Origin: Rhizomicrobium sp.
Lineage (GTDB): Bacteria > Pseudomonadota > Alphaproteobacteria > Micropepsales > Micropepsaceae
DNA: 64,000 nucleotides
Assembly (NCBI GenBank): GCA_037200985.1
Contig: JBBCGJ010000001.1
Location: forward strand, 62,001 to 126,000
Direction: 5' to 3'
The notes under the pieces were generated by a model. It was not told the DNA's origin, searched no databases, and was given only the letters and a program-made list of their open reading frames with translations. Of this stretch, positions 1 through 64,000 are shown one piece after another (position 1 is the first letter of the stretch; each line of letters begins with the position of its first letter). A program made the translations under genes and the position numbers.

Positions 1-709
1 CCCAGATGATCTGGACCGGCGTCGCGATGCTCGCCGCCGGGATCGGCGCGAATGTCCGCGCGCGGATGGCGCGATACCAGTTGATCGTCGCCGTCAGGGC
101 GCCGGGCCGGCTCCAGGCTTCCCGATAATGCGCGATCTCGGCATCGGACACCGGCGCCCGGGCTTCGCGCAGCGCGCCCGCCAGCGCACGGTAGTTGCCG
201 GCGCGCATGAGCATTTCCGGAAGCCGGGGAATCTGGAAGGCGCGGACATACCAGCTCGCGCGCCGCTGCACCGGATCGTTGTCCATCGCGTTGCGCCACA
301 CCGCCGGATGCGGACAGTTCAGCACTGCCAGCTTGCGGACCGTTTGCGGCGAACGCGTCGTCGTCCACCACGCCGCGACGGCGCCCCAATCGTGCCCGAC
401 GAGGAAGACCGGCGCGCTTGTGTAGTGCGCCGCGAGCGCGACGACATCGGCCGCGAGCTTGTCGAGGTCGTAATTGGAGATGCCCGCCGGCTTGTCGGAC
501 AGGTTGTAGCCGCGCTGGTCCGGCGCCACGACCCGATAGCCCGCATCGGCCAGTGCGCCGATCTGATGGCGCCAGCCGAACCAGAACTCCGGAAAGCCGT
601 GCAGCAGGATGACGAGCGGACCGTCCTCAGGCCCCGCTTCCGCGACGTTCAGCGTGACGCCGCCGCTCGCGGCACGGTGCGTGAAGCGGATGTCGGACAG
701 ATCGGTCAT
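1..709 (-). CDS. alpha/beta hydrolase, epoxide hydrolase/dehalogenase-like (C-terminus cut by window edge)
   Basis: About 236 N-terminal residues are visible; the gene runs off the left edge. The oxyanion motif HGFPE begins near residue 37. The nucleophile elbow is GHDWG with Asp107 instead of Ser, which is the rule in epoxide hydrolases and haloalkane dehalogenases. These enzymes attack the substrate through an aspartyl ester and then hydrolyse it. No signal peptide is seen, so it is probably cytosolic. The ATG at 707-709 follows a GAGG-like ribosome site on the minus strand. The cap region and the acid/His end of the triad lie mostly outside the window, so epoxide hydrolase and dehalogenase cannot be separated. 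It is divergent from rhlE. Confidence 0.85.
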   Translation of the reverse strand, partial: MTDLSDIRFTHRAASGGVTLNVAEAGPEDGPLVILLHGFPEFWFGWRHQIGALADAGYRVVAPDQRGYNLSDKPAGISNYDLDKLAADVVALAAHYTSAPVFLVGHDWGAVAAWWTTTRSPQTVRKLAVLNCPHPAVWRNAMDNDPVQRRASWYVRAFQIPRLPEMLMRAGNYRALAGALREARAPVSDAEIAHYREAWSRPGALTATINWYRAIRARTFAPIPAASIATPVQIIW

Positions 710-732
710 GGCGGAGCCTCCCCGGCGCGAAC

Positions 733-763
733 TTGACATTAAGACTTTTGGCCGTCATATACC
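733..763 (+). promoter_or_regulatory. possible promoter for rhlE
   Basis: A perfect -35 TTGACA (733-738) is followed after 19 bases by a weak -10-like TATACC (758-763). If used, it would give a leader of roughly 150 bases before the helicase start, and long leaders occur on cold-regulated helicase genes. The spacing is longer than the ideal 17, so this is tentative. Confidence 0.3.
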
Positions 764-916
764 CGCCATCGCTTGACGGTCGCACGCGGCGTGCATGGCA
801 CGCTCTCACCGCAAGCTTCATGAAAACTCCCGTTCGCTCCAGATGTGCGTGGAAGACGGCAACAAGCCGTTATCAGCGCGTGCATTCCGCACGTCCGTGC
901 GGTTAAGGAACATTTT

Positions 917-2172
<1,256 letters not shown>

Positions 2173-2176
<4 letters not shown>

Positions 2177-2487
2177 CCGGGCGTCGGATCGACCTTGTAG
2201 GGAAAGGCTATGTCGGGCGACCAGTCGCGCCGGGCATAGCCGGCCGCCCCCATGCAGGCGGTATAGACGCGATTGAACATCTCGTGCCGCTCGGCGTGGG
2301 TGCCCGCGATGCCGTGGATGTCGTAGTTGCGCGCGACGCCGGCCCTGGCCTCGCAATCGGCGCTGTCGAAGGTGAAGCGCGACTGCGAAGCGGCGCCGGG
2401 CTCGAACGCATCCGACGTCAGATCGCCGTAGGACTCGCAGCCTGCCAGCAACAGGCAGACGGCCGCGACGAGAACCGGCCTATGCAT
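2173..2487 (-). CDS. small putative lipoprotein, unknown function
   Basis: 104 residues. The N-terminus is a lipoprotein signal peptide with lipobox LLAGC, so the mature protein would begin at Cys18 and be anchored to a membrane facing the periplasm. The mature part has two further cysteines (in SADCEARAG and [10 protein letters not shown]) that could form a disulfide. I do not recognise a domain. Its start overlaps the end of the upstream membrane-protein gene by 8 bases, so the two are probably cotranscribed. The pattern of a small lipoprotein with a C-terminal CM..GY motif is common in alphaproteobacteria, but no role is known to me. Confidence 0.75.
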
Positions 2488-3100
2488 CGCGCACCGCCTT
2501 TTCGACGGCGGCGTAGGTGAAGCGCGCGATCGGCTCGATCTCCTTGATCACCTGCCGGAGCTGCACCGTGTTTTCCTGGATGAACGCGAAGCTGCTTTCG
2601 CGATTTTCCTTGAGCCGCTCCAGCCGCGCCTCGATCCTGGCCTGCTCGTCGGGTCGCAGGTCCCGTGCGTCCAAGTGGGGCTCGAGCGCGGCGATCGTGT
2701 CGCTGGCGTCGAAGATGCCGTCGATCGACATGGAGATGCGCAGGATCAGCGTGTGGACCCGGGCGCGCAGGTCGGCGCGGCTGAGGTCGTAGAGCGACTC
2801 GCGGTTGCGGTTGTAGATGTCGACCTCGCCCATCGCCGAGCGCAGCATGCGCGTGGTGATCGGCCCGTAAGGATCGCCGATCTGCTTGGCGTCCGCGGCA
2901 TAGCCGATGATGATGTTGAGGGTGGTCAGGACCTCGCCGAAGAACAAAGCGGCGTTGCGCTCGCGCCGGCGCCGCTCGATATACCATTCCATCTGCGTCG
3001 CCGCGAAGCCGCCAAGCGTCGCCAGCACGGCGCCCAGGAACACCGCCCACAGCGTCGAGAAATTGGAGATGAAATCCATGTCTTGCGGAGCGAGCGCCAC
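2480..3100 (-). CDS. membrane-anchored coiled-coil protein, unknown function
   Basis: 206 residues with one predicted membrane segment near residues 14-36 (LWAVFLGAVLATLGGFAA), followed by a basic stretch (ERRRRERN) that would place the rest in the cytoplasm. The remainder is mostly charged and helical, including a likely coiled coil around residues 150-190. No family is recognised. It is the first gene of a two-gene unit with the small lipoprotein downstream (8-base overlap). ATG at 3098-3100; alternative in-frame starts exist a few codons further in. Confidence 0.7.
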   Translation of the reverse strand: MALAPQDMDFISNFSTLWAVFLGAVLATLGGFAATQMEWYIERRRRERNAALFFGEVLTTLNIIIGYAADAKQIGDPYGPITTRMLRSAMGEVDIYNRNRESLYDLSRADLRARVHTLILRISMSIDGIFDASDTIAALEPHLDARDLRPDEQARIEARLERLKENRESSFAFIQENTVQLRQVIKEIEPIARFTYAAVEKAVRDA

Positions 3101-3155
3101 GCCTTCCTCCCGGTGGCGGCCACCTTATAGGATGGCCGCGCGATGAGGCCACACC

Positions 3156-3617
3156 GTGCTTGAGATATTCGTCGACGGCGACGCCTGCCCCGTGAAGGCG
3201 GAAGTAGAGCGCGTGGCGGAGCGCCACGGCCTGGCCGTCGTCATCGTCAGCAATGGGGGCCTGCGCCCCAGCCGTCATCCGCTGGTCCGCCATGTGACGG
3301 TCGCCGCCGGCGCCGACGCCGCCGACGACTGGATCGCGGAACATGCCGGGGAGGGCGACATCGTCGTGACCGCCGATATCCCACTTGCCGCGCGTGCCCT
3401 GAAGAAGGGCGCCCGCGTCCTCGGTCCGTCCGGCAGGCCATTCACCGAGGCCGGCATCGGCATGGCGCTCGGCATGCGCGGTCTGCAGCGCCATCTGCGC
3501 GAGGCCACCGGCGGCCAGACCTACAATGCCGGCTTCACGAAGGAAGACCGCTCGCGCTTCCTGGGCGCGCTCGAGAACGAGATACAAGCCGTCCGCCGCG
3601 CCTTCCGGAAACGCTGA
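3156..3617 (+). CDS. YaiI/YqxD family protein (UPF0178, DUF188)
   Basis: 153 residues, the usual length for this family. The family signature is clear: IFVDGDACPVK at the N-terminus, SNGGLRPSRHP, DDWIAEHAGEGDIVVTADIPLA in the centre, and GPSGRPFTEAGIG. The fold is PIN-like with conserved acidic residues, so a nuclease role has been suggested for the family, but no reaction is established. It starts with GTG at 3156, which places the conserved FVDGDACP motif at the expected distance from the N-terminus. It is monocistronic, between a divergent and a convergent neighbour. Confidence 0.9.
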   Translation: MLEIFVDGDACPVKAEVERVAERHGLAVVIVSNGGLRPSRHPLVRHVTVAAGADAADDWIAEHAGEGDIVVTADIPLAARALKKGARVLGPSGRPFTEAGIGMALGMRGLQRHLREATGGQTYNAGFTKEDRSRFLGALENEIQAVRRAFRKR

Positions 3618-3622
3618 TTGAA

Positions 3623-4399
3623 TCAGCCCTCCATGATCGCCGCGCGCAACGCCGCGAGCCCGTCGGTCAATGCCGCCGGACCGGGCTGAAGGATCAGCGG
3701 CGACTTGATCTCGACGATGCGATCCGCCGTCACCGCGGGAATGGTCTGCCAGCCCCGCCGGCCGCGGATCTTCTCGGCCGAGACTTTCTTGCCGCACCAC
3801 GATGCCACGATCACATCCGGCCGCGCCGCGATCACGTCGTCAGCCGATACGATCCGGTCCTTCGCCGCCTGATGCCCGCGCAGATGCCCGAAGCAGTCGA
3901 TGCCGCCGGCGACCTCGATCAGTTCCGAGACCCAGCCGATGCCGGTGATCAAGGGATCGTCCCACTCCTCGAAATAGACGCGCGGCCGCGGTCCGCGCGC
4001 CGACGCGCGAATGGCGTCCACCTCGCGCTCCAGCCGCCCCGCCAGCGCTTCGCCTTTCTCCGGCGCGCCGACCAGCGCGCCCAGCGTGCGGACCATCGCG
4101 AGGATCCCGGCGATGTCGCGCTGGTTGAACAGGTGCACCGCGAGGCCCGCGCGCGCCAGGGCGGCCAGGATGTCGGCCTGCAAGTCGCTGAAGGCGAGCA
4201 CCAGGTCCGGCCTCAGTTCCACGATCTTCGCGATGTTGGCGCTGGTGAAGGCGGCGATGCGGGGCTTTTCCTTGCGCACCTGCGGCGGACGCACCGCATA
4301 GCCGGTGACGCCGACGATGCGGTCCTGCTCGCCCATCAGATAGAGCGTCTCGACGGTCTCCTCGGTGAGACAAACGAGGCGGCGCGGCGGAAACGTCAT
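3623..4399 (-). CDS. cobalamin/iron-siderophore-type substrate-binding protein (BtuF-like, TroA fold)
   Basis: 258 residues of the helical-backbone metal-receptor type (COG0614): an N-terminal lobe (RLVCLTEETVETLYLMGEQDRIVGVTGY), the central family motif ELRPDLVLAFSDLQADI, and a C-terminal lobe with RPDVIVASWCGKK. Family members bind vitamin B12 or ferric siderophores for an ABC importer. I choose ATG 4399 because residues upstream of it are not conserved. From that start there is no signal peptide, as in many alphaproteobacterial cobalamin-binding relatives, so a periplasmic role is not certain. No permease or ATPase gene is nearby. Confidence 0.8.
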   Translation of the reverse strand: MTFPPRRLVCLTEETVETLYLMGEQDRIVGVTGYAVRPPQVRKEKPRIAAFTSANIAKIVELRPDLVLAFSDLQADILAALARAGLAVHLFNQRDIAGILAMVRTLGALVGAPEKGEALAGRLEREVDAIRASARGPRPRVYFEEWDDPLITGIGWVSELIEVAGGIDCFGHLRGHQAAKDRIVSADDVIAARPDVIVASWCGKKVSAEKIRGRRGWQTIPAVTADRIVEIKSPLILQPGPAALTDGLAALRAAIMEG

Positions 4400-4521
4400 G
4401 GGACGGCCTCGGCAAATCGGCGGGACGATAGCAAGGTTGCGGCCTTGCGGCACAACGCGGTCTGAGCGTTAGACCCTCCGGCAAAATCTGCTAGGCTTCT
4501 GCAAAGAGCGGTGGGGATTGC

Positions 4522-5391
4522 ATGCTGCGTTTAAGGGAATTGGCCGCTGCCGCCGCCCTGTGCCTCGTGGCGATGAGCCTCGCCATGGTCGTGCCGGTCC
4601 TTGCGACGGTTCACGTGGCCTTCCGTCCGGATATCGCCCTGCGCCAGGTGCAGTTGGCCTCGGCGGAGGCCAATGCGGCCCTGCATGTGGCGATGGACGG
4701 AACGCCGGCGCCGCAGAAACAGGCCCAGCCCATAGCCGTTCCCGATCCTGCGGTGGCCCAGCAGGCCGACGCCGCGGATCGGTTGCGCGGCAAGATCCCG
4801 CCCGAGCTCTTCGCCTATTTCGACGTCTATCTCTATGTCAGCAAGGCGGCGTCCGGCGCGCTGGCGCAGCACATGTATGTGTTCCACAAGGACGCGGCGA
4901 ATGCGCTGCTCTTCGAGCAGAGCTTTCCCGTCTCCACGGGGCGCGAATTGCACGAGCGCTACTTCACCTCCACGCCGGTCGGCCTGTTCGAGCTCGATCC
5001 CGACCGGTTCGAGCGCGTGCACTATTCCCACACCTGGCACGGCGCGGCGATGCCCTGGGCGATGTTCCTGAACGCGACGCTGCACGGCAGGCAGACCGGC
5101 GTCGCGCTGCATTCCGCGTCCGTCCACACCGCCGAGCTTGGCCATCGCGCCTCGGGCGGCTGCGTCCGCCTGCCGCCCGAAAAGGCGGCGGAATTGTTCG
5201 ACCGTTTCCAGTCGCAGGAACGCGGCATGGTGCCGGTCTTCGCCTATGACCGCGCCCGCAACCGCACCAGCGGCGACGGTGTCGTGCTGCGCGACGGCCA
5301 GGGCCGGCCGATCCTGACGCCCGGCTTCCGCGTGTTGGTGTTCATCGAGGACTACGACGGCGGACCCGCGCTGGTCGCGGTCGTCGCCTGA
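4522..5391 (+). CDS. L,D-transpeptidase (YkuD domain)
   Basis: 289 residues. The N-terminus has an uncleaved or cleavable membrane signal (residues 6-32). The catalytic YkuD domain spans roughly residues 98-280. The active-site block is present: His197 in ALHSAS, His208, then SGGCVR with Cys214 as nucleophile and Arg216. The usual form is SHGCVR, so Gly replaces His before GC, which is seen in other family members. These enzymes make 3-3 peptidoglycan cross-links or attach proteins to the wall, in the periplasm. The gene ends base-to-base against the convergent flavoprotein gene. Confidence 0.88.
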   Translation: MLRLRELAAAAALCLVAMSLAMVVPVLATVHVAFRPDIALRQVQLASAEANAALHVAMDGTPAPQKQAQPIAVPDPAVAQQADAADRLRGKIPPELFAYFDVYLYVSKAASGALAQHMYVFHKDAANALLFEQSFPVSTGRELHERYFTSTPVGLFELDPDRFERVHYSHTWHGAAMPWAMFLNATLHGRQTGVALHSASVHTAELGHRASGGCVRLPPEKAAELFDRFQSQERGMVPVFAYDRARNRTSGDGVVLRDGQGRPILTPGFRVLVFIEDYDGGPALVAVVA

Positions 5392-6987
5392 TCAGCCGGC
5401 GATGCTCTTCGCCACCGCTTCCGCGATCCTGATGCCGTCGACGCCGGCCGACAGGATGCCGCCGGCAAAGCCCGCGCCTTCGCCGGCCGGATAGAGCCCT
5501 CGCGTATTCGTGCTCTGCAGATCCTCGCCGCGCCGGATGCGGATCGGCGAAGAGGTCCGCGTCTCCACACCCGTCAGGATCGCATCGTCCATCGCAAAGC
5601 CCGGGATTTGCCGCCCGAAAACCGGCAGCGCCTCGCGGATCGCGGCAATCGCATAATCCGGCAGGCAGTCCGAAAGATCGGTCAGATGAACGCCCGGCCG
5701 ATAGGACGGGGTCACCGCGCCCAATTCGGTCGACGCGCGGCCCGCGAGAAAATCTCCGACCTTCTGCCCCGGCGCCTGATAGGTGCCGCCACCGGCCTCG
5801 AAGGCTTTGCTTTCCCATCTGCGCTGCAGATCGATCCCCGCCAGCGGATGCTCGGGATAATCGGCCGGCGTGATGCCGACCACGATCCCGGCATTGGCGT
5901 TGCGCTCGTTGCGCGAATACTGGCTCATGCCGTTGGTCGCGACGCGCCCCGCCTCGCTGGTCGCCGCCACCACCGTGCCGCCTGGGCACATGCAGAAGCT
6001 GTAGACCGAACGCCCGTTCGCGGCGTGGTGCACCAGCCGGTACTCGGCGGCGCCCAGTTCCGGAATCGAGCGGCCGTAGCGCGCCTTGTCGATCAGCGAT
6101 TGCGGATGCTCGATACGAAATCCGATGGAGAACGGCTTGGCCTCGATATCGACGCCGCGGTCGAACAGCATCTGGAACGTGTCGCGCGCGCTATGGCCGA
6201 CCGCGAGCACGACGTGATCGGTCTCGATCCGCCCGCCATCCGCCAGCACCACGCCGCGCACCCGACGCTCGGCGTCGAGTTCGATGTCCGTGACGCGGTG
6301 GCGGAAGCGGTATTCGCCGCCGAGGCCCTCGATGGTCTCGCGCAGGCTTTCCACCATCGTCACCAGCCGGAAGGTGCCGATATGCGGATGCGCCTCGGTG
6401 AGGATCTCCTCCGGCGCGCCGGCCTTGACGAATTCGGTCAGCACCTTGCGGCCGAGATGGCGCGGATCCTTGATCTGGCTGTAGAGCTTGCCGTCCGAGA
6501 ACGTGCCGGCGCCGCCCTCGCCGAACTGCACGTTGGATTCCGGATCGAGCACCGCGCGCCGCCACAGGCCCCAGGTGTCCTTGGTGCGCTCGCGCACCGC
6601 CTTGCCGCGTTCAAGGACGATCGGCCGGAAGCCCGACTGCGCCAGGATCAGCGCCGCGAACAGCCCGCACGGTCCCGCGCCGATCACGATCGGCCGCTTC
6701 TCCAGCCGCTCCGGCGCCCGTGCGACGAAGCGGTATTCCAGGTCCGGCGTCGGCCCGATATGCGGATCGCCCTTCAGGCGCTTCAGGACCGCGGCCTCGT
6801 TCTCCAGCTCGGCGTCCACGATGTAGACGAATAGGATCGCCGATTTCTTCCGCGCGTCATGGCCGCGCTTGAACACGGAAAAGCTCTTCAGTTCCCGCGC
6901 CGGAAGGCGCAGCCGCTTGAGGACCGCGCCTTTCAGCGCCTCCGGCCCGTGATCGAGCGGCAGCTTGATTTCCGTCAGTCGCAGCAT
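5392..6987 (-). CDS. FAD-dependent dehydrogenase, COG2509 family
   Basis: 531 residues from the ATG at 6987; the open frame continues upstream but only this start gives the conserved N-terminus MLRLTEIKLPLDH. An N-terminal ferredoxin-like domain (about 1-95) is followed by a Rossmann FAD motif GAGPCG (residues 103-108), the family block VQFGEGGAGTFSDGKL, and a C-terminal FAD contact GLYPAGEGAGFAGGI. These are uncharacterised FAD dehydrogenases distantly like the HI0933 group; the substrate is unknown. The gene is divergent from another flavoprotein at 7064, with 76 bases between the two starts. Confidence 0.85.
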   Translation of the reverse strand: MLRLTEIKLPLDHGPEALKGAVLKRLRLPARELKSFSVFKRGHDARKKSAILFVYIVDAELENEAAVLKRLKGDPHIGPTPDLEYRFVARAPERLEKRPIVIGAGPCGLFAALILAQSGFRPIVLERGKAVRERTKDTWGLWRRAVLDPESNVQFGEGGAGTFSDGKLYSQIKDPRHLGRKVLTEFVKAGAPEEILTEAHPHIGTFRLVTMVESLRETIEGLGGEYRFRHRVTDIELDAERRVRGVVLADGGRIETDHVVLAVGHSARDTFQMLFDRGVDIEAKPFSIGFRIEHPQSLIDKARYGRSIPELGAAEYRLVHHAANGRSVYSFCMCPGGTVVAATSEAGRVATNGMSQYSRNERNANAGIVVGITPADYPEHPLAGIDLQRRWESKAFEAGGGTYQAPGQKVGDFLAGRASTELGAVTPSYRPGVHLTDLSDCLPDYAIAAIREALPVFGRQIPGFAMDDAILTGVETRTSSPIRIRRGEDLQSTNTRGLYPAGEGAGFAGGILSAGVDGIRIAEAVAKSIAG

Positions 6988-7063
6988 GGCCGACAGATAG
7001 GCGAGGGCGTCCGCGAAGGGAAGGGCGCTTGCGCTTCCGGATCGGCGCACCGATACAGGCGGG

Positions 7064-8269
7064 ATGACGAAGCCCCCGACCATCGCGGTGATCGGCGCTG
7101 GGCCCGCCGGGCTGATGGCGGCCGAGGTGCTGAGCGCGGCCGGCGCCGCGGTCACGGTCTACGACCGCATGCCGTCGGCGGGCCGCAAGCTGCTGATGGC
7201 GGGACGCGGCGGTCTGAACCTCACCCATTCCGAGCCGTTCGAACCGTTCCTGGCGCGCTTCGGCGCAGCGGCGCCGAGACTTCGCCCGATGCTCGAAGCC
7301 TTCCCGCCGTTGGCTTTGATCGCATGGGCCAACGGCCTGGGCGCCGAGACCTTCATCGGCTCCAGCGGCCGCGTCTTTCCGAAGGCGATGAAGGCCTCGC
7401 CGCTCCTGCGCGCCTGGCTGGCGCGCCTGGACCGGCAGGGCGTTCAGTTCCGTCTTCGTCACACATGGCGCGGCTGGAAGGACGGTTCGCTGCTCTTCCA
7501 GACGGCCACTGGCGAGATCGCCGTTCATCCGGACGCGGCGGTGCTCGCGCTCGGTGGCGCGAGCTGGCCGCGCCTGGGTTCCACCGGCGATTGGACGGCG
7601 ATCCTCGCGGACAAAGGCGTTGCCGTCGCGCCGCTGCAACCCGCGAACAGCGGTTTTTCGGTTTCGTGGAGCGATCTCTTCCGCGAACGCTTCGCCGGCC
7701 AGCCTCTGAAGAATGCGCGCTTCTCGCACGGCGAACGCACGGCGCGCGGCGAGGCCATGATCGCGCGCTACGGCATCGAGGGCGGCGCGATCTACGCGCT
7801 GTCCGCCGCCTTGCGCGATGCGATCTCCAGGAACGGCCATGCCGCGCTGGACATCGACCTGCGACCCGACATGTCGCACGATGACCTCGTTCGCCGGCTC
7901 GCGAAGCCGCGCGGCAAGGATTCGCTGACCAACCATCTGCGCAAGGCGCTGAACCTGTCGCCCGTGGAGACCAATCTCCTGCGCGAGGTCGCGCCTCTCG
8001 ACGCCGATCCCGCGACGCTCGCCCGGCGCATCAAGACGGTGCGTCTGACCCTGACCGGCACGCAAGGCCTCGAACGCGCCATCTCGACCGCGGGCGGCGT
8101 CTCGTTCGACGCGGTCGACGCGGGCCTGATGCTGAAAGCGCTCCCCGGCGTCTACGTCGCGGGCGAAATGCTGGACTGGGAAGCGCCGACCGGCGGCTAT
8201 CTGCTCCAGGCCTGTTTCGCCACCGGCGCGTTTGCCGCCCGCGCCATCCTGGCTAGGATCGGCGCATGA
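7064..8269 (+). CDS. TIGR03862-type flavoprotein (HI0933/BaiN-like NAD(P)/FAD oxidoreductase)
   Basis: 401 residues. The dinucleotide-binding motif GAGPAG begins at residue 11, followed by the family hallmark GRKLLMAGRGGLNLTHSE. The C-terminus has the FAD-contact sequence GVYVAGEMLDWEAPTGGYLLQ. The closest family is the TIGR03862 flavoprotein group, a shorter branch of the HI0933/YhiN family. The true substrate is unknown; a relative, BaiN, reduces bile acid intermediates. Its stop codon overlaps the start of the PIG-L gene by 4 bases, so the two genes form an operon. Confidence 0.87.
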   Translation: MTKPPTIAVIGAGPAGLMAAEVLSAAGAAVTVYDRMPSAGRKLLMAGRGGLNLTHSEPFEPFLARFGAAAPRLRPMLEAFPPLALIAWANGLGAETFIGSSGRVFPKAMKASPLLRAWLARLDRQGVQFRLRHTWRGWKDGSLLFQTATGEIAVHPDAAVLALGGASWPRLGSTGDWTAILADKGVAVAPLQPANSGFSVSWSDLFRERFAGQPLKNARFSHGERTARGEAMIARYGIEGGAIYALSAALRDAISRNGHAALDIDLRPDMSHDDLVRRLAKPRGKDSLTNHLRKALNLSPVETNLLREVAPLDADPATLARRIKTVRLTLTGTQGLERAISTAGGVSFDAVDAGLMLKALPGVYVAGEMLDWEAPTGGYLLQACFATGAFAARAILARIGA

Positions 8270-9018
8270 CGCACATCCTCGCCTTCCACGCCCATCCCGA
8301 CGATATCGAGACGCTCGGCGCCGGCACGCTGGCGCTGCTCGCCGCCAACGGCCACCGCATCACCATCGCGACCATGACGGCCGGCGATTGCGGCTCGGCG
8401 GAACACAGCCAGGAAGAGACCGCCCGTATCCGCAAGGCCGAAGCGGCATCCGCCGCCGCCATGATCGGCGCGGATTATCGTTGCGCGGATATCGGCGATC
8501 TCTGCGTATTCCTCGACGATCCCACGCGGCGGCGGACGACCGAGCTCATCCGCGCCGTGCGGCCCGAGATCGTGATCACCGCCTCTCCCGCCGACTACCA
8601 CCCGGATCACGAAGCGACGAGCGCCCTGGTACGCGACGCCTGTTTCGCCTCGAGCGTGCGCAACTACCGGACCGGCCCCGCGCCCGCCCTGGACGCCATC
8701 CCGCATCTCTACTTCATGGACCCGATCGGCGGGCGCGACCGCGACGGCCGCCCGGTCGCGCCGGATTTCGCGGTCGACATCTCGGCGCATTTCGCGAAGA
8801 AGCGCGAGATGCTCCGCGCCCATGTCAGCCAGTTCGCCTGGGTGATCAGGCAGCACGGGATCGACGACTACACCGGCTCCATGGAGAAATGGTCCGCCAA
8901 GCGCGGCCGCACCTTCGGCGTCGCCCATGCCGAGGGCTTCCGCCACTACACCGGCACGCCCTATCCGCGCACCGAGCGCCTTCAGGAGCTGGTTGGCGCC
9001 GCTCTCCTCGCGGTCTGA
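8266..9018 (+). CDS. PIG-L family deacetylase (LmbE-like)
   Basis: 250 residues. The zinc-binding motifs are visible: AHPDD (His10, Asp12, Asp13) at the N-terminus and HPDH (residues 112-115). Family enzymes remove N-acetyl groups from sugars such as GlcNAc conjugates; the substrate here is unknown. Length and layout are standard. ATGA overlap with the upstream flavoprotein gene means translational coupling. No signal peptide, so cytosolic. Confidence 0.9.
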   Translation: MTHILAFHAHPDDIETLGAGTLALLAANGHRITIATMTAGDCGSAEHSQEETARIRKAEAASAAAMIGADYRCADIGDLCVFLDDPTRRRTTELIRAVRPEIVITASPADYHPDHEATSALVRDACFASSVRNYRTGPAPALDAIPHLYFMDPIGGRDRDGRPVAPDFAVDISAHFAKKREMLRAHVSQFAWVIRQHGIDDYTGSMEKWSAKRGRTFGVAHAEGFRHYTGTPYPRTERLQELVGAALLAV

Positions 9019-9021
9019 GCG

Positions 9022-10473
9022 TCAGAGCCCGCCGAGCAGCAGGTATTTGATCGCGAGATAGTCCTCGATCCCGTATTTGCTGCCCTCGCGGCCGATGCCG
9101 GATTGCTTGATGCCGCCGAACGGCGCGACTTCGGTCGAGATGATGCCCTCGTTGATCCCGACCATGCCGTATTCCAGCGCCTCGGCGACGCGCATCACGC
9201 GGCCGATGTCGCGGGCGTAGAAATAGGCGGCGAGGCCGAAATCCGTCGCATTGGCGATGCGGATCGCATCCGCCTCGTCCTGGAAGCGGAAGAGGGTCGC
9301 GACCGGTCCGAAGATCTCCTCCTTGGCGATATCCATCGCCGGCGTGACCTCGGTCACGACGGTCGGTTCGAAGAACGTGCCTCCGAGCGCGCTGCGCTTG
9401 CCGCCCATTACGATCTTCGCGCCCGAGGCCGTCGCCTGGCCGAGCAGCCGCTCGACCTTCTCGACCGCCTCTCGGTTGATCAGCGGGCCCTGCGTCACGC
9501 CGTCCTCGAAGCCGCTGCCGACCTTCAGCGTCGCGGTGCGCGCCTCCAGCCTGGCCGCGAAAGCGTCATAGACCTTGTCCTGTACCAATATGCGGTTGGC
9601 GCACACGCAGGTCTGACCCATGTTGCGGTACTTGGAGACCATCGCGCCTTCCACTGCGGCATCCAGGTCGGCATCGTCGAACACGATGAACGGCGCATTG
9701 CCGCCGAGTTCGAGGCTGACCTTCTTGATGGTCGAGGCGCATTGCGCCATCAGCAGCCTTCCGATCTCGGTCGATCCGGTGAAGCTGAACTTGCGCACCA
9801 GCGGATGGGTGGTCAGCACCTTGCCGACCTCCGGCGCCTGGTCCGACGTGACGACGTTGAACACGCCCTTGGGGATTCCGGCGCGAAGCGCCAGCTCGGC
9901 CAGCGCCGTCGCCGACAGCGGCGTCTCCGCCGCCGGTTTGATGATGAAGGTGCATCCGGCGGCCAGCGCCGGCGCCGCCTTGCGGGTGATCATCGCATTG
10001 GGGAAATTCCACGGCGTGATCGCCGCCACCACGCCGACCGGCTCTTTCAGCACGACGATGCGCTTGCCCGCCGCGAAGCTCGGGATCACGTCGCCATAGA
10101 CGCGCTTGCCCTCTTCCGCGAACCATTCGATGAACGACGCGCCATAGGCGACCTCGCCGCGCGATTCGGCCAGCGGCTTTCCCTGCTCCGCCGTCATCAG
10201 CCGCGCCAGGTCCTCCTGGTTCGCCAGGATCAGCTCGAACCATTTGCGCATCAGGCCGGCGCGCTCCTTGGCCGTCTTCGCCTTCCAGGCGGGACCCGCT
10301 TCATAGGCGGCCTCGACCGCCTTGCGCGCGTCCTCCGCGCCCAGATCCGCGACCTGCGCGATGATCTCGCCGCTCGCCTTGTCGGTCACGGCAAAGCGCT
10401 TGGACGAACCGGCCCAAGCACCGCCCACATAGCCGTCGGCCCGGAGCAGCGTCTCGTCGTTCAATTTCAGCAT
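9022..10473 (-). CDS. gabD: NAD(P)-dependent succinate-semialdehyde dehydrogenase
   Basis: 483 residues, as in E. coli GabD. Oxidises succinate semialdehyde to succinate, feeding 4-aminobutyrate degradation into the TCA cycle. Aldehyde dehydrogenase catalytic residues are in place: Glu255 in LELGG and Cys289 in GQTCVCANR. The GabD hallmark ITPWNFPNAMITRKAAPALA is present. Start at ATG 10473 with GAGGA upstream; the open frame extends further but that region is not conserved. The partner transaminase gabT is not in the window. Confidence 0.9.
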   Translation of the reverse strand: MLKLNDETLLRADGYVGGAWAGSSKRFAVTDKASGEIIAQVADLGAEDARKAVEAAYEAGPAWKAKTAKERAGLMRKWFELILANQEDLARLMTAEQGKPLAESRGEVAYGASFIEWFAEEGKRVYGDVIPSFAAGKRIVVLKEPVGVVAAITPWNFPNAMITRKAAPALAAGCTFIIKPAAETPLSATALAELALRAGIPKGVFNVVTSDQAPEVGKVLTTHPLVRKFSFTGSTEIGRLLMAQCASTIKKVSLELGGNAPFIVFDDADLDAAVEGAMVSKYRNMGQTCVCANRILVQDKVYDAFAARLEARTATLKVGSGFEDGVTQGPLINREAVEKVERLLGQATASGAKIVMGGKRSALGGTFFEPTVVTEVTPAMDIAKEEIFGPVATLFRFQDEADAIRIANATDFGLAAYFYARDIGRVMRVAEALEYGMVGINEGIISTEVAPFGGIKQSGIGREGSKYGIEDYLAIKYLLLGGL

Positions 10474-10582
10474 GGGAAATCCTCGGTTGCAGTGCAAACG
10501 CCCGGAAGGGCAACATGGCCATGGCGGGCGCAAATTCAAGCGGCTCTTGCGCCGCGCGGCCCCGCCGCGCAGTGTCATTTTG

Positions 10583-11608
10583 ATGTTCGCCGCGACCGCC
10601 ATCCGCAATTTCGTCACCCGGCGGGGCAGGGCGCTGCCCTTCAACCTGCTGGGTTTCGGCTCCGCCACGCTGGGCAATCTCGGCCGGGCTTTCACCGAAG
10701 AGGAATGCGACCGGACCCTCGCTCATGCCTGGGATCGCGGCCTGCGCTATTTCGACACCGCGCCGCTCTACGGGCTGGGCCTTTCCGAAGAGCGCGTCGG
10801 CCGTAACCTGCGGTCGCGCCCGCGGGACGAATACCTTCTCTCGACCAAGGTCGGCCGCCTGATCGAGCCCTGCGCGCCGGGGGAGTCCAATGCCGGTGTC
10901 TTCGTCACGGCGCCCGACCGCAAATTCCTCTACGACTATTCCTATGACGGCGTCATGCGCTCCTTCGAGGAAAGCCTGAAGCGCCTCGGCCTGGACCGCA
11001 TCGACATCCTTCTGGTGCACGATGTCGACGGCTTCACCCATGGCAGCCGCGAAGCCTCCGAAGCCCGCATCCAAGAGTTGATGCGGACCGGCGGCTGGCG
11101 GGCGCTCGACGAGTTGCGGGCAAACGGCGCCGTCTCGGCCATCGGCCTCGGCGTCAACGAGGGACAGCCCTGCGCGCGGATATTGGAGCTTGCCGATCCC
11201 GATCTTTTCCTTCTCGCGGGACGCTACACGCTGCTGGAGCAGGCGCCGCTGGGGACCCTGTTTCCGCAATGCGCCAGGGCCGGCGCCGGCATCGTGATCG
11301 GCGGGCCCTACAATTCCGGCGTGCTTGCCGGCAAGCCGACCTTCGACTACGCCTCCATCCCGCCGGATGTCGCCGCGCGCGTGAAGGCCCTGACCGAGAT
11401 ATGCCGCGCGCATGACGTGGCGCTGCGCGCGGCCGCCCTGCAATTCGTCGCTGCCCATCCCCTCGTGGTCAGTGTCATCCCCGGCGCCGTCTCGCCGGAA
11501 GAGGTCGACGACAACGTCGCGATGCTCGAAGCTGCGATCCCGCCCGCGCTGTGGCGCGATCTGAAGGCCGCCGGTCTCCTGCACCCGGACGCGCCCACAC
11601 CCGCTTAG
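10583..11608 (+). CDS. aldo/keto reductase (D-threo-aldose/L-fucose 1-dehydrogenase-like)
   Basis: 341 residues in a TIM-barrel AKR pattern. It shows GFGSATLGNLG at the N-terminus, catalytic Asp and Tyr in RYFDTAPLYGLGLSE, Lys in STKVGRL, and His in LVHDVDGF, the form typical of the L-fucose dehydrogenase/pyridoxal dehydrogenase branch. These enzymes oxidise sugar aldehydes or pyridoxal with NAD(P). The substrate is not determined by context. I start at ATG 10583; a longer frame from 10472 would overlap the gabD start and is not conserved. Divergent from gabD by about 110 bases. Confidence 0.83.
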   Translation: MFAATAIRNFVTRRGRALPFNLLGFGSATLGNLGRAFTEEECDRTLAHAWDRGLRYFDTAPLYGLGLSEERVGRNLRSRPRDEYLLSTKVGRLIEPCAPGESNAGVFVTAPDRKFLYDYSYDGVMRSFEESLKRLGLDRIDILLVHDVDGFTHGSREASEARIQELMRTGGWRALDELRANGAVSAIGLGVNEGQPCARILELADPDLFLLAGRYTLLEQAPLGTLFPQCARAGAGIVIGGPYNSGVLAGKPTFDYASIPPDVAARVKALTEICRAHDVALRAAALQFVAAHPLVVSVIPGAVSPEEVDDNVAMLEAAIPPALWRDLKAAGLLHPDAPTPA

Positions 11609-13014
11609 CGGATCGCAGCCGTCTCCGCTTCGGTATAGGCCGGCGCCAGCACACGGCCGAACAGGAATTTGACCAGGAACAGCACCGCCGCCGCGCCCAG
11701 GATCAGGACGACGTGCAGCGCCCAGAACGACGTCGCGCTCATCGTCGACAGCAGGCCGCCGACCCAGCCGACGAAGAAATTTCCCGCGAACAGATGAAGG
11801 TAATAGACGCCGATGATGGTGCTTGCCATGCCCTTGGGCGCCGCCCGCGAATAGAGCGCGAGGCCGACCGGCACCACATTGGCGAAGCCGAAATCGTTCA
11901 GGATCTCGAACCCGATCGCCCAGACGAGGCTGATCCTGCCGCCATGCGCGGCGATGATCGACGATGCCAGCACGAGCAGGAGCGGCGCCGTCGCGCTGAG
12001 CGCGACGCCGGCCGCGATCTTCGTCAGTTCGTCCGGCTCGGGCCAGCGCGCCGCCCACCACCGCCAGAACGCGACTGAGATCGCGATGGTCGCGGCGCTG
12101 ATGATCGAGCCGTAGCCGAGAAGGTCGGTGATCGGCATGTGCAGGCCGAACAATGCGAGCTGGTAGTTCGCCTCGCCCCACACCAGATAGGCGTTGAAGA
12201 TCTCCTGATTGCCCACGGCCGCCACCGCGAGCACCGGCAGCAGCGCGACGAGGAGCGCGATCTTGGTCCAGTCGTCGCGCGTGAGCGCCGGCCGCGCCGG
12301 GGCTTCGCCGCGCGTCGTCCGGGGTGCATCGGGCGGCAGGCTGCGGCGGCCGAGAAGATAGGTGGCAAGGCCGATCAGCATGCCGGCGCCGGCCGCGCCG
12401 AAGCCGTAATGCGGCCCGAAGCTGTCGGCCAGCCTTCCGCACACGAAGGGCGAGGCGATCACGGCGATCTGCACGAAGAACAGGAAGATCTGAAAGGCAT
12501 CGGCGCGCCGCGGATCGCCGTCCCGGTAGAGGGCGCCGACCTGGCTCGAGATGTTGCCCTTGAAACAGCCGACGCCGAGCAGAAGGCAGAGCAGCGCCAG
12601 GAGGAAGGTCGCGTCGAACGCCATCAGGAAATGGCCGACGGCCATCAGGATCGCGCCGATGGTCACCGCGTTGGTGCGGCCGATGACGCGGTCGGCGAGC
12701 AGGCCGCCGCCGATCGGCGTGAGATACACGAACGCCGTGTAGAAGCCGTAGATGTGCGAAGCGAGGGCCTGTCCCGACGCCGGACCGTAGATCAGGGCGA
12801 TGAACGACTGGAACGGCCCGAAGCCCAGGACGTGGCTCATATGCTGCGGCGTCAACAGGCTGTGCGTCATGTAAAGCACCAGCAGCGCCGTCATGCCGTA
12901 ATAGGAAAACCGCTCCCACAATTCGGAGAAGGCGAGCCAGCCGAGACCGGCGGGATGTCCGAAGAAAGCGGTGTCGCGACGCGTGTGTTTTGTATCGAAG
13001 ATGGCTTCGGCCAC
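11605..13014 (-). CDS. POT-family proton-coupled oligopeptide transporter
   Basis: 469 residues, about 12-14 transmembrane helices. The proton-coupling signature ExxERFxYYG is exact (ELWERFSYYGM, residues 31-41), followed by the second POT hallmark around GGLLADRVIGRTNAV. This inner-membrane MFS protein imports di- and tripeptides with protons. It overlaps the convergent aldo/keto reductase end by 4 bases. No other peptide-use gene is adjacent. Confidence 0.92.
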   Translation of the reverse strand: MAEAIFDTKHTRRDTAFFGHPAGLGWLAFSELWERFSYYGMTALLVLYMTHSLLTPQHMSHVLGFGPFQSFIALIYGPASGQALASHIYGFYTAFVYLTPIGGGLLADRVIGRTNAVTIGAILMAVGHFLMAFDATFLLALLCLLLGVGCFKGNISSQVGALYRDGDPRRADAFQIFLFFVQIAVIASPFVCGRLADSFGPHYGFGAAGAGMLIGLATYLLGRRSLPPDAPRTTRGEAPARPALTRDDWTKIALLVALLPVLAVAAVGNQEIFNAYLVWGEANYQLALFGLHMPITDLLGYGSIISAATIAISVAFWRWWAARWPEPDELTKIAAGVALSATAPLLLVLASSIIAAHGGRISLVWAIGFEILNDFGFANVVPVGLALYSRAAPKGMASTIIGVYYLHLFAGNFFVGWVGGLLSTMSATSFWALHVVLILGAAAVLFLVKFLFGRVLAPAYTEAETAAIR

Positions 13015-13106
13015 GGCACGGTTTCCGGTTGCTGCACCGCCTGCTTAGCGCAACTTCGCCGGCCGCGCGCGGCTTTGGCGGCCTCTGACGCGATTTTTAC
13101 CGCGGT

Positions 13107-14024
13107 TTAATCGCCCGCGGGCCCGCCCAGCAGCGCCACGCCCGCCGCCACCAGCATCGCGCCGGCGCCCTTCTGCAGCAGTGCCCGCCGCGACAGGTCC
13201 TCGCGTCCCAGATGCGGGAAGAACAGCGTCAGCACGATGCCGATGGCGAAGACGAACAGCGTCGAGGTCGACGACACCGCCGAGACCAGCGCCACCGGCG
13301 CCAGCAGCGACGCGGCGCGCACGCCCAGCCCGCCGCCGAGATTGATCAGCTCGTTGGCGCCGTTGATCGCGATCACCGCGCCGGGGCTGCGGCGGAACAG
13401 GGCGAAGAACTGCCGCCGGTAATGCGGGATCGCGACGATGGCGAAGCCGAACACGCCCTCGCCGGCATAGATCCAGAAGGTCGTGACCCAGAAAGTGTCG
13501 CGCACCGCGAACAGCTTGAACAGCACCGACGACAGCGCCAGCACGAAGGTGCAGGCGAGCATGAGAGCCACGAATCCGAGCTTCCACCGCTTCAGCCGGA
13601 ACGACGCATCGAGCGACAGCGACAGCGCGCCCGCGACGACCAGCACGCCGCCGCCGGCCTGGATCCAGTTCAGCGTCTCGCCGAGCAGGACATAGGCGAT
13701 CAGGAAGGTGAAGAGCGTCGACATCTGGAACAGCGGCGCGACGACGGAGGCCTCCTCGGTCTGGATCGCGCGCAGATAGAGCAGCATCGCGCCCATGTAG
13801 AGGATGCCCGAGACCGCCATCACGAGGATGTCGGTCGGCGCGATCGCGAAGACGCCCCCCTGGAATATCGCGATCACGGGCAGCATGAGAAGCCCGATCA
13901 GCGCGGTGAACACCATGAGCACGGCGGTGTCGCTGTTCTTGAAGAACCGCTCGACGAGATATTTGTCGATATGGGTTGAGACCGCCCAAAGGACTGGACC
14001 GGTGAAGGCGAGAAGGAGCCACAT
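13107..14024 (-). CDS. EamA/DMT-superfamily transporter
   Basis: 305 residues from the ATG at 14024 (MWLLLAFTGP). Ten hydrophobic segments in two EamA repeats are seen, with the family pattern ASVVAPLFQMSTLFTFLIAY in the first half and ASLLAPVALVSAVSSTSTLF in the second. It is an inner-membrane drug/metabolite exporter or importer of unknown substrate. An earlier in-frame start at 14075 would add 17 residues and has no better ribosome site. Confidence 0.85.
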   Translation of the reverse strand: MWLLLAFTGPVLWAVSTHIDKYLVERFFKNSDTAVLMVFTALIGLLMLPVIAIFQGGVFAIAPTDILVMAVSGILYMGAMLLYLRAIQTEEASVVAPLFQMSTLFTFLIAYVLLGETLNWIQAGGGVLVVAGALSLSLDASFRLKRWKLGFVALMLACTFVLALSSVLFKLFAVRDTFWVTTFWIYAGEGVFGFAIVAIPHYRRQFFALFRRSPGAVIAINGANELINLGGGLGVRAASLLAPVALVSAVSSTSTLFVFAIGIVLTLFFPHLGREDLSRRALLQKGAGAMLVAAGVALLGGPAGD

Positions 14025-14099
14025 GGGTGGATTGTATCGGCGTCCCTTCGCCAGCGCGCGGCCCGCATAAGCCACCCGAAGCTGCGCAGCAGCGAAGGG

Positions 14100-14173
14100 T
14101 GGCTGGGGGACTAGGATTCGAACCTAGACAGGCAGAGTCAGAGTCTGCAGTCCTACCGTTAGACGATCCCCCA
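14100..14173 (-). tRNA. tRNA-Gln (anticodon CTG)
   Basis: On the minus strand the 7-bp acceptor stem TGGGGGA pairs with TCCCCCA. The anticodon arm is GCAGA-CTCTGAC-TCTGC, giving anticodon CTG (reads CAG, Gln). The T arm is TAGGTTCGAATCCTA. The discriminator base is G and CCA is encoded (14100-14102). It decodes glutamine CAG codons and lies alone between the DMT transporter and the Ppx/GppA gene. Confidence 0.96.
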
Positions 14174-14346
14174 ACGGCGCGGTCCCTTTAGCGGAGGGGC
14201 CGGGCGCTGGCAAGGTTCCAGGTTCCGCCGCCTTTCGGTCCCGCACCGTACCGGCACGGCGTCTTCGCGCGCGGCCGAAAGTGTCGTTATGCTCCGCCGA
14301 CGGTTCGCCAGGGGAGGCTTAGCGGAACCGGCAGGGAGGGATTCGC

Positions 14347-15351
14347 TTGCCCGAGGGGACGCGCGATGCGCGGAAACGGCGTGGCCGCGGCAGACAGCCG
14401 CCGCTCGTGGCCGCCCTCGACCTCGGCACCAACAATTGCCGCCTCCTGGTCGCGCGGGCGACGCGGCGCGGCGAGTTGCGCGTGGTCGACTCCTTCTCCC
14501 GCATCGTACGGCTGGGCGAGGGCGTGGCGCAGAGCGGCCGTCTGTCCGAAGCCGCCATGGCCCGCACTATCGAAGCGCTCAAGATCTGCGCGGGCCGGCT
14601 CGCCTCGAACAAAGTCAGCCGGGTGCGCGCGGTCGCCACCGAAGCCTGCCGCCGCGCCGCCAACGCCTCCGATCTCGTCGCGCGCGCGCAGGCCGAGAGC
14701 GGCATCGCGCTCGAGATCATCTCGTCGGACGAAGAAGCGAGGCTCGCGGCGATCGGCTGCGCGCCCCTGATCGACGGCGCGAGCGAGGGGAGCCTGGTCT
14801 TCGACATCGGCGGCGGCTCGACCGAAATCATCTGGATGAAGCGCGACGGCGCGGCGCCGCCGCGCGTCGTGGCATCCACCTCCCAGCCGCTGGGCGTCGT
14901 CACGCTGGCGGAAAGCTGGGCCGGCGGCCCGCTCGACCGCGACGGCTATGGCCGCATGCGCGACGGACTGATCGAACATCTGCGCCCCGTGCGGGCGGCC
15001 ATGGACGCGGTCGCGCCGTTCTACGCGGCGGCGCATCATCTGCTCGGCACCTCCGGCACGGTGACGACGCTGGCCGCCGTGGCGCTCGGCCTTTCGCGCT
15101 ACGAACGCGCGCGGGTCGATGCGAGCTGGCACGCTTGCAGCGACATGAGCGCCGTCATCGACCGGCTTGTCGGCCTGGACCTCAAGGCCCGCGCCGCCAT
15201 CGGCTGCATCGGCCGCGACCGGGCCGACCTGATCGTGCCGGGCTGCGCCATCTTCGCCGCGATCCAGACGCTGTGGCCGTGCGAGCGGCTGCGCGTCGCC
15301 GACCGCGGCTTGCGCGAGGGCATGCTGCGTGAGCTGATGGGCCGGCGATGA
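14347..15351 (+). CDS. Ppx/GppA-family phosphatase (exopolyphosphatase/pppGpp phosphatase)
   Basis: 334 residues, the shorter two-domain form without the C-terminal HD part. Actin-like phosphate-binding loops are seen: ALDLGTNNCRLLVA near residue 23 and FDIGGGSTEI near residue 157, plus LGTSGTVTTLAA. Family enzymes hydrolyse polyphosphate or pppGpp. It starts with TTG at 14347, supported by GGGAGGG seven bases upstream and a basic N-terminal extension. It overlaps rlmE by 4 bases; the Ppx-rlmE pair is a conserved alphaproteobacterial arrangement. Confidence 0.9.
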   Translation: MPEGTRDARKRRGRGRQPPLVAALDLGTNNCRLLVARATRRGELRVVDSFSRIVRLGEGVAQSGRLSEAAMARTIEALKICAGRLASNKVSRVRAVATEACRRAANASDLVARAQAESGIALEIISSDEEARLAAIGCAPLIDGASEGSLVFDIGGGSTEIIWMKRDGAAPPRVVASTSQPLGVVTLAESWAGGPLDRDGYGRMRDGLIEHLRPVRAAMDAVAPFYAAAHHLLGTSGTVTTLAAVALGLSRYERARVDASWHACSDMSAVIDRLVGLDLKARAAIGCIGRDRADLIVPGCAIFAAIQTLWPCERLRVADRGLREGMLRELMGRR

Positions 15352-16025
15352 CCAAGCAATCCTCCGGCCGCGGCCAGGTCCGCGCCAAGATCAAGAACCG
15401 CAAGGACCGCACGGTCTCGTCCACGCGCTGGCTGGAGCGGCAGCTCAACGATCCCTATGTGCATGCCGCGAAGGCGAAGGGCTTCCGCAGCCGCGCCGCG
15501 TTCAAGATCGTCGAGCTCGACGACAAATACCGCTTCCTCAAGAAGGGCGCGCGCGTGCTCGATCTCGGCGCCGCGCCGGGCGGCTGGAGCCAGATCGCGG
15601 CCGAGCGTGTCGGTCCGTCCGGCCGCGTCGTCGCGATGGACATCCTGGAGATGGAGCCGATCGACCAGGTGACCTTCTTCCAGGCCGACATGCTCGATGC
15701 CGATACGCCCGCGATCCTGATCGAGGCGCTCGGCGGCCCGGCGGATGTGGTGCTCACCGACATGGCGGCGCCGACCACCGGCCACCGCGCCACCGATCAT
15801 TTGCGCACCACGGCGCTGCTGGAAGCCGCGCTCGACATGGCGGAAGCGGTTCTGAAGCCCGGCGGGACCTTCGTCGGCAAGGCCTTCCAGGGCGGCGCGG
15901 CGAGCCAATTGCTGCAGCGGATGAAGAAATCCTTCGCGACGGTGAAACACGTCAAGCCGCCGGCCAGCCGGTCGGAATCCGTCGAGCTCTATCTGGTGGC
16001 GCAGGGGTTTCGCGGCGGCGCCTGA
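15348..16025 (+). CDS. rlmE: 23S rRNA (uridine-2552-2'-O) methyltransferase RlmE/FtsJ
   Basis: 225 residues. Methylates the 2'-OH of U2552 in 23S rRNA on the 50S subunit, using SAM. The SAM loop is LDLGAAPGGWSQ. The K-D-K-E catalytic tetrad is complete: Lys53 (AAFKIVE), Asp138 (TDMAAP), Lys178 (VGKAFQG) and Glu213 (SVELYLVA). The N-terminus is basic, as expected for rRNA binding. Translationally coupled to the Ppx/GppA gene (ATGA overlap) and followed directly by a strong hairpin terminator. Confidence 0.96.
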   Translation: MTKQSSGRGQVRAKIKNRKDRTVSSTRWLERQLNDPYVHAAKAKGFRSRAAFKIVELDDKYRFLKKGARVLDLGAAPGGWSQIAAERVGPSGRVVAMDILEMEPIDQVTFFQADMLDADTPAILIEALGGPADVVLTDMAAPTTGHRATDHLRTTALLEAALDMAEAVLKPGGTFVGKAFQGGAASQLLQRMKKSFATVKHVKPPASRSESVELYLVAQGFRGGA

Positions 16026-16031
16026 GAAAAA

Positions 16032-16063
16032 CGGAAGCCCCGCCGTCGCCGGCGGGGCTTCCG
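16032..16063. terminator. strong bidirectional hairpin terminator
   Basis: A perfect 14-bp stem (CGGAAGCCCCGCCG / CGGCGGGGCTTCCG) with a TCGC loop sits between the convergent rlmE and DUF992 genes. Read on the minus strand, the stem is followed by CGTTTTTCTC-like sequence (bases before 16032), a true intrinsic-terminator tail for the DUF992 gene. On the plus strand the tail is weaker (TCATTTC). Confidence 0.9.
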
Positions 16064-16087
16064 TCATTTCGAATGCACCATGCCGAT

Positions 16088-16576
16088 TTACGGCGCGGAG
16101 TGCAGCGAGATCGCGCCGATGCCGGCCGCGACGTTCAGGCCCTTGTTGCCTTCGACGCTGACAGGCTGCAGCGCGATCGACTTGTCGAGGCCGCCGATCA
16201 GCACATTGGCGCCGAGGCCGACGCCGACCGTGGCCGAGGCGGTGGCACCCGCATAGTCGCCCTCAAGGGCGCCGGGACGGATGTCGGACGAGGGCGCGAA
16301 CACGCCCCAGACCAGCACGCCGCCTTCGGTGTAGCCGATGTCGACGCCGAACTTCGAGATCGAGCCGGTGTAGTGCTCGCCATGGTCGCGGTTGCCGTGG
16401 AACGTGCAGTGCAGGTCCTTGGAGGAACCGAACACGAAGCCCCAGCCGCTTGCGACGTTGCAGGTCAGCGTGCCGACCTTGACGCCATGGGGGGCGGCGT
16501 CCGCTGTGCCGGCAAAGGCGAGGGCGCCGGCGGCAATCGCGGCAACGCCCATCATCAGGCGAAATTTGTTCTGCAT
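16088..16576 (-). CDS. DUF992 family secreted protein
   Basis: 162 residues with a clear Sec signal peptide ending at TADA (cleavage near residue 27). The mature part carries the DUF992 pattern: VGTLTCNVASGWGFVFGSSKDLHC with two cysteines, then HYTGSISKFGVDIGYT and VWGVFAPSS. Glycine-rich beta segments follow. It is exported to the periplasm or outer surface; function unknown. It has its own terminator downstream. It separates the rlmE block from guaB. Confidence 0.88.
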   Translation of the reverse strand: MQNKFRLMMGVAAIAAGALAFAGTADAAPHGVKVGTLTCNVASGWGFVFGSSKDLHCTFHGNRDHGEHYTGSISKFGVDIGYTEGGVLVWGVFAPSSDIRPGALEGDYAGATASATVGVGLGANVLIGGLDKSIALQPVSVEGNKGLNVAAGIGAISLHSAP

Positions 16577-16762
16577 TTCAGGGAATCTCCTATGTCGTTC
16601 GATGGAATAGCCCTTCGATAGGGCTCAGGGCATACCACGCCCGCCGCCCGTTGAAACTCTCATTTTGCAGAACCGTTCCGTACAAACCGTGACGTTAATT
16701 TTAAGTTTTGCCGCTTTTAGGCCATTTTTTGCACACTTGCCGAATCGGCGCGCCGCTGCTAA

Positions 16763-18274
<1,512 letters not shown>

Positions 18275-19567
18275 TTGCGGCCCGCCGCCCGACTCCAGGC
18301 CGCCATCGACATCCTCACTGCGCTCGAAACGACCGACCAGCCGGCGGACCGGCTGATCCGTGACTATTTCCGCGCCCGCCGTTACGCCGGCTCGAAGGAT
18401 CGCGCGGCGGTGGCGGAGCGGGTGTTCTCCATCCTGCGCCATCGCGTCTCGCTCGCCTGGACGATGCAGGACGACACGCCGCGGGCGCTCGCGCTCGGCT
18501 CCGTCGCGCGCGACGGCGAAGACCCCGACCTCCTGTTCACCGGTCAGGACCACGCCCCTTCGCCGCTGACTGATGACGAACGCGGCCGGCTGAAGGCGCC
18601 GCGCGGCGAGCCGCCGCTCCATGCCGAGGGCGAGTTTCCGCAATTCCTCGAAGGCGAACTGACCCGCGCCTTCGGCGACCATGTGCTGCGGGAAATGGCG
18701 GCACTTCAGCAGCGCGCGCCGGTGGACCTGCGCGTGAACACCTTGCGGCGGGAGCGCGGCGAGGTGCTGAGCGCGCTCGTCGCGCAAGGCTTCGCCGCGG
18801 CGCCCACGCCTTTCGCGCCGCACGGCATCCGCATCGCATCGGGCGAAGCGTCGTCGAGCCTCGGCCGCGGCGCGATGTTCGAGAGCGGGGCGTTCGAATT
18901 CCAGGACGAGGCGGCGCAGATCGCGGCGCTGCTGGTCGGCGCGCGGCCGGACATGCGCATCCTCGATCTCGCGGCCGGCGCCGGCGGCAAGACGCTGGCG
19001 CTCGCCGCCGCGATGCGGAACCGGGGCGAGATCGTCGCCTGCGATATCCGCCAGCCCGCGCTGCAGGCGCTTGCCGCCCGCGCGACGCGCGCCGGCGCGA
19101 AGAACATCCGCACCCACCTGTTGGACGAGCGCGTGCCGCTGGAGGGAAGGTTCGACGCCGTCCTGCTCGACGCGCCGTGCAGCGGCTCGGGCACCTGGCG
19201 CCGCCAGCCGGAGCTGCGCTGGAAGCTGACGCCGAAGCTCCTCGCGCAAAGGATCGCGCTCCAGGACGAATTGCTGGCCCGTGCCGCCACGCTGGTGAAG
19301 CCGGGCGGCCGGCTGATCTATGCCACCTGCTCGATCCTGCCGTCCGAGAACGAGGACCGCGTCGCCGCCTTCCGCGCACGGCACCCCGCCTTTGCGCCCG
19401 TTTCGGCGGCGGACGTCTGGGCCCGCGAAACCGGCGCCGAAGCGCCGCCGGGCATGGCCGCCGATTTCCGCGCCACGCCGCTCACGACCGGCACCGACGG
19501 CTTTTACGCCGCCATTCTTATCCACAACACCGCGCCCAAGGGCGCGCTGGACAAGGGAGAGGGCTGA
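18275..19567 (+). CDS. rsmB: RsmB/NOP-family rRNA (cytosine-5)-methyltransferase
   Basis: 430 residues. An N-terminal NusB-like helical part (to about 140) and a C-terminal SAM methyltransferase domain. Motifs: SAM loop DLAAGAGGKTLAL, motif IV DAPCSGSGTWRR and motif VI YATCSILPSENE, giving the two catalytic cysteines of m5C enzymes. E. coli RsmB modifies C967 of 16S rRNA. The start is TTG 18275, immediately after the guaB stop TAA, so translation is likely coupled. The guaB-rsmB-guaA order is typical for alphaproteobacteria. Confidence 0.9.
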   Translation: MRPAARLQAAIDILTALETTDQPADRLIRDYFRARRYAGSKDRAAVAERVFSILRHRVSLAWTMQDDTPRALALGSVARDGEDPDLLFTGQDHAPSPLTDDERGRLKAPRGEPPLHAEGEFPQFLEGELTRAFGDHVLREMAALQQRAPVDLRVNTLRRERGEVLSALVAQGFAAAPTPFAPHGIRIASGEASSSLGRGAMFESGAFEFQDEAAQIAALLVGARPDMRILDLAAGAGGKTLALAAAMRNRGEIVACDIRQPALQALAARATRAGAKNIRTHLLDERVPLEGRFDAVLLDAPCSGSGTWRRQPELRWKLTPKLLAQRIALQDELLARAATLVKPGGRLIYATCSILPSENEDRVAAFRARHPAFAPVSAADVWARETGAEAPPGMAADFRATPLTTGTDGFYAAILIHNTAPKGALDKGEG

Positions 19568-19582
19568 ACCCTAAATCCGATC

Positions 19583-21130
19583 ATGAGTGCTCCCGTACTG
19601 GTCATCGATTTCGGCTCCCAGGTCACGCAATTGATCGCGCGGCGCGTGCGCGAGGCCGGCGTCTATTGCGAGATCGTCCCCTACAACAAGGCGGAGGAGG
19701 CGATCGCCGCCGCGCCACCCCAGGCGATCATCCTCTCCGGCGGCCCTGCCTCCGTGACCGAGGCCGACACGCCCCGCGCGCCCCAGGCCGTGTTCGATCT
19801 CGGCGTGCCGGTGCTCGGCATCTGCTATGGCGAGATGACGATGGCCGAGCAGCTCGGCGGCAAGGTCGAGGGCGGCCATCACCGCGAGTTCGGCCGCGCC
19901 GATATCCTCATCGAAAAAGAGTCGCCGCTGCTCGCGGGCCTCGGCGGCCTCGGCCACCGCGAGCCGGTATGGATGAACCACGGCGACAAGATCGTCGCGA
20001 TCCCGCCGGGCTTTTCCGTGGTGGCGACGAGCGAGAACTCGCCCTTCGCGGTGATCGCCGACGAGGCGCGCAAGCTCTACGGCATCCAGTTCCACCCCGA
20101 GGTCGTGCACACGCCGCGCGGCGCGCAGATATACAGCAACTTCGTGCTCGGCATCGCCGGCATCAGGCCGGAATGGAACATGCACGCCTTCCGCGAGCAC
20201 GAGATCGCCAAGATCAGGAAACAGGTCGGCAAGGCCAAAGTGATCTGCGGCCTTTCCGGCGGCGTCGATTCCTCGGTCGCGGCGGCCCTGATCCACGAGG
20301 CGATCGGCGATCAGCTCACCTGCATCTTCGTCGACACCGGCCTGATGCGCGCGGGCGAGAGCGAGGAAGTCGTCTCCCTGTTCCGCAACCACTATAACAT
20401 CCCGCTGGTGCACGCGGAGGCGCAGGACCTGTTCCTCGGCCGCCTCGCCGGCGTCAGCGATCCGGAACAGAAGCGCAAGATCATCGGCTCGACCTTCATC
20501 GACGTGTTCGATGCCGAGGCGCAGAAGATCGGCGGCGCGGATTTCCTGGCGCAGGGCACGCTCTATCCCGACGTGATCGAAAGCGTCTCGGCGACCGGCG
20601 GGCCGTCGGTGACGATCAAGTCGCATCACAATGTCGGCGGTCTGCCGGCGCGCATGAAGATGAAGCTGGTCGAGCCCTTGCGCGAGCTCTTCAAGGACGA
20701 GGTCCGCGCGCTCGGCCGCGAGCTCGGCCTGCCGGAAAGCTTCGTCGGCCGCCACCCCTTCCCGGGACCGGGCCTCGCGATCCGCGTGCCGGGCGAGATC
20801 ACCCGGGAGAAGCTCGACATCCTGCGCAGGGCCGACACCATCTATCTCGACGAGATCCGCAAGGCCGGATTGTACGACAAGATCTGGCAGGCCTTCGCCG
20901 TGCTCTTGCCGGTGCGCACGGTCGGCGTGATGGGCGACGCCAGGACGTATGACTCCGTCTGCGCATTGCGCGCCGTGACCAGCAGCGACGGCATGACGGC
21001 GGACTACTACCCCTTCGAGCATTCCTTTTTGGCGAAGGTCTCGACCCGCATCGTGAACGAAGTCCGCGGCATCAACCGCGTGGTCTACGACATCACGGCC
21101 AAGCCGCCGGGGACGATCGAGTGGGAATGA
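19583..21130 (+). CDS. guaA: GMP synthase (glutamine-hydrolysing)
   Basis: 515 residues. Converts XMP to GMP using glutamine and ATP. N-terminal class I glutamine amidotransferase (about 1-195): GICYGE with the nucleophilic Cys and FHPEV with the catalytic His. The central PP-loop ATP pyrophosphatase has SGGVDSS. The C-terminal dimerisation domain ends in KPPGTIEWE, the universal GuaA end. It follows rsmB by 15 bases. Its last 38 bases overlap the convergent HD-oxygenase gene. Confidence 0.97.
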
Positions 21131-21713
21131 TCAACGCGGTCGAATCGCGGACGGCGACGCGTTGCAGCAGCGGCCGAAACGCGTCGAACGTCAGGGTCCG
21201 CCGGCCGGTCGTCTTGCCGCCGTCGTCCCAACGCCTCAGGCGCACCGCGTCTTCGTGGTGTTCCAGACGGCGAAACGCGGCGACCTCGGCGGCACGCATG
21301 GGCCCGCCCTGGAGCGACAGGCTGTGCTTGGACGCCCCGGAGAGCTTGTCGTAATACGTCTGGTCCGTGGCGCAGAGATAGCGCTTGGCGGCGACATGCA
21401 GGCGGACCGCTTCGGTGACGGCGGTCGGGAAATAGCCTGCCAAAACCTTCGCGCCCGCCGCCTCGTGGAGCTTGTCGATGGTGTCGCCGGGGGAGTATTC
21501 GCCGAATTCGCTGGTGAAGTGCCCGATGTCGTGCAGAAGCGCGGTGGCGATCAGGGCGTCGGATGCGCCTTCGGCCTGCGCCAGCGTTGCGGTCTGCAGC
21601 ATGTGTTCGGCCACGGTGACCCTCTCGCCGAGATAGGCTTCCGCGCCGCGCCGCGCGAAAATATCGGCGATCCGGTCGATGATGTCGGTGCTGCCCGGGT
21701 TCGGGTCGGTCAT
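21093..21713 (-). CDS. PhnZ/TmpB-type HD-domain mixed-valence diiron oxygenase (phosphonate C-P cleavage)
   Basis: 206 residues. PhnZ and TmpB cleave the C-P bond of a 1-hydroxyphosphonate to release phosphate. Family residues are visible: Tyr27 and Glu30 in AYLGE (the mobile lid pair), His37, His61-Asp62 and His65 in ALLHDIGHF, His83, and HVAAKRYL with His106 and Lys110, then SLQGGPM and RRWDDGGK. This is much more specific than a generic HD phosphohydrolase. Start at ATG 21713 overlaps the upstream oxygenase stop by 4 bases. Whether the substrate is TMAEP-derived (TmpB) or aminoethylphosphonate-derived (PhnZ) is inferred from the partner, which favours TmpB. Confidence 0.85.
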
Positions 21714-22864
21714 GGGCTGGCTCCCTCTTCCTCCAGCGCGGCGATGGTCGACAGCAGGCCGTCCATGTCCGCATAGCATCCCTGCAGCCAGCGTTCGCCG
21801 CTGCCGGTGATGGCGCTGCGCGCGTGCAGCACGCGCAGATTGTCGACGATGAAGAAATCGCCCGGCGCCAGTTTGAAGCGCACCGCCAGGGCCGGATCCT
21901 CGATCAGCTCCGCCATGCGCCGATACGCGGCGTAGTAATCCATCATGTCGTCATAGGGAATGTCGGTGAAGGGTGCGGCGGAACGATTGTTGAAGCGAAT
22001 GGCGATCAATTCGCCGTCCGGCCCGAGCTCGATGATCGGCCGCTTGGACCGCAGCCTGACGCCCTTCGCGCCCGCATATTCGAAGCGGGCGCAATATCTG
22101 GTGAGCAGGTCGAAGCCGCGCGGCGACTGCGTCTTCAGGCGCTCCGCGACCTTAAAGCCGTCGACGACGACGGAGTCGCCGCCCGCCGCGGTGTTTTCAA
22201 GGCAGACCAGGATTTGCAGGCCGGGGGCCGGATCGCGATAGGGATTGTCGGTGTGGGCCTGAAGACCGAGATTGGTGTAGGCGAGATTGCTCGGATTGAC
22301 CTCGACCCGAACGTCGAACAGGCGGCCGTAATTGGTCTCCCGCACATAGCCGAACAGTTCGGCGATATCGCATGGCACGCCGGGCGTCGCCGGCGCGCCG
22401 GTCGAACGCGCGAAGCCGTAGCGCCGGACCGCTTTCAGCCAACGCAGCCTCGCGGCCGCGTCGGCGCGGATATCGCCGTAGTCTTCCGGCGGTATGCCAT
22501 CGGCCAGGCCGACGTCCCAGCGCGTGATGTGCGGGCCGGTCCAGCCGGCGGTGTCCGGCATGGGCTTGTCGTAAGCGTGGGCGAGCAGCCAGTCCGCCTC
22601 GAACGTCACCATCTTGTCGTCCGGGGCGAACCTCAGGCGCAGCCGGCCCTCGGCCCATGCCGCCTCCGCGATGCGCGTCTCGCGCGGGATGTCCAGAAGC
22701 GTCACCAGGCGTTGCCCATTGGTGGGGCTGCGGGTCGCGGCATCCTGGGCGTTGTCGCGCAGCCAGACGGCGTGGAAGCGCCGCGGCTCGTCCTTCAGGA
22801 CGATCTCCAGGGCGGTACCGCCGTCCAGCAGGCGGGGTACGGTGGCGAGGGTCTGGTCCGGCAA
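21710..22864 (-). CDS. TmpA-like Fe(II)/2-oxoglutarate dioxygenase (gamma-butyrobetaine hydroxylase family)
   Basis: 384 residues. An N-terminal DUF971/zinc-binding-like domain ([13 protein letters not shown]) precedes a TauD-type double-stranded beta-helix. Iron ligands are His204, Asp206 (AHTDNPY) and His347 (VLHARSA), with Arg349 for 2-oxoglutarate. TmpA of this family hydroxylates 2-trimethylaminoethylphosphonate at C1; close homologues hydroxylate gamma-butyrobetaine or trimethyllysine. The pairing with a PhnZ-type enzyme argues for the phosphonate role. The start is TTG 22864: AAAGGA lies seven bases upstream, just after the stop of the transporter gene, and the longer frame would run through that gene. 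Confidence 0.82.
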
Positions 22865-22878
22865 GCGGTCGTCCTTTC

Positions 22879-24216
22879 TCAGGCGCCACCGGAGAGCGAC
22901 GCGGCGGGCAGGGGCGCGGCCACGCCGCCCGCGCCGATGCTCCGGTCCAGGGAGCGGCGGTAAAAATAGATGGCCGCGGCGAGGGTCGCGGCGGCGCCGC
23001 CGATTCCGGTGACATAGGCGCCCATCGTGAAGAACTGCAGCCAGTTGAGCGAGGATTGGCCGAAATTGCGCCAGAGCAGAAGCGCCACGCTGCCCATGTA
23101 ACCGGACGAGTCCGCCACATAGATCAGGAAGCCGGCATTCGCGACCCGTCCGCTGACCGCCACCAGCCGGTCGAACAGCACGGCGTTGATCGGATTGTAG
23201 GCGATATAGAGGCCCGATCCGGCCAGGATCATCCACACCAGGGGCGAGACCAGATGCATCTGGAACGCCAGCGTGGAGAGACCCAGCAGCACAAACCCGC
23301 CTCCCACCATCGCATGAATGACCATCAGGGCCCGCCGATTGTCGCGGACCGCGATCACCGCCGCCATCCCGATCAGGGCGATGATCGCCACCGGCAATTC
23401 GCTGGCGGAGAATATCTCAGCCTCGCCGCCATACCCCAGGGCGGTCCAGATCTCGGCGGCGAAGTTGTCGCGAAAATCGCGAAAGGCGGTCAGGAGGATA
23501 TAGGCGAACACGATGGCGATCAGACCCGGCCCATAGGCTCTCAGGAACTCGGCGCGCTCGGCACCGTTCATCGGCAGGCGCTTGACCCGCTCGGCCTCGT
23601 CGCGGGCGCCCGGCGGCGGCAATCGGCCGAGCACCCAGACCGAAGCGAGCAGCAGCGGCATGAACAACGCCCCCGTCGCCGCCGGCATCCAGAACCGATC
23701 GACATGCCAGGCCTGGATCAGCCAGACGCCGACGGACTTCACCACGCCGGACGACAGGATGAAGCTGGCGCACATCATCGAGGCCAGGACCTCGGATACG
23801 CGACGACCCTCCATGAAGCCGAACACCAGGCCCCAGATCATCCCGAGCGGCAGGCCGTTGACGAAGAGGGTGACGACGTTCCACGGGGCGGGGAAGAGGG
23901 CGAAGGCGACTAGCGCCAGCCACGAGACGCCGATCAGCCCGATGATGGCCGGGGCGCGGCGGCGCGGCTCGATCTCCGAAATCACCTTCACGCCGATGAA
24001 TTTGGAGAGGGCGTAGCCGGCCACCTGGGCGACGATCAGGGCGATCTTGTAGTCGAGCGCGAAATGCCAGCCGAGCACATGGTCATACGTTGCCGCCGTG
24101 AACGGCTTGCGGAAAGCGTACATCGCGAAATAGGCCGAGAATCCCGCCAGCCCGGCGACGGCGGTGAAAATGACGGGATTGCTTTTCGACAGCGCCCGCT
24201 GAAAACGACTTTCCAC
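22879..24216 (-). CDS. DUF5690-type MFS transporter, probable phosphonate/betaine-phosphonate uptake
   Basis: 445 residues with about 12 membrane helices. The first helix region has the DUF5690 signature [18 protein letters not shown]. It is the first gene of a tight three-gene unit (14 bases to the TmpA-like gene, which overlaps the TmpB-like gene). Family members are inner-membrane MFS proteins of undefined substrate. Position suggests it imports the organophosphonate used by the two downstream enzymes. GTG start at 24216 with GGGATG upstream. Function is inference from context. Confidence 0.8.
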
Positions 24217-24363
24217 TGCAACATCCCGAACCGCGCTGCGTCTCTCCCATACCGCGGACTCGTGACAGCCAAGCTTCGGCCCACGGATAGCGACCCTTCG
24301 ATTGCGCCGACGCTGGATGCGGGCTTGTATACGGAACGCGGCGGCGCCGTCGGGAACAGGCCC

Positions 24364-25116
24364 TCAGATTTGCGCCCAGCCGCCGTCGGCCTGGATGTCG
24401 GCGCCGTTGATGAGGCTGGAGGCGTCGGACGCCAGGAACGCCACCACGTTTCCGATCTCCTCGGCCGTCCCAACCCGGCCGAGCGGCGTCTGGGATGCGA
24501 TATGCGCAAGCCGGCGCTGAGCGGCCTCCGTGTCGGGCGACGCGCCGAGCTGTCCCGGCGTCGCGATGGCGCCGGGGCTCACCACGTTGATCCTGATCCC
24601 GCGGCCCGCCAGATCGACGATCCAGCTGCGTGCCAGCGCCCGGATGGCCGCCTTCGTGGCCGCGTAGACGCTGCGGCCGGCCAATCCCTTGTTGGCCAGG
24701 GTCGAGCCCGTGAGGATCACCGAGCCACCCTCGGTAAGGAGGGGGAGCGCCTTCTGGACCGTGAAAATGATGCCCTTCAGATTCGTCGATAGCATCGAAT
24801 CGATCGCATCCTCGGAGATCTGGCCGAGCGGCGCGGGGACCAGGACGCCAGCATTGGCGAAGACGATGTCGAGCTTGCCTTTGGCATCGCCGATCGTCGC
24901 GTAAACGCGGTCGAGGTCGGCCGGAATCGAAGAGTCCGCCTGAATGGTGACCACATCTGTGCCGATCTCGGCGGCGGCTTTGTCCAATTCCCGCCGCCTG
25001 CGGCCGGTGATGAAGACGAAGGCCCCTTCGGCAACGAAACGCTTCGCCGTCGCCAGGCCGAGTCCGCTGCTGCCGCCGGTGATCACGGCGACCTTGCCCT
25101 GCAGGAATCCGCTCAT
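24364..25116 (-). CDS. SDR-family NAD(P)-dependent oxidoreductase
   Basis: 250 residues, classical short-chain dehydrogenase. Cofactor motif TGGSSGLG near residue 13, NAG, catalytic Ser in [10 protein letters not shown] and Tyr/Lys in VYAATKAA. The C-terminus ends in [14 protein letters not shown], like quinone- or ketone-reductase SDRs. Its start overlaps the stop of the upstream hydrolase gene by 4 bases, so it is the last gene of a three-gene operon divergent from the HxlR regulator. Substrate unknown. Confidence 0.88.
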
Positions 25117-25931
25117 GCGCGAAGGAACGCCAGCAGATCGGCGTTCACTTGGCTCTTGTGCGTCGTCGTCATCGCATGGGGAGCCTTCGGATAGATCTTG
25201 AGCGTCGAGTCGCGGACGAGCTTCGCCGCGATATAGGCGTTCGCCACGGGCGCGATCTGGTCGTCGTCGCCGTGAAGGATCAGTGTGGGGACATCGATCG
25301 TCTTGAGATCCTCGGTGACGTCGGTCTCGGCGAAGGCGGCGATTCCGAAGTAGGAGGCCGGGAAGCCGGAGAGCATCGTCATGCCCCAGTTCAGGTCCAG
25401 ATCGCTCTGCGGAACGCTCGATCCTTCGCGGTTGGTCGAGAAGTGCGCCGCAATCATCGCCTTGAAGTGCTGGCCGCGATCCGTCAGGACCCTCTCCCGC
25501 AATCCGTCGAAATAGGCCGGCGGTATCCCGTTCGGGTTTCCCGGTGTCTGCTTGACCACGGGGACCGTTGCGCCGATGAACACCGCCTTGGCGATGCGGC
25601 TCGTGCCGTACTTGCCGATATAGCGCCCGGCGACACCACCGCCGGTGGAGTGGCCGACCAGGACGATATCGGTCAGATCGAGGAATTTCAGGAGTTCGTG
25701 GAGGTCGTCGACATAGGTGTCGACGTCGTTGCCGTCCCAGGGCTGGCTGGACCGTCCATGTCCGCGACGATCGTAAGCGACGACCCTGTAGCCCTTCGAC
25801 GCGAGGAAGAACATCTGGTCCTCGAACGTATCGGCGTTCAGGGCATAGGCGTGGAGGAAGACGACAGGTTGTCCGGTTCCCCAGTCCTTGAGGTAAAGCT
25901 CGGTGCCGTCCTTGGTGGTGAAATAGCTCAT
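25113..25931 (-). CDS. alpha/beta hydrolase (non-heme chloroperoxidase/arylesterase-like)
   Basis: 272 residues from ATG 25931, which has GGAGA five to eight bases upstream. Oxyanion motif [13 protein letters not shown], nucleophile elbow GHSTGG, acid in [10 protein letters not shown] and His in [12 protein letters not shown]. The sequence [15 protein letters not shown] is typical of the cofactor-free haloperoxidase/esterase group. Cytosolic. Middle gene of the HxlR-linked operon; function in detoxification or ester hydrolysis is inferred. Confidence 0.88.
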
Positions 25932-26001
25932 GGTTTCTCCAGTCGGTAACGGTCTTGAACGAGGCGAAGCCTGAGCCGCGAAGAAAAGACGCCGCGGCCG
26001 G

Positions 26002-26844
26002 TCAACGGAGGAAATCGAGCGTCGCCTTGCCGAATTCGTCGGGATGCTGGAACAGAAAGGCGTGGCCGGCATCGCCGTAGAACAGCGCCGTCGCGGTCTT
26101 TAGGCGCCGCACCATGGCGAAGGAGTCGCCCGCATCCACCATCACGTCATGCGCGCCGTTGGCGACGAGCACGGGAACGGCGATTTCTTCCAGGCGGTCC
26201 CAGGCGGAGCCGTCCCCGCCGGCCCATGTCATGATCGCCTGGAGCTGCCGGCCCCAGGCCGTCGCGCTGACTTCGGCGTGCGACGCCGACAGACGCGGCT
26301 CGAGGCGCTTCAGCGATTGCCTGCCGGCGCGCTGGCTTGCTTCGTCAAGGCCGAAGAACAGATATAGGAAGTGCTCTTCGGTGCTGACCGGAGCGGTCAT
26401 CGTCTGCACCACTTTCGGATCGGGCGCGGACGAACCCGGCACGCCGCCGGGACCGCTGCCCACGACAAGCAGGCGCCGAACCAGGCCCGGATGGTTCAAG
26501 GCAATCATCTGGCCGACGAACCCGCCGATCGACCAGCCGAGCAGGTCGACCTCCTTCAGACCGAGCGCGGCGATGAAATCGACGGCGGTTTCGGCCATCC
26601 CCGCAAAGGTCGTTGCGACTTCGCCGGTGCTCGCGCTGACACCCGCATTGTCGAAAAGGATCACACGACGCTCGGAGGCGAGAATGTCCAGGAAGGCGGG
26701 ATCCCAGTGATCCATGGTCCCCCGGAAACGCGTAAGCAGCACCACGGGCGGGCCGGCATGCGCGGCACCGAAATCGCGATAGGCATAGATCGCCGACTTT
26801 CCTTGGATATGGCGGGTATCGACCGAGTCGGAGACAAATCCCAT
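26002..26844 (-). CDS. alpha/beta hydrolase
   Basis: 280 residues from ATG 26844, preceded by GAGGATA. The elbow is [12 protein letters not shown] with Ser nucleophile; acid and His are in NGAHDVMV and [12 protein letters not shown]. The oxyanion region reads [14 protein letters not shown], unlike the usual HGxG, a form seen in a branch of the hydrolase family. First gene of the operon divergent from the HxlR gene, with two dyads in the shared promoter region. Substrate unknown. Confidence 0.85.
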
Positions 26845-26867
26845 CGCAACTATCCTCTGGCTGAAGT

Positions 26868-26886
26868 GGATTGGAAAAACCAATCC
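26868..26886. promoter_or_regulatory. probable HxlR operator, dyad 1
   Basis: Perfect inverted repeat GGATTGG-AAAAA-CCAATCC, 23 bases upstream of the hydrolase start. HxlR regulators bind such dyads in divergent promoter regions. Shares the GGATT/AATCC half-site with dyad 2. Confidence 0.65.
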
Positions 26887-26927
26887 TTTCTGGTCAGACC
26901 ACGTCGCCGTTACCACGTCAATGGGTT

Positions 26928-26942
26928 TGGATTGCAAATCCA
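26928..26942. promoter_or_regulatory. probable HxlR operator, dyad 2
   Basis: Inverted repeat TGGATT-GCA-AATCCA, 24 bases upstream of the HxlR start codon. It mirrors dyad 1 relative to the other gene, consistent with autoregulation. A smaller palindrome TGGTC-A-GACCA (26891-26901) lies between the two. Confidence 0.55.
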
Positions 26943-26966
26943 CGAAGCGGGCGATAAAAGGCCGAA

Positions 26967-27440
26967 ATGAGAACCCCACGCATCGCCGACCCCAGAATCT
27001 GTTCCATCGAGGCCGCCCTGAAAGTCATCGGCGAGAAATGGGCGCTGCTCGCCCTTCGCGAGATCGCACTTGGTCAGTACCGCTTCGACGACATCGCGTT
27101 CAACACCGGCGCCCCGCGCGACGTCCTGGCCGCACGACTGAAATCGCTGGAGGCCGCCGGCGTCGTGCGGCGGAAGCTCTATCAGGAGCGTCCGGCCCGA
27201 TATGAGTATCGGCTCGCCGAGGCCGGTGAGCAGCTCTTCGGCGTTCTGCATGCGATCCGCGATTGGGGCGACAGGTTCGTGCGCGACGATCCGGAAAACG
27301 TCGTCCCTTTCCGCCATTCTTGCGGCGCCGAGCTGCACGTGGACATGCGCTGCGCCGCGTGCGGCGAAGCGGTTGCTCCGGGAACCGCTACCGGCGACCG
27401 GGTGGTGCGCCGATCGGACATCGACTCTCCCGCAGCCTGA
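26967..27440 (+). CDS. HxlR-family transcriptional regulator with C-terminal zinc-ribbon-like tail
   Basis: 157 residues. Winged helix-turn-helix of HxlR type: CSIEAALKVIGEKWALLALREIALGQYRFDDI, then the wing ERPARYEYRLAEAG. The tail holds two cysteine pairs, HSCGAELHVDMRCAACGE, which may bind zinc. The first Cys (in RICSIE) sits at the position used for redox sensing in some HxlR proteins. It is divergent from the hydrolase-hydrolase-SDR operon, with matching dyads in between, so it probably controls that operon and itself. SD AAAAGG precedes the ATG. Confidence 0.9.
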   Translation: MRTPRIADPRICSIEAALKVIGEKWALLALREIALGQYRFDDIAFNTGAPRDVLAARLKSLEAAGVVRRKLYQERPARYEYRLAEAGEQLFGVLHAIRDWGDRFVRDDPENVVPFRHSCGAELHVDMRCAACGEAVAPGTATGDRVVRRSDIDSPAA

Positions 27441-27535
27441 TCGCGCCGCCGGCAAAGTGCTGCTGGCGGCATAAGTCCGGCGAGCGATCGTTTGCCTGCC
27501 ACACGCGCATCCGCTGAAGATGTCAATCGCATCGC

Positions 27536-27571
27536 ATTAGTGTTGACTAATTGATTAGCCGTCACTAATAT
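27536..27571 (+). promoter_or_regulatory. arsR promoter with nested operator palindromes; leaderless transcript predicted
   Basis: TTGACT (27543-27548), exactly 17 bases, then TAATAT (27566-27571). The start of transcription would fall at about 27578-27579, the A of the ArsR ATG. Two dyads overlap it: the outer ATTAGTG (27536-27542) with CACTAAT (27563-27569), and the inner CTAAT-TG-ATTAG (27547-27558) filling the spacer. A bound repressor would block polymerase. Confidence 0.75.
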
Positions 27572-27578
27572 GATCGTC

Positions 27579-27908
27579 ATGACCCAAGCAGCCGCCATCG
27601 ACACTGTTTTTCGCACCTTGGCCGATCCCACGCGGCGCGCCGTCTTTGAGCGGGTGGTGAAATCGGACGAGATCACTGTCGGCGAACTCACGCGCGGAAG
27701 CGGGGTCTCGCAGGGCGCCATCTCGCAGCACATAAAGACGTTGAAACTGGCAGGTCTCGTCGCGGAGCGGCCCGAAGGCCGCAACGTCTTCTACCGCGTC
27801 CGCCCCGAAGGCCTCGCACCGCTGTTCGATTGGATGAGCCACTACGACGTTTTCTGGCGCAAGCGGTTCGTCAATCTCAGAGCCCTTCTCAAGCAGATCG
27901 ATCCGTGA
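27579..27908 (+). CDS. ArsR-family transcriptional repressor
   Basis: 109 residues. Winged helix of the ArsR/SmtB type: VFRTLADPTRRAVFERV, ITVGELTRGSGVSQGAISQHIKTLKLAGLV and the wing RPEGRNVFYRV. No metal-binding cysteines are seen. I choose ATG 27579 over ATG 27570, because 27570 lies inside the -10 hexamer and no Shine-Dalgarno exists for either; a leaderless mRNA starting at 27579 explains this. It is followed, with GTGA overlap, by the SRPBCC fusion gene, the usual ArsR-SRPBCC pairing. Confidence 0.9.
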   Translation: MTQAAAIDTVFRTLADPTRRAVFERVVKSDEITVGELTRGSGVSQGAISQHIKTLKLAGLVAERPEGRNVFYRVRPEGLAPLFDWMSHYDVFWRKRFVNLRALLKQIDP

Positions 27909-29032
27909 GCCAGACCGCAGTGAACACCCAAACCCAGGAAATCGTGGTCGAGGACGTCTTCCCGCACACGCCGGAGACGATCTGGATGACGCTGACGAAC
28001 GGCGCACTGATGGCGCGCTGGCTCGGCATGACGCCGACGGGCTTCGAGGCTGTGACCGGCAATCGCTTCACCCTCCAGACGACACCGGCCGGCGCGTGGG
28101 ATGGCGTCATTCATTGCCAGGTGCTGGAGGTGATCGCGAATAAGCGCCTCGTCTATGCCTGGAAGGGCGGGGACGAGGCAAACGCCGGATACGGTTCGAA
28201 GCTCGACACCGTCGTCACCTTCTCGCTGTCCAGGGTCGCAAATGGCACGCGCCTGCGCGTCGTCCACTCCGGCTTCGTGCTGCCGAAGAACCGGACCGCG
28301 TTCACGAACCTGGGCAATGGCTGGAAGAAGGTCGTCAAGCGCGTCGGCCGCTTCGGCAATGGCGGCTTCGACATGAGGGTTCTGGAGCTTGAGCCCACGC
28401 GGCACGTGTTGTGGCGGGTGGTGGACGGTCCGCAGGAATGGATCGGCACGACGATAAGCTGGGACATACAATCGAACGGCGACTGGATCATCGTCCTCTT
28501 CAAGCATGAAGGCTGGCGCGGGCCGGTGGAGTTCATGCACCACTGCAGCACCAAATGGGCGGTCTTCCTGCTCAGCCTGAAATCGCTTCTCGAAACCGGC
28601 AAGGGCGCGATCACCGCGCTGGCCGGGCCCGACGATCCGATCTCGCGCGGGCCCAATCCCGGCACCAAGCTGGATTGGGAAGTGGAGCTGGCGATCGTGG
28701 TCGGACGGCAGGCGCAGGACATCGCGGCCGCCGAAGCTGCCGGCTACATCTTCGGCTATGTCTGCATCAACGATGTCTCCGATCGCGCAACCCAGGTCGA
28801 TGCCGAGGGCGGCCAGCATCTGGTCCGCGCCAAGTCGCGGCCGGGCTACGCGCCGATCGGACCTTATCTGACCACGGGCGTCGACGGCATGAACCTCGAT
28901 CTGTGGACCAAGGTGAACGGCCGCTACGAGCAGCAGGGCAACACCAGCGATATGCTGTTCTCGATCAGCGAAATGCTGGCGTATTTCTCCGCCCACATGA
29001 CGCTGCAAGATGGGGACAGGTCCCCATCTTGA
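27905..29032 (+). CDS. chimeric SRPBCC - truncated SRPBCC - truncated fumarylacetoacetate hydrolase ORF
   Basis: 375 residues from GTG 27905. Residues 10-148 are an almost complete AHSA1-type SRPBCC (START-like) domain. Residues 149-245 match the C-terminal two thirds of a different SRPBCC protein, from RFGNGGFDM to LLETGKGA. Residues 246-367 match the C-terminal part of a fumarylacetoacetate hydrolase (GPDDPI, DWEVELAIVVGR, NDVSDR, APIGPYL, GNTSDM). The last eight residues and the stop codon are encoded by a palindrome at 29006. The FAH part lacks its N-terminus and its GTPPGVG end, so hydrolase activity is unlikely; only the first SRPBCC domain may work. Probably a deletion scar of three genes. 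Confidence 0.8.
   Translation: MSQTAVNTQTQEIVVEDVFPHTPETIWMTLTNGALMARWLGMTPTGFEAVTGNRFTLQTTPAGAWDGVIHCQVLEVIANKRLVYAWKGGDEANAGYGSKLDTVVTFSLSRVANGTRLRVVHSGFVLPKNRTAFTNLGNGWKKVVKRVGRFGNGGFDMRVLELEPTRHVLWRVVDGPQEWIGTTISWDIQSNGDWIIVLFKHEGWRGPVEFMHHCSTKWAVFLLSLKSLLETGKGAITALAGPDDPISRGPNPGTKLDWEVELAIVVGRQAQDIAAAEAAGYIFGYVCINDVSDRATQVDAEGGQHLVRAKSRPGYAPIGPYLTTGVDGMNLDLWTKVNGRYEQQGNTSDMLFSISEMLAYFSAHMTLQDGDRSPS
29006..29031. repeat. REP-like palindrome at the end of the chimeric gene
   Basis: Perfect 12-bp arms CAAGATGGGGAC and GTCCCCATCTTG around AG. The GGGGACAGGTCCCC core resembles repeats associated with REP-type (RAYT) elements in many bacteria. It supplies the last eight codons and the stop of the upstream ORF. 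No T-run follows, so it is a poor terminator. No transposase is visible. Confidence 0.6.
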
Positions 29033-29127
29033 CCGCCGCGCCGGGATGACGCGGTCTGCGGCGCGGCGGTTTTCATCCCGTGCGAATGGTCTTATTCTGT
29101 GTGTCTTGTCGGCATTCGGGGAATAAG

Positions 29128-29946
29128 ATGGAACGCGTCCTGCGGGTCGTCGACGGGGGACTGTTCGCCCTCGTCGCCTATTTCATCGTCACCAACATCG
29201 TTTATCCCTGGGTCGACTTGCCGTCGGGCGGCGATCTCGTCTTCGTGCCGACCTTTACGGCCTTCTCGCTGCTGCATGCGGGGCTGAGGCTGGGTGCGGG
29301 GCGTACCGCCCTGTTCTTCGGGCTGACGGTGGTCATCTCCTTCATCGCGGAAGAGGCGGGCGTGCGCACAGGACTCGTCTTCGGCCGCTATTATTACAGC
29401 GACATGCTGGGGCCGAAGCTCGGCCATGTACCGGTGCTCGTCCCGCTGGGCTGGTTCATGATGATCTATCCCTCCTGGGTGGTGGCACAGTCGCTGCTGC
29501 GCGGCGTGGATTTGCGCCGGCCCCTCGGCATGGTGGCGCTGGCGCTGCTCTCCGCCCTGACCATGACCGGCTGGGATATGGTGATGGACCCGCCGATGGC
29601 GGCCGCCCACAATTGGGTGTGGCTGGACGGCGGACCCCATTTCGGCGTGCCGCTGCACAATTATTTCGGCTGGGTGGCGAACACGTTCGTGATCTATCTC
29701 GCATTCGATACCGTCGATCGGCTGGTGGCCAGGCGCGACGGCGCGGCCTACCGCTTCGGCGGCCTCTTCGCCGCCCTGCCGGTCGCGCTCTATTGCCTGT
29801 TTTCGCTGCAATACCTGTCGCCGTGGCGGCTGCCGGAGCTGAGGCTCATCGCCGTTTTCTCCATGGTCGTACCGGGCGCGGTGGCGCTGGTGCGGCTGGC
29901 CTTGCCGGCAGCGCCGGACGGCCGTACCGAATCGGCGCCGGGGTGA
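29128..29946 (+). CDS. carotenoid biosynthesis protein, CruF-like (DUF422)
   Basis: 272 residues, about seven membrane helices. Family motifs: EEAGVRTGLVFGRYYYSDMLGPKL, VPLGWFMMIYPSWVVA, TMTGWDMVMDP and FGVPLHNYFGW. Characterised members (CruF, bisanhydrobacterioruberin hydratase) hydrate carotenoid C1-prime ends in the membrane. No other carotenoid genes are in the window, so the substrate is uncertain. ATG 29128 has GGGGAATAAG upstream; an earlier in-frame start is less likely. The next gene begins about 10 bases after the stop. Confidence 0.8.
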   Translation: MERVLRVVDGGLFALVAYFIVTNIVYPWVDLPSGGDLVFVPTFTAFSLLHAGLRLGAGRTALFFGLTVVISFIAEEAGVRTGLVFGRYYYSDMLGPKLGHVPVLVPLGWFMMIYPSWVVAQSLLRGVDLRRPLGMVALALLSALTMTGWDMVMDPPMAAAHNWVWLDGGPHFGVPLHNYFGWVANTFVIYLAFDTVDRLVARRDGAAYRFGGLFAALPVALYCLFSLQYLSPWRLPELRLIAVFSMVVPGAVALVRLALPAAPDGRTESAPG

Positions 29947-29954
29947 GGCGGGTG

Positions 29955-30923
29955 ATGGCGGGCCGGCAAGTCGCGCTGTATTTCGCCTGGAGCCGCCCGG
30001 ACGAGGTGGCAGCGCCGCTCGGCGTTCTGGAGGACCGGTTTCCGGCGCTGTTCGAGCTGCGCCGGATGTTCTGGCCGCGGCACGAACACTTCGCCGATCC
30101 CGCGAAATTCGATCAGGGCATCGGTGGATTTCTCGACAACATACAACTGGCGAATTTCAGGCTGTTCGCCGATCTGGCGTCCTCCTGGACCGCAAATCCC
30201 GTCCGCCGCGCCGAACGCCGGACGGACGCCGGCCTGTGCGCGCTCGACGCCGGATTTCTCGCGGGCGTCGACACGCTCGTCGTCATCAGCTTCGACTCGT
30301 CCCGGACGCGGCAGCAGGCGAGCGCCGCGGAGATCGCCGCCATCCGGTCGTTTCTCGACGATCCCGACCACACGCTCGTCATATGTCCCCACCATGATAT
30401 CGGCAATGCCGATGATCTGCCCACGGACGAAAGACTGGCGCGGCGGGAGCTCGAATTCCATCACCACGGCGATCCCGCCATTCCGGCAAGGCAGTGCTTC
30501 GGCGATTTCGGCCTCTCGCTTCTGGCCGGGCTGGGCCTGCCGGTCCGCAACCGCTTCGGCCTGCGTCCCGCGAGACTGCCGGACGGCTCGCCCGCACCGC
30601 TCGACATCGCCGCCGGACTCGATCGGGCCGGATTGATGGAAGGCGTCGGGACCTTCAACCTCCATCCGCATCTGCCGCATTTCGAGAGGCTGGGCGATAG
30701 CGCGGGGAATCTCGATGTGCTGGCGCGCCAGCCGATCGATCTCGGCGCCCCGCCGCATCCCTTCACCGCCGGAGGCCGAAAGGATTTCGATGCCCTGCTG
30801 CAAAGCAAGCCCGGTGTGTTCCCCGGCAGCGTGCTGATCTGCGATACGACGATCTGGAGTTCGACAGCGGGCGGCCTCGACGGCCTGCAACGCTTCTGGC
30901 GAAACGTCGTGTCGCGTCGTTGA
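29955..30923 (+). CDS. conserved hypothetical protein (CruF-linked)
   Basis: 322 residues, soluble, no signal peptide or membrane segment. The pattern TLVVISFDSSRTRQQASAA, then FLDDPDHTLVICPHHDIG with DERLARRELEFHHHGD, looks like an alpha/beta Rossmann-like fold with a His/Asp-rich centre that may bind metal. I do not recognise the family. Start chosen at ATG 29955; GTG codons at 29943 and 29952 are in frame and also possible. It is probably cotranscribed with the CruF-like gene and precedes a LigT-type gene. Confidence 0.7.
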   Translation: MAGRQVALYFAWSRPDEVAAPLGVLEDRFPALFELRRMFWPRHEHFADPAKFDQGIGGFLDNIQLANFRLFADLASSWTANPVRRAERRTDAGLCALDAGFLAGVDTLVVISFDSSRTRQQASAAEIAAIRSFLDDPDHTLVICPHHDIGNADDLPTDERLARRELEFHHHGDPAIPARQCFGDFGLSLLAGLGLPVRNRFGLRPARLPDGSPAPLDIAAGLDRAGLMEGVGTFNLHPHLPHFERLGDSAGNLDVLARQPIDLGAPPHPFTAGGRKDFDALLQSKPGVFPGSVLICDTTIWSSTAGGLDGLQRFWRNVVSRR

Positions 30924-30959
30924 ATTCCAAATTCTTCGCCACACTCCTATGATCGGCAC

Positions 30960-31538
30960 ATGCCACCGCGCCATCCCCGCCGCAAATTCGGAGCATCGCA
31001 GAAGGATCGGATCTTTTTCGCTGTCCTGCCCGATGCCGGCACGGCGGCGCAAATCCGCGCCTTGGCCGACGATCTCAAGAACAGGAACGGTTTCTCCGGC
31101 ACGTTGATCCTGCCCGAGCATCTGCACATCACGCTGTTCCATCTCGGCGACTGGCATGCGCTGCCCACGGAAATCGTCGATCTTGCGGGCAAGGCCGCGA
31201 TGGAAGTGGCGGCCACACCGTTCGACGTCACCTGTCGCCGCGTCGAGAGTTTCGCGAACCGGACGGGCGTCTATCCTTTCGTTCTGCTGGCGGAGCCGGG
31301 CGCGACGCCTTTGCGGGCGTTCCAGCAGGCCCTGGGTGCCGCGTTGAAGAAGAACGGGCTCGGCGGCGCGACCCAAGGCGATTTCAAGCCGCATGTCACG
31401 CTTCTGCGCGACGAGAAGCGCGCCAAGCCGGCCGCGGTCGCGCCCGTCACCTGGCGGGTCGCCGATTTCGTGCTGGTGCACAGCCTGCTCGGCCAGACGA
31501 AGCATGTGCATCTCGGACGCTGGCCGCTCCGCGGCTAG
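30960..31538 (+). CDS. 2'-5' RNA ligase family protein (LigT/ThpR-like), copy 1
   Basis: 192 residues. Two HxT motifs of the 2H phosphoesterase superfamily: HLHITLFHLGD and FKPHVTLLRD. Such proteins act as RNA 2',3'-cyclic phosphodiesterases or reversible 2'-5' ligases. N-terminal FFAVLPD is typical. A paralogue with the same layout is at 32272, on the other side of an ArsR-type gene. The product is cytosolic. Confidence 0.88.
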   Translation: MPPRHPRRKFGASQKDRIFFAVLPDAGTAAQIRALADDLKNRNGFSGTLILPEHLHITLFHLGDWHALPTEIVDLAGKAAMEVAATPFDVTCRRVESFANRTGVYPFVLLAEPGATPLRAFQQALGAALKKNGLGGATQGDFKPHVTLLRDEKRAKPAAVAPVTWRVADFVLVHSLLGQTKHVHLGRWPLRG

Positions 31539-31542
31539 GTCC

Positions 31543-32121
31543 TCACGCCTCGCGGCCGGCTCTCCATTCGCCTTCGGGCAGGCGCCAATAGATGCGATCC
31601 TTGCGCGCCAGCATGTGATGGCCGATCAGTTCGCGCCGGAGCGTCGCGCTGTCCCAGTGATGGGCCTGGATCGCTTCGTTCACTTCGGCCTCTGTGTAGC
31701 GCCGGTCCGCCGCGAAGTCGCGCATCAGCCAGCGCAGCACCGCGCCGCGTTTCTTCCGGCTCGCCGGAATCTGCTTGAGCGTGCCGTCGGCCGCGACAAA
31801 GCCCTGCAGGACCTTGGCGTCCGATGCGTCGGCACCGGCCGGCGCCTCGGCCGCCATGGACGAGGGCTGCAATACGCGCCGTGCCAGCTTTTCCAATGCG
31901 TCGCGGTCGAGGGCGTGCCAGCGCGTGGTGCCCTCGGCCCGCGCGGTCACGATGCCTTGCGCCTTCAGGATCGCCAGATGATGCGATACCGTCGGCTCTT
32001 TCAGGCCGAGCGCGTCCGCCAAATCCTGCACGCTGCGCTCGCCGCCCGCCAGCAGGCCGACGATCTTGAGCCGGCTCTCATGCGCCATCGCCTTGAAAAA
32101 TTCGAGCAGGGTCTCGGTCAT
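31543..32121 (-). CDS. ArsR-family regulator with C-terminal DUF2087 domain
   Basis: 192 residues. N-terminal winged helix (FFKAMAHESRLKIVGLLAGG, LADALGLKEPTVSHHLAILKAQGIV). The C-terminal DUF2087 domain runs from about residue 100 (FVAADGTLKQIPASRKKRGAVLRWLM to ELIGHHMLARKDRIYWRL). The combination is a known one-component regulator type. Strong SD AAGGAGA before the ATG. A perfect 20-bp palindrome just upstream is the likely self-operator. It lies convergent to one LigT gene and divergent from the other. Confidence 0.9.
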   Translation of the reverse strand: MTETLLEFFKAMAHESRLKIVGLLAGGERSVQDLADALGLKEPTVSHHLAILKAQGIVTARAEGTTRWHALDRDALEKLARRVLQPSSMAAEAPAGADASDAKVLQGFVAADGTLKQIPASRKKRGAVLRWLMRDFAADRRYTEAEVNEAIQAHHWDSATLRRELIGHHMLARKDRIYWRLPEGEWRAGREA

Positions 32122-32137
32122 CGCGCTCTCCTTTCAC

Positions 32138-32157
32138 GGATATCTAATTAGATATCC
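32138..32157. promoter_or_regulatory. operator palindrome of the ArsR-DUF2087 gene
   Basis: Perfect 20-bp palindrome GGATATCTAATTAGATATCC, 16 bases upstream of the regulator ATG and 114 bases before the divergent LigT copy 2. AT-rich inside a GC-rich genome. The position fits autorepression and possible control of the LigT gene. Confidence 0.75.
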
Positions 32158-32271
32158 ATCGAAGCTCAAGCGGGATCCGGCGACATCCGGCCAACAGTTC
32201 GAGCAAGACCATTGCCGCCGCGCGGCCGCGAAAGCGTTGCCCGCAGCCTTCGTTCCTGATATGTTCTCATC

Positions 32272-32859
32272 ATGTCGTATGCCTCAACCGATCCCGGGCC
32301 GGCCGCCGCCTCGCGTGGTGACATTGACCGGCTCTTCCTGGCGCTGGTGCCCGATGGCGCCATCGCGGCGCGCGTGGCGGCGCTTGCCCAAGGGTTGAAA
32401 CGGGCTCACCGCTTCACCGGCCGGCCGATCAAGCCGGAGCATCTGCACGTCACCTTGTTTTCCCTCGGCGATTGGGAGGTTCTGCCGCCGTCCATCCCCG
32501 CGCGGGCAGGGGATGCTCTCGAAGATGTGCAGGCGCCGTCTTTCGTCGTCACCTTCGATCGCGCCGTCAGTTTTCGGAGCGACGGCAACTATCCCTTCGT
32601 GCTGCTGGCCGGCGAGAATCGCGCACCGCTCAAGGCAATGCGGGCTTCGCTCGGCGCGGCCCTTTCCCGTCACAAGCTCGGGCGGTTCGCGCGCGGGCCG
32701 TTCACGCCGCACATGACCTTGCTTTACGATGCGCGCGCAGCCGACGAAGCGCCCATCGCGCCGATCTCCTGGACGGCGCGGGACATCGTTCTTGTGCACA
32801 GCCTCGTCGGCCGGACCCGCCATGTGCATCTTGTGCGCCGGCCGCTGGGCGCCCAATAG
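32272..32859 (+). CDS. 2'-5' RNA ligase family protein (LigT/ThpR-like), copy 2
   Basis: 195 residues, paralogue of the gene at 30960. HxT motifs HLHVTLFSLGD and FTPHMTLLYD; LFLALVPDG at the start; IVLVHSLVGRTRHVHLVRRPL at the end, almost superimposable on copy 1 (FVLVHSLLGQTKHVHLGRWPL). Probable RNA 2',3'-cyclic phosphodiesterase. The ArsC-family gene follows after 7 bases. Confidence 0.88.
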   Translation: MSYASTDPGPAAASRGDIDRLFLALVPDGAIAARVAALAQGLKRAHRFTGRPIKPEHLHVTLFSLGDWEVLPPSIPARAGDALEDVQAPSFVVTFDRAVSFRSDGNYPFVLLAGENRAPLKAMRASLGAALSRHKLGRFARGPFTPHMTLLYDARAADEAPIAPISWTARDIVLVHSLVGRTRHVHLVRRPLGAQ

Positions 32860-32866
32860 AGGCGGC

Positions 32867-33220
32867 ATGACGATCACGATCTACGGCATCAAGAACTGCG
32901 ACACGATGAAGAAGGCGCGCGCCTGGCTCGACGGCCATGGCGTGGCCTACGTGTTCCACGACTACAAGACGCAGGGCATCGACCGCGCCCGTCTGGAATC
33001 CTGGAGCAAGGAACTCGGCTGGGAGGTTCTGCTCAACCGCGCCGGAACCACCTTTCGCAAACTTCCTGACTCGGAGAAGGAAGATGTCACCGAGCGCAAG
33101 GCGATCGCGCTGATGCTGGCGCAGCCGTCGATGATTAAGCGCCCGGTGCTCGATCTCGGCGGCAAGCGGCTTGTCGGCTTCAAGCCGGAAATCTATGCAA
33201 GCACATTCGCAAAGCGATGA
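32867..33220 (+). CDS. ArsC/Spx-family reductase-like protein (YffB type)
   Basis: 117 residues, thioredoxin-like fold. N-terminal TIYGIKNCDTMKKARAWL has the single active-site Cys of the YffB group, then NRAGTTFRKLPDSEK and PSMIKRPVLDLGGKRLVGF. YffB-type proteins use glutathione; true arsenate reduction is not implied. Start at ATG 32867, seven bases after the LigT gene, with a GAGG-like site. Confidence 0.88.
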   Translation: MTITIYGIKNCDTMKKARAWLDGHGVAYVFHDYKTQGIDRARLESWSKELGWEVLLNRAGTTFRKLPDSEKEDVTERKAIALMLAQPSMIKRPVLDLGGKRLVGFKPEIYASTFAKR

Positions 33221-33430
33221 TCGAATATCGCGTTTCATGCACAGGAAAGATGGCCGCGCGTTGCGACGCTGCGGCGCATCGCGCGTTTGACGCATCACGG
33301 GCGCGGAGCCCGGGTAAATTACCTGTTCATAACGCCGCGCCGCGCTTGCCGCGACGAACTTGCATCGCTTGATTCGGTCTTTCGCGCGTTTGCCCTCGCG
33401 CGGGCGCCGGGGTCAGAAGAAAAATAAGAA

Positions 33431-34870
33431 ATGGAACACGAAGCTTACCGTCACGTCCCTTACGACATCGAGGTCGAGCAGGCTCTGCTCGGCGCGATGC
33501 TCGTCGACAACCACGCCATCGAGCGCGTCACCTCGATCCTGAAGGCGGAGGATTTCTACGATCCGCTGCATGCGCGCATCTATGAGGTGATGCTGGCGTC
33601 GTCCGACCGCGGCGGCATGGTGCTGACGCCCCTGACATTGCACGCCGCGATGAAGGCCGACCCCGGCCTGATCGAGGTCGGCGGCCACGCCTATCTCGCC
33701 GGCCTCGCCCAGGCGGCGCCCGCGATCCCCAATGTGCGCGATTTGGCGCGCATCCTGAGCGATCTTTCCGTGCGCCGCGCCCTGATCGGCATTGGCGAGG
33801 ACATCGTCAACACCGCCTATGAGGCGCCGCACGACAAGCCGCCCAAGGCGCAGATCGAGGAGGCGGAAAAGGCGCTCTACCGCGTCAGCGAAACCTCGAA
33901 ATACGGCGCCGGCCCGATCGACTTCGCCGAAAGCCTGCGCCGCACGGTGGAACTGGCCGAGAAGGCGCAGGCGCGGGGTGGGCGCATCTCCGGCCTCGCG
34001 ACCGGCTTCACCGATATAGACTCGCTGCTCGGCGGCTTGCAGCCGTCGGACCTTCTCATCCTCGCCGGCCGTCCGGGCATGGGCAAGACCTCGCTTGCCA
34101 CCAATATGGCGTTCCATACCGCCCGCGCCTATGTGCGCGACCTCGAAAGCGGCGCCGAGGTGCCGAGCGGCGCGCCGGTGCTCTTCTTCTCCCTGGAAAT
34201 GGCGGCGCAGCAGCTCTCGGCCCGTATCCTGTCGGAGCAGACCGAGATCGAGATGTGGAAGATCCGCAACGGCAAGTTCACGGAAACCGAATGGGAGCAG
34301 TTCGTGCTCGCCATGCAGGACCTCTCGACCCTGCCGCTCTACATCGACGACACCGGCGGCATCTCGGTGGCGCAGATCGCGGCGCGCGCGCGGCGCCTGA
34401 AGCGCGAGAAGAACATCGGCTGCGTCATCATCGATCACATCCAGCTCGTCGAAGGCACCGGCCGCGCCGAGAACCGGGTGCAGGAGATCACCGAGATCTC
34501 GAAATCGCTCAAGGTGCTCGCCAAGGAGCTCGACGTGCCGGTGATCGCGCTGTCGCAGCTCTCCCGCTCGGTCGACAGCCGCGACGACAAGCGTCCGGTT
34601 CTGTCGGACCTTCGCGAGTCCGGCTCGATCGAGCAGGACGCCGACGTCGTGATGTTCGTCTATCGCGAGGAGTATTACCTTAAGACCCGCGAGCCCGATC
34701 CCGGCTCGCCCGATCACGCCAAGTGGATGGAAAAGCTCGATCGCGCCACCAATCGCGCCGAAGTGCTGGTCGAGAAGCACCGCCACGGCGCGACCAACAA
34801 GATCGACCTGCATTTCGATTCCCGCTTCACGCGGTTCTCGAACCTGGCCGCGGACGACGTGCGGGCCTGA
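33431..34870 (+). CDS. dnaB: replicative DNA helicase DnaB
   Basis: 479 residues. N-terminal domain (EVEQALLGAMLVDNHAIERV) and RecA-like C-terminal domain with Walker A GRPGMGKT, Walker B IIDHIQLV, and the DnaB motifs LSQLSRSVDSRDDKRPVLSDLR and SIEQDADVV. The hexameric motor of the replication fork. In alphaproteobacteria alr usually follows dnaB closely; here a roughly 20-kb stretch intervenes. The 210 bases upstream hold no gene; AGAAGAAAAATAAGAA supplies a purine-rich ribosome site. Confidence 0.97.
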   Translation: MEHEAYRHVPYDIEVEQALLGAMLVDNHAIERVTSILKAEDFYDPLHARIYEVMLASSDRGGMVLTPLTLHAAMKADPGLIEVGGHAYLAGLAQAAPAIPNVRDLARILSDLSVRRALIGIGEDIVNTAYEAPHDKPPKAQIEEAEKALYRVSETSKYGAGPIDFAESLRRTVELAEKAQARGGRISGLATGFTDIDSLLGGLQPSDLLILAGRPGMGKTSLATNMAFHTARAYVRDLESGAEVPSGAPVLFFSLEMAAQQLSARILSEQTEIEMWKIRNGKFTETEWEQFVLAMQDLSTLPLYIDDTGGISVAQIAARARRLKREKNIGCVIIDHIQLVEGTGRAENRVQEITEISKSLKVLAKELDVPVIALSQLSRSVDSRDDKRPVLSDLRESGSIEQDADVVMFVYREEYYLKTREPDPGSPDHAKWMEKLDRATNRAEVLVEKHRHGATNKIDLHFDSRFTRFSNLAADDVRA

Positions 34871-34906
34871 CGGCCCGGCGGAACCCGCGCGCCGCCACTG
34901 TCGATC

Positions 34907-35254
34907 CTACCAGTCCAGATAGGAAATTTCGTTGTCGCGGACCCAGTGCGCGCGGTCGAGATGCGTGCGGACGACGTTCAGCGCCCAGGCGGGATGCTCG
35001 TCGACATCGATCCGGAATATGGCGCGCGCCATCTCGCGCTCAGACGCGCCCTCGAATTCCGCGTTCAGCAGCCAGTTATACGTGCTGAGATGCTGCTTGT
35101 CGTAATCCGTCAGCGCGTCGGCCGAGGGACAGACGTTCCACAGCCGCACCGCATTCTCCGACGCGCCTGCGATTGCATCGTCCCGCAGCGCCCGGTCGGC
35201 CTGACCCGCCTCGCATAGGGCAAGACGCTCGCCGAGATCGGCGGCGGCGCTCAC
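34907..35254 (-). CDS. small DUF2285-like protein, copy 1 (oxygenase-linked)
   Basis: 115 residues, helical, soluble. Conserved pattern: VRLWNVCPSADALTDYDKQHLSTYNWLLNAEFEGAS, FRIDVDEHPAW, VVRTHLDRAHWVRD and a terminal LDW. The pattern resembles DUF2285-type proteins, some of which bind DNA, but the match is from memory and only tentative. It starts with GTG overlapping the stop of the CmcJ-like oxygenase gene (GTGA). A paralogue at 40338 sits directly downstream of the AtsK-like oxygenase, so a functional link to oxygenases is likely. Confidence 0.75.
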   Translation of the reverse strand: MSAAADLGERLALCEAGQADRALRDDAIAGASENAVRLWNVCPSADALTDYDKQHLSTYNWLLNAEFEGASEREMARAIFRIDVDEHPAWALNVVRTHLDRAHWVRDNEISYLDW

Positions 35255-36096
35255 GGCGTGGGTCCGAAGAACACCATCGCCCGCACCTCGATGCTTTCGC
35301 GCGGCAGCGCGGTCGGCGGCGTCGTCGGATCGTCGAACCCGGTATGCGGTGCAAAGCGCGCCGGGTTGGTGATGTCGGAATCGTATCCCTTGATCAGCAC
35401 GACTTCGTCGCGCTCAAGGCGCGGGAAGTAAAACCAGCGATGCTTGGGATTGTATTGGACGGCATAGGTCTCTCCCACCTTGTCGCGATAGATGAGGTCG
35501 CTGGGGATCAGGTCTTCCCTCGCCAGGGTGCGTCCGTCGAGAACCGCGAGCGGCGTATCCTCGAGCGGCCCGCGGATCGGCCGCCAGACGTTCACCTCGA
35601 TGAAGCGATAGCGCAGCCGCTCGACCGCCTCTTCCCAGGTCAGGTTCTCATGTGCCCGGCGGACGCCCGAGAACTCGGTGTAGTCGTTGTGAACCCGGCG
35701 GACCGGCTCGCGCATGCCGGCGACGCCGTCCTTGGCCTTCGGAACCGATCGGATCGTATGATCGAAGATCGCGACCTTGTCGCCGCCGGTCTCGCGCTTC
35801 AGGAGCGCCTCGATCTCGGGATAGTAGACGTTGCGCAGCTCGTCCTCGTCGTAGAAGTCCGACACGCGGCTTTCGTGGCGGCGCAGCGCGAAGCCCTGTT
35901 CGTCCAGCGACAGTTCGTCGGCGACGGCGCGGCCGTCGCGGATCAGCACGTTCTCGATGCTGTTCACCTCGCCGGAGCGCGGCGAGACGCCGGGCGGCGG
36001 CTCGAAAGTATAGTTGTACGGCTTGATGCCGGTGCGGATCTGATAGTGGAGCGTTGCCCGCACGCCGCTGAGCGAGTCGAGGTGGTGAATGTTCAT
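35251..36096 (-). CDS. CmcJ/NvfI-family oxidoreductase (Fe/2-oxoglutarate-type)
   Basis: 281 residues. Matches the CmcJ/NvfI/AsaB family: N-terminal LHYQIRTGIKPYNYTFEPPPG, RDGRAVADELSLDEQGFAL, EALLKRETGGDKVAIFDHTIR, RRVHNDYT (iron-ligand-like His and Asp), VNVWRPIRGPLEDTPLAVLD, and HRWFYFPRLERDEVVLIKGYDSD. Members modify secondary metabolites (hydroxylation, desaturation or related steps); many are misnamed methyltransferases. Strong SD GGAGG. A 25-bp dyad lies 45 bases upstream. Overlaps the small DUF2285-like gene. Substrate unknown. Confidence 0.85.
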   Translation of the reverse strand: MNIHHLDSLSGVRATLHYQIRTGIKPYNYTFEPPPGVSPRSGEVNSIENVLIRDGRAVADELSLDEQGFALRRHESRVSDFYDEDELRNVYYPEIEALLKRETGGDKVAIFDHTIRSVPKAKDGVAGMREPVRRVHNDYTEFSGVRRAHENLTWEEAVERLRYRFIEVNVWRPIRGPLEDTPLAVLDGRTLAREDLIPSDLIYRDKVGETYAVQYNPKHRWFYFPRLERDEVVLIKGYDSDITNPARFAPHTGFDDPTTPPTALPRESIEVRAMVFFGPTP

Positions 36097-36141
36097 CCGA
36101 GCCTCCGATATTTCCGATTGCGCACCCGCATTGGATCGTCG

Positions 36142-36166
36142 ATACTCTACTTAGTCAATAGACTAT
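36142..36166. promoter_or_regulatory. island regulon dyad, site A
   Basis: ATACTCTA-N9-TAGACTAT. It is 45 bases from the CmcJ-like start (minus) and 98 bases from the flavoprotein start at 36265 (plus), in their shared divergent promoter region. One of seven sites with identical 8-9-8 spacing. Confidence 0.8.
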
Positions 36167-36264
36167 TGCCTGCGTTCGGTGCATGGCATGGCCGCAAAAT
36201 CGCGGGGCGCCTGCCACAAAAGTCGGGATGCGCCGTTGTCTGAAAAACCACAGGAGGAGCGACG

Positions 36265-37665
36265 GTGAATCGGCAGGATGTGGCGATTTGCGGGAACGGC
36301 GCGGCATCGGCCGCCTTGTTCCGCGCCCTGGCGCGGAACGCCCAAGGCCCATTGGCCGTCACCATCGTGGGATCAGGCCCGCACGCCGCAAAGGGCGTTG
36401 CCTATGCGACGGAAGACCCTGCGCATGTGCTCAACGTCCCGGCTGAAAAAATGTCGGCAGACGCCCAGGAACCGGACCAGTTCCTCGCTTGGCTTGCGCA
36501 GCAGCAGATTCATGTCCCCGATTGGGCCCACAGCTTCGTCCCGCGCGAATTGTACGGTCGCTATCTCGTGGACCTGGTCGAGCAGACGCGGCTGCAGTTC
36601 GGCGGGAAGATCGACTTGAACATCGTGTCGTCCGAGGTTGTCGGTCTCGGAAGACAGCAGGGCGGGTGGTGCGTCTTCCACGCCGCCGGCGTTCTTGCCG
36701 CCGACAGCGTCGTTCTCGCGACCGGTCACGGACCGCCGCAGCCGCTGCTGCAGTCGTCCGATGACGCGGTCTCGCATGCGATCGTCGACGACCCCTGGAC
36801 GGCATGGTCGGGCGAACCCACGGCGCGCGTTCTCATCGTCGGCAGCGGCCTTACGGCGATCGATACCGCCTTGTCTTTGATCGGCCGGGGACATCGCGGA
36901 AAAATCGTCCTGATGTCGCGCCATGGGCGGTTGCCCCAGATCCATGTCGCGCACGGCGTGGGCGCGGCGCTTCCCGGTCCTTATCCCGTCCGGTCTTCGG
37001 TCCTTCTGCAAAGTCTGCGTTCGGCGGTGAGGAGAGGTGCACCGGCGCCGGAATGGCAGGCCTTCATCGATGCGATGCGCCCGCATTGGCCGGAGGTCTG
37101 GGCGGCCCTGGGCGAAGCGGACAAGCGTCGGGTGCTGCGCCATGGCCTTTCCGCTTTCAACACGCACCGCCACCGCGTTGCCCCCCATCAGGGCCGCCAG
37201 ATGGCGGAGGCCATCGCCGATGGGCGGGTCGAAGTCCTTCGCGGCCGCCTTGTGACGCTGACGGCCCGCTGCAATTCGGTCCTGGCGCGCATCGCCACGC
37301 CGACGGGCCGGCTCGAGGCGGTGTTCGGTCGGGTGGTGAACTGCAGCGGCCCGAACTCCGATGTCGAGCGCAGCCCCGGAACACTGCTGAAAACCCTGAT
37401 CGCGCGCGGCCTGGCGCGGCCGGGACCGGCCAATCTCGGCATCGGCGTGGATGACAGCAACCGTGTGCTCGATCAGGACGGCGCCGCTCAGCAAGGCTTG
37501 TTCGCCATGGGCGCGCTGACGCGCGGCGCGTGGTGGGAAACCACCGCCATGCCGGAGATCGCCCAGCAGGCCCGCCGGATCGCGCGCGCCGTGCTCGCGC
37601 AAAGGGAAGCGCCGGCGCAACGCGCGGCGGGCGTTTCCGCTGGACATACTATACTGGCACGATAG
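36265..37665 (+). CDS. FAD/NAD(P)-binding oxidoreductase, COG4529 family
   Basis: 466 residues. N-terminal FAD_NAD-binding domain with CGNGAASAALFRAL, then GVAYATEDPAHVLNVPAEKMSA, the hallmark of the COG4529 group. A second nucleotide loop is LIVGSGLTAIDTAL near residue 192. The C-terminus has GLFAMGALTRGAWWETTAMPEI. Members are uncharacterised flavoproteins, often near sulfur or siderophore metabolism genes. GTG start at 36265 with AGGAGGAG six bases upstream. Its final codons overlap regulatory site B. Confidence 0.86.
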   Translation: MNRQDVAICGNGAASAALFRALARNAQGPLAVTIVGSGPHAAKGVAYATEDPAHVLNVPAEKMSADAQEPDQFLAWLAQQQIHVPDWAHSFVPRELYGRYLVDLVEQTRLQFGGKIDLNIVSSEVVGLGRQQGGWCVFHAAGVLAADSVVLATGHGPPQPLLQSSDDAVSHAIVDDPWTAWSGEPTARVLIVGSGLTAIDTALSLIGRGHRGKIVLMSRHGRLPQIHVAHGVGAALPGPYPVRSSVLLQSLRSAVRRGAPAPEWQAFIDAMRPHWPEVWAALGEADKRRVLRHGLSAFNTHRHRVAPHQGRQMAEAIADGRVEVLRGRLVTLTARCNSVLARIATPTGRLEAVFGRVVNCSGPNSDVERSPGTLLKTLIARGLARPGPANLGIGVDDSNRVLDQDGAAQQGLFAMGALTRGAWWETTAMPEIAQQARRIARAVLAQREAPAQRAAGVSAGHTILAR

Positions 37666-37670
37666 ACTTT
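37646..37670. promoter_or_regulatory. island regulon dyad, site B
   Basis: ATACTATA-N9-TAGACTTT, 37 bases upstream of the SDR start. It covers the stop codon of the preceding flavoprotein gene, so the operator is partly coding. A -10-like TTATAC (37669-37674) overlaps its right end. Confidence 0.72.
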
Positions 37671-37707
37671 ATACGACCGCGTTGACGACGGCCGGCAACA
37701 GGAGCGC

Positions 37708-38427
37708 ATGATGACACAAAGCGTACTGGTCGTTGGCGTCGGTGCCCGGGAGGGATTGGGCGCCGCGATTGCCAAGCGGTTCGCCGCCGGCGGCTTCTCC
37801 GTGACGATCGCCGGCCGCAACGCGACGAAGCTGGCGCAGACGGCGAGGGCGCTTGGCGCCGACGTCGAAGCCCTGGTCGGCGACGCGTCCGATCCCGCCG
37901 ATGTGGCGCGCTTCGTCGCCGCCGCCAACCGGCGCGCGCCCTTGGCGGTCGTCATCCACAATGCCGGCAGCAACCAGCCGGCGCCCTTCCTGAAGGTCGC
38001 GCCGGAGACGTTCGAACAGCATTGGCGCGAGCATGTGCTGGGCGGATTTCATGTCGCGCAGAAGGCGCTTCCCGTACTGCTCGGAAACGGCGGCGGTTCG
38101 CTGTTTTTCACCGGCGCATCCGGCAGCCTGCGGGGCAAGGCGAATTTCGCGCCTTTCGCGGCGGCGAAGGCCGCGCTCAGGGCATTGGCCCAGAGCATCG
38201 CGCGAGAGTTCGGACCCAGGAACATTCACGTCGGGCACATCGTCATCGACGGCGGCATAGGCGGCGAACGTCTCCTGTCGCGCCTGCCGCTACTGCGCGA
38301 GCAGCGCGGACCGGACGGCTTGCTCGACATCGACGCCATCGCCGAAACTTATTGGGTCCTGCATCATCAGCACCGCAGCGCCTGGACGCTGGAGCTCGAT
38401 CTGCGGCCCTGGGCCGAGCCGTTCTGA
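37708..38427 (+). CDS. atypical SDR-family protein (Tyr to Phe in the active site)
   Basis: 239 residues. SDR fold: nucleotide loop GVGAREGLG instead of TGxxxGxG, NAG at 85-87, and GASGS. The catalytic YxxxK reads FAAAK (Phe150, Lys154). This Phe variant occurs in an SDR subgroup and may mean altered or lost redox activity. The C-terminus HHQHRSAWTLELDLRPWAEPF is a known ending for this subgroup. Strong SD AGGAG; ATG 37708 or 37711. Regulated by site B by inference. Confidence 0.85.
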   Translation: MMTQSVLVVGVGAREGLGAAIAKRFAAGGFSVTIAGRNATKLAQTARALGADVEALVGDASDPADVARFVAAANRRAPLAVVIHNAGSNQPAPFLKVAPETFEQHWREHVLGGFHVAQKALPVLLGNGGGSLFFTGASGSLRGKANFAPFAAAKAALRALAQSIAREFGPRNIHVGHIVIDGGIGGERLLSRLPLLREQRGPDGLLDIDAIAETYWVLHHQHRSAWTLELDLRPWAEPF

Positions 38428-38437
38428 GGCCGCCGGC

Positions 38438-38707
38438 ATGCGCCGCTTCTATGCCGGAATCGCACGGACGCTCGCCGATGCGTTTCGCCGGCCGCCGGAG
38501 TTCGGCGTTTCATCCGATGCCGTGCCATACGGGCCGCGGGTCGGGGTCTGCGCATGCGAGTGCCGGTCGGCGGGCGGCTATCAGTGGCTGTATCCGGGGC
38601 TGATCCTGCCCATGGGCGGCTTGGGCGACGGCGGATGCGGCTGCGCCGGTCGCGGCTGCGACGTCCGCGCGCCCCTCGACGGAGCGGATGTCAGGCTTCG
38701 TCCCTGA
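38438..38707 (+). CDS. possible small cysteine-rich protein
   Basis: 89 residues, starting 10 bases after the SDR stop, so it could be translated by coupling. It has five cysteines in CACEC and GCGCAGRGC blocks separated by a hydrophobic stretch (YPGLILPMGGLG). I recognise no family. Its end overlaps the convergent hydrolase gene by 17 bases. It may be a chance frame in GC-rich DNA. Confidence 0.35.
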   Translation: MRRFYAGIARTLADAFRRPPEFGVSSDAVPYGPRVGVCACECRSAGGYQWLYPGLILPMGGLGDGGCGCAGRGCDVRAPLDGADVRLRP

Positions 38708-39776
38708 GCGCGCAGATTCCGGGTCCTGAGGCAAACCCCTGCTTTCTGGGGCGAGCCGCCGGCAGACCGGCGATGGCCTGCGCCACACGCCGGACGGCGA
38801 CATCGGCCGCCGGAAGCGCGCCGCCCAGCAGCATGAAGTCGTGGATCATGTCGGGGAAATAGAGGGTCTCGACCGGAACGCCGTTCTCCCGCAATCGTCC
38901 GGCATAAGCGGCCGCTTCGTCGCGCAGCGGATCGAACCCGGCATAGAGGACGACCGACGGCGGAAGCAGGCTGACGTCATAGGCGAACAGCGGCGAGAGG
39001 CGCCACAGGCCCGGCTTGCCGTGGCCGGCAGCATAGTTCTGGCGGTACCAGCGATGCGTCTTGTCCGTGAGCAGATAGCGGTCGCCCATGGCCTTGTGCG
39101 ACGGCATGCAGGCCGACATGTCGAGACACGGATAAAGAAGAATCTGGCGATGGGGCTGATAGCCCGTCGCCTCGTTGCACTCCGCCAGACAGACCGCGGC
39201 GGCGAGATTGCCGCCCGCGCCGTCGCCGGCAAGGCCGATGCGATCGGGATCTATTCCGAGCCAGCCCTGGTTGGCATGTGCCCAGCGCAGGGCGGCGCGC
39301 GCGTCCTCGAAGGCCGCCGGAAAGGGGTGCTCGGGGGCCAGACGATAATGCACATAGATGACGATGCCGGCGGTCGCGTTCGCGAGCTGGCGGCAGAGCG
39401 GTTCGTAGATGTCGAACGTCCCGGCCGTCCAGCCGCCGCCGTGCAGAAAGAGAAGGGCGGGCATGGCCTTTCGGCCCGTGCTGCCGGCCGGACGGATGAC
39501 GCTCACCGCCGGCCCGTCGCCGCCGCGGGGATGGACATGAAAGACGCTGTCGACCGCCACGCGATCGGCCAGAAACGGCTTGCGGCACGCCTCGTAGCGC
39601 CGCCGAAACTCCTCGATATCGTCGAAAGGCTGCGGTGCGCGGCACGCGAGCTGCGCGATCACGTCGAGGGCCGCCGATGCCGGCTGGCCGGCATGCGCTT
39701 CCCAAACCAGACGCGGTTCCGCAGACGGCACAGGAATCGCGGGCGCGCTCCGCGTCCAACCGGCGTCCTGCCTCAT
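38691..39776 (-). CDS. HSL-type alpha/beta hydrolase homologue lacking the nucleophilic serine
   Basis: 361 residues, hormone-sensitive-lipase family. Oxyanion motif HGGGW (112-116), HYRLAPEHPFPAA, then the elbow reads GDGAGG where active enzymes have GDSAGG: Gly186 replaces the nucleophile. Asp282 (GFDPLRDEA) and His312 (IHDFML) of the triad remain. It may be a catalytically dead or repurposed member; a base-calling error is possible (one codon, GGC). SD GGAGG precedes the ATG and site C is 12 bases upstream. Confidence 0.86.
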   Translation of the reverse strand: MRQDAGWTRSAPAIPVPSAEPRLVWEAHAGQPASAALDVIAQLACRAPQPFDDIEEFRRRYEACRKPFLADRVAVDSVFHVHPRGGDGPAVSVIRPAGSTGRKAMPALLFLHGGGWTAGTFDIYEPLCRQLANATAGIVIYVHYRLAPEHPFPAAFEDARAALRWAHANQGWLGIDPDRIGLAGDGAGGNLAAAVCLAECNEATGYQPHRQILLYPCLDMSACMPSHKAMGDRYLLTDKTHRWYRQNYAAGHGKPGLWRLSPLFAYDVSLLPPSVVLYAGFDPLRDEAAAYAGRLRENGVPVETLYFPDMIHDFMLLGGALPAADVAVRRVAQAIAGLPAARPRKQGFASGPGICALRDEA

Positions 39777-39788
39777 TTCGGCCTCCGA

Positions 39789-39813
39789 ATAGTCTAGTAC
39801 ATCGATATACTAA
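39789..39813. promoter_or_regulatory. island regulon dyad, site C
   Basis: ATAGTCTA-N9-TATACTAA, between the divergent hydrolase (12 bases) and the rrf2 gene (62 bases). It ends 14 bases before the rrf2 -35 box, a position fitting activation of rrf2 or control of the hydrolase. Confidence 0.75.
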
Positions 39814-39827
39814 CCGGTCTCGTCGTA

Positions 39828-39856
39828 TTGCGATAGGGCCGTCGGCTGGCTATACA
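39828..39856 (+). promoter_or_regulatory. promoter of the rrf2 regulator gene
   Basis: TTGCGA (39828-39833), 17 bases, TATACA (39851-39856). Predicted start near 39863, leaving about 13 bases of leader that still contain the SD CTGGGG (39865-39870). Site C lies just upstream. Confidence 0.65.
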
Positions 39857-39875
39857 GGGCGCAGCTGGGGATCAA

Positions 39876-40337
39876 ATGCTGTCAAACAAAGCCAAATACG
39901 CGTTCAAGGCGATGTTCGCGCTGGCGCGCCTTGCGCCGGGCGAGCTGTTGCAGTCGTGGGGCATTGCGACGCAGGAAAACATCTCGAAGAAGTTTCTCGA
40001 TCTCATCCTTTTGGAATTGCGGGGTCAGGGCCTGATCCGAACCGTGCGGGGCCAGCACGGCGGCTATGCGCTGGCCAAGCCGCCGAGCGAGATCACGCTT
40101 GGCGAGATCGTCCGGATCATCGATGGCCCGCTGGCGCCGATCGCCTGCGCGAGCGTCACGGCCTATCGCCGCTGCAAGGACTGCAAGGACGAGGCGAATT
40201 GCCTGGTCCGCCAGAGCATGCGTCGCGTGCGGGACGCGGCGTCCGACATTCTGGACCACACCACGCTGGCGAGCGCCCTGTTGATGGAGAAGGCCCGAAA
40301 GACGCCACAGAAGCAGAAGCGCCGCACCGCCGCCTGA
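39876..40337 (+). CDS. Rrf2-family transcriptional regulator with four clustered cysteines
   Basis: 153 residues. Winged helix of Rrf2 type: LSNKAKYAFKAMFALARL, ISKKFLDLILLELRGQGLI, RGQHGGYALAKPPSEITLGEIVRIIDGPLAP. Then Cys91, Cys100, Cys103 and Cys109 (spacing 8-2-5), different from IscR but suited to binding an iron-sulfur cluster or zinc. Rrf2 proteins include IscR (Fe-S) and CymR (cysteine/sulfur control). It is the only DNA-binding regulator clearly encoded in this island and the best candidate to bind the seven 25-bp dyads. Basic C-terminal tail. Confidence 0.9.
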   Translation: MLSNKAKYAFKAMFALARLAPGELLQSWGIATQENISKKFLDLILLELRGQGLIRTVRGQHGGYALAKPPSEITLGEIVRIIDGPLAPIACASVTAYRRCKDCKDEANCLVRQSMRRVRDAASDILDHTTLASALLMEKARKTPQKQKRRTAA

Positions 40338-40652
40338 CTACCAATCCAGCATCGGAAACAAGGTGTCGGCGATCCAGTGCGCGCGCTGCAGATGCGATCG
40401 CACGACGCGCTGCATGCGATCGCGGTTCGCGCGCGGATCGATGCGGAAGATCTCCTGCGCGAGCTCCGCTTCCGAGGCGCCTTCCGATTCGTCGTGCAGC
40501 AGGCGCGCATAGATCGCGATATGGCGCCGGTCGTAATCCGAGAGCGCGTCGCTCCAGGGGCAGGGCCCCCAAAGCCGGATCGCCGCCACAGGGCTTTCGC
40601 CGGCTTCGGCAGGCATGCCCGCTTGCAGCATTCGAGAGGCGGTTCCGGACAT
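40338..40652 (-). CDS. small DUF2285-like protein, copy 2 (oxygenase-linked)
   Basis: About 104 residues. Paralogue of the protein at 34907: AIRLWGPCPWSDALSDYDRRHIAIYARLLHDESEGAS, FRIDPRANRDRMQRVVRSHLQRAHW and the same terminal LDW. Start unclear; ATG 40652 is used here, with 40631 and 40616 as alternatives. It lies 64 bases downstream of the AtsK-like gene on the same strand and abuts the rrf2 stop codon. Function unknown; both copies follow an oxygenase gene. Confidence 0.7.
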   Translation of the reverse strand: MSGTASRMLQAGMPAEAGESPVAAIRLWGPCPWSDALSDYDRRHIAIYARLLHDESEGASEAELAQEIFRIDPRANRDRMQRVVRSHLQRAHWIADTLFPMLDW

Positions 40653-40716
40653 CGTCGTCAATCCCGAAAACAGCCGGGCGTTCGCCGCCGGCCGACTAGA
40701 AACAACGCATCGCCCG

Positions 40717-41643
40717 CTATTCGGCCGCGATCTTGAGGTCGGGAGCGCGCACCTCCTTGCGGCGCGTGACGCTCGATCTGCCGTCCACACTGACCGGCAC
40801 GTCGCCGTCGATGGTGACGCGGTGCAGTTCGCGCGCTTCGGTGAAGTCGCCGATGCCGTAATGCTGGGTGGCGCGGTTGTCCCAGATGGCGACGTCGCCG
40901 AGCGCCCAATGCCAGCGCACCGTGTTCTCCAGCCGCGTGATGTGGTCCTGGAAGATGGCGATGAGACGCGCGGAATCGTCCCTGTTCAGCCCGACGATCT
41001 TCTGCGCGAAATTGCCCAGTACCAGCGTGCGCTCGCCGGTCTCCGGATGGACGCGGACGAGCGGATGCTCCGTTTCGTAGATCGTGGAGGCGAAGACGTT
41101 GGTGTGACGCTTCAGGCGATCCGCCGTCGCGTCGGGGCGCGTGGCGGCGTAGTCGAAGGCGTTCGTGTGCAGCGCCCAAAGCTTGTCCGCAAGCTCGCGC
41201 AGCGGCACCGGCAGGTGCTCATAGGCGGCGGCGGTGTTGGCCCACACCGTGTCGCCGCCCTTGGGCGGCAGATGGACGGCGCGCAGGATCGATGCCAAGG
41301 GATAGGCGTCCACGAAGGTCACGTCGGTGTGCCACTGATTGGCCGCGTAGCTGCCGTCCGAGATGATGTTGAGGGCGACTTCGGTCCCCTCGATCTTCGG
41401 GACGGTCGGATGCGGTACCAGATTGCCCAGCAGCTTGCCGAAGGCCTCTTGATCCGCATCGGTCAGGTGATGCTGGTCGCGAAAAAAGATGACCTTGTGC
41501 GTGAAAAGCGCCTGGCGGATGGCCGCCACGGTCCCGGCGTCGAGATCGCCGCCGAGCCTGATGCCGGATATCTCGGCGCCGATCCGCCCGGCGACGGGCC
41601 GATGCTTCAGTTCGGTGTCCTTGATCTTCTCATGCAAACCCAT
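40717..41643 (-). CDS. atsK: AtsK-like Fe(II)/2-oxoglutarate-dependent alkylsulfatase (TauD family)
   Basis: 308 residues. TauD-fold dioxygenase; iron ligands His105, Asp107 (QWHTDVTF) and His261 ([12 protein letters not shown]), with Arg275 near the end for 2-oxoglutarate. The stretches [47 protein letters not shown] and [20 protein letters not shown] follow Pseudomonas AtsK, which oxidatively cleaves alkyl sulfate esters to aldehyde plus sulfate. Taurine dioxygenase is the alternative, but these blocks favour AtsK. SD AGGAGA. Followed by the small DUF2285-like gene. Confidence 0.82.
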
Positions 41644-41869
41644 GTCGGTCTCCTGGTTGACGGTATCGAGGAAAGGTTCGGCCGGGTCGGGACAGTCCGC
41701 ACGCCCCCCGCCTTCGGTGTGGCGATGTTCGTCGAGCGGATCAGGATGGCCGAGACGTCGCCGGCCGCCCCCGCGAACAGGATGGCAGGCGTCGACAGCG
41801 CGGCATGCGAATTGCTCCCCATCCTTTTCACGCCGCCGTACCCACCGCGTCTCTCCGATCTTACCATAT

Positions 41870-41894
41870 ATACTCTATCATTCAACTAGACTAT
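41870..41894. promoter_or_regulatory. island regulon dyad, site D
   Basis: ATACTCTA-N9-TAGACTAT, the same arms as site A. It is 67 bases from the small exported-peptide ATG (plus) and 226 bases from the atsK-like ATG (minus). Directly followed by the promoter at 41896. Confidence 0.8.
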
Positions 41895-41895
41895 A

Positions 41896-41924
41896 TTGCC
41901 TTTTCGGCTGCGCGGCGATATTGT
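41896..41924 (+). promoter_or_regulatory. promoter of the small exported-peptide gene
   Basis: TTGCCT (41896-41901), 17 bases, TATTGT (41919-41924), one base after dyad D. A regulator on the dyad would touch the -35 box. Predicted leader about 30 bases to ATG 41962. Confidence 0.5.
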
Positions 41925-41961
41925 TGGTCATGAGCGCCGCGGCCGTCGTCAGGGGAGATTC

Positions 41962-42108
41962 ATGCGCAAATTCAGCACGTCCGATCTGATCGGCTATGCG
42001 GTGTTCGCGGCGCTGTTCCTGGCCGTGGCGGGGTTGCGCCCGGCACACGCCGTCGATCCGGGCGCGCAGATGAAGCCCGGATCCATCGTGGTGCGCCTGC
42101 CGAGATAG
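41962..42108 (+). CDS. 48-residue exported or membrane peptide
   Basis: MRKFSTSDLIGYAV start, hydrophobic core to residue 25, then RPAHA|VDPGAQ, a good signal peptidase site leaving an 18-residue mature peptide (VDPGAQMKPGSIVVRLPR). SD AGGGGAGA before ATG 41962. Own promoter and dyad D upstream. Unknown function; could be a periplasmic helper of the TonB system or a signal. The strong ribosome site and operator argue that it is real. Confidence 0.6.
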   Translation: MRKFSTSDLIGYAVFAALFLAVAGLRPAHAVDPGAQMKPGSIVVRLPR

Positions 42109-42130
42109 GCGCCGCGACCGGCCGCCCGCG

Positions 42131-42562
42131 TCAATCGTCCGCGGCGTGCGGATCGATCTCCCGGATGGGCAGGTCCCAGTGGTTCAGGGTCAGTTCCCAT
42201 CGCCTCTGCTCATCGCGTTCCAGTGTCGTCCGATCGGGGAAGAGCTGGCGCTCGACCTCCCGTTCGTGCGTCGTGGCGGCATAGTCCGGATATGTGATCA
42301 CGATGCGATAGTCCCAGCGCGAATCCTCGCTCGTGTGAAGGCCGGGTCGATCCACGGTATAGGCCGTGACATATCCGAGCTGCTTCTCGCGATCGAGAAT
42401 GGCGATCTGGTATTTCTGGAATATCTTCCACCATTCGCTCTGGTGGCCGTATTGAATCCGGTAAACCCACTCCACCTGATATGACGTGCCGGCCCCGGCA
42501 TGGCTTGCGCCCGTGAGCGCCAACAGGGCGACACAGGCGGCCGATAGCGTTCTGCGATACAT
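42131..42562 (-). CDS. periplasmic protein of Dabb/NIPSNAP-like size, unknown function
   Basis: 143 residues with signal peptide MYRRTLSAACVALLALTGASHA. Mature part: EWVYRIQYGHQSEWWKIFQKYQIAILDREKQLGYVTAY, DSRWDYRIVITYPDYAAT, ERQLFPDRTTLERDEQRRWELT, a two-half alpha/beta pattern like dimeric ferredoxin-fold proteins. Start ATG 42562 gives a clean signal peptide. It follows the TonB receptor gene by 64 bases on the same strand, so likely a periplasmic partner of that uptake system. Function unproven. Confidence 0.75.
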   Translation of the reverse strand: MYRRTLSAACVALLALTGASHAGAGTSYQVEWVYRIQYGHQSEWWKIFQKYQIAILDREKQLGYVTAYTVDRPGLHTSEDSRWDYRIVITYPDYAATTHEREVERQLFPDRTTLERDEQRRWELTLNHWDLPIREIDPHAADD

Positions 42563-42626
42563 GGATGACCTGCCTTCCGATACGGAGTGAACGGCGGCGA
42601 CCGCGCTCGCCATCGCCGCCTCGTTC

Positions 42627-44981
42627 CTATTCCACATGCGCGTCGAAGGTGACGCCGAACGTCCTTGGGTCGCCCAGCACGCCGACGACCGGGGTGATGG
42701 CAGACGCGCCGCCGATGCCGATCAGATAGCGCTGATCGGCCAGATTCTTCGACCAGAAGCGCAGTGCGTATTTGCCGTCGCTCGTCCGCACGCCGATGCC
42801 GAAATTGGTCAGCCCATAGGCGTCCTGATAGGCATAGGGCGAGACCGGATTGTACAGCGACGTCTTGGAACGGAAGGTCTGGTTCAGGTAGGTGAAACCG
42901 GTGAAATCGCCGTCCAGCGGCACCTCATAGTTCACGTTGAGCTGCGCATTCCACTTCGGCGCGCCCGGAAGCTGATAGCCGGACAGGTTCACCGACTTGG
43001 TGACGTTGGTCAGCTCGATCGGCGCCGGCGCGTCGTCGTAGGAAACGAACGTCGCGTCGTTATAGGCGCCGCTGAGCGAGATCGTCAGATTGTCGAGCGG
43101 CTGGTAGGTGGTCTCCAGTTCGACGCCGCGCTGGCGCACGCTGGCCGCATTGGTCAGGAAGATCTTCGTCGTCGGACCCGTCGTGACCGCCGCCGATGCC
43201 TGATAGTCCGAAATGTCGTTCCAGTAGAGGTCGAGATTGGCGATCAGCCGTCCGTCCAGCCAGGTCGTCTTCACGCCGGCTTCGTAGTCGGTGGCCCTCT
43301 CCGGCTTGATGATGACGGGGATGCCGGGCGCGGCGGTCGTGTTGATGCCGCCCGATTTCTCGCCATGGCTCACGGAAAAATAGGCGAAGATGTTCTCGTC
43401 GATCTTGTAGGACGGATTGATCAGCCAGGAGACGGAGCCGAAATCCTTCTGCTGGGCGACGGAGAACGGTCCGCCGAAGCTGGCGATCACCGCATTGCGC
43501 GTGGCAAGCGCCACGCCGGTGAGCGGCGCGCCGCCGAACGACGTGGCGACGTCGGAACCGGCCTTGTGCTCCCAGGTGTAGCGCAGGCCGCCGGTGATTG
43601 TCGCGGCGTCGGTGACGTGCCAGGTGCCTTGCGCGAATCCGGCATAGCTGTCCGTCGTGGCACGGCCGAACTGGTCGTATTCCACGCCGTTCAGGAGCGC
43701 CGGCGGGGCGGCCGGGTTGCCCAGAAGGAACGCCGAGGCATCCGAGAAAAAGATGTCGCGATTGTTGCTGAGCACGCGCTCGTGCAACAGGTAGGCGCCG
43801 CCCTGGTATTCGAAGGTCTGGCCCGTGGGCGAGGCGACGCGCAATTCCTGCGAATATTGCGACACGTCCACGTCATAGCCGCCGCGGAAGATCGGGAAGG
43901 GCGACAGATCCGAGTCGTTGTAGGGCCGGAAGCGCAGGCTGCGGAACGCCGTGATCGACGTGATCGTGTGGTCGGCGACGGTCCAGTCCGCCTGATTGGA
44001 GATGCCGTTGACCGAGGAGTGGGTGATACCCTGGGTATCGAGGTTGGCGCCCTTGGTCAGGTCGAAAATCGGCGTGTAGCCGAAGACGCCCTGCAAAAGC
44101 TTCGACCAGCCCACCCGCGGCGCGCCATTGGCAAAGTTCGGGTCGGTGATGGCGGGATAGTAATTGTTGATCTCATCGGTCTGGTTGTGCTCGATGATCA
44201 GCCGATCGCGGAAGTCGCTCGTGGGCGTGAACAGCAATTGGCCGCGCACCGACCAGCGGTCGGTATCGAGCAGGTGGTCGTCGTTGAAATTGTTCTTGAT
44301 CCAGCCATTGCCCTTGTCGCCCGATACCGTCAGGCGGAAGGCGAGTTCGTCATCGATGATCGGCGCCGTCACATTGGCGCGAATCTGCTCCCGGTCGTGG
44401 TTGCCGTAACTGACTTCGAAATTCGCTTCCGGCGTGAAGCTCGGTTCCTGGGTCGTGATCACGACGGCCCCGATGGTGGTGTTCTTGCCGAGCAGCGTGC
44501 CCTGCGGGCCGCGGAGAATCTCGACGTGATCGAGATCGACGAAATCGAACCAGCTGAAGCCGACATGGGTGAACACGACGTTGTCCACGATCAGGCCGAC
44601 GCCCGATTCGACGCCGTCGAAATTGGCGTTGCCGCCCAGACCGCGGATCGAGAATTGCGACACGCGGGTGTTCTGCTGCACGGCTGAGAAATTCGGGACC
44701 TTGTCGGCGTAGTCGGCGATACGGTCCGCGTGTTCGAGCTTCAGGTTGTCGCCGGCGATGAGGGAAATCGGAAGCGGGACGTCCTGGTTGTTTTCCGCGC
44801 GGTGCCGCCCGGTCACGACGATGGTTTCGACGCTTTCGATCGCGGCGGTTCCGCCCCCATCGGCATCCGCGGCGTGCGTCCTGGACGCGAGGAGCACGGC
44901 ACTGCCCGCCAGCAACGCCAATCGGATGGACGAGGATTTTGCTCCGGCGCGCGTCGCGCCGGCCGAATGAAATGAAGACAC
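42627..44981 (-). CDS. TonB-dependent outer-membrane receptor
   Basis: 784 residues. Signal peptide (SSSIRLALLAGSAVLLASRTHA), plug domain (NQDVPLPISLIAGDNLKLEHADRIADYADKVPNFS, FSIRGLGGNANFDG, EILRGPQGTLLGKNTTIGAVVI) and a 22-strand barrel with GGLRYTWEHK and ERATDYEAGVKT blocks, ending in GDPRTFGVTFDAHVE. It imports a scarce ligand across the outer membrane with TonB energy. In this island the ligand is probably an organosulfur compound or sulfate ester (inference). GTG start 44981 with AGGGG; dyad E is 46 bases upstream. Confidence 0.94.
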   Translation of the reverse strand: MSSFHSAGATRAGAKSSSIRLALLAGSAVLLASRTHAADADGGGTAAIESVETIVVTGRHRAENNQDVPLPISLIAGDNLKLEHADRIADYADKVPNFSAVQQNTRVSQFSIRGLGGNANFDGVESGVGLIVDNVVFTHVGFSWFDFVDLDHVEILRGPQGTLLGKNTTIGAVVITTQEPSFTPEANFEVSYGNHDREQIRANVTAPIIDDELAFRLTVSGDKGNGWIKNNFNDDHLLDTDRWSVRGQLLFTPTSDFRDRLIIEHNQTDEINNYYPAITDPNFANGAPRVGWSKLLQGVFGYTPIFDLTKGANLDTQGITHSSVNGISNQADWTVADHTITSITAFRSLRFRPYNDSDLSPFPIFRGGYDVDVSQYSQELRVASPTGQTFEYQGGAYLLHERVLSNNRDIFFSDASAFLLGNPAAPPALLNGVEYDQFGRATTDSYAGFAQGTWHVTDAATITGGLRYTWEHKAGSDVATSFGGAPLTGVALATRNAVIASFGGPFSVAQQKDFGSVSWLINPSYKIDENIFAYFSVSHGEKSGGINTTAAPGIPVIIKPERATDYEAGVKTTWLDGRLIANLDLYWNDISDYQASAAVTTGPTTKIFLTNAASVRQRGVELETTYQPLDNLTISLSGAYNDATFVSYDDAPAPIELTNVTKSVNLSGYQLPGAPKWNAQLNVNYEVPLDGDFTGFTYLNQTFRSKTSLYNPVSPYAYQDAYGLTNFGIGVRTSDGKYALRFWSKNLADQRYLIGIGGASAITPVVGVLGDPRTFGVTFDAHVE

Positions 44982-45027
44982 GTAAATACCCCTGCTCTAG
45001 CTGCTGCAACGCCACGCACTTATGTTG

Positions 45028-45052
45028 ATAGTCTATCAACAAACTATAGTAT
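45028..45052. promoter_or_regulatory. island regulon dyad, site E
   Basis: ATAGTCTA-N9-TATAGTAT, 46 bases upstream of the TonB receptor GTG. Nearly the same distance as site A from its minus-strand target. Confidence 0.78.
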
Positions 45053-45180
45053 GAATAGGGACCCGGGGTCGGGCGGTCAATAGGATTGTTCCCGCCGATC
45101 CGCACGTGGAAGCGAAGGGACGCGGCAATGGCGGAGGTTGGAGCGGGCGAACGCCCGCATCGTTTGGAGCCGTCGCCGAT

Positions 45181-45205
45181 ATACTATATTTTGCGAGTAA
45201 ACTTA
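45181..45205. promoter_or_regulatory. island regulon dyad, site F
   Basis: ATACTATA-N9-TAAACTTA, 157 bases upstream of the NtaA/DszA-type monooxygenase ATG. The right arm is the most diverged of the set, but the spacing is exact. Confidence 0.62.
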
Positions 45206-45362
45206 GAGTGCGTCATGGCTCGCAGCGTCTTTCCTCGTCCCCGACCGTTGCCGGCGCGAAACGGACCGACGGACTTTTCTTCGGCGCGGGCGACACTACT
45301 TCTAGACTTGCGCGTCCGCATACAGGCCGCATCGCGCCCAGCAGGATGAAGGAACGTCTCCC

Positions 45363-46709
45363 ATGAGCAGCACACGGCAACTGAAACTCGGCGCCTTCAT
45401 GCGTCCCGTCGGAATCCATACCGCCTGGTGGCTTTATCCGGGCGCCTATCCGGACGGCAATTTCAACCTGAAGCATCTGGTGCGGTTCGCGCAGAAGTTG
45501 GAGCAGGGGAAATTCGACGCCTTCTTCATGGCCGATCACCTGGCGGTGCTGAACATGCCGATGTCGGCGCTCAAGCGCAGCGCGACGGTCACCTCGTTCG
45601 ATCCGCTGACCCTGCTGCCCGCGCTGGCGATGGTGACGGAGCGCATCGGCCTCGTCGCCACAGCGTCGACGACCTACAACGAGCCCTATCACGTCGCGCG
45701 CAAGTTCGCCTCGCTCGATCACATCAGCGGCGGCCGCGCGGGATGGAATCTCGTCACCTCCGGCAATCCGACGGAAGCGTGGAATTTCGGACGGGACGAG
45801 CATTGGGAGCACGACACCCGCTATCGCCGGGCACGCGAGTTCTTCGACGTCGTGACCGGGCTGTGGGACAGCTGGGCGGACGACGCCTTCATCCGCGACA
45901 CGAAGAACGCTGTCTATTTCGATCCCGACAAGCTGCACGTCCTCGACCACAACGGCGAATTCCTGAAAGTGCGCGGCCCGCTCAACGTCGCCCGGCCGGT
46001 CCAGGGCTGGCCCGTGATCGTGCAGGCCGGCGCATCGGAGGCCGGCAAGCAGATCGCCGCCGAGACCGCCGAGGTCATCTTCGCCGCGGGCGGGCGGCTG
46101 GCCGACGCGCAGCGCTTCTACGCGGACGTGAAAGGCCGGCTCGACAAACTCGGCCGGCCGCGCGACCACCTGAAGGTTCTGCCCGGCGCGCTGGTCGTGG
46201 TCGGCGACTCGGATGCGGAGGCGCGCCGCAAGCATGAGCTTCTGGACAGCCTCGTTCATGCCGACAGCGGGTTGCCGAACCTGTCGATGCGGCTGGGCAC
46301 GGACGTCTCCGGCTTCGACCTCGACGGGCCGCTGCCGTCGGACCTTCCCGAGACCAACGCCAGCCAGAGCGGCCGCCAGGCGCTGATCGACCGCGCCCGG
46401 CGGGAGAATCTCACCATCCGCCAGTTGGCGAAGATCGTGGGCGCCTATGGCGGGCTTGCCTTCGTCGGCACGGCGAAGACAATCGCCGACAAGATGGAAG
46501 AGTGGCTCTTCAGCGACGCCTGCGACGGGTTCAACATCATGTTCCCCACCGTGCCGCAAGGTTTGGACGAGTTCGTCGATCAGGTCGTGCCGGAGCTCCA
46601 GCGCCGCGGCATCTTCCGGCGCGAATATGAGGGCACCACGCTGCGCGAGAATCTGGGCCTGCCCCGGCCGGAGAACCGCTTCTTCGCCAAGACGGCCGTG
46701 CCGGCGTGA
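45363..46709 (+). CDS. NtaA/SnaA/DszA-family FMN-dependent monooxygenase
   Basis: 448 residues, bacterial-luciferase-like TIM barrel. Family blocks: GAFMRPVGIHTAWWLYPGA, LEQGKFDAFFMADHLA, SFDPLTLLPALAMVTERIGL, SGGRAGWNLVTSGNP and VIVQAGASEAGKQIAA. Relatives attack nitrilotriacetate, dibenzothiophene sulfone (DszA) or other S/N compounds using FMNH2 and O2. In this island a C-S cleaving role is likely but unproven. A flavin reductase partner is not seen. SD AAGGAA. Overlaps the DOPA-dioxygenase-like gene by 4 bases. Confidence 0.9.
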   Translation: MSSTRQLKLGAFMRPVGIHTAWWLYPGAYPDGNFNLKHLVRFAQKLEQGKFDAFFMADHLAVLNMPMSALKRSATVTSFDPLTLLPALAMVTERIGLVATASTTYNEPYHVARKFASLDHISGGRAGWNLVTSGNPTEAWNFGRDEHWEHDTRYRRAREFFDVVTGLWDSWADDAFIRDTKNAVYFDPDKLHVLDHNGEFLKVRGPLNVARPVQGWPVIVQAGASEAGKQIAAETAEVIFAAGGRLADAQRFYADVKGRLDKLGRPRDHLKVLPGALVVVGDSDAEARRKHELLDSLVHADSGLPNLSMRLGTDVSGFDLDGPLPSDLPETNASQSGRQALIDRARRENLTIRQLAKIVGAYGGLAFVGTAKTIADKMEEWLFSDACDGFNIMFPTVPQGLDEFVDQVVPELQRRGIFRREYEGTTLRENLGLPRPENRFFAKTAVPA

Positions 46710-47074
46710 CACGATCCTCGGACCCCGAGACGCAGATCATCGAGGGCTTCCACGCCCATGTCTACTACACGCCGCAGACCAAGCCGATCGCCGCCCGGCT
46801 GCGCGAGGCGATGGGCGATCATTTCACCGTGACGCTCGGCCGCTGGCATGACGTACTGGTCGGACCGCACACCGAGCCGATGTATCAGGTCGCCTTCGCG
46901 CGCGAGGAATTCCCCAGGCTCGTGCCCTGGCTGATGCTGAACCGCGAGGGCTTGAGCATCCTCGTGCATCCGCTGACGGGCGACGACTACGAGGATCACG
47001 CGACCCACAGCCTGTGGCTCGGACCGCCGCTGCCGCTCAACCTCGATGTGCTGAGGGCAGGGCATGACGCCTGA
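46706..47074 (+). CDS. DOPA 4,5-dioxygenase family protein
   Basis: 122 residues. Family pattern: IEGFHAHVYY with the metal-type His pair, VGPHTEPMYQVAF, VPWLMLNREGLSILVHPLTGDDYEDH. Plant and fungal members cleave DOPA to betalamic-type seco-DOPA; bacterial members are uncharacterised extradiol-type enzymes. It overlaps the monooxygenase stop by 4 bases and the aminotransferase start by 11 bases, so the three are one operon. A catecholic or sulfonated aromatic substrate is only a guess. Confidence 0.86.
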   Translation: MTRSSDPETQIIEGFHAHVYYTPQTKPIAARLREAMGDHFTVTLGRWHDVLVGPHTEPMYQVAFAREEFPRLVPWLMLNREGLSILVHPLTGDDYEDHATHSLWLGPPLPLNLDVLRAGHDA

Positions 47075-48155
47075 CGGCGTGACGCGGCGTGCATGGCTCG
47101 GCGCCGCCGCGGCCGGCAGCGTCGTGCTCTCCACCGCGAGCGAAGCGGCATCGATGGTTCCCGCGCGTCTGTCGCTGAACGAGAATCCATTCGGCCCCTC
47201 GCCGCTGGCCCGCCGCGCGATCCTGGAGCAACTGGACCAGGCCGATCGCTATGTCGGCGGCGAGGCGCGCGCCCTGGAAGAGCAGATCGCGGCCGTCGAA
47301 GGCGTCTCCGCCGATCAGATCGTCCTGGGCGAAATCCTCGACGCGCTGGGTCTGCAACTCGCGTTGGACGGCGGCCCCGGCGGCGAGTTCGTCTATTCCG
47401 AGCCCGGCTATACCGCGCTGGTCGATGCGGTGGCGCCCGGCGGCGGCGTGGTCGTCGGCGTGCCGCTGAACGACCGGCTGGAGAACGATCTTCCCGCAAT
47501 CGCGGCGCATATCACGGCGCGGACGCGCGGGGTCTATCTCGTCAATCCGCACAATCCGAGCGGCACGGTCAGCGAGACTGCCCCGTTCGAGGCCTTCCTG
47601 CGCGCGGCCGCCGCGAAGACGACGGTCATCGTGGACGAGGCCTATCTCGAATTCGAACCGGACTTCGCGGATCGCACGGCCGTCGCGCTGACGCGGGAGG
47701 GCGCGAACGTCGTCGTCTTCCGCACCTTCGCGAAGGTGTACGGCCTGGCGGGCTTGTCCATCGGCTATGCCGTGGCGCCGAAACCGCTCGCGGCCTCGCT
47801 GAAGGCGAAAGGGCTCGGCGCGCCGCACGAACTCAACCGCCTCGCGCTGGCAGCGGCCTCGGCAAGCCTGCGCGATTCCGGCTACGTCCCGGCCGTGCGC
47901 GCCAAGGTGATCGCCGAGCGCCAGGAATGGAACGCGCTGCTCGACGGCCTCGGCATCCGCCGCAGCGACTCGCGGGGCAATTTCGTCTTCTTCGAAACGG
48001 GCCGGCCCCATGAGCCGTTCGCCGCCGCCCTGCTGGCGGAGGGCATCGAGATCGCGCGGGCCTTCCCGCCGCTCGACCGCTGGGCCCGCATCTCCATCGG
48101 ATTGCCGGACGAGAACGCGCGCGCCCGCGCCGCCGTGCGCAAGCTGCTGGCCTGA
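47064..48155 (+). CDS. Tat-exported PLP-dependent aminotransferase (HisC-like)
   Basis: 363 residues. The N-terminus has a twin-arginine signal (TRRAWLGAAAAGSVVLSTASEA), so the folded holoenzyme is exported to the periplasm. Fold type I: LSLNENPFGPSP, NPHNPSGTVS, VDEAYLEF and the PLP lysine in FRTFAKVYGLAG. HisC-like enzymes move amino groups between amino acids and keto acids; a histidinol-phosphate role is unlikely outside the cytosol. SD AGGGCAGGGC. Third gene of the operon; site H follows its stop. Confidence 0.87.
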   Translation: MTPDGVTRRAWLGAAAAGSVVLSTASEAASMVPARLSLNENPFGPSPLARRAILEQLDQADRYVGGEARALEEQIAAVEGVSADQIVLGEILDALGLQLALDGGPGGEFVYSEPGYTALVDAVAPGGGVVVGVPLNDRLENDLPAIAAHITARTRGVYLVNPHNPSGTVSETAPFEAFLRAAAAKTTVIVDEAYLEFEPDFADRTAVALTREGANVVVFRTFAKVYGLAGLSIGYAVAPKPLAASLKAKGLGAPHELNRLALAAASASLRDSGYVPAVRAKVIAERQEWNALLDGLGIRRSDSRGNFVFFETGRPHEPFAAALLAEGIEIARAFPPLDRWARISIGLPDENARARAAVRKLLA

Positions 48156-48166
48156 GGCCGGCTGGA

Positions 48167-48191
48167 CAACTCTATCAATCTGATAGAATAT
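48167..48191. promoter_or_regulatory. island regulon dyad, site H
   Basis: CAACTCTA-N9-TAGAATAT, 12 bases after the aminotransferase stop and 59 bases before the serine acetyltransferase ATG. It suggests that the cysE-ssuA-ssuD unit has its own regulated promoter. Confidence 0.65.
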
Positions 48192-48250
48192 CAGGAGATA
48201 CTGCAGAGGGCCGGGCCGCGGCCGGCAATGCCGGTCGTGGACATCACGTC

Positions 48251-49210
48251 ATGAGAGAGTCTTCAAGAGTGTCGGTTCGCGACGAGCCTCCCAGATCGTT
48301 CGACGACGCGCCGGACGCGAACGGCCCGACGGACACGCTGAATCTGGACACCGTCGTCGCCGAACTGCGCCGGTCGCGCGAGGTCACGCACAACATCCGC
48401 GAGGGCGGGATTGCCCGGCGGCTTCCCTCCAGCGCGGCCATCGCCGAGATCGTCGAAGGGCTGTCCGCCGCGCTCTTCCCCACCCATTACGGCCAGCCGG
48501 AGCTGAGCGGCGAGCGCATCGACGGATTCGTCCGCGGCATGCTGCAGGACATGCTGGCGGCGCTGGAGGAACAGATCCGCCGCGCCCAGCCGCCCGCCGG
48601 CGACGCGGCGGAACGCGAAGCGGCCGACCGCGTCGCGCGCGACATCGTGGCCGCCTTCGCGGCGCGGCTTCCGGCGATTCGCGCGCTGCTCGTCGGCGAC
48701 CTGCAGGCGGCGTATGAAGGCGATCCCGCCGCGACGACGGTGACCGAGATCCTGCTCGGCTATCCCGGCATGGTGGCCGTCATCCACTACCGGCTGGCGC
48801 GCGCCCTGCATCTGCTCGGCGCGACGCTGATCGCGCGGTTGATCTCCAACGTCGCCCATTCCCGCACCGGCATCGACATCCATCCGGGCGCCGAGATCGG
48901 CGCGAGCTTCTTCATCGATCACGGCACCGGCGTGGTGATCGGCGAAACGGCCGTCATCGGCGACCGCGTGCGGCTCTACCAGGCCGTGACGCTGGGCGCC
49001 AAGCGCTTTCCCGTCGACCGCGACGGCATCCTGGTGAAGGGCATTGCGCGCCATCCGATCGTCGAGGACGACGTCGTGATCTATGCCGGCGCCACGATCC
49101 TCGGGCGCATCACCATCGGCCGCGGCTCGACCATCGGCGGCAATGTCTGGCTGACGCAAAGCGTGCCGCCGGGCAGCAACATCACTCAGGCGCAGACGCG
49201 CGATGTTTGA
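48251..49210 (+). CDS. cysE: serine O-acetyltransferase (CysE/EpsC type)
   Basis: 319 residues, long form with about 150 helical N-terminal residues (LFPTHYGQPELSGERIDGFV) and a C-terminal left-handed beta helix with hexapeptide repeats (GIDIHPGAEIGASFFIDHGTGVVIGETAVIGD, LYQAVTLGAKRFP). Makes O-acetylserine, the acceptor for sulfide in cysteine synthesis, linking the island to sulfur assimilation. O-acetylserine is also a sulfur-state signal in many bacteria. It overlaps ssuA by 8 bases. No cysK is in the window. Confidence 0.9.
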   Translation: MRESSRVSVRDEPPRSFDDAPDANGPTDTLNLDTVVAELRRSREVTHNIREGGIARRLPSSAAIAEIVEGLSAALFPTHYGQPELSGERIDGFVRGMLQDMLAALEEQIRRAQPPAGDAAEREAADRVARDIVAAFAARLPAIRALLVGDLQAAYEGDPAATTVTEILLGYPGMVAVIHYRLARALHLLGATLIARLISNVAHSRTGIDIHPGAEIGASFFIDHGTGVVIGETAVIGDRVRLYQAVTLGAKRFPVDRDGILVKGIARHPIVEDDVVIYAGATILGRITIGRGSTIGGNVWLTQSVPPGSNITQAQTRDV

Positions 49211-50177
49211 GAACCCGTCCCGTCGCGGCCTGCTGCAGGGCGGCGCGGCTCTCGCATTGCTGGCCGCGCCGCTTGCCGGCTGCGGCCCGAATGCCGGCGT
49301 GCAGGCCGATACCGTGCGCATCGGCTATCAGAAGGATGGCGTGCTCGTCATCACCAAGCAGCAGAAGCGCCTTGAACCGCGGCTCGCGGCGGCCGGCATC
49401 AAGACCGTCGAATGGGCGCAATTTCCCTCCGGTCCGCCGCTGCTGGAGGCGCTGGCCGCCGGCGGCGTGGATTTCGGCGCGACCGGCGACACGCCGCCGA
49501 TCTTCGCCCAGGCCTCGGGCACGGACCTCGTTTATACCGCCGCCGTTCCCACGCGGGGCCGGAGCTCGGCGATTCTCGTACCGGCCGACTCGAAAATCTC
49601 CCGCATCGCGGAGTTGAAGGGCGCCAGGATCGCCTTCACGCGCGGCTCCAGCGCCCACTATTTCGCCATTTCGGCGTTGCACGCCGCGGGGCTCACGCTG
49701 TCCGACGTGACGCCGGTCTATCTCGCGCCTTCCGACGCCAGGGCGGCCTTCGTGCGCGGCAGCCTGGACGCCTGGTTCATCTGGGATCCTTACTATGCCG
49801 ATGCGGAACGCAAAGCCGGCGCGCGCGTCCTGTCGAACGCCGAGCCTTTTGTCCACAGCGCCTCGTTCTTCCTGGCGGCACGGGCGTTTGCCGAGCAGAA
49901 CGCCGGTGTGGTTCGCGCCGTCCTCGACGAGCTACGGGCGGTTGGGCAGTGGATCGCCACGAACCGGGACGCCGCGAGCGCGCTCGTGTCGAGCACCAGC
50001 GGTCTCGATCTGGCGCTTGTGCAAACGAGCTTCGCGCGGGCGGATTTCGGGATCGTTCCGCTCGACGCCGGCATTGTCGCCCGCCAGCAGGCCGTCGCGG
50101 ACGATTTCGCGCGCCTCGGCATCATTCCGCGGCGCGTGAAGATCGCCGATGCGGTGGCGCCGCTCGACTGGAAATGA
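49203..50177 (+). CDS. ssuA: aliphatic sulfonate ABC transporter substrate-binding protein (SsuA-like)
   Basis: 324 residues. N-terminus combines an RR motif ([22 protein letters not shown]) with a lipobox-like LAGC, so a Tat-exported lipoprotein is likely. Family pattern: [70 protein letters not shown]. It captures sulfonates in the periplasm. The permease ssuC and ATPase ssuB are not next to it, so it must work with a distant transporter. ssuD follows after 25 bases. Confidence 0.87.
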
Positions 50178-50202
50178 ATCGTATATCGAAGGTGAAAATC
50201 CC

Positions 50203-51327
50203 ATGGCTCCCAAATTGAACTTCTTCTGGTTCCTGCCGAGCGCCGGCGACGGCAGCTATCTCGGTTCCGACGAACTGCGCCGGCCGGCGGATTTCGGCTA
50301 TATGCGCGACATCGCGCTCGCGGCCGACCGGCTGGGCTATGGCGGCGTGCTGCTGCCGACCGGCCATGGCTGCTTCGACGGCTGGACGCTGTCGTCGGCG
50401 CTGGCGCCGATGACCGAGCGGCTCAAATTCCTCGTGGCGCTGCGGCCGGGCATCCAGACGCCGGCTCTCGCCGCAAGGCAGGCGGCCGCGCTGGACCAGA
50501 TTTCCGATGGCCGCTTGCTGCTCAATGTGGTGACCGGCGGCAACCCGACCGAGCTCGCCTATGACGGCCTATTCCTCGGTCACGACGAGCGCTACGAGCA
50601 GACCGCCGAATTCCTGACGCTGTGGCGGCGCATCATGGAAGGCGCGCCGATCGATTTCCAAGGCAAGCACCTCTCGGCCAAGGGCGGCACGCCGCTCGTC
50701 TTCCCGCCGGTGCAGAAGCCCTATCCGCCGATCTATTTCGGCGGCTCGTCGCCCGCCGGCGTCGCCGTCGCGGCCGAGCACGCCGATCTCTATCTCACCT
50801 GGGGCGAGCCGCCCGCCCAGGTCGCGGAGAAATTCAAGGAGGTGCGCGAGGCCGCGGCGCGCGTCGGCCGCAAGGTCCGCTTCGGCATCCGTTTGCATTT
50901 TGTCGTGCGGGAGACCGAGGCGGAAGCCTGGGACGCGGCCAACCGCCTCATCAGCCGGCTGACGCCCGAGATCATCGCGGCGGCGCAGGCCCGCATCGCC
51001 AAGCGCGTCGAGCAGTCGGAAGGCCAGCGCCGCATGGTCGAGCTGCATGGCGGCAAGACCGACAAGCTGGAGATCAGTCCCAATCTGTGGGCCGGCATCG
51101 GGCTGGTGCGCGAAGGCGCGGCCACGGCGCTCGTGGGCGATCCGAAGACCGTTGCCGAACGCCTGCGCGAATATCAGGCGCTCGGCGTCGATACCGTCAT
51201 CGGATCGGCCTATCCGCATCTTGAAGAGGCCTATCGGGTCGCGGAGCTGCTGTTTCCGGCTCTCGGTCTGGGAGCCGGCGCCGCCACCGTATTCTCGAAC
51301 GTCGAGAGGGCCCGCTCCGCGGGCTGA
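50203..51327 (+). CDS. ssuD: alkanesulfonate monooxygenase SsuD (FMNH2-dependent)
   Basis: 374 residues. Cleaves alkanesulfonates to aldehyde and sulfite with FMNH2 and O2. Luciferase-like barrel: [74 protein letters not shown] and [13 protein letters not shown], all SsuD landmarks including the active-site Arg/His surroundings. ATG 50203 has AAGGTGA upstream. A flavin reductase (ssuE) is not in the window. Confidence 0.94.
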
Positions 51328-51338
51328 GGGTGTCGCGC

Positions 51339-51848
51339 CTAGCGTCGCGCGTGCGGGTCGTTGTCCGGACAGTCGGCGTCGTAGCCGTGCCATGGATGCA
51401 GCCGGGCGCGGTCGCCGGCCGCCGTCTCGTGGTGAGCCGCGTCGTCGCCGCCGCCATAGGCGCGGCCATAGCCGTCGACCCAGCCGCCGCCGTGCACCGC
51501 GCCGCCGCCATCATAAGCGCCGCCTCCGGCATAGGTGTGACCGCCGGTGATGTAGGAATGGCTGTCGCTGCGATAATCGTAGGTTGCGACCGAAATTTCG
51601 GAATACTCGCGCCGCCAGGCGTAGCCGTGCACGCCGTCATAGGCGTAACGGCGCCGGTGCCAGCGATGGCGATGGGTCGGCGGCGGCGCATAGTCGGGTT
51701 CGCCGGCGGTCGGCGCAGGCGGCGTCGCGACGGGCGGCGGCGTGCAGTTGCAGCCGACCTTCGCGTCTTTCGGCGTGCCGGTATTGACGTCGCAACCGGC
51801 GACCGTGAACACGGCCAGGGTCGCGGCCGCGGCCAGAAAAATCCGCAT
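51339..51848 (-). CDS. glycine/histidine/tyrosine-rich lipoprotein, unknown function
   Basis: 169 residues. Lipoprotein signal ending FTVAGC (Cys19). Mature part has a Pro-rich region with a CNC pair, then HRHRWHRRRYAYDG and a low-complexity Gly/Tyr/His section (HTYAGGGAYDGGGAVHGGGW), and ends in a Cys/Asp/His-rich tail. Such proteins can be surface coat or metal-binding lipoproteins. No domain recognised. Confidence 0.7.
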   Translation of the reverse strand: MRIFLAAAATLAVFTVAGCDVNTGTPKDAKVGCNCTPPPVATPPAPTAGEPDYAPPPTHRHRWHRRRYAYDGVHGYAWRREYSEISVATYDYRSDSHSYITGGHTYAGGGAYDGGGAVHGGGWVDGYGRAYGGGDDAAHHETAAGDRARLHPWHGYDADCPDNDPHARR

Positions 51849-51940
51849 GACAGCATCCTCAACGGCGCGGGCAAACGCTCTTGTTCACCGCGATTATGCA
51901 GGAGGAGCCGTGCCGATGGCGCGCAAATCGCGTGATTGGG

Positions 51941-52729
51941 TTAACGCACGGCCTCGACGCGGACGAAATCGGCTTCGCGCCGCGCCAGGCTGGCGAGCTG
52001 GCTCGGCAGCAGGCGCAGATCGTAATAGGCCCGCACCATCTCGCGCTTGACGAGACGCCAGCTGAAGTCGCGCTGGCCGGCCCGCCATTCGTCGATGTCG
52101 GTCTGGCCGCCGATGTCCTCGGACTGCCGCGCGATCGCGGGCGTCAATTGATACGGGCGCAGGCGTTCCGTCAGCGGCGAATTGTTCGGATTGAACAGCA
52201 TATGGTCGACCGGCAGGGTCCAGGGTTCCTGCCAGGCCAGCAATTGTGCGGCGACCGCGCGCGAGAGGATGTAGGCCGCGGCGCCGGTATGGCGAGACCT
52301 GAGCCGGCCGATCAATCGGCCGCCGCCCGCGTCCACGACATCGTCGAGCAGCACGCGCTGGTTCTGGGGGCCATAGCGCTCGATCTTCAACAGTCCGACG
52401 CCCTTCGGGATCCAGGAGGCATCGCTCAGCAAGGGTGCGGCGTCGCCGTCGATCGCGACGTCGTCCTCGAGGATCAGGCCGTGGCTGTCGCCGGTGGAGA
52501 GGAACATGCTCCAGGCGCGCATATGGCTGAGCGTGCAGCATTTGTCGCCTTTGGGAATGGGACCGAGCGGGCCGTCGCTCGCGAAGTTCCGGTCGGCGAC
52601 GGCGTCCGGCATGTTCCGCGCGTCGATCGCGGCAACGAACTGGGCCGGTATCGCGAGGTCCGACAACTGCTTGGACATCTTGAGCAAACGGTCGGGACGG
52701 CGCGCCAGATTTATCAGATATGCTTGCAT
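51941..52729 (-). CDS. glycosyltransferase family 25 protein (LPS sugar transferase type)
   Basis: 262 residues. GT25 landmarks: AYLINLARRPDRLLKM at the N-terminus, AIDARN, GPIPKGDKCCTLSHMRAW, the LILEDDVAID acidic motif, TGAAAYILSR and PVDHMLF. These enzymes add hexoses to lipopolysaccharide or similar glycans. No signal peptide. Monocistronic; a 248-base AT-rich spacer separates it from the divergent sulfotransferase-like gene. Confidence 0.88.
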   Translation of the reverse strand: MQAYLINLARRPDRLLKMSKQLSDLAIPAQFVAAIDARNMPDAVADRNFASDGPLGPIPKGDKCCTLSHMRAWSMFLSTGDSHGLILEDDVAIDGDAAPLLSDASWIPKGVGLLKIERYGPQNQRVLLDDVVDAGGGRLIGRLRSRHTGAAAYILSRAVAAQLLAWQEPWTLPVDHMLFNPNNSPLTERLRPYQLTPAIARQSEDIGGQTDIDEWRAGQRDFSWRLVKREMVRAYYDLRLLPSQLASLARREADFVRVEAVR

Positions 52730-52977
52730 GAAATTGCGATACCTCTGACCCCGATTAGCAGAAGTCTCTTGTACGGTTCGGGTTCCTCAACCCTTCACGC
52801 GGATTTCGACATTTTGTATGTCGGCTTAATGTTGCGACAACTCGCGACAAAAACCTTTTCGGAATCGCATAGGGTTAGGGGAATTGGCGCGTCAAAAGGC
52901 ACCGGCATACCTTTCCGGCCGGCCGGAATTGCAACCGTTCGCGAATCGCCTCTCTCACTCTCGACCCTGAAGACCGC

Positions 52978-53967
52978 ATGCGCGTGACACGAACCATCAC
53001 TTCTGCCGACATAAAGACGGCCCGCCGCACCGACCGCATCGCCATCTCGACTCCGGGCGACTTCCTGACATCCGTCGTCCGCCCGTTCGACGGCGCCGAA
53101 GGATTGTTTCCCTATTGCCTGGATTTTTTCCGGCGACGTTCGGTCTATGTCGGCGGCGTCGACGCCGAGGGTGCCCAGTCGGCGCCATTCTACTATCTGT
53201 ACCTGCGCCGCAACGCGACGCGCGTGGTGTCGGTGCCCTGGGAGGCGGGGGCGCTCATGCCCGGCGCTCCGCGCGCGCCGATCTTCCTGTTCTCGCCGGG
53301 CCGCTGCGGCTCGACCTTGCTGAGCCGGCTGCTGTCCGGGGGCGGGGTCGCCAATGTGTCGGAGCCGGACTTCTACACCCAGGCGACCACGGCCGCCTGC
53401 GCGAGTCCGCTCAATCCGTTTCGCCGGACGGTCGCGGCGGCGGCGGCGGCGATGGGCGCCGATCTCGCCGCAACGCTCGATCCGGCGCAGCCGCCGGTGG
53501 TGAAACTGCGCGCCGAATCCTGCCGCGCGCCCGATCTGCTCATGCGTCCGCAAGAACGCCGTACGATCTTCATGACGCGCGGCTTCGAGGCCTGGGCGCG
53601 TTCCAACGGCCGTGCCTTCCGCAACGGGGCGCGAAAATCGGTGCGCAAATACCTGACCGCCATGTCGGGTTACGCATGGCTGAAGCGCAACGGCCTATGT
53701 CATGTCGTTCGCTACGAGCGGCTGCTGGCGGATCCGCTTGCCGAAGCCGCGTCGCTCGCGCGGTTTCTCAGCCGCGACATCTCGGCCGAAGCGGTTGCGG
53801 CAATAATGAAAGAAGATTCACAAGAAGGTACGCCGTTGCAGCGCGGCGCGCGGCCCGATCTTCCGGGATGGGAACGCCGGTTCGATGAGACTATGGCGCT
53901 GTGGAATTCTGCTAAAGTGCGGCGCGCGCGCGAAGCCCTTGGCGCCGAAGACCTTTGCACCGGCTGA
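52978..53967 (+). CDS. sulfotransferase-like P-loop protein
   Basis: 329 residues. The P-loop-like PAPS motif is FLFSPGRCGSTLLSRLL near residue 105, followed by VVKLRAESCRAPDLL and the second nucleotide-contact stretch IFMTRGFEAWARSNGRAF, then HVVRYERLLADPLAEAASLARFL. This is the layout of bacterial sulfotransferases that move sulfate from PAPS to sugars or lipids. The N-terminal 95 residues are unusual. It sits beside a GT25 gene, suggesting surface glycan sulfation. GTG at 52984 is an alternative start. Confidence 0.75.
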   Translation: MRVTRTITSADIKTARRTDRIAISTPGDFLTSVVRPFDGAEGLFPYCLDFFRRRSVYVGGVDAEGAQSAPFYYLYLRRNATRVVSVPWEAGALMPGAPRAPIFLFSPGRCGSTLLSRLLSGGGVANVSEPDFYTQATTAACASPLNPFRRTVAAAAAAMGADLAATLDPAQPPVVKLRAESCRAPDLLMRPQERRTIFMTRGFEAWARSNGRAFRNGARKSVRKYLTAMSGYAWLKRNGLCHVVRYERLLADPLAEAASLARFLSRDISAEAVAAIMKEDSQEGTPLQRGARPDLPGWERRFDETMALWNSAKVRRAREALGAEDLCTG

Positions 53968-53993
53968 AGGGCCGGATTTGAGCAGGAATTGCT

Positions 53994-54635
53994 GTGGCGG
54001 ACAGTTCGGTCGATTCTGACGCGTTCGCCGGAATCCAGGCCGCGCATCCGCTCGCCGCCACGCCCGAGGACAAGCAGCGCAACCTCCGCCGCTCCATCGC
54101 CGGCAGCGCCGTCCTTCTGGTTCATGTCCTCGCCCTCCTGATCGTGGCCTACAGCGTCCACACGCCCATCGTGGAGCGCATCCGCGAGACCATCCCGGAA
54201 GCGATCCTGTGGGTCCCCGTGGCGGAACCCTTTCATCGGCCGAAAAAGGTCGAGCCGCCGGCGCCGGTCGAAACCTTCCCGTTCGTCACCGCCCCGATCA
54301 CCTTGCCCCCGGAACCGAAGAAGGCCTTGCCGCCGCCGCCGACCGGCGGGCTGGAAGGCATCGGCCGCTCGCTCGCCTGCGGCGCCTCGAGCTATGAGAA
54401 CCTGTCGGCCGCCCAGCGCGAGACCTGTCTTCGCCGCCCCTGGGCTTTCATCAAGCGCCCGGACGGAACGATCGTGCTCGACGTGCCGAAGGAAAAGCCG
54501 CCGCCGGCCTTCACCGCCGCCGATGTCACCCGGCATCAGATGGAAACTGCGCCGCCCTGTCCCTTGCTGGCGAATGTGCCCTGCTTGAGCAAAATCCTGC
54601 CGAATCACGACCCGGTCACCGGCGGCGGGCAATAG
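53994..54635 (+). CDS. membrane-anchored proline-rich protein, unknown function
   Basis: 213 residues. One membrane segment near residues 35-56 (SIAGSAVLLVHVLALLIVAY), then a periplasmic part with a long Pro-rich linker (PPAPVETFPFVTAPITLPPEPKK, PPPPTGG) and a C-terminal part with four cysteines (LACGASS, ETCLRRPW, PPCPLLANVPCLSK). The layout is TonB-like, but no TonB C-terminal domain is seen. GTG start with AGGA upstream. Last gene before alr. Confidence 0.65.
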   Translation: MADSSVDSDAFAGIQAAHPLAATPEDKQRNLRRSIAGSAVLLVHVLALLIVAYSVHTPIVERIRETIPEAILWVPVAEPFHRPKKVEPPAPVETFPFVTAPITLPPEPKKALPPPPTGGLEGIGRSLACGASSYENLSAAQRETCLRRPWAFIKRPDGTIVLDVPKEKPPPAFTAADVTRHQMETAPPCPLLANVPCLSKILPNHDPVTGGGQ

Positions 54636-54696
54636 CCGGCCGCCTGCGGCGCGCCCGCCTTTGACGCCGCCCCGCCCCCCCGGCATTGTCCGGCCC

Positions 54697-55806
54697 ATGA
54701 GCAATCCGGACTTCGAGGCGGCGCGCCTGACCGTGCGGTTGGACGCGATCGTGGCGAATTATCGCCTCTGCCAGCGGCTGGCCGGTCCCGCCGCCGTGGC
54801 GGGCGTGGTGAAGGCCGACGCCTATGGCATGGGCGCCGCACCGGTCACCCGGGTGCTGGCAGCCGCCGGCTGCGACACCTTTTTCGTGGCCCGCCTGGAC
54901 GAGGGAATCGCCCTGCGCGCGGTCGTTCCGTCGGCCCGCATCTTCGTCCTCGATGGTGCCGCGCCCGATACGGTGCCGGCGCTGATCGGCCATCGCCTGA
55001 CGCCGGTGCTCAATTCGCTGGCCGAGATCGCCGGCTGGCAGGCGGCGGCGCGCGAGACGCGCACCGTGCTCGAAGCCGCGATCCACATCGACACCGGCAT
55101 GAACCGCCTGGGCCTTCCCGGAGACGAGCTTTCGGCGCTGTCGTCCGACTGGCGCCGGCGTCTCGAAGGCCTGCGCATCGTTCTTTGGGTCAGCCATCTC
55201 GCCTGCGCCGACGATCCCGAAGCGAAGATGAACCGCATCCAGCTCGACCGCTTCAAGACCGCGCTCGCCATGCTGCCGCCGGCGCCGGCGAGCCTGGCGT
55301 CCTCGGGCGGCGTCTTGCTCGGCAAGGACTACGCCTTCGACATGGTGCGGCCGGGCATCGGCCTCTATGGCGGCAATGTGCAGCACGCGCCGCAGAACCC
55401 GTTCGCCGTCGCCGCCGTCCTGAGCGCGCGGGTGCTCCAGATCCGCCGAATTGACAGGGGGGAGAGCGTTGGATACGGAGCCAGCTTCCGGGCGAAGCGG
55501 CCGACGGTGATCGCCACCGTGGCCTTGGGGTATGCGGACGGGGTGATGCGGGCCATCGGCAATCGCGGCGTTGCGGCCATCGCGGGCGTGCGGGCGCCGG
55601 TCGCCGGCCGTGTCTCGATGGACCTGGTGACGCTGGACGCGACCGACGTGCCGCTCGCCGCGCTGTCGACCGACGCGGAGGCCGAGTTCTTCGGCGACAC
55701 GATCAGCCTCGAAGAGGTTGCCGGCGCCGCCGACACCGCGGCCTATGAAATTCTCACCGCGACCGCGCCGCGCGTGCCGCGCCGCTACACGGGGCAGGCG
55801 ACATGA
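54697..55806 (+). CDS. alr: alanine racemase
   Basis: 369 residues. Interconverts L- and D-alanine for peptidoglycan. PLP lysine in VVKADAYGMGA near residue 37; catalytic Tyr in SVGYGASF; MVRPGIGLYGG and the C-terminal RVSMDLVTLDAT block. I take ATG 54697; a TTG at 54661 is in frame but not conserved. It overlaps mlaE by 4 bases. In related genomes it lies close after dnaB, which supports the insertion idea. Confidence 0.93.
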   Translation: MSNPDFEAARLTVRLDAIVANYRLCQRLAGPAAVAGVVKADAYGMGAAPVTRVLAAAGCDTFFVARLDEGIALRAVVPSARIFVLDGAAPDTVPALIGHRLTPVLNSLAEIAGWQAAARETRTVLEAAIHIDTGMNRLGLPGDELSALSSDWRRRLEGLRIVLWVSHLACADDPEAKMNRIQLDRFKTALAMLPPAPASLASSGGVLLGKDYAFDMVRPGIGLYGGNVQHAPQNPFAVAAVLSARVLQIRRIDRGESVGYGASFRAKRPTVIATVALGYADGVMRAIGNRGVAAIAGVRAPVAGRVSMDLVTLDATDVPLAALSTDAEAEFFGDTISLEEVAGAADTAAYEILTATAPRVPRRYTGQAT

Positions 55807-56576
55807 ACATCTTCGCACCCATCGGCCGCGCCGTTCTCCTTCTCCTGGCGCAGATCGGCCGTCTCACCCTGTTCACCTGGTCGGCGGTCACCGGCATCTT
55901 CCGCCCGCCGATCTACTGGTGGCACATCCTCCAGCAGCTCCTGCGCATCGGCTATTTCTCGCTGCCCGTGGTGGGCCTCACCGCCTTCTTCACCGGCGGC
56001 GCGCTGGCGCTGCAGATTTTCCTCGGCGGCAACCGCTATGGCGCCGAATCCTTCGTGCCGCAGATCGTGGTGCTCGGCATCACGCGCGAGTTGGGGCCGA
56101 TCATCGCCGGCCTGATGGTGGCCGGCCGCGTCGCCGCCGCGATCGCCGCCGAGATCGGCACCATGCGCGTGACCGAGCAGATCGACGCCCTGACCACGCT
56201 CGCCACCAACCCGATCAAATATCTCGTCGTGCCGCGGCTGATCGCGGCGGTGATCTCCATGCCGATCCTGGTCGCGGTCGCCGACATCATCGGCGTGATG
56301 GGCGGCTATGTCGTGGCGACTGAGACGCTCGGTTTCACCGGCGGCATCTATCTCAAGAACACCGTAGACTTCATGACCACGCAGGACGTGATGAGCGGGC
56401 TCTACAAGGCGGCGGTGTTCGGCTTCATCATCGCGCTGATGGGCTGCTACAACGGCTTCCATTCCAAGGGCGGCGCCCAGGGCGTCGGCGCGGCGACGAC
56501 CAACGCGGTGGTGTCCGCCTCGATCCTGATCCTGGCCGCCAACTACATCCTCACCTCCATCCTGTTTCAGAAATAG
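55803..56576 (+). CDS. mlaE: MlaE-family ABC transporter permease
   Basis: 257 residues, five to six membrane helices. Family pattern: GFFS-like LPVVGLTAFFTGGALALQ, ITRELGPIIAGLMVAGRVAAAIAAEIGTMRVTEQIDAL, CYNGFHSKGGAQGVGAATTNAVV. The MlaFEDB complex moves phospholipids between inner and outer membrane. Translationally coupled to alr. The mlaD partner is not seen nearby. Confidence 0.92.
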   Translation: MNIFAPIGRAVLLLLAQIGRLTLFTWSAVTGIFRPPIYWWHILQQLLRIGYFSLPVVGLTAFFTGGALALQIFLGGNRYGAESFVPQIVVLGITRELGPIIAGLMVAGRVAAAIAAEIGTMRVTEQIDALTTLATNPIKYLVVPRLIAAVISMPILVAVADIIGVMGGYVVATETLGFTGGIYLKNTVDFMTTQDVMSGLYKAAVFGFIIALMGCYNGFHSKGGAQGVGAATTNAVVSASILILAANYILTSILFQK

Positions 56577-56582
56577 TCCGCG

Positions 56583-57350
56583 ATGACTCCCAAGATCGAA
56601 CTGCGCGGCGTGAAGAAGAGGTTCGGACCCAAGGTGGTGCTGGACGGCGTCGACCTCGTGCTCGAGCCCGGCCAGTCGCTGGTGGTGATCGGCGGCTCGG
56701 GCACCGGCAAATCGGTGACGATCAAATGCGTGCTCGGCATCCTGACGCCCGATGCGGGGCAGATCTTCGTCGACGGCAAGGAGGTCACGCGCCTCTCCGG
56801 CCGGGCCCGCGACCGGATGCTGAAGAAGTTCGGCATGCTGTTCCAGGCCGCGGCGCTGTTCGACTCGCTGACCGTCTGGGAGAACGTCGCCTTCGGCCTG
56901 ATCCAGGGCCGCGGCATGGCGCGCAAGCCGGCGCGCGACATCGCCATTCAAAAGCTCGCCAAGGTCGGCCTCGGGCCCGAGGTGGCGAACCTCTCGCCGG
57001 CCGAATTGTCGGGCGGCATGCAGAAGCGCGTCGGCCTCGCCCGCGCCATCGCCGCCGATCCGGAGATCATCTTCTTCGACGAGCCGACGACCGGCCTCGA
57101 TCCCATCATGGCCGACGTGATCAACAACCTGATCGTCGACACGGTGAAGGACGTCGGGGCGACGACGCTGTCGATCACGCACGACATGGTGAGCGCGCGC
57201 AAGATCGCCGACAAGATCGCGATGCTCTACAAGGGCAAGATCATCTGGAACGGCCCGACCGCGCAGATCGACAGCAGCGGCAATCCTTACGTCGACCAGT
57301 TCATCCACGGCCGCGCGGAAGGGCCGATCAAGATGGAAGTGAAGGCCTGA
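56583..57350 (+). CDS. mlaF: MlaF-family ABC transporter ATPase
   Basis: 255 residues. Walker A GGSGTGKSV, Q loop in GMLFQAAALFDSLTVWENVAF, signature LSGGMQKRVGLARA, Walker B IIFFDEPTTGLDP and H loop SITHDM. ATP motor for MlaE. Six bases after mlaE. A large inverted repeat follows its stop codon at once. Confidence 0.93.
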   Translation: MTPKIELRGVKKRFGPKVVLDGVDLVLEPGQSLVVIGGSGTGKSVTIKCVLGILTPDAGQIFVDGKEVTRLSGRARDRMLKKFGMLFQAAALFDSLTVWENVAFGLIQGRGMARKPARDIAIQKLAKVGLGPEVANLSPAELSGGMQKRVGLARAIAADPEIIFFDEPTTGLDPIMADVINNLIVDTVKDVGATTLSITHDMVSARKIADKIAMLYKGKIIWNGPTAQIDSSGNPYVDQFIHGRAEGPIKMEVKA

Positions 57351-57351
57351 T

Positions 57352-57475
57352 GCTTTTCCTCCCCCGCGCTCGCGGGGGAGGTGGCACGCCGAAGCGCAGC
57401 GGAGGCGTGACGGAGGGGGCCCCCTCCGCCTCGCTGCGCTCGGCACCTCCCCCGCAACAGCGGGGGAGGAAAAGC
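57352..57475. repeat. 124-bp imperfect inverted repeat (dispersed intergenic element)
   Basis: Outer arms GCTTTTCCTCCCCCGC (57352-57367) and its exact complement (57460-57475). Inner arms GAGGTG/CACCTC and CAGCGGAGGC/GCCTCGCTG continue the pairing. Such TCCTCCCCCGC...GCGGGGGAGGA elements are scattered in alphaproteobacterial genomes. It may also terminate mlaF transcripts. Confidence 0.8.
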
Positions 57476-57518
57476 AAAGCCTGAACGCCTCGCTTGACGC
57501 GCCTGCTATACTCGAATC

Positions 57519-58913
57519 ATGGCCCGCTCATCCCCCTCCTTCGTCTGCCAGTCCTGCGGCGCCGTCCATTCCAAATGGTCGGGGCGCTGCGAGGCGTGCG
57601 GCGGGTGGAACACCATCACCGAGGAAGGCGCTCCCGTGCCCATCGGCGCCGGCGCCACCAAGCGCGTGCGCGGCCGCAAATTCGCGCTCGAGGACCTGAA
57701 GACCGAGGACGCCGCGCCGCCGCGCCGCGTCACCGGCATCGCCGAGTTCGACCGCGTCACCGGCGGCGGCATCGTGCCGGGCTCGGCGCTCTTGATCGGC
57801 GGCGATCCGGGCGTCGGCAAGTCCACGCTCATCCTCCAGGCGCTGGCCTCCTTCGCCGCGAAAGGCGGCAGCGCGGTCTATATCTCCGGCGAGGAGGCGA
57901 TGGCGCAGGTCCGCCTGCGCGCCGCCCGCATGGGCGTCTCGCACGTGCCGGTCGCGCTCGGCGCCGCCACCAATATCGAGGACATCCTCGCCACGCTCGA
58001 ATCCGGCAAGCGCCCCGACATCGTCGCCATCGATTCCATCCAGACGATCTGGACCGGCGCGCTGGAAGCTGCCCCCGGCACCATCGCGCAGGTGCGCACC
58101 GCGTCTTTCGATCTCGTCCGCTACGCCAAGGCCTCGGGCGCCGCCGTCATCCTGGTCGGCCATGTCACCAAGGACGGTCAGATCGCCGGCCCCAAGGCGG
58201 TCGAGCACCTGGTCGACGCGGTGCTCTATTTCGAGGGCGAGCGCGGGCATCATTTCCGGGTCCTGCGCGCGGTGAAGAACCGTTTCGGGCCGACCGACGA
58301 GATCGGCGTATTCGAGATGACCGGCAAGGGCCTCGCCGAGGTCGCCAATCCGTCGGCGCTGTTCTTAGGCGACCGCAATTCGACGTCGCCGGGCACGGCG
58401 GTGTTCGCGGGGCTGGAAGGCACGCGGCCCTTGCTGGTCGAGATCCAGGCGCTGGTCGCCGCCGCCGGCTATGGCAGCCCGCGCCGCGCCGTGGTCGGCT
58501 GGGACACCGGGCGCCTTGCGATGATCCTGGCGGTGCTCGACGCGCGGGGCGGCGTCGGCGTCAGCGCCTCGGACGTCTATCTGAACGTCGCCGGCGGCCT
58601 GAAAGTCGGCGAGCCGGCGGCCGATCTCGCCGCCGCCGCGGCGCTGATCTCGTCCCATGCCGGCCGGCCGCTGCCGCGCGAAACGGTATTTTTCGGCGAA
58701 ATCAGCCTGTCGGGCGACGTCAGGACGGCGCCGCAATCCGAACTGCGCCTCAAGGAAGCCGCAAAGCTCGGGTTTTCTACCGCCGTGGTGCCGGCCGGCA
58801 CCAAGCTCGAGGGCGCGGGCCTCGCCCTTCGCCCCGTGCGGGACGTTGCGGAGCTGATTGAGCTGGTTGGTACAGCGCCCGCATCCCCGCGCCGTGATAG
58901 AATGGGTGTATGA
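57519..58913 (+). CDS. radA: DNA repair protein RadA
   Basis: 464 residues. N-terminal zinc finger CQSCGAVHSKWSGRCEACG, RecA-like core with Walker A GGDPGVGKST, RadA motif KNRFGPTDEIG, and the C-terminal Lon-protease-like domain (GDVRTAPQSELRLKEAAKLGF). Helps branch migration in recombination. First gene of the radA-cvpA-purF operon; stop overlaps cvpA by 4 bases. Confidence 0.96.
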   Translation: MARSSPSFVCQSCGAVHSKWSGRCEACGGWNTITEEGAPVPIGAGATKRVRGRKFALEDLKTEDAAPPRRVTGIAEFDRVTGGGIVPGSALLIGGDPGVGKSTLILQALASFAAKGGSAVYISGEEAMAQVRLRAARMGVSHVPVALGAATNIEDILATLESGKRPDIVAIDSIQTIWTGALEAAPGTIAQVRTASFDLVRYAKASGAAVILVGHVTKDGQIAGPKAVEHLVDAVLYFEGERGHHFRVLRAVKNRFGPTDEIGVFEMTGKGLAEVANPSALFLGDRNSTSPGTAVFAGLEGTRPLLVEIQALVAAAGYGSPRRAVVGWDTGRLAMILAVLDARGGVGVSASDVYLNVAGGLKVGEPAADLAAAAALISSHAGRPLPRETVFFGEISLSGDVRTAPQSELRLKEAAKLGFSTAVVPAGTKLEGAGLALRPVRDVAELIELVGTAPASPRRDRMGV

Positions 58914-59601
58914 GTCTCGCCTTCTCCTTCGTCGATCTTCTGGTCGTGCTCGTGATCCTGGGATCGGCGGCCTATGCGGCCTGGCGCGGCTTCGTGTCGG
59001 AGACGCTCGGGATCGTCGCCTGGGCGGCCGCCGCCTTCGCCTCTCTCTATCTGGGGCCTTGGGTGGGGCGGCTGGCGCTGTCGCTGATCGCGACGGCCTG
59101 GATCGCGACCATCGTCGGCTATGCGATCGTCTTCGTCGCCATCTTCATTCCCATCCAGTTCGCGAGCCACCGCTTCTCCGAGGGCGTCAAGCGTTCGCCG
59201 GTCGGGCCGCTCGACCGCGTGCTGGGTGCGACCTTCGGCATCGTGCGCGGCCTCGCGATCCTCGGCATCGCCTATCTGGTGTTCACCGCCTTCGTGCCGA
59301 TCCATTCCCAGCCGCGCTGGCTGACCGAGGCACGCTCGCTGCCGATGATCCAAAGTTCCGCCGAAGTGCTTCTCGCCCTGGTTCCCGACCGCGACCGCGC
59401 GTCGGTCACGCCCGTGGGAGAGCCGAAGCCCCGGAGCATCGACGATCTGCTGCGCACGCCGCCGCGCACCGTCCATCCGCCGGCCCATCCCGTGCCGAAA
59501 CCGGACGGCCGGAAGAAGCACAAAAAGGGCTATGGCGCCCAGGACCGCCATGCGCTAGACCGACTTTTCGAGGCGACTGGCAGCAACGGTAGCGGCAACC
59601 G

Positions 59602-59605
<4 letters not shown>
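58910..59605 (+). CDS. cvpA: CvpA-family membrane protein
   Basis: 231 residues. Four membrane helices in the first 150 residues with the CvpA pattern FVDLLVVLVILGSAAYAAWRGFVSETLGI and RVLGATFGIVRGL. The C-terminal part is proline-rich and basic. CvpA is linked to colicin V export and to purF in many genomes. Tightly coupled to radA and purF (4-base overlaps). Confidence 0.9.
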
Positions 59606-61071
<1,466 letters not shown>

Positions 61072-61080
61072 AGACCTCCG

Positions 61081-61252
61081 CTGTCATCCCCGGCGGGCCG
61101 CGCGCAGCGTGGTGAGGGAAGGGGACCCAGGCGGTTCAACATTCGGAATGCCGGCATTTGATCACAGCTTGATTTTCAACAGCGCGTTGGTGTTTAGCAC
61201 CTGGGTCCCTTTCCCCTCGCATCGCTTCGCGATGTTCGGCCGGGGATGACAG
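61081..61252. repeat. 172-bp imperfect inverted repeat element
   Basis: Outer arms CTGTCATCCCCGG (61081-61093) and CCGGGGATGACAG (61240-61252); inner arms GGGAAGGGGACCCAGG (61116-61131) and its one-mismatch complement (61200-61215). Resembles dispersed alphaproteobacterial repeats. AT-rich centre. Ends just before the SDR start. Confidence 0.78.
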
Positions 61253-61269
61253 CAGTGGATCGAACGAAC

Positions 61270-61980
61270 ATGACCAAGCCTCTCGAAAACAAGATCGCCC
61301 TCGTCACCGGCGCCTCGCGCGGGATCGGGTATTTCGCGGCCCTGGCGCTGGCCAAGGCGGGCGCCCATGTCATCGCGCTCGCCCGCACCACCGGCGGGCT
61401 GGAGGACCTCGACGACGCGATCCAGAAGGCCGGCGGCTCGGCGACCCTGGTGCCGCTCAACCTGCGCGACTTCACCGCGCTCGACCGCCTCGGCCAGTCG
61501 ATCCATGAGCGCTGGGGCCGGCTCGACGCCTTTCTCGCCAATGCCGGCACGCTCGGCGTGCTGACGCCGCTGTCGCATCTGGAGCCCAAAGTGTTCCAGG
61601 AACTGGTCGAGACGAACGTCATCGCCAATTGGCGGCTGATCCGCTCGCTCGATCCGCTCTTGCGCGCCTCCGATGCCGGGCGCGCGCTGTTCGTCTCCTC
61701 CGGCGCGGCGCGCAAGCACACGCCGTTCTGGGGCGGCTATGCGATGGCGAAGGCGGCGGTGGAATCGCTCGCGCTCACCTATGCCGCCGAATGCGCGACG
61801 ACGAAGGTGAAAGTGAACCTGCTCAATCCCGGTGCGATGCGCACCGCGATGCGCGCCAAGGCGATGCCGGGCGAGGATCCCGATTCGCTGCCGCGGCCGG
61901 ATGCGGTGGCGCCGCTCATCGTCGAACTCCTGTCGCCGTCGAACGCGAAGAACGGCGAGCTCGTGGCGTTCCGTGCCTAA
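61270..61980 (+). CDS. SDR-family oxidoreductase (purF-linked)
   Basis: 236 residues. TGASRGIG cofactor loop near residue 15, NAG, catalytic Ser (VSSGAARK) and YxxxK as YAMAKAAVE. An SDR of this type follows purF in many alphaproteobacteria; its substrate is unknown. I start at ATG 61270; an upstream ATG at 61246 lies inside the inverted repeat. Convergent with der, 4-base overlap. Confidence 0.9.
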   Translation: MTKPLENKIALVTGASRGIGYFAALALAKAGAHVIALARTTGGLEDLDDAIQKAGGSATLVPLNLRDFTALDRLGQSIHERWGRLDAFLANAGTLGVLTPLSHLEPKVFQELVETNVIANWRLIRSLDPLLRASDAGRALFVSSGAARKHTPFWGGYAMAKAAVESLALTYAAECATTKVKVNLLNPGAMRTAMRAKAMPGEDPDSLPRPDAVAPLIVELLSPSNAKNGELVAFRA

Positions 61981-63350
61981 TCCTCCGCGTACGGATTCTT
62001 CCCGCCGCGCATCAGGAACCGCAGTGCCGTGCCTTTGAGGCCGAACCCCTCGCGCAACCCGTTGGTCAGGTAGCGGATGTAGTCCTCCGGCAGCGACTTC
62101 AGCTGGTTGCCGAAGAGGGCGAAGGTCGGCGGCCGCGCCTTGACCTGGGTCATGTAGCGGATGCGCACGCGGCGGCCGCTGATCGCCGGCGGGGCGTGGC
62201 GCTCCAGGGCCTTCTCCAGGAAGCGGTTCAGCGCCGAGGTGCTGATGCGCTTGGTCCAGGCGGTGTAGGATTCGATCACCGCCGGCACGATGCGGTCGAG
62301 GCCCTCGCCGGTGAGCGCCGAAATGCCGACCAGCGGCGCGCCGGTGAGCTGCGGCAGCGAATGGTCGAGGCGGTCGCGCAGATCGCCGACCGCGCCGGCG
62401 CGGTTCTCGATCAGGTCCCATTTGTTCGCCACGAAGACCACGGCGCGGCCCTCGCGCTCGATGAGATCGGCGATGGTGAGGTCCTGCTTCTCGAAGGCCT
62501 GGGTCGCGTCCAGGAGCACGATCACGCAATCGGCGAAGCGGATGGCGTCGAGCGTCGACGCCACCGACATCTCCTCCAGCGTGTGCCCGGCGGTGCGCGC
62601 CTTGCGCCGCAGTCCCGCCGTGTCGTGCAGCACGAAGTCGCGGCCGTCGGCGTGCCAGGCCGCGGCGATGGCGTCGCGGGTGATCCCGGCCTCGGGCCCG
62701 GTGAGCGTGCGCTCCTCGCCGAGAAGGCGGTTGAACAGGCTCGACTTGCCGACGTTGGGCCGGCCCACGATGGCAAGACGGATCGGCCGCGCCAGGGCTT
62801 CGTCGTCGGTCTCTTCGTCGGGCGCGTCTTCCTCGCCGTCCTCGGGATAGAGGGTGGGCGCGATATATTGCGACAGCGCTTCCTCCAGCGCGCCGAAGCC
62901 GAGCGTGTGCTCGGCGGAGACCGCGACCGGCTCGCCGAAGCCGAGGGCATAGGCCTCGTTGTAGCCGTCGTCGCTGGCGTGGCTCTCGCATTTGTTGGCG
63001 ACCAGGATCACCGGCTTGCCGGATTTGCGCAGCGCCTGGGCGACGGCTTCGTCGCCGGTGGTCACGCCGGCCTTGGCGTCGATCACGAACAGCGTCGCGT
63101 CGGCGTCGGCGATCGCGGCCTGGCTCTGGGCGGTCATGCGCCCGGCCAGGGTCTCCGGCGCCTCGTCCTCGAAGCCGGCGGTGTCGATGACGCGGAAGGC
63201 GAGCGCGCCCAGCGACGCGTCGGCCTCGCGGCGGTCGCGCGTCACGCCCGGCGTGTCGTGCGTCAGCGCGAGCTTGCGGCCCACGAGCTTGTTGAACAGC
63301 GTCGACTTGCCGACATTCGGCCGGCCGATGATGGCGAGGGTGAAGGACAT
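61977..63350 (-). CDS. der: ribosome biogenesis GTPase Der (EngA)
   Basis: 457 residues. Two GTPase domains in tandem: GRPNVGKSTLFNKLVG at residue 9 with DTAGF, and GRPNVGKSSLFNRLLG near 196 with DTAGLRRKA. The C-terminal KH-like domain includes RVRIRYMTQVKARPPTFALF. Needed for 50S assembly. It lies 21 bases downstream of bamB, the common bamB-der pair. Confidence 0.96.
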   Translation of the reverse strand: MSFTLAIIGRPNVGKSTLFNKLVGRKLALTHDTPGVTRDRREADASLGALAFRVIDTAGFEDEAPETLAGRMTAQSQAAIADADATLFVIDAKAGVTTGDEAVAQALRKSGKPVILVANKCESHASDDGYNEAYALGFGEPVAVSAEHTLGFGALEEALSQYIAPTLYPEDGEEDAPDEETDDEALARPIRLAIVGRPNVGKSSLFNRLLGEERTLTGPEAGITRDAIAAAWHADGRDFVLHDTAGLRRKARTAGHTLEEMSVASTLDAIRFADCVIVLLDATQAFEKQDLTIADLIEREGRAVVFVANKWDLIENRAGAVGDLRDRLDHSLPQLTGAPLVGISALTGEGLDRIVPAVIESYTAWTKRISTSALNRFLEKALERHAPPAISGRRVRIRYMTQVKARPPTFALFGNQLKSLPEDYIRYLTNGLREGFGLKGTALRFLMRGGKNPYAED

Positions 63351-63371
63351 GGCGCCCTTGTAGCGCCCGCC

Positions 63372-64000
63372 CTAGCGCAATGCCACCAGTTGCGCGTCCG
63401 CGGTGTAGACATAGAGCGTGCCGTCGGCGACCACGGGCGAGATATAGGTTCCCGCGGGGATCGCCATCCGCCCGATGAGCTGGCCGGTATAGGGCGACAG
63501 CGCCGCCGCGACGCCGTTCGAGGACACCGCGATCAGCCGGTCGGAGACCAGCACGGGCCCGGCCCACACGATCGCGCCGTGCTTGTCCTCGGCATCCTCC
63601 CAGCGCTGGAGCTGGTGGATCCATTTCACCTTACCTTCCTTGCGGGTCAGGCAGATGATCTGCTCGTCGGTGGTCAGCACATAGACATAGTCGCCGGCGA
63701 CCCAGGGCGTCTGGATGCCGCCGATGTCGCGCGACCACAGCCGGTCGCCGCTGTTCAGGCCGATCGCCGCCATGATGCCCGAATGGCTGATGGCGAAGAC
63801 GATGTCGCGGTCGACCACGGGGCGCCCCGCGATGTCGTCGAGCTCCGACAGCGCGGTCGGCGCGCCGGAATGGGTCAGCATGTCGTTCCAGGCCGGGCGG
63901 CCGTTCTGCACCCTGAGGGCGTAGATCTCGCCGGAGGAGTAGGGCGCCATGACGTATTCGCCGGCCACCGCCGCGCTGGTGCTTTCCAGGATCGCGGCCG
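63372..64000 (-). CDS. bamB: BamB, outer-membrane assembly lipoprotein (N-terminus outside window)
   Basis: About 209 C-terminal residues are visible, a run of beta-propeller blades with PQQ-type repeats: GEIYALRVQNGRPAW, GLNSGDRLWSRDIGG, TRKEGKVKWIHQL, SPYTGQLIGRM and VVADGTLYVYTADAQLVAL. Its position upstream of der supports BamB, a scaffold of the BAM complex in the periplasm. The signal peptide and lipobox are beyond the right edge. Confidence 0.85.
   Translation of the reverse strand, partial: AAILESTSAAVAGEYVMAPYSSGEIYALRVQNGRPAWNDMLTHSGAPTALSELDDIAGRPVVDRDIVFAISHSGIMAAIGLNSGDRLWSRDIGGIQTPWVAGDYVYVLTTDEQIICLTRKEGKVKWIHQLQRWEDAEDKHGAIVWAGPVLVSDRLIAVSSNGVAAALSPYTGQLIGRMAIPAGTYISPVVADGTLYVYTADAQLVALR

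Follow-up and report, generated by a model that had tools for sequence, protein, structure and literature searches.

Seven AT-rich interrupted dyads lie within positions 36142 to 48191 of a 64-kb window (the whole stretch of DNA analyzed), which raises the question of whether they are operators of a single regulon and, if so, which protein recognizes them. The 25-mers at 36142, 37646, 39789, 41870, 45028, 45181, and 48167 were all verified (7/7), each with exactly the 8-bp arms and the 9-bp spacer described in the original prediction. Complementarity of the arms is imperfect (4 to 7 of 8 positions pair per site, counted by eye), and the common feature of the seven sites is the half-site ATASTMTA. 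The seven dyads are a real set, and they are quite probably the operators of a sulfur-acquisition regulon in which a four-cysteine Rrf2 protein would repress when sulfur is plentiful. The sites, with the arm positions conserved in the relative G084, are as follows.

Predicted operator 1, 36142..36166: ATACTCTA-N9-TAGACTAT, between the genes at 35251-36096 (minus strand) and 36265 (plus strand); G084 arms 15/16.
Predicted operator 2, 37646..37670: 37 bp 5' of the SDR gene and running into the 3' end of the ORF before it; G084 15/16.
Predicted operator 3, 39789..39813: esterase gene 12 bp away on one side and Rrf2 gene 62 bp away on the other; G084 16/16.
Predicted operator 4, 41870..41894: 226 bp 5' of TauD, with a remnant of an MFS-type gene in between; G084 15/16, counterpart in G028 degraded.
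Predicted operator 5, 45028..45052: 46 bp 5' of the TonB-dependent receptor gene; G084 14/16.
Predicted operator 6, 45181..45205: weak, 3 mismatches, 157 bp 5' of the NtaA/DmoA-type monooxygenase gene; G084 15/16, also in G028.
Predicted operator 7, 48167..48191: weak, 3 mismatches, 59 bp 5' of the serine acetyltransferase-like gene; kept in G028, less well in G084 (arms 11/16).

The genes of the island around these sites are the following.

35251..36096, minus strand: 281-aa protein, no Pfam family found, conserved in the G084 and G028 islands.
36265..37665, plus strand: FAD-NAD(P)-binding oxidoreductase-like protein (NAD_binding_9).
37708..38427, plus strand: short-chain dehydrogenase (SDR; adh_short).
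38691..39776, minus strand: alpha/beta-hydrolase, LipP1-like esterase (Abhydrolase_3; LipP1 263 bits, cut-off of 350 not reached).
39876..40337, plus strand: Rrf2-family regulator, here called A (Pfam Rrf2 126 bits, curated cut-off 30; C91, C100, C103, and C109).
40717..41643, minus strand: TauD-family dioxygenase (TauD 190.6 bits; taurine dioxygenase model 224 bits, below its cut-off of 313).
42131..42637, minus strand: 168-aa protein without a Pfam family, encoded downstream of the TonB receptor gene and conserved in G084.
42627..44981, minus strand: TonB-dependent receptor.
45363..46709, plus strand: NtaA/DmoA-type flavin monooxygenase (TIGR03860 562.6 bits, above cut-off).
48251..49210, plus strand: serine O-acetyltransferase-like protein (EpsC 157 bits, above its cut-off of 150; cysE 162 bits, below 211), the first gene of SAT-ssuA-ssuD.
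49203..50177, plus strand: SsuA-family sulfonate-binding protein (TIGR01728 above cut-off).
50149..51327, plus strand: FMNH2-dependent alkanesulfonate monooxygenase, SsuD (TIGR03565 above cut-off).

The original description of all sites as lying in promoters of organosulfur-type genes was a little generous, since an organosulfur function is not obvious for the SDR, the esterase, or the FAD/NAD protein, and the dyad at 37646 extends into the final 20 bp of the upstream ORF. The position of operator 3 between the esterase and the Rrf2 gene makes autoregulation of the latter probable. A scan for sigma-70-like promoters had no excess over chance (3 found against 1.8 in shuffles), so that it did not reveal operators overlapping promoters, and repression is the presumed mode of control.

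A matrix trained on the five strong window sites scored the seven dyads at 23.9 to 38.1 and the best other position in the 64 kb at 9.4, a test that is partly circular because its training set is five of the seven. With an arms-only matrix from other genomes, trained on 15 strict sites (at most 1 mismatch) of ten other genomes of the genus, the top seven positions in the window were exactly the seven dyads, with scores of 17.3 to 31.7, followed by 11.6 (overlapping 36142) and 8.7; none of 200 dinucleotide shuffles reached ≥17.3 (maximum, 15.3). Outside G000, G084, and G028 there are 16 strict sites, of which all but the G019 site were used, and the independence of the matrix is incomplete because a few of these 15 precede homologs of island genes (Rrf2-A in G011, the esterase in G010, and the monooxygenase in G068). 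The whole genome was searched with the degenerate pattern ATASTMTA-N9-TAKASTAT, allowing mismatches, with the pattern read backwards as a control. At ≤2 mismatches, the 4.64-Mb genome had 8 matches, 5 of them inside the interval of the seven dyads, against 2 for the control, while at ≤3 mismatches there were 14 matches against 18. Given this background, the pattern alone does not make 45181 and 48167, with 3 mismatches each, significant; they are supported by the matrix and by their counterparts in G084 and G028.

Conservation in homologous islands, which the original prediction had put forward as a way to refute it, bore the sites out: they are kept in G084, where the dyad arms are 90% identical and the flanks 45%, and mostly in G028. 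A genome scan had been named for the same purpose, and the only three further sites at ≤2 mismatches lay at sulfhydrylase-family and TonB/TauD genes. The set is larger than seven, with additional sites of the genome upstream of genes for a Cys/Met sulfhydrylase-family protein, TonB receptors, TauD enzymes, and a LysR/solute-binding pair, so that confinement of the regulon to the island is not supported. Two matches with 3 mismatches were set aside, one at 4635274, upstream of a sigma-factor gene next to a TonB receptor, and one at 2906257, within a long coding frame. Around the two PAPS-reductase-family genes of this genome, no dyad was found out to 1.5 kb.

Throughout the genus, 14 of 69 genomes carried a total of 33 strict sites, whereas the backwards pattern yielded 2. 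By a hand tally of gene partners, 13 sites stood before sulfur genes (TauD, serine acetyltransferase, CysK or CBS type, sulfhydrylase family, TauE, the sulfate porin operon, and DmoA-type monooxygenase), 10 before TonB receptors, 4 before Rrf2-A or the esterase, and 4 before other island genes, with 2 unassigned. As a prediction only, these partners agree with the regulon of sulfur/cysteine acquisition genes that defines membership for CymR. In genomes of other families, the ≤2-mismatch pattern was mostly below or near the control, and these matches form no part of the argument. Sites, conservation, and gene partners, all read from sequence, thus support the proposal of a sulfur-related regulon with putative Rrf2-type operators.

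Which protein would bind them? The gene at 39876 is the best candidate. The AlphaFold model of A (pLDDT, 87.6) had its best matches among solved structures in CymR, RsrR, IscR, and NsrR, all of them Rrf2 proteins. Strict sites occurred in 9 of 10 A-bearing genomes versus 5 of 59 others (Fisher P value of 3e-7, kinship ignored); a broken, partial A-like gene in G085 was excluded from this count, which would otherwise be 9/11. The A-bearing genome without a strict site, G009, has no dyad in its A locus either. Within 250 bp upstream, a dyad was present at 6 of 10 A loci, while none was found within 250 bp of the A genes of G028, G019, and G061.

The original prediction had the Rrf2 protein at 39876 controlling all seven sites, and the part of this claim that is not supported is sole control. 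A second four-cysteine Rrf2 paralog, B (C1:313404), is encoded in the same genome; a porin and sulfate ABC operon lies nearby, together with a very similar putative operator. In G034, where the A type is missing, strict sites still occur upstream of a cysK-type gene and in the interval from TauD to the porin-sulfate operon. Scanning 30 Rrf2 loci of the genus (10 A and 20 B) with the dyad matrix gave 30 hits (2 of them training sites) against 1 for the mirrored control. Among the B loci, 15 of 20 had a dyad, in 14 cases within 210 bp past the end of the gene, and 5 had none at the thresholds used. In 9 B-type sites, the hexamer TTGACT occupies a fixed spacer position; no constant −10 was found after it, so overlap of operator and promoter is not claimed there.

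Both A and B belong to an Rrf2 group with four conserved cysteines. The loop C-x8-C-x2-C-x5-C was present in 38 of 48 aligned proteins; of the ten without it, three are the remaining Rrf2 genes of this genome and seven are outside homologs. This alignment left out L066 (broken), L042, and L044-L047, and the 32-row alignment A1 additionally left out L033, L034, L037-L041, L043, L063, L072, L074, L075, L079, and the three other own-genome Rrf2 genes. In the alignments, the four cysteines of A are invariant. In the tree, B formed one group (75/86), with bootstrap not quite settled, while A did not separate from outside homologs, and a single A clade was not rejected (p-AU, 0.44).

With two such paralogs, the seven sites might be bound mainly by B, with A minor or modulating, a reading that we regard as rather unlikely. 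The B sites near the porin-sulfate operon do share the dyad frame (AATCTCTA/ATACTCTA-N9), and G034 has its strict sites at the cysK and porin/TauD loci while carrying B only. However, strict ATASTMTA sites concentrate in the A-bearing genomes, the B site of this genome (AATATCTA/AATCTCTA) is unlike the island sites, and A has a site of its own, fully conserved in G084.

The group with four cysteines extends beyond the genus, to other Alphaproteobacteria, Flavobacteriaceae, and an Omnitrophota genome, often near sulfur genes and sometimes with the same dyad, which thus stands beside part of the relatives. The loop is found at 25 of 25 nongenus loci of the class, although the profile used partly selects for it. 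Six of these 25 alphaproteobacterial loci, in three genera, have a dyad, always 28 to 45 bp 5' of the Rrf2 start (control, 1 in 84 kb); the other 19 have none at the thresholds used, and a sulfate-binding-protein signature lies within 1.5 kb at 10 of the 25. In Zhouia, Rrf2 is followed by the dyad, a small gene, a pair of PAPS-reductase-family genes (cysH and cysD type), and a cysN-type gene; in the Omnitrophota locus (L036), the order is dyad, Rrf2, and sulfhydrylase family. Genome-wide, the pattern in Flavobacteriaceae was not clearly above the control (4 versus 14, 10 versus 18, 12 versus 8, and 3 versus 3), so that the argument there rests on the sites at the Rrf2 and PAPS-reductase loci. 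One Rrf2 gene (L031) had neither a dyad nor a sulfur gene beside it. Colocation of the dyad with four-cysteine Rrf2 genes was observed in the genus and in three more genera of the class, as well as in Flavobacteriaceae and Omnitrophota.

This distribution bears on a second alternative, namely, that a LysR-type sulfur regulator (for example, L092:888-1736) binds the dyads. The LysR proteins CysB and Cbl are the classical sulfur regulators of Gram-negative bacteria and control sulfate, taurine, and sulfonate genes in enteric bacteria, and LysR genes adjoin the sites at 4316825 of this genome and in G016 (L103 and L167). They are, however, of a different protein family, LysR genes stand beside few sites only while the dyad accompanies four-cysteine Rrf2 genes across several families and phyla, and the dyad is longer than the usual LysR box, T-N11-A. 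The LysR gene looks like a target, and we consider this alternative improbable.

A comparison had originally been drawn with the type 1 sites of IscR, which are dyads of 25 bp whose outer bases are ATA(C/G). The general likeness holds, as does the Rrf2 fold common to IscR and A, but in both fold and specific family score A comes closest to CymR. According to passages of PMC3828012, IscR and CymR operators are alike, and an iron-sulfur signal read by IscR or another Rrf2 protein of this genome could be envisaged. This is very improbable: at the locus of the separate IscR-like gene (1763386), no dyad reached threshold 9, the targets of IscR differ from the dyad partners, and the dyads accompany sulfur and TonB genes and occur together with A/B. 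In the alphaproteobacterium Rhodobacter sphaeroides, IscR represses iron and iron-sulfur genes, and a putative sulfate transporter is located within the isc-suf cluster (PMC4618611, which has a section on this IscR and iron and sulfur metabolism). Most IscR proteins have three cysteines and a His, and that of R. sphaeroides has one cysteine (parts of PMC10510648 and PMC4618611), in contrast to C-x8-C-x2-C-x5-C in A, which scored 65.9 bits with the IscR model (cut-off, 207.55). RirA of Alphaproteobacteria and NsrR are Rrf2 regulators with cysteine-bound clusters (passages of PMC10510648), but they are iron or NO regulators with three conserved cysteines, and their models fell far short on A (47.7 versus 193 and 46.4 versus 182 bits). 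Finally, the probability that these are chance AT-rich dyads picked by eye is practically negligible: 45181 and 48167 alone do fall within the 3-mismatch background, but for the set this reading was rejected by the shuffles (0/200 reaching the weakest of the seven) and by arm conservation over flanks in G084.

Most likely, the regulator is a sulfur repressor that resembles CymR but has another kind of sensor. CymR, the Rrf2-family repressor of cysteine metabolism in Bacillus subtilis and Staphylococcus aureus, is the closest fold to A (structure 2y75; E value, 3.6e-11) and its best specific NCBIfam model, although at 81.3 bits A is well below the equivalog cut-off of 195. CymR targets include sulfonate use and cysK (passages of PMC3828012), and a B. 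subtilis cysK fragment contains AATACC (part of PMC11487621), so far as these extracts go a common outer ATAC-like start with the present operators. The half-site ATASTMTA and the targets (TonB receptors, TauD, DmoA-type monooxygenase, and porin) differ from those of CymR. The C terminus of CymR has been modeled as an anchor in CysK, with a penultimate Tyr (part of PMC11487621), while the aligned A and B proteins have other tails, and their four conserved cysteines sit in a loop absent from the aligned CymR structures. What these cysteines suggest is sensing through a metal, an iron-sulfur center, or thiols, either in place of the CysK partnership of CymR, in which CysK is corepressor and O-acetylserine the signal, or in addition to it. 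A CymR-like protein has been proposed in Rhodococcus (parts of PMC8557817 and PMC9426449). Among the open-licence papers searched, including passages of PMC3828012, PMC9239247, PMC9426449, PMC11487621, PMC2940859, PMC10510648, PMC8557817, and PMC4618611, we found none that describes this operator or a sulfur regulator of the four-cysteine Rrf2 type.

In the mechanism that we propose, dimers of the four-cysteine Rrf2 protein would bind the 25-bp ATASTMTA-N9-TAKASTAT sites, which end 12 to 226 bp 5' of start codons. When sulfate or cysteine is plentiful, genes for organosulfur uptake, cleavage, and sulfur fixation would be repressed, and when sulfur is short, repression would be lifted. We infer the binding itself, repression rather than activation, and the signal. 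A would be the most likely local controller and would repress its own gene, while the porin and sulfate-uptake operon would be under the control of B, and some sites may be common to the two proteins.

Tentatively, these proteins could represent an undescribed, widespread class of sulfur-status repressors in Alphaproteobacteria, Bacteroidota, and beyond: CymR-like Rrf2 proteins with a four-cysteine center, acting as an iron-sulfur, zinc, or thiol switch, and an operator kept across phyla, where within the genus one copy keeps sulfate uptake and the other runs an organosulfur-scavenging island. If so, Alphaproteobacteria and Flavobacteriaceae would have a switch other than the LysR proteins CysB/Cbl, many uncharacterized TonB receptors, dioxygenases, and monooxygenases could be assigned to sulfur scavenging, and how four cysteines report sulfur status would become a testable question.

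All seven 25-bp dyads of the original prediction (window positions 36142, 37646, 39789, 41870, 45028, 45181 and 48167; interval, 36142-48191) were present exactly where claimed, with the half-site ATASTMTA and, counted by eye, strict inverted complementarity between arms at 4 to 7 of 8 positions. With a matrix built from the five strongest, the seven scored 23.9 to 38.1, while the next best site in the 64 kb reached 9.4. A less circular matrix used only the arms of 15 strict sites (ATASTMTA-N9-TAKASTAT, at most one mismatch) from ten other genomes of the genus, the pool being the 16 sites outside our own genome (G000), G084 and G028, with the G019 site omitted. The top-ranked matches in the window were again exactly these seven (17.3 to 31.7), and none of 200 dinucleotide shuffles reached 17.3 (maximum, 15.3), although this test is not fully independent because some training sites precede homologs of island genes. 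The dyads end 12 to 226 bp upstream of a start codon. The 226-bp gap, between operator 41870 and TauD, would be explained by a remnant of an MFS-type gene at 41656-41816, of which only C-terminal pieces were clearly found; its G084 counterpart has 474 aa (L084:15788-17212, MFS_2).

The orthologous islands of G084 and G028 are rearranged and have their sites upstream of the same genes. Across seven ungapped, dyad-centered pairs between our genome and G084, identity was 101/112 in the arms, 39/63 in the spacers and 191/420 in the 30-bp flanks. The weak sites 45181 and 48167 each had a counterpart in both genomes; those of the TauD and Rrf2 sites were degraded in G028 (10.4 and 11.9 bits).

Genome-wide, the pattern with at most two mismatches gave 8 matches versus 2 for the backwards control, five of them inside the interval and three elsewhere (the extra sites listed below). 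With up to three mismatches there were 14 versus 18, so that the two weak sites rest on other evidence. No dyad was found within 1.5 kb of the IscR-like gene or of either PAPS-reductase-family gene.

Dyad matches elsewhere in the genome (C1 coordinates)
4306988, extra site, upstream of a TonB receptor
1469492, extra site, upstream of a Cys/Met PLP enzyme, sulfhydrylase type
4323689, extra site, upstream of a divergent TonB/TauD pair
4316825, 3-mismatch match, between a solute-binding gene and a LysR gene
3138379, 3-mismatch match, upstream of a TauD enzyme
4635274, 3-mismatch match, set aside, upstream of a sigma-factor gene adjoining a TonB receptor

Another 3-mismatch match, C1:2906257, looks spurious, lying inside a long coding frame.

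Across the genus, 33 strict sites occurred in 14 of 69 genomes (backwards pattern, 2). Tallied by hand according to the gene preceded, 13 stood before sulfur genes (by family), 10 before TonB receptors, 4 before Rrf2-A or the esterase and 4 before the FAD-protein or SDR genes that complete the island set; two assignments were ambiguous, G084:471073, before a small RovC-like protein, and G034:C36:136714, near an AraC-type gene. The longest start was taken for ORFs, which places some strict sites within the opening codons of a predicted ORF. Distinct-target families include TauD, Bac_luciferase, Cys_Met_Meta_PP, PALP with and without CBS, SATase_N, TauE, Porin_O_P, SBP_bac_11, NMT1 and TonB_dep_Rec. 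Two of the ten TonB-receptor sites have a sulfite-oxidase-type molybdenum protein on their other side (one copy tested). At loci L151 (G084) and L089 (G028), a dyad separates a TonB receptor from a 406-aa protein of this type, which in L151 has Oxidored_molyb and Mo-co_dimer domains.

The protein at 39876..40337 (+ strand), here A, belongs to the Rrf2 family. Its best specific model was CymR (81 bits versus the 195 needed), also the nearest fold (2y75) to its AlphaFold model (pLDDT, 87.6). Among the five Rrf2 genes over the cut-off in our genome, a C-x8-C-x2-C-x5-C loop is common to A and its paralog B (C1:313404) and absent from the IscR-like gene and two others. Cysteines 91, 100, 103 and 109 were invariant among 32 chosen relatives, and the loop was found in 38 of 48 proteins of a wider alignment. 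The aligned CymR structures have no cysteines in this stretch.

The original prediction had A controlling every site. Strict sites do track A-type proteins, defined as at least 57% identical across almost the full length and present in 10 of 69 genomes. Of these 10 genomes, 9 have strict sites, compared with 5 of the remaining 59 (Fisher p 3e-7, kinship uncorrected; 9 of 11 if G085, which has a broken, partial A-like gene and no strict site, is counted). Sole control is called into question by B-type sites, which share the frame with half-sites AATCTCTA or ATACTCTA, and by G034, a genome without A in which strict sites nevertheless stand upstream of cysK and in the gap separating TauD from the porin-sulfate operon. 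With at most one mismatch, the B-type pattern was found in 23 of 69 genomes (control, 0). Thirty genus Rrf2 loci (10 A, 20 B) held 30 matrix matches scoring at least 12, including two training sites; the mirrored control had 1. Matches fell in 15 of 20 B loci, in 14 of these within 210 bp past the gene end; ten B loci had a porin signature, nine of them with a match. In 6 of the 10 A loci a match lay no more than 250 bp upstream; one of these six scored weakly (12.6). The sites may be shared or divided between A and B, and the data favor a partial split.

Both dyad types also occur in a second organosulfur cluster of our genome (L092, C1:4316001-4326434), with genes for LysR, an NMT1-type binding protein, a luciferase-like monooxygenase, rhodanese, a TonB receptor and TauD. 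Within the window, a SAT-ssuA-ssuD run (48251-51327) had no ssuB/ssuC permease genes noticed directly adjoining; in G028 (L086), an ABC-ATPase-like gene, by likeness only, adjoins ssuD. Two similar ORFs (30960-31538 and 32272-32859; 192 and 195 aa) on either side of an ArsR-like gene look, by sight only, like 2H-phosphoesterase (ThpR-type) paralogs.

A small protein family (window 40338-40790 and 34907-35254; L027:10464-10787; L152:4571-4972), one member of which weakly matched RovC_DNA-bd below the cut-off, adjoins A in G000, G028, G068 and G084. A G084 copy lies at operator site 471073. The family is a possible accessory partner.

Among 289 sampled genomes of the class, 29 matched the Rrf2 profile at E 1e-30 or better, 4 of them from the genus. 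All 25 non-genus members kept the four cysteines, though the profile favors such proteins. A dyad scoring at least 14 occurred in 6 of these 25 loci, always 28 to 45 bp before the Rrf2 start (control, 1 in 84 kb); the six come from just three genera, in one of which another member lacked a dyad. A sulfate-binding-protein signature lay near 10 of the 25 (L175, checked, was SBP_bac_11). Zhouia has the order Rrf2, dyad TTAGTCTA-N9-TAGAGTAT, small gene, two PAPS-reductase-family genes and cysN-type GTPase gene; Joostella and Galbibacter have Rrf2, a weaker dyad and a PAPS-reductase-family gene. In these Flavobacteriaceae genomes, the pattern was not clearly above control genome-wide. Further Zhouia dyads (L139, L150) stand before a 1-Cys peroxiredoxin and before ferredoxin-like and flavin oxidoreductase genes; the pattern does not exceed its control in this genome. 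In Omnitrophota (L036), a dyad lies upstream of Rrf2 and a sulfhydrylase-family gene. The Rrf2 gene of the L031 MAG has no adjoining dyad or sulfur gene, but elsewhere in that genome a dyad precedes a PAPS-reductase-family gene.

Most likely, Rrf2 dimers at the dyads would repress their targets under sulfur sufficiency, and sulfur shortage would relieve this repression; promoters could not be placed, so the repressive role is taken from the family. Sensing by CymR runs through CysK and O-acetylserine (PMC3828012, PMC2940859), with its C-terminus modelled as an anchor (PMC11487621); A and B have no such tail. Clusters in other Rrf2 proteins are held by three cysteines and another ligand (PMC10510648). 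The four invariant cysteines point to a putative metal, cluster or thiol center. The literature searched, a partial set, yielded no account of this operator or of any Rrf2 sulfur regulator with four cysteines. This would be a CymR-like function in a distinct protein group with a distinct operator.
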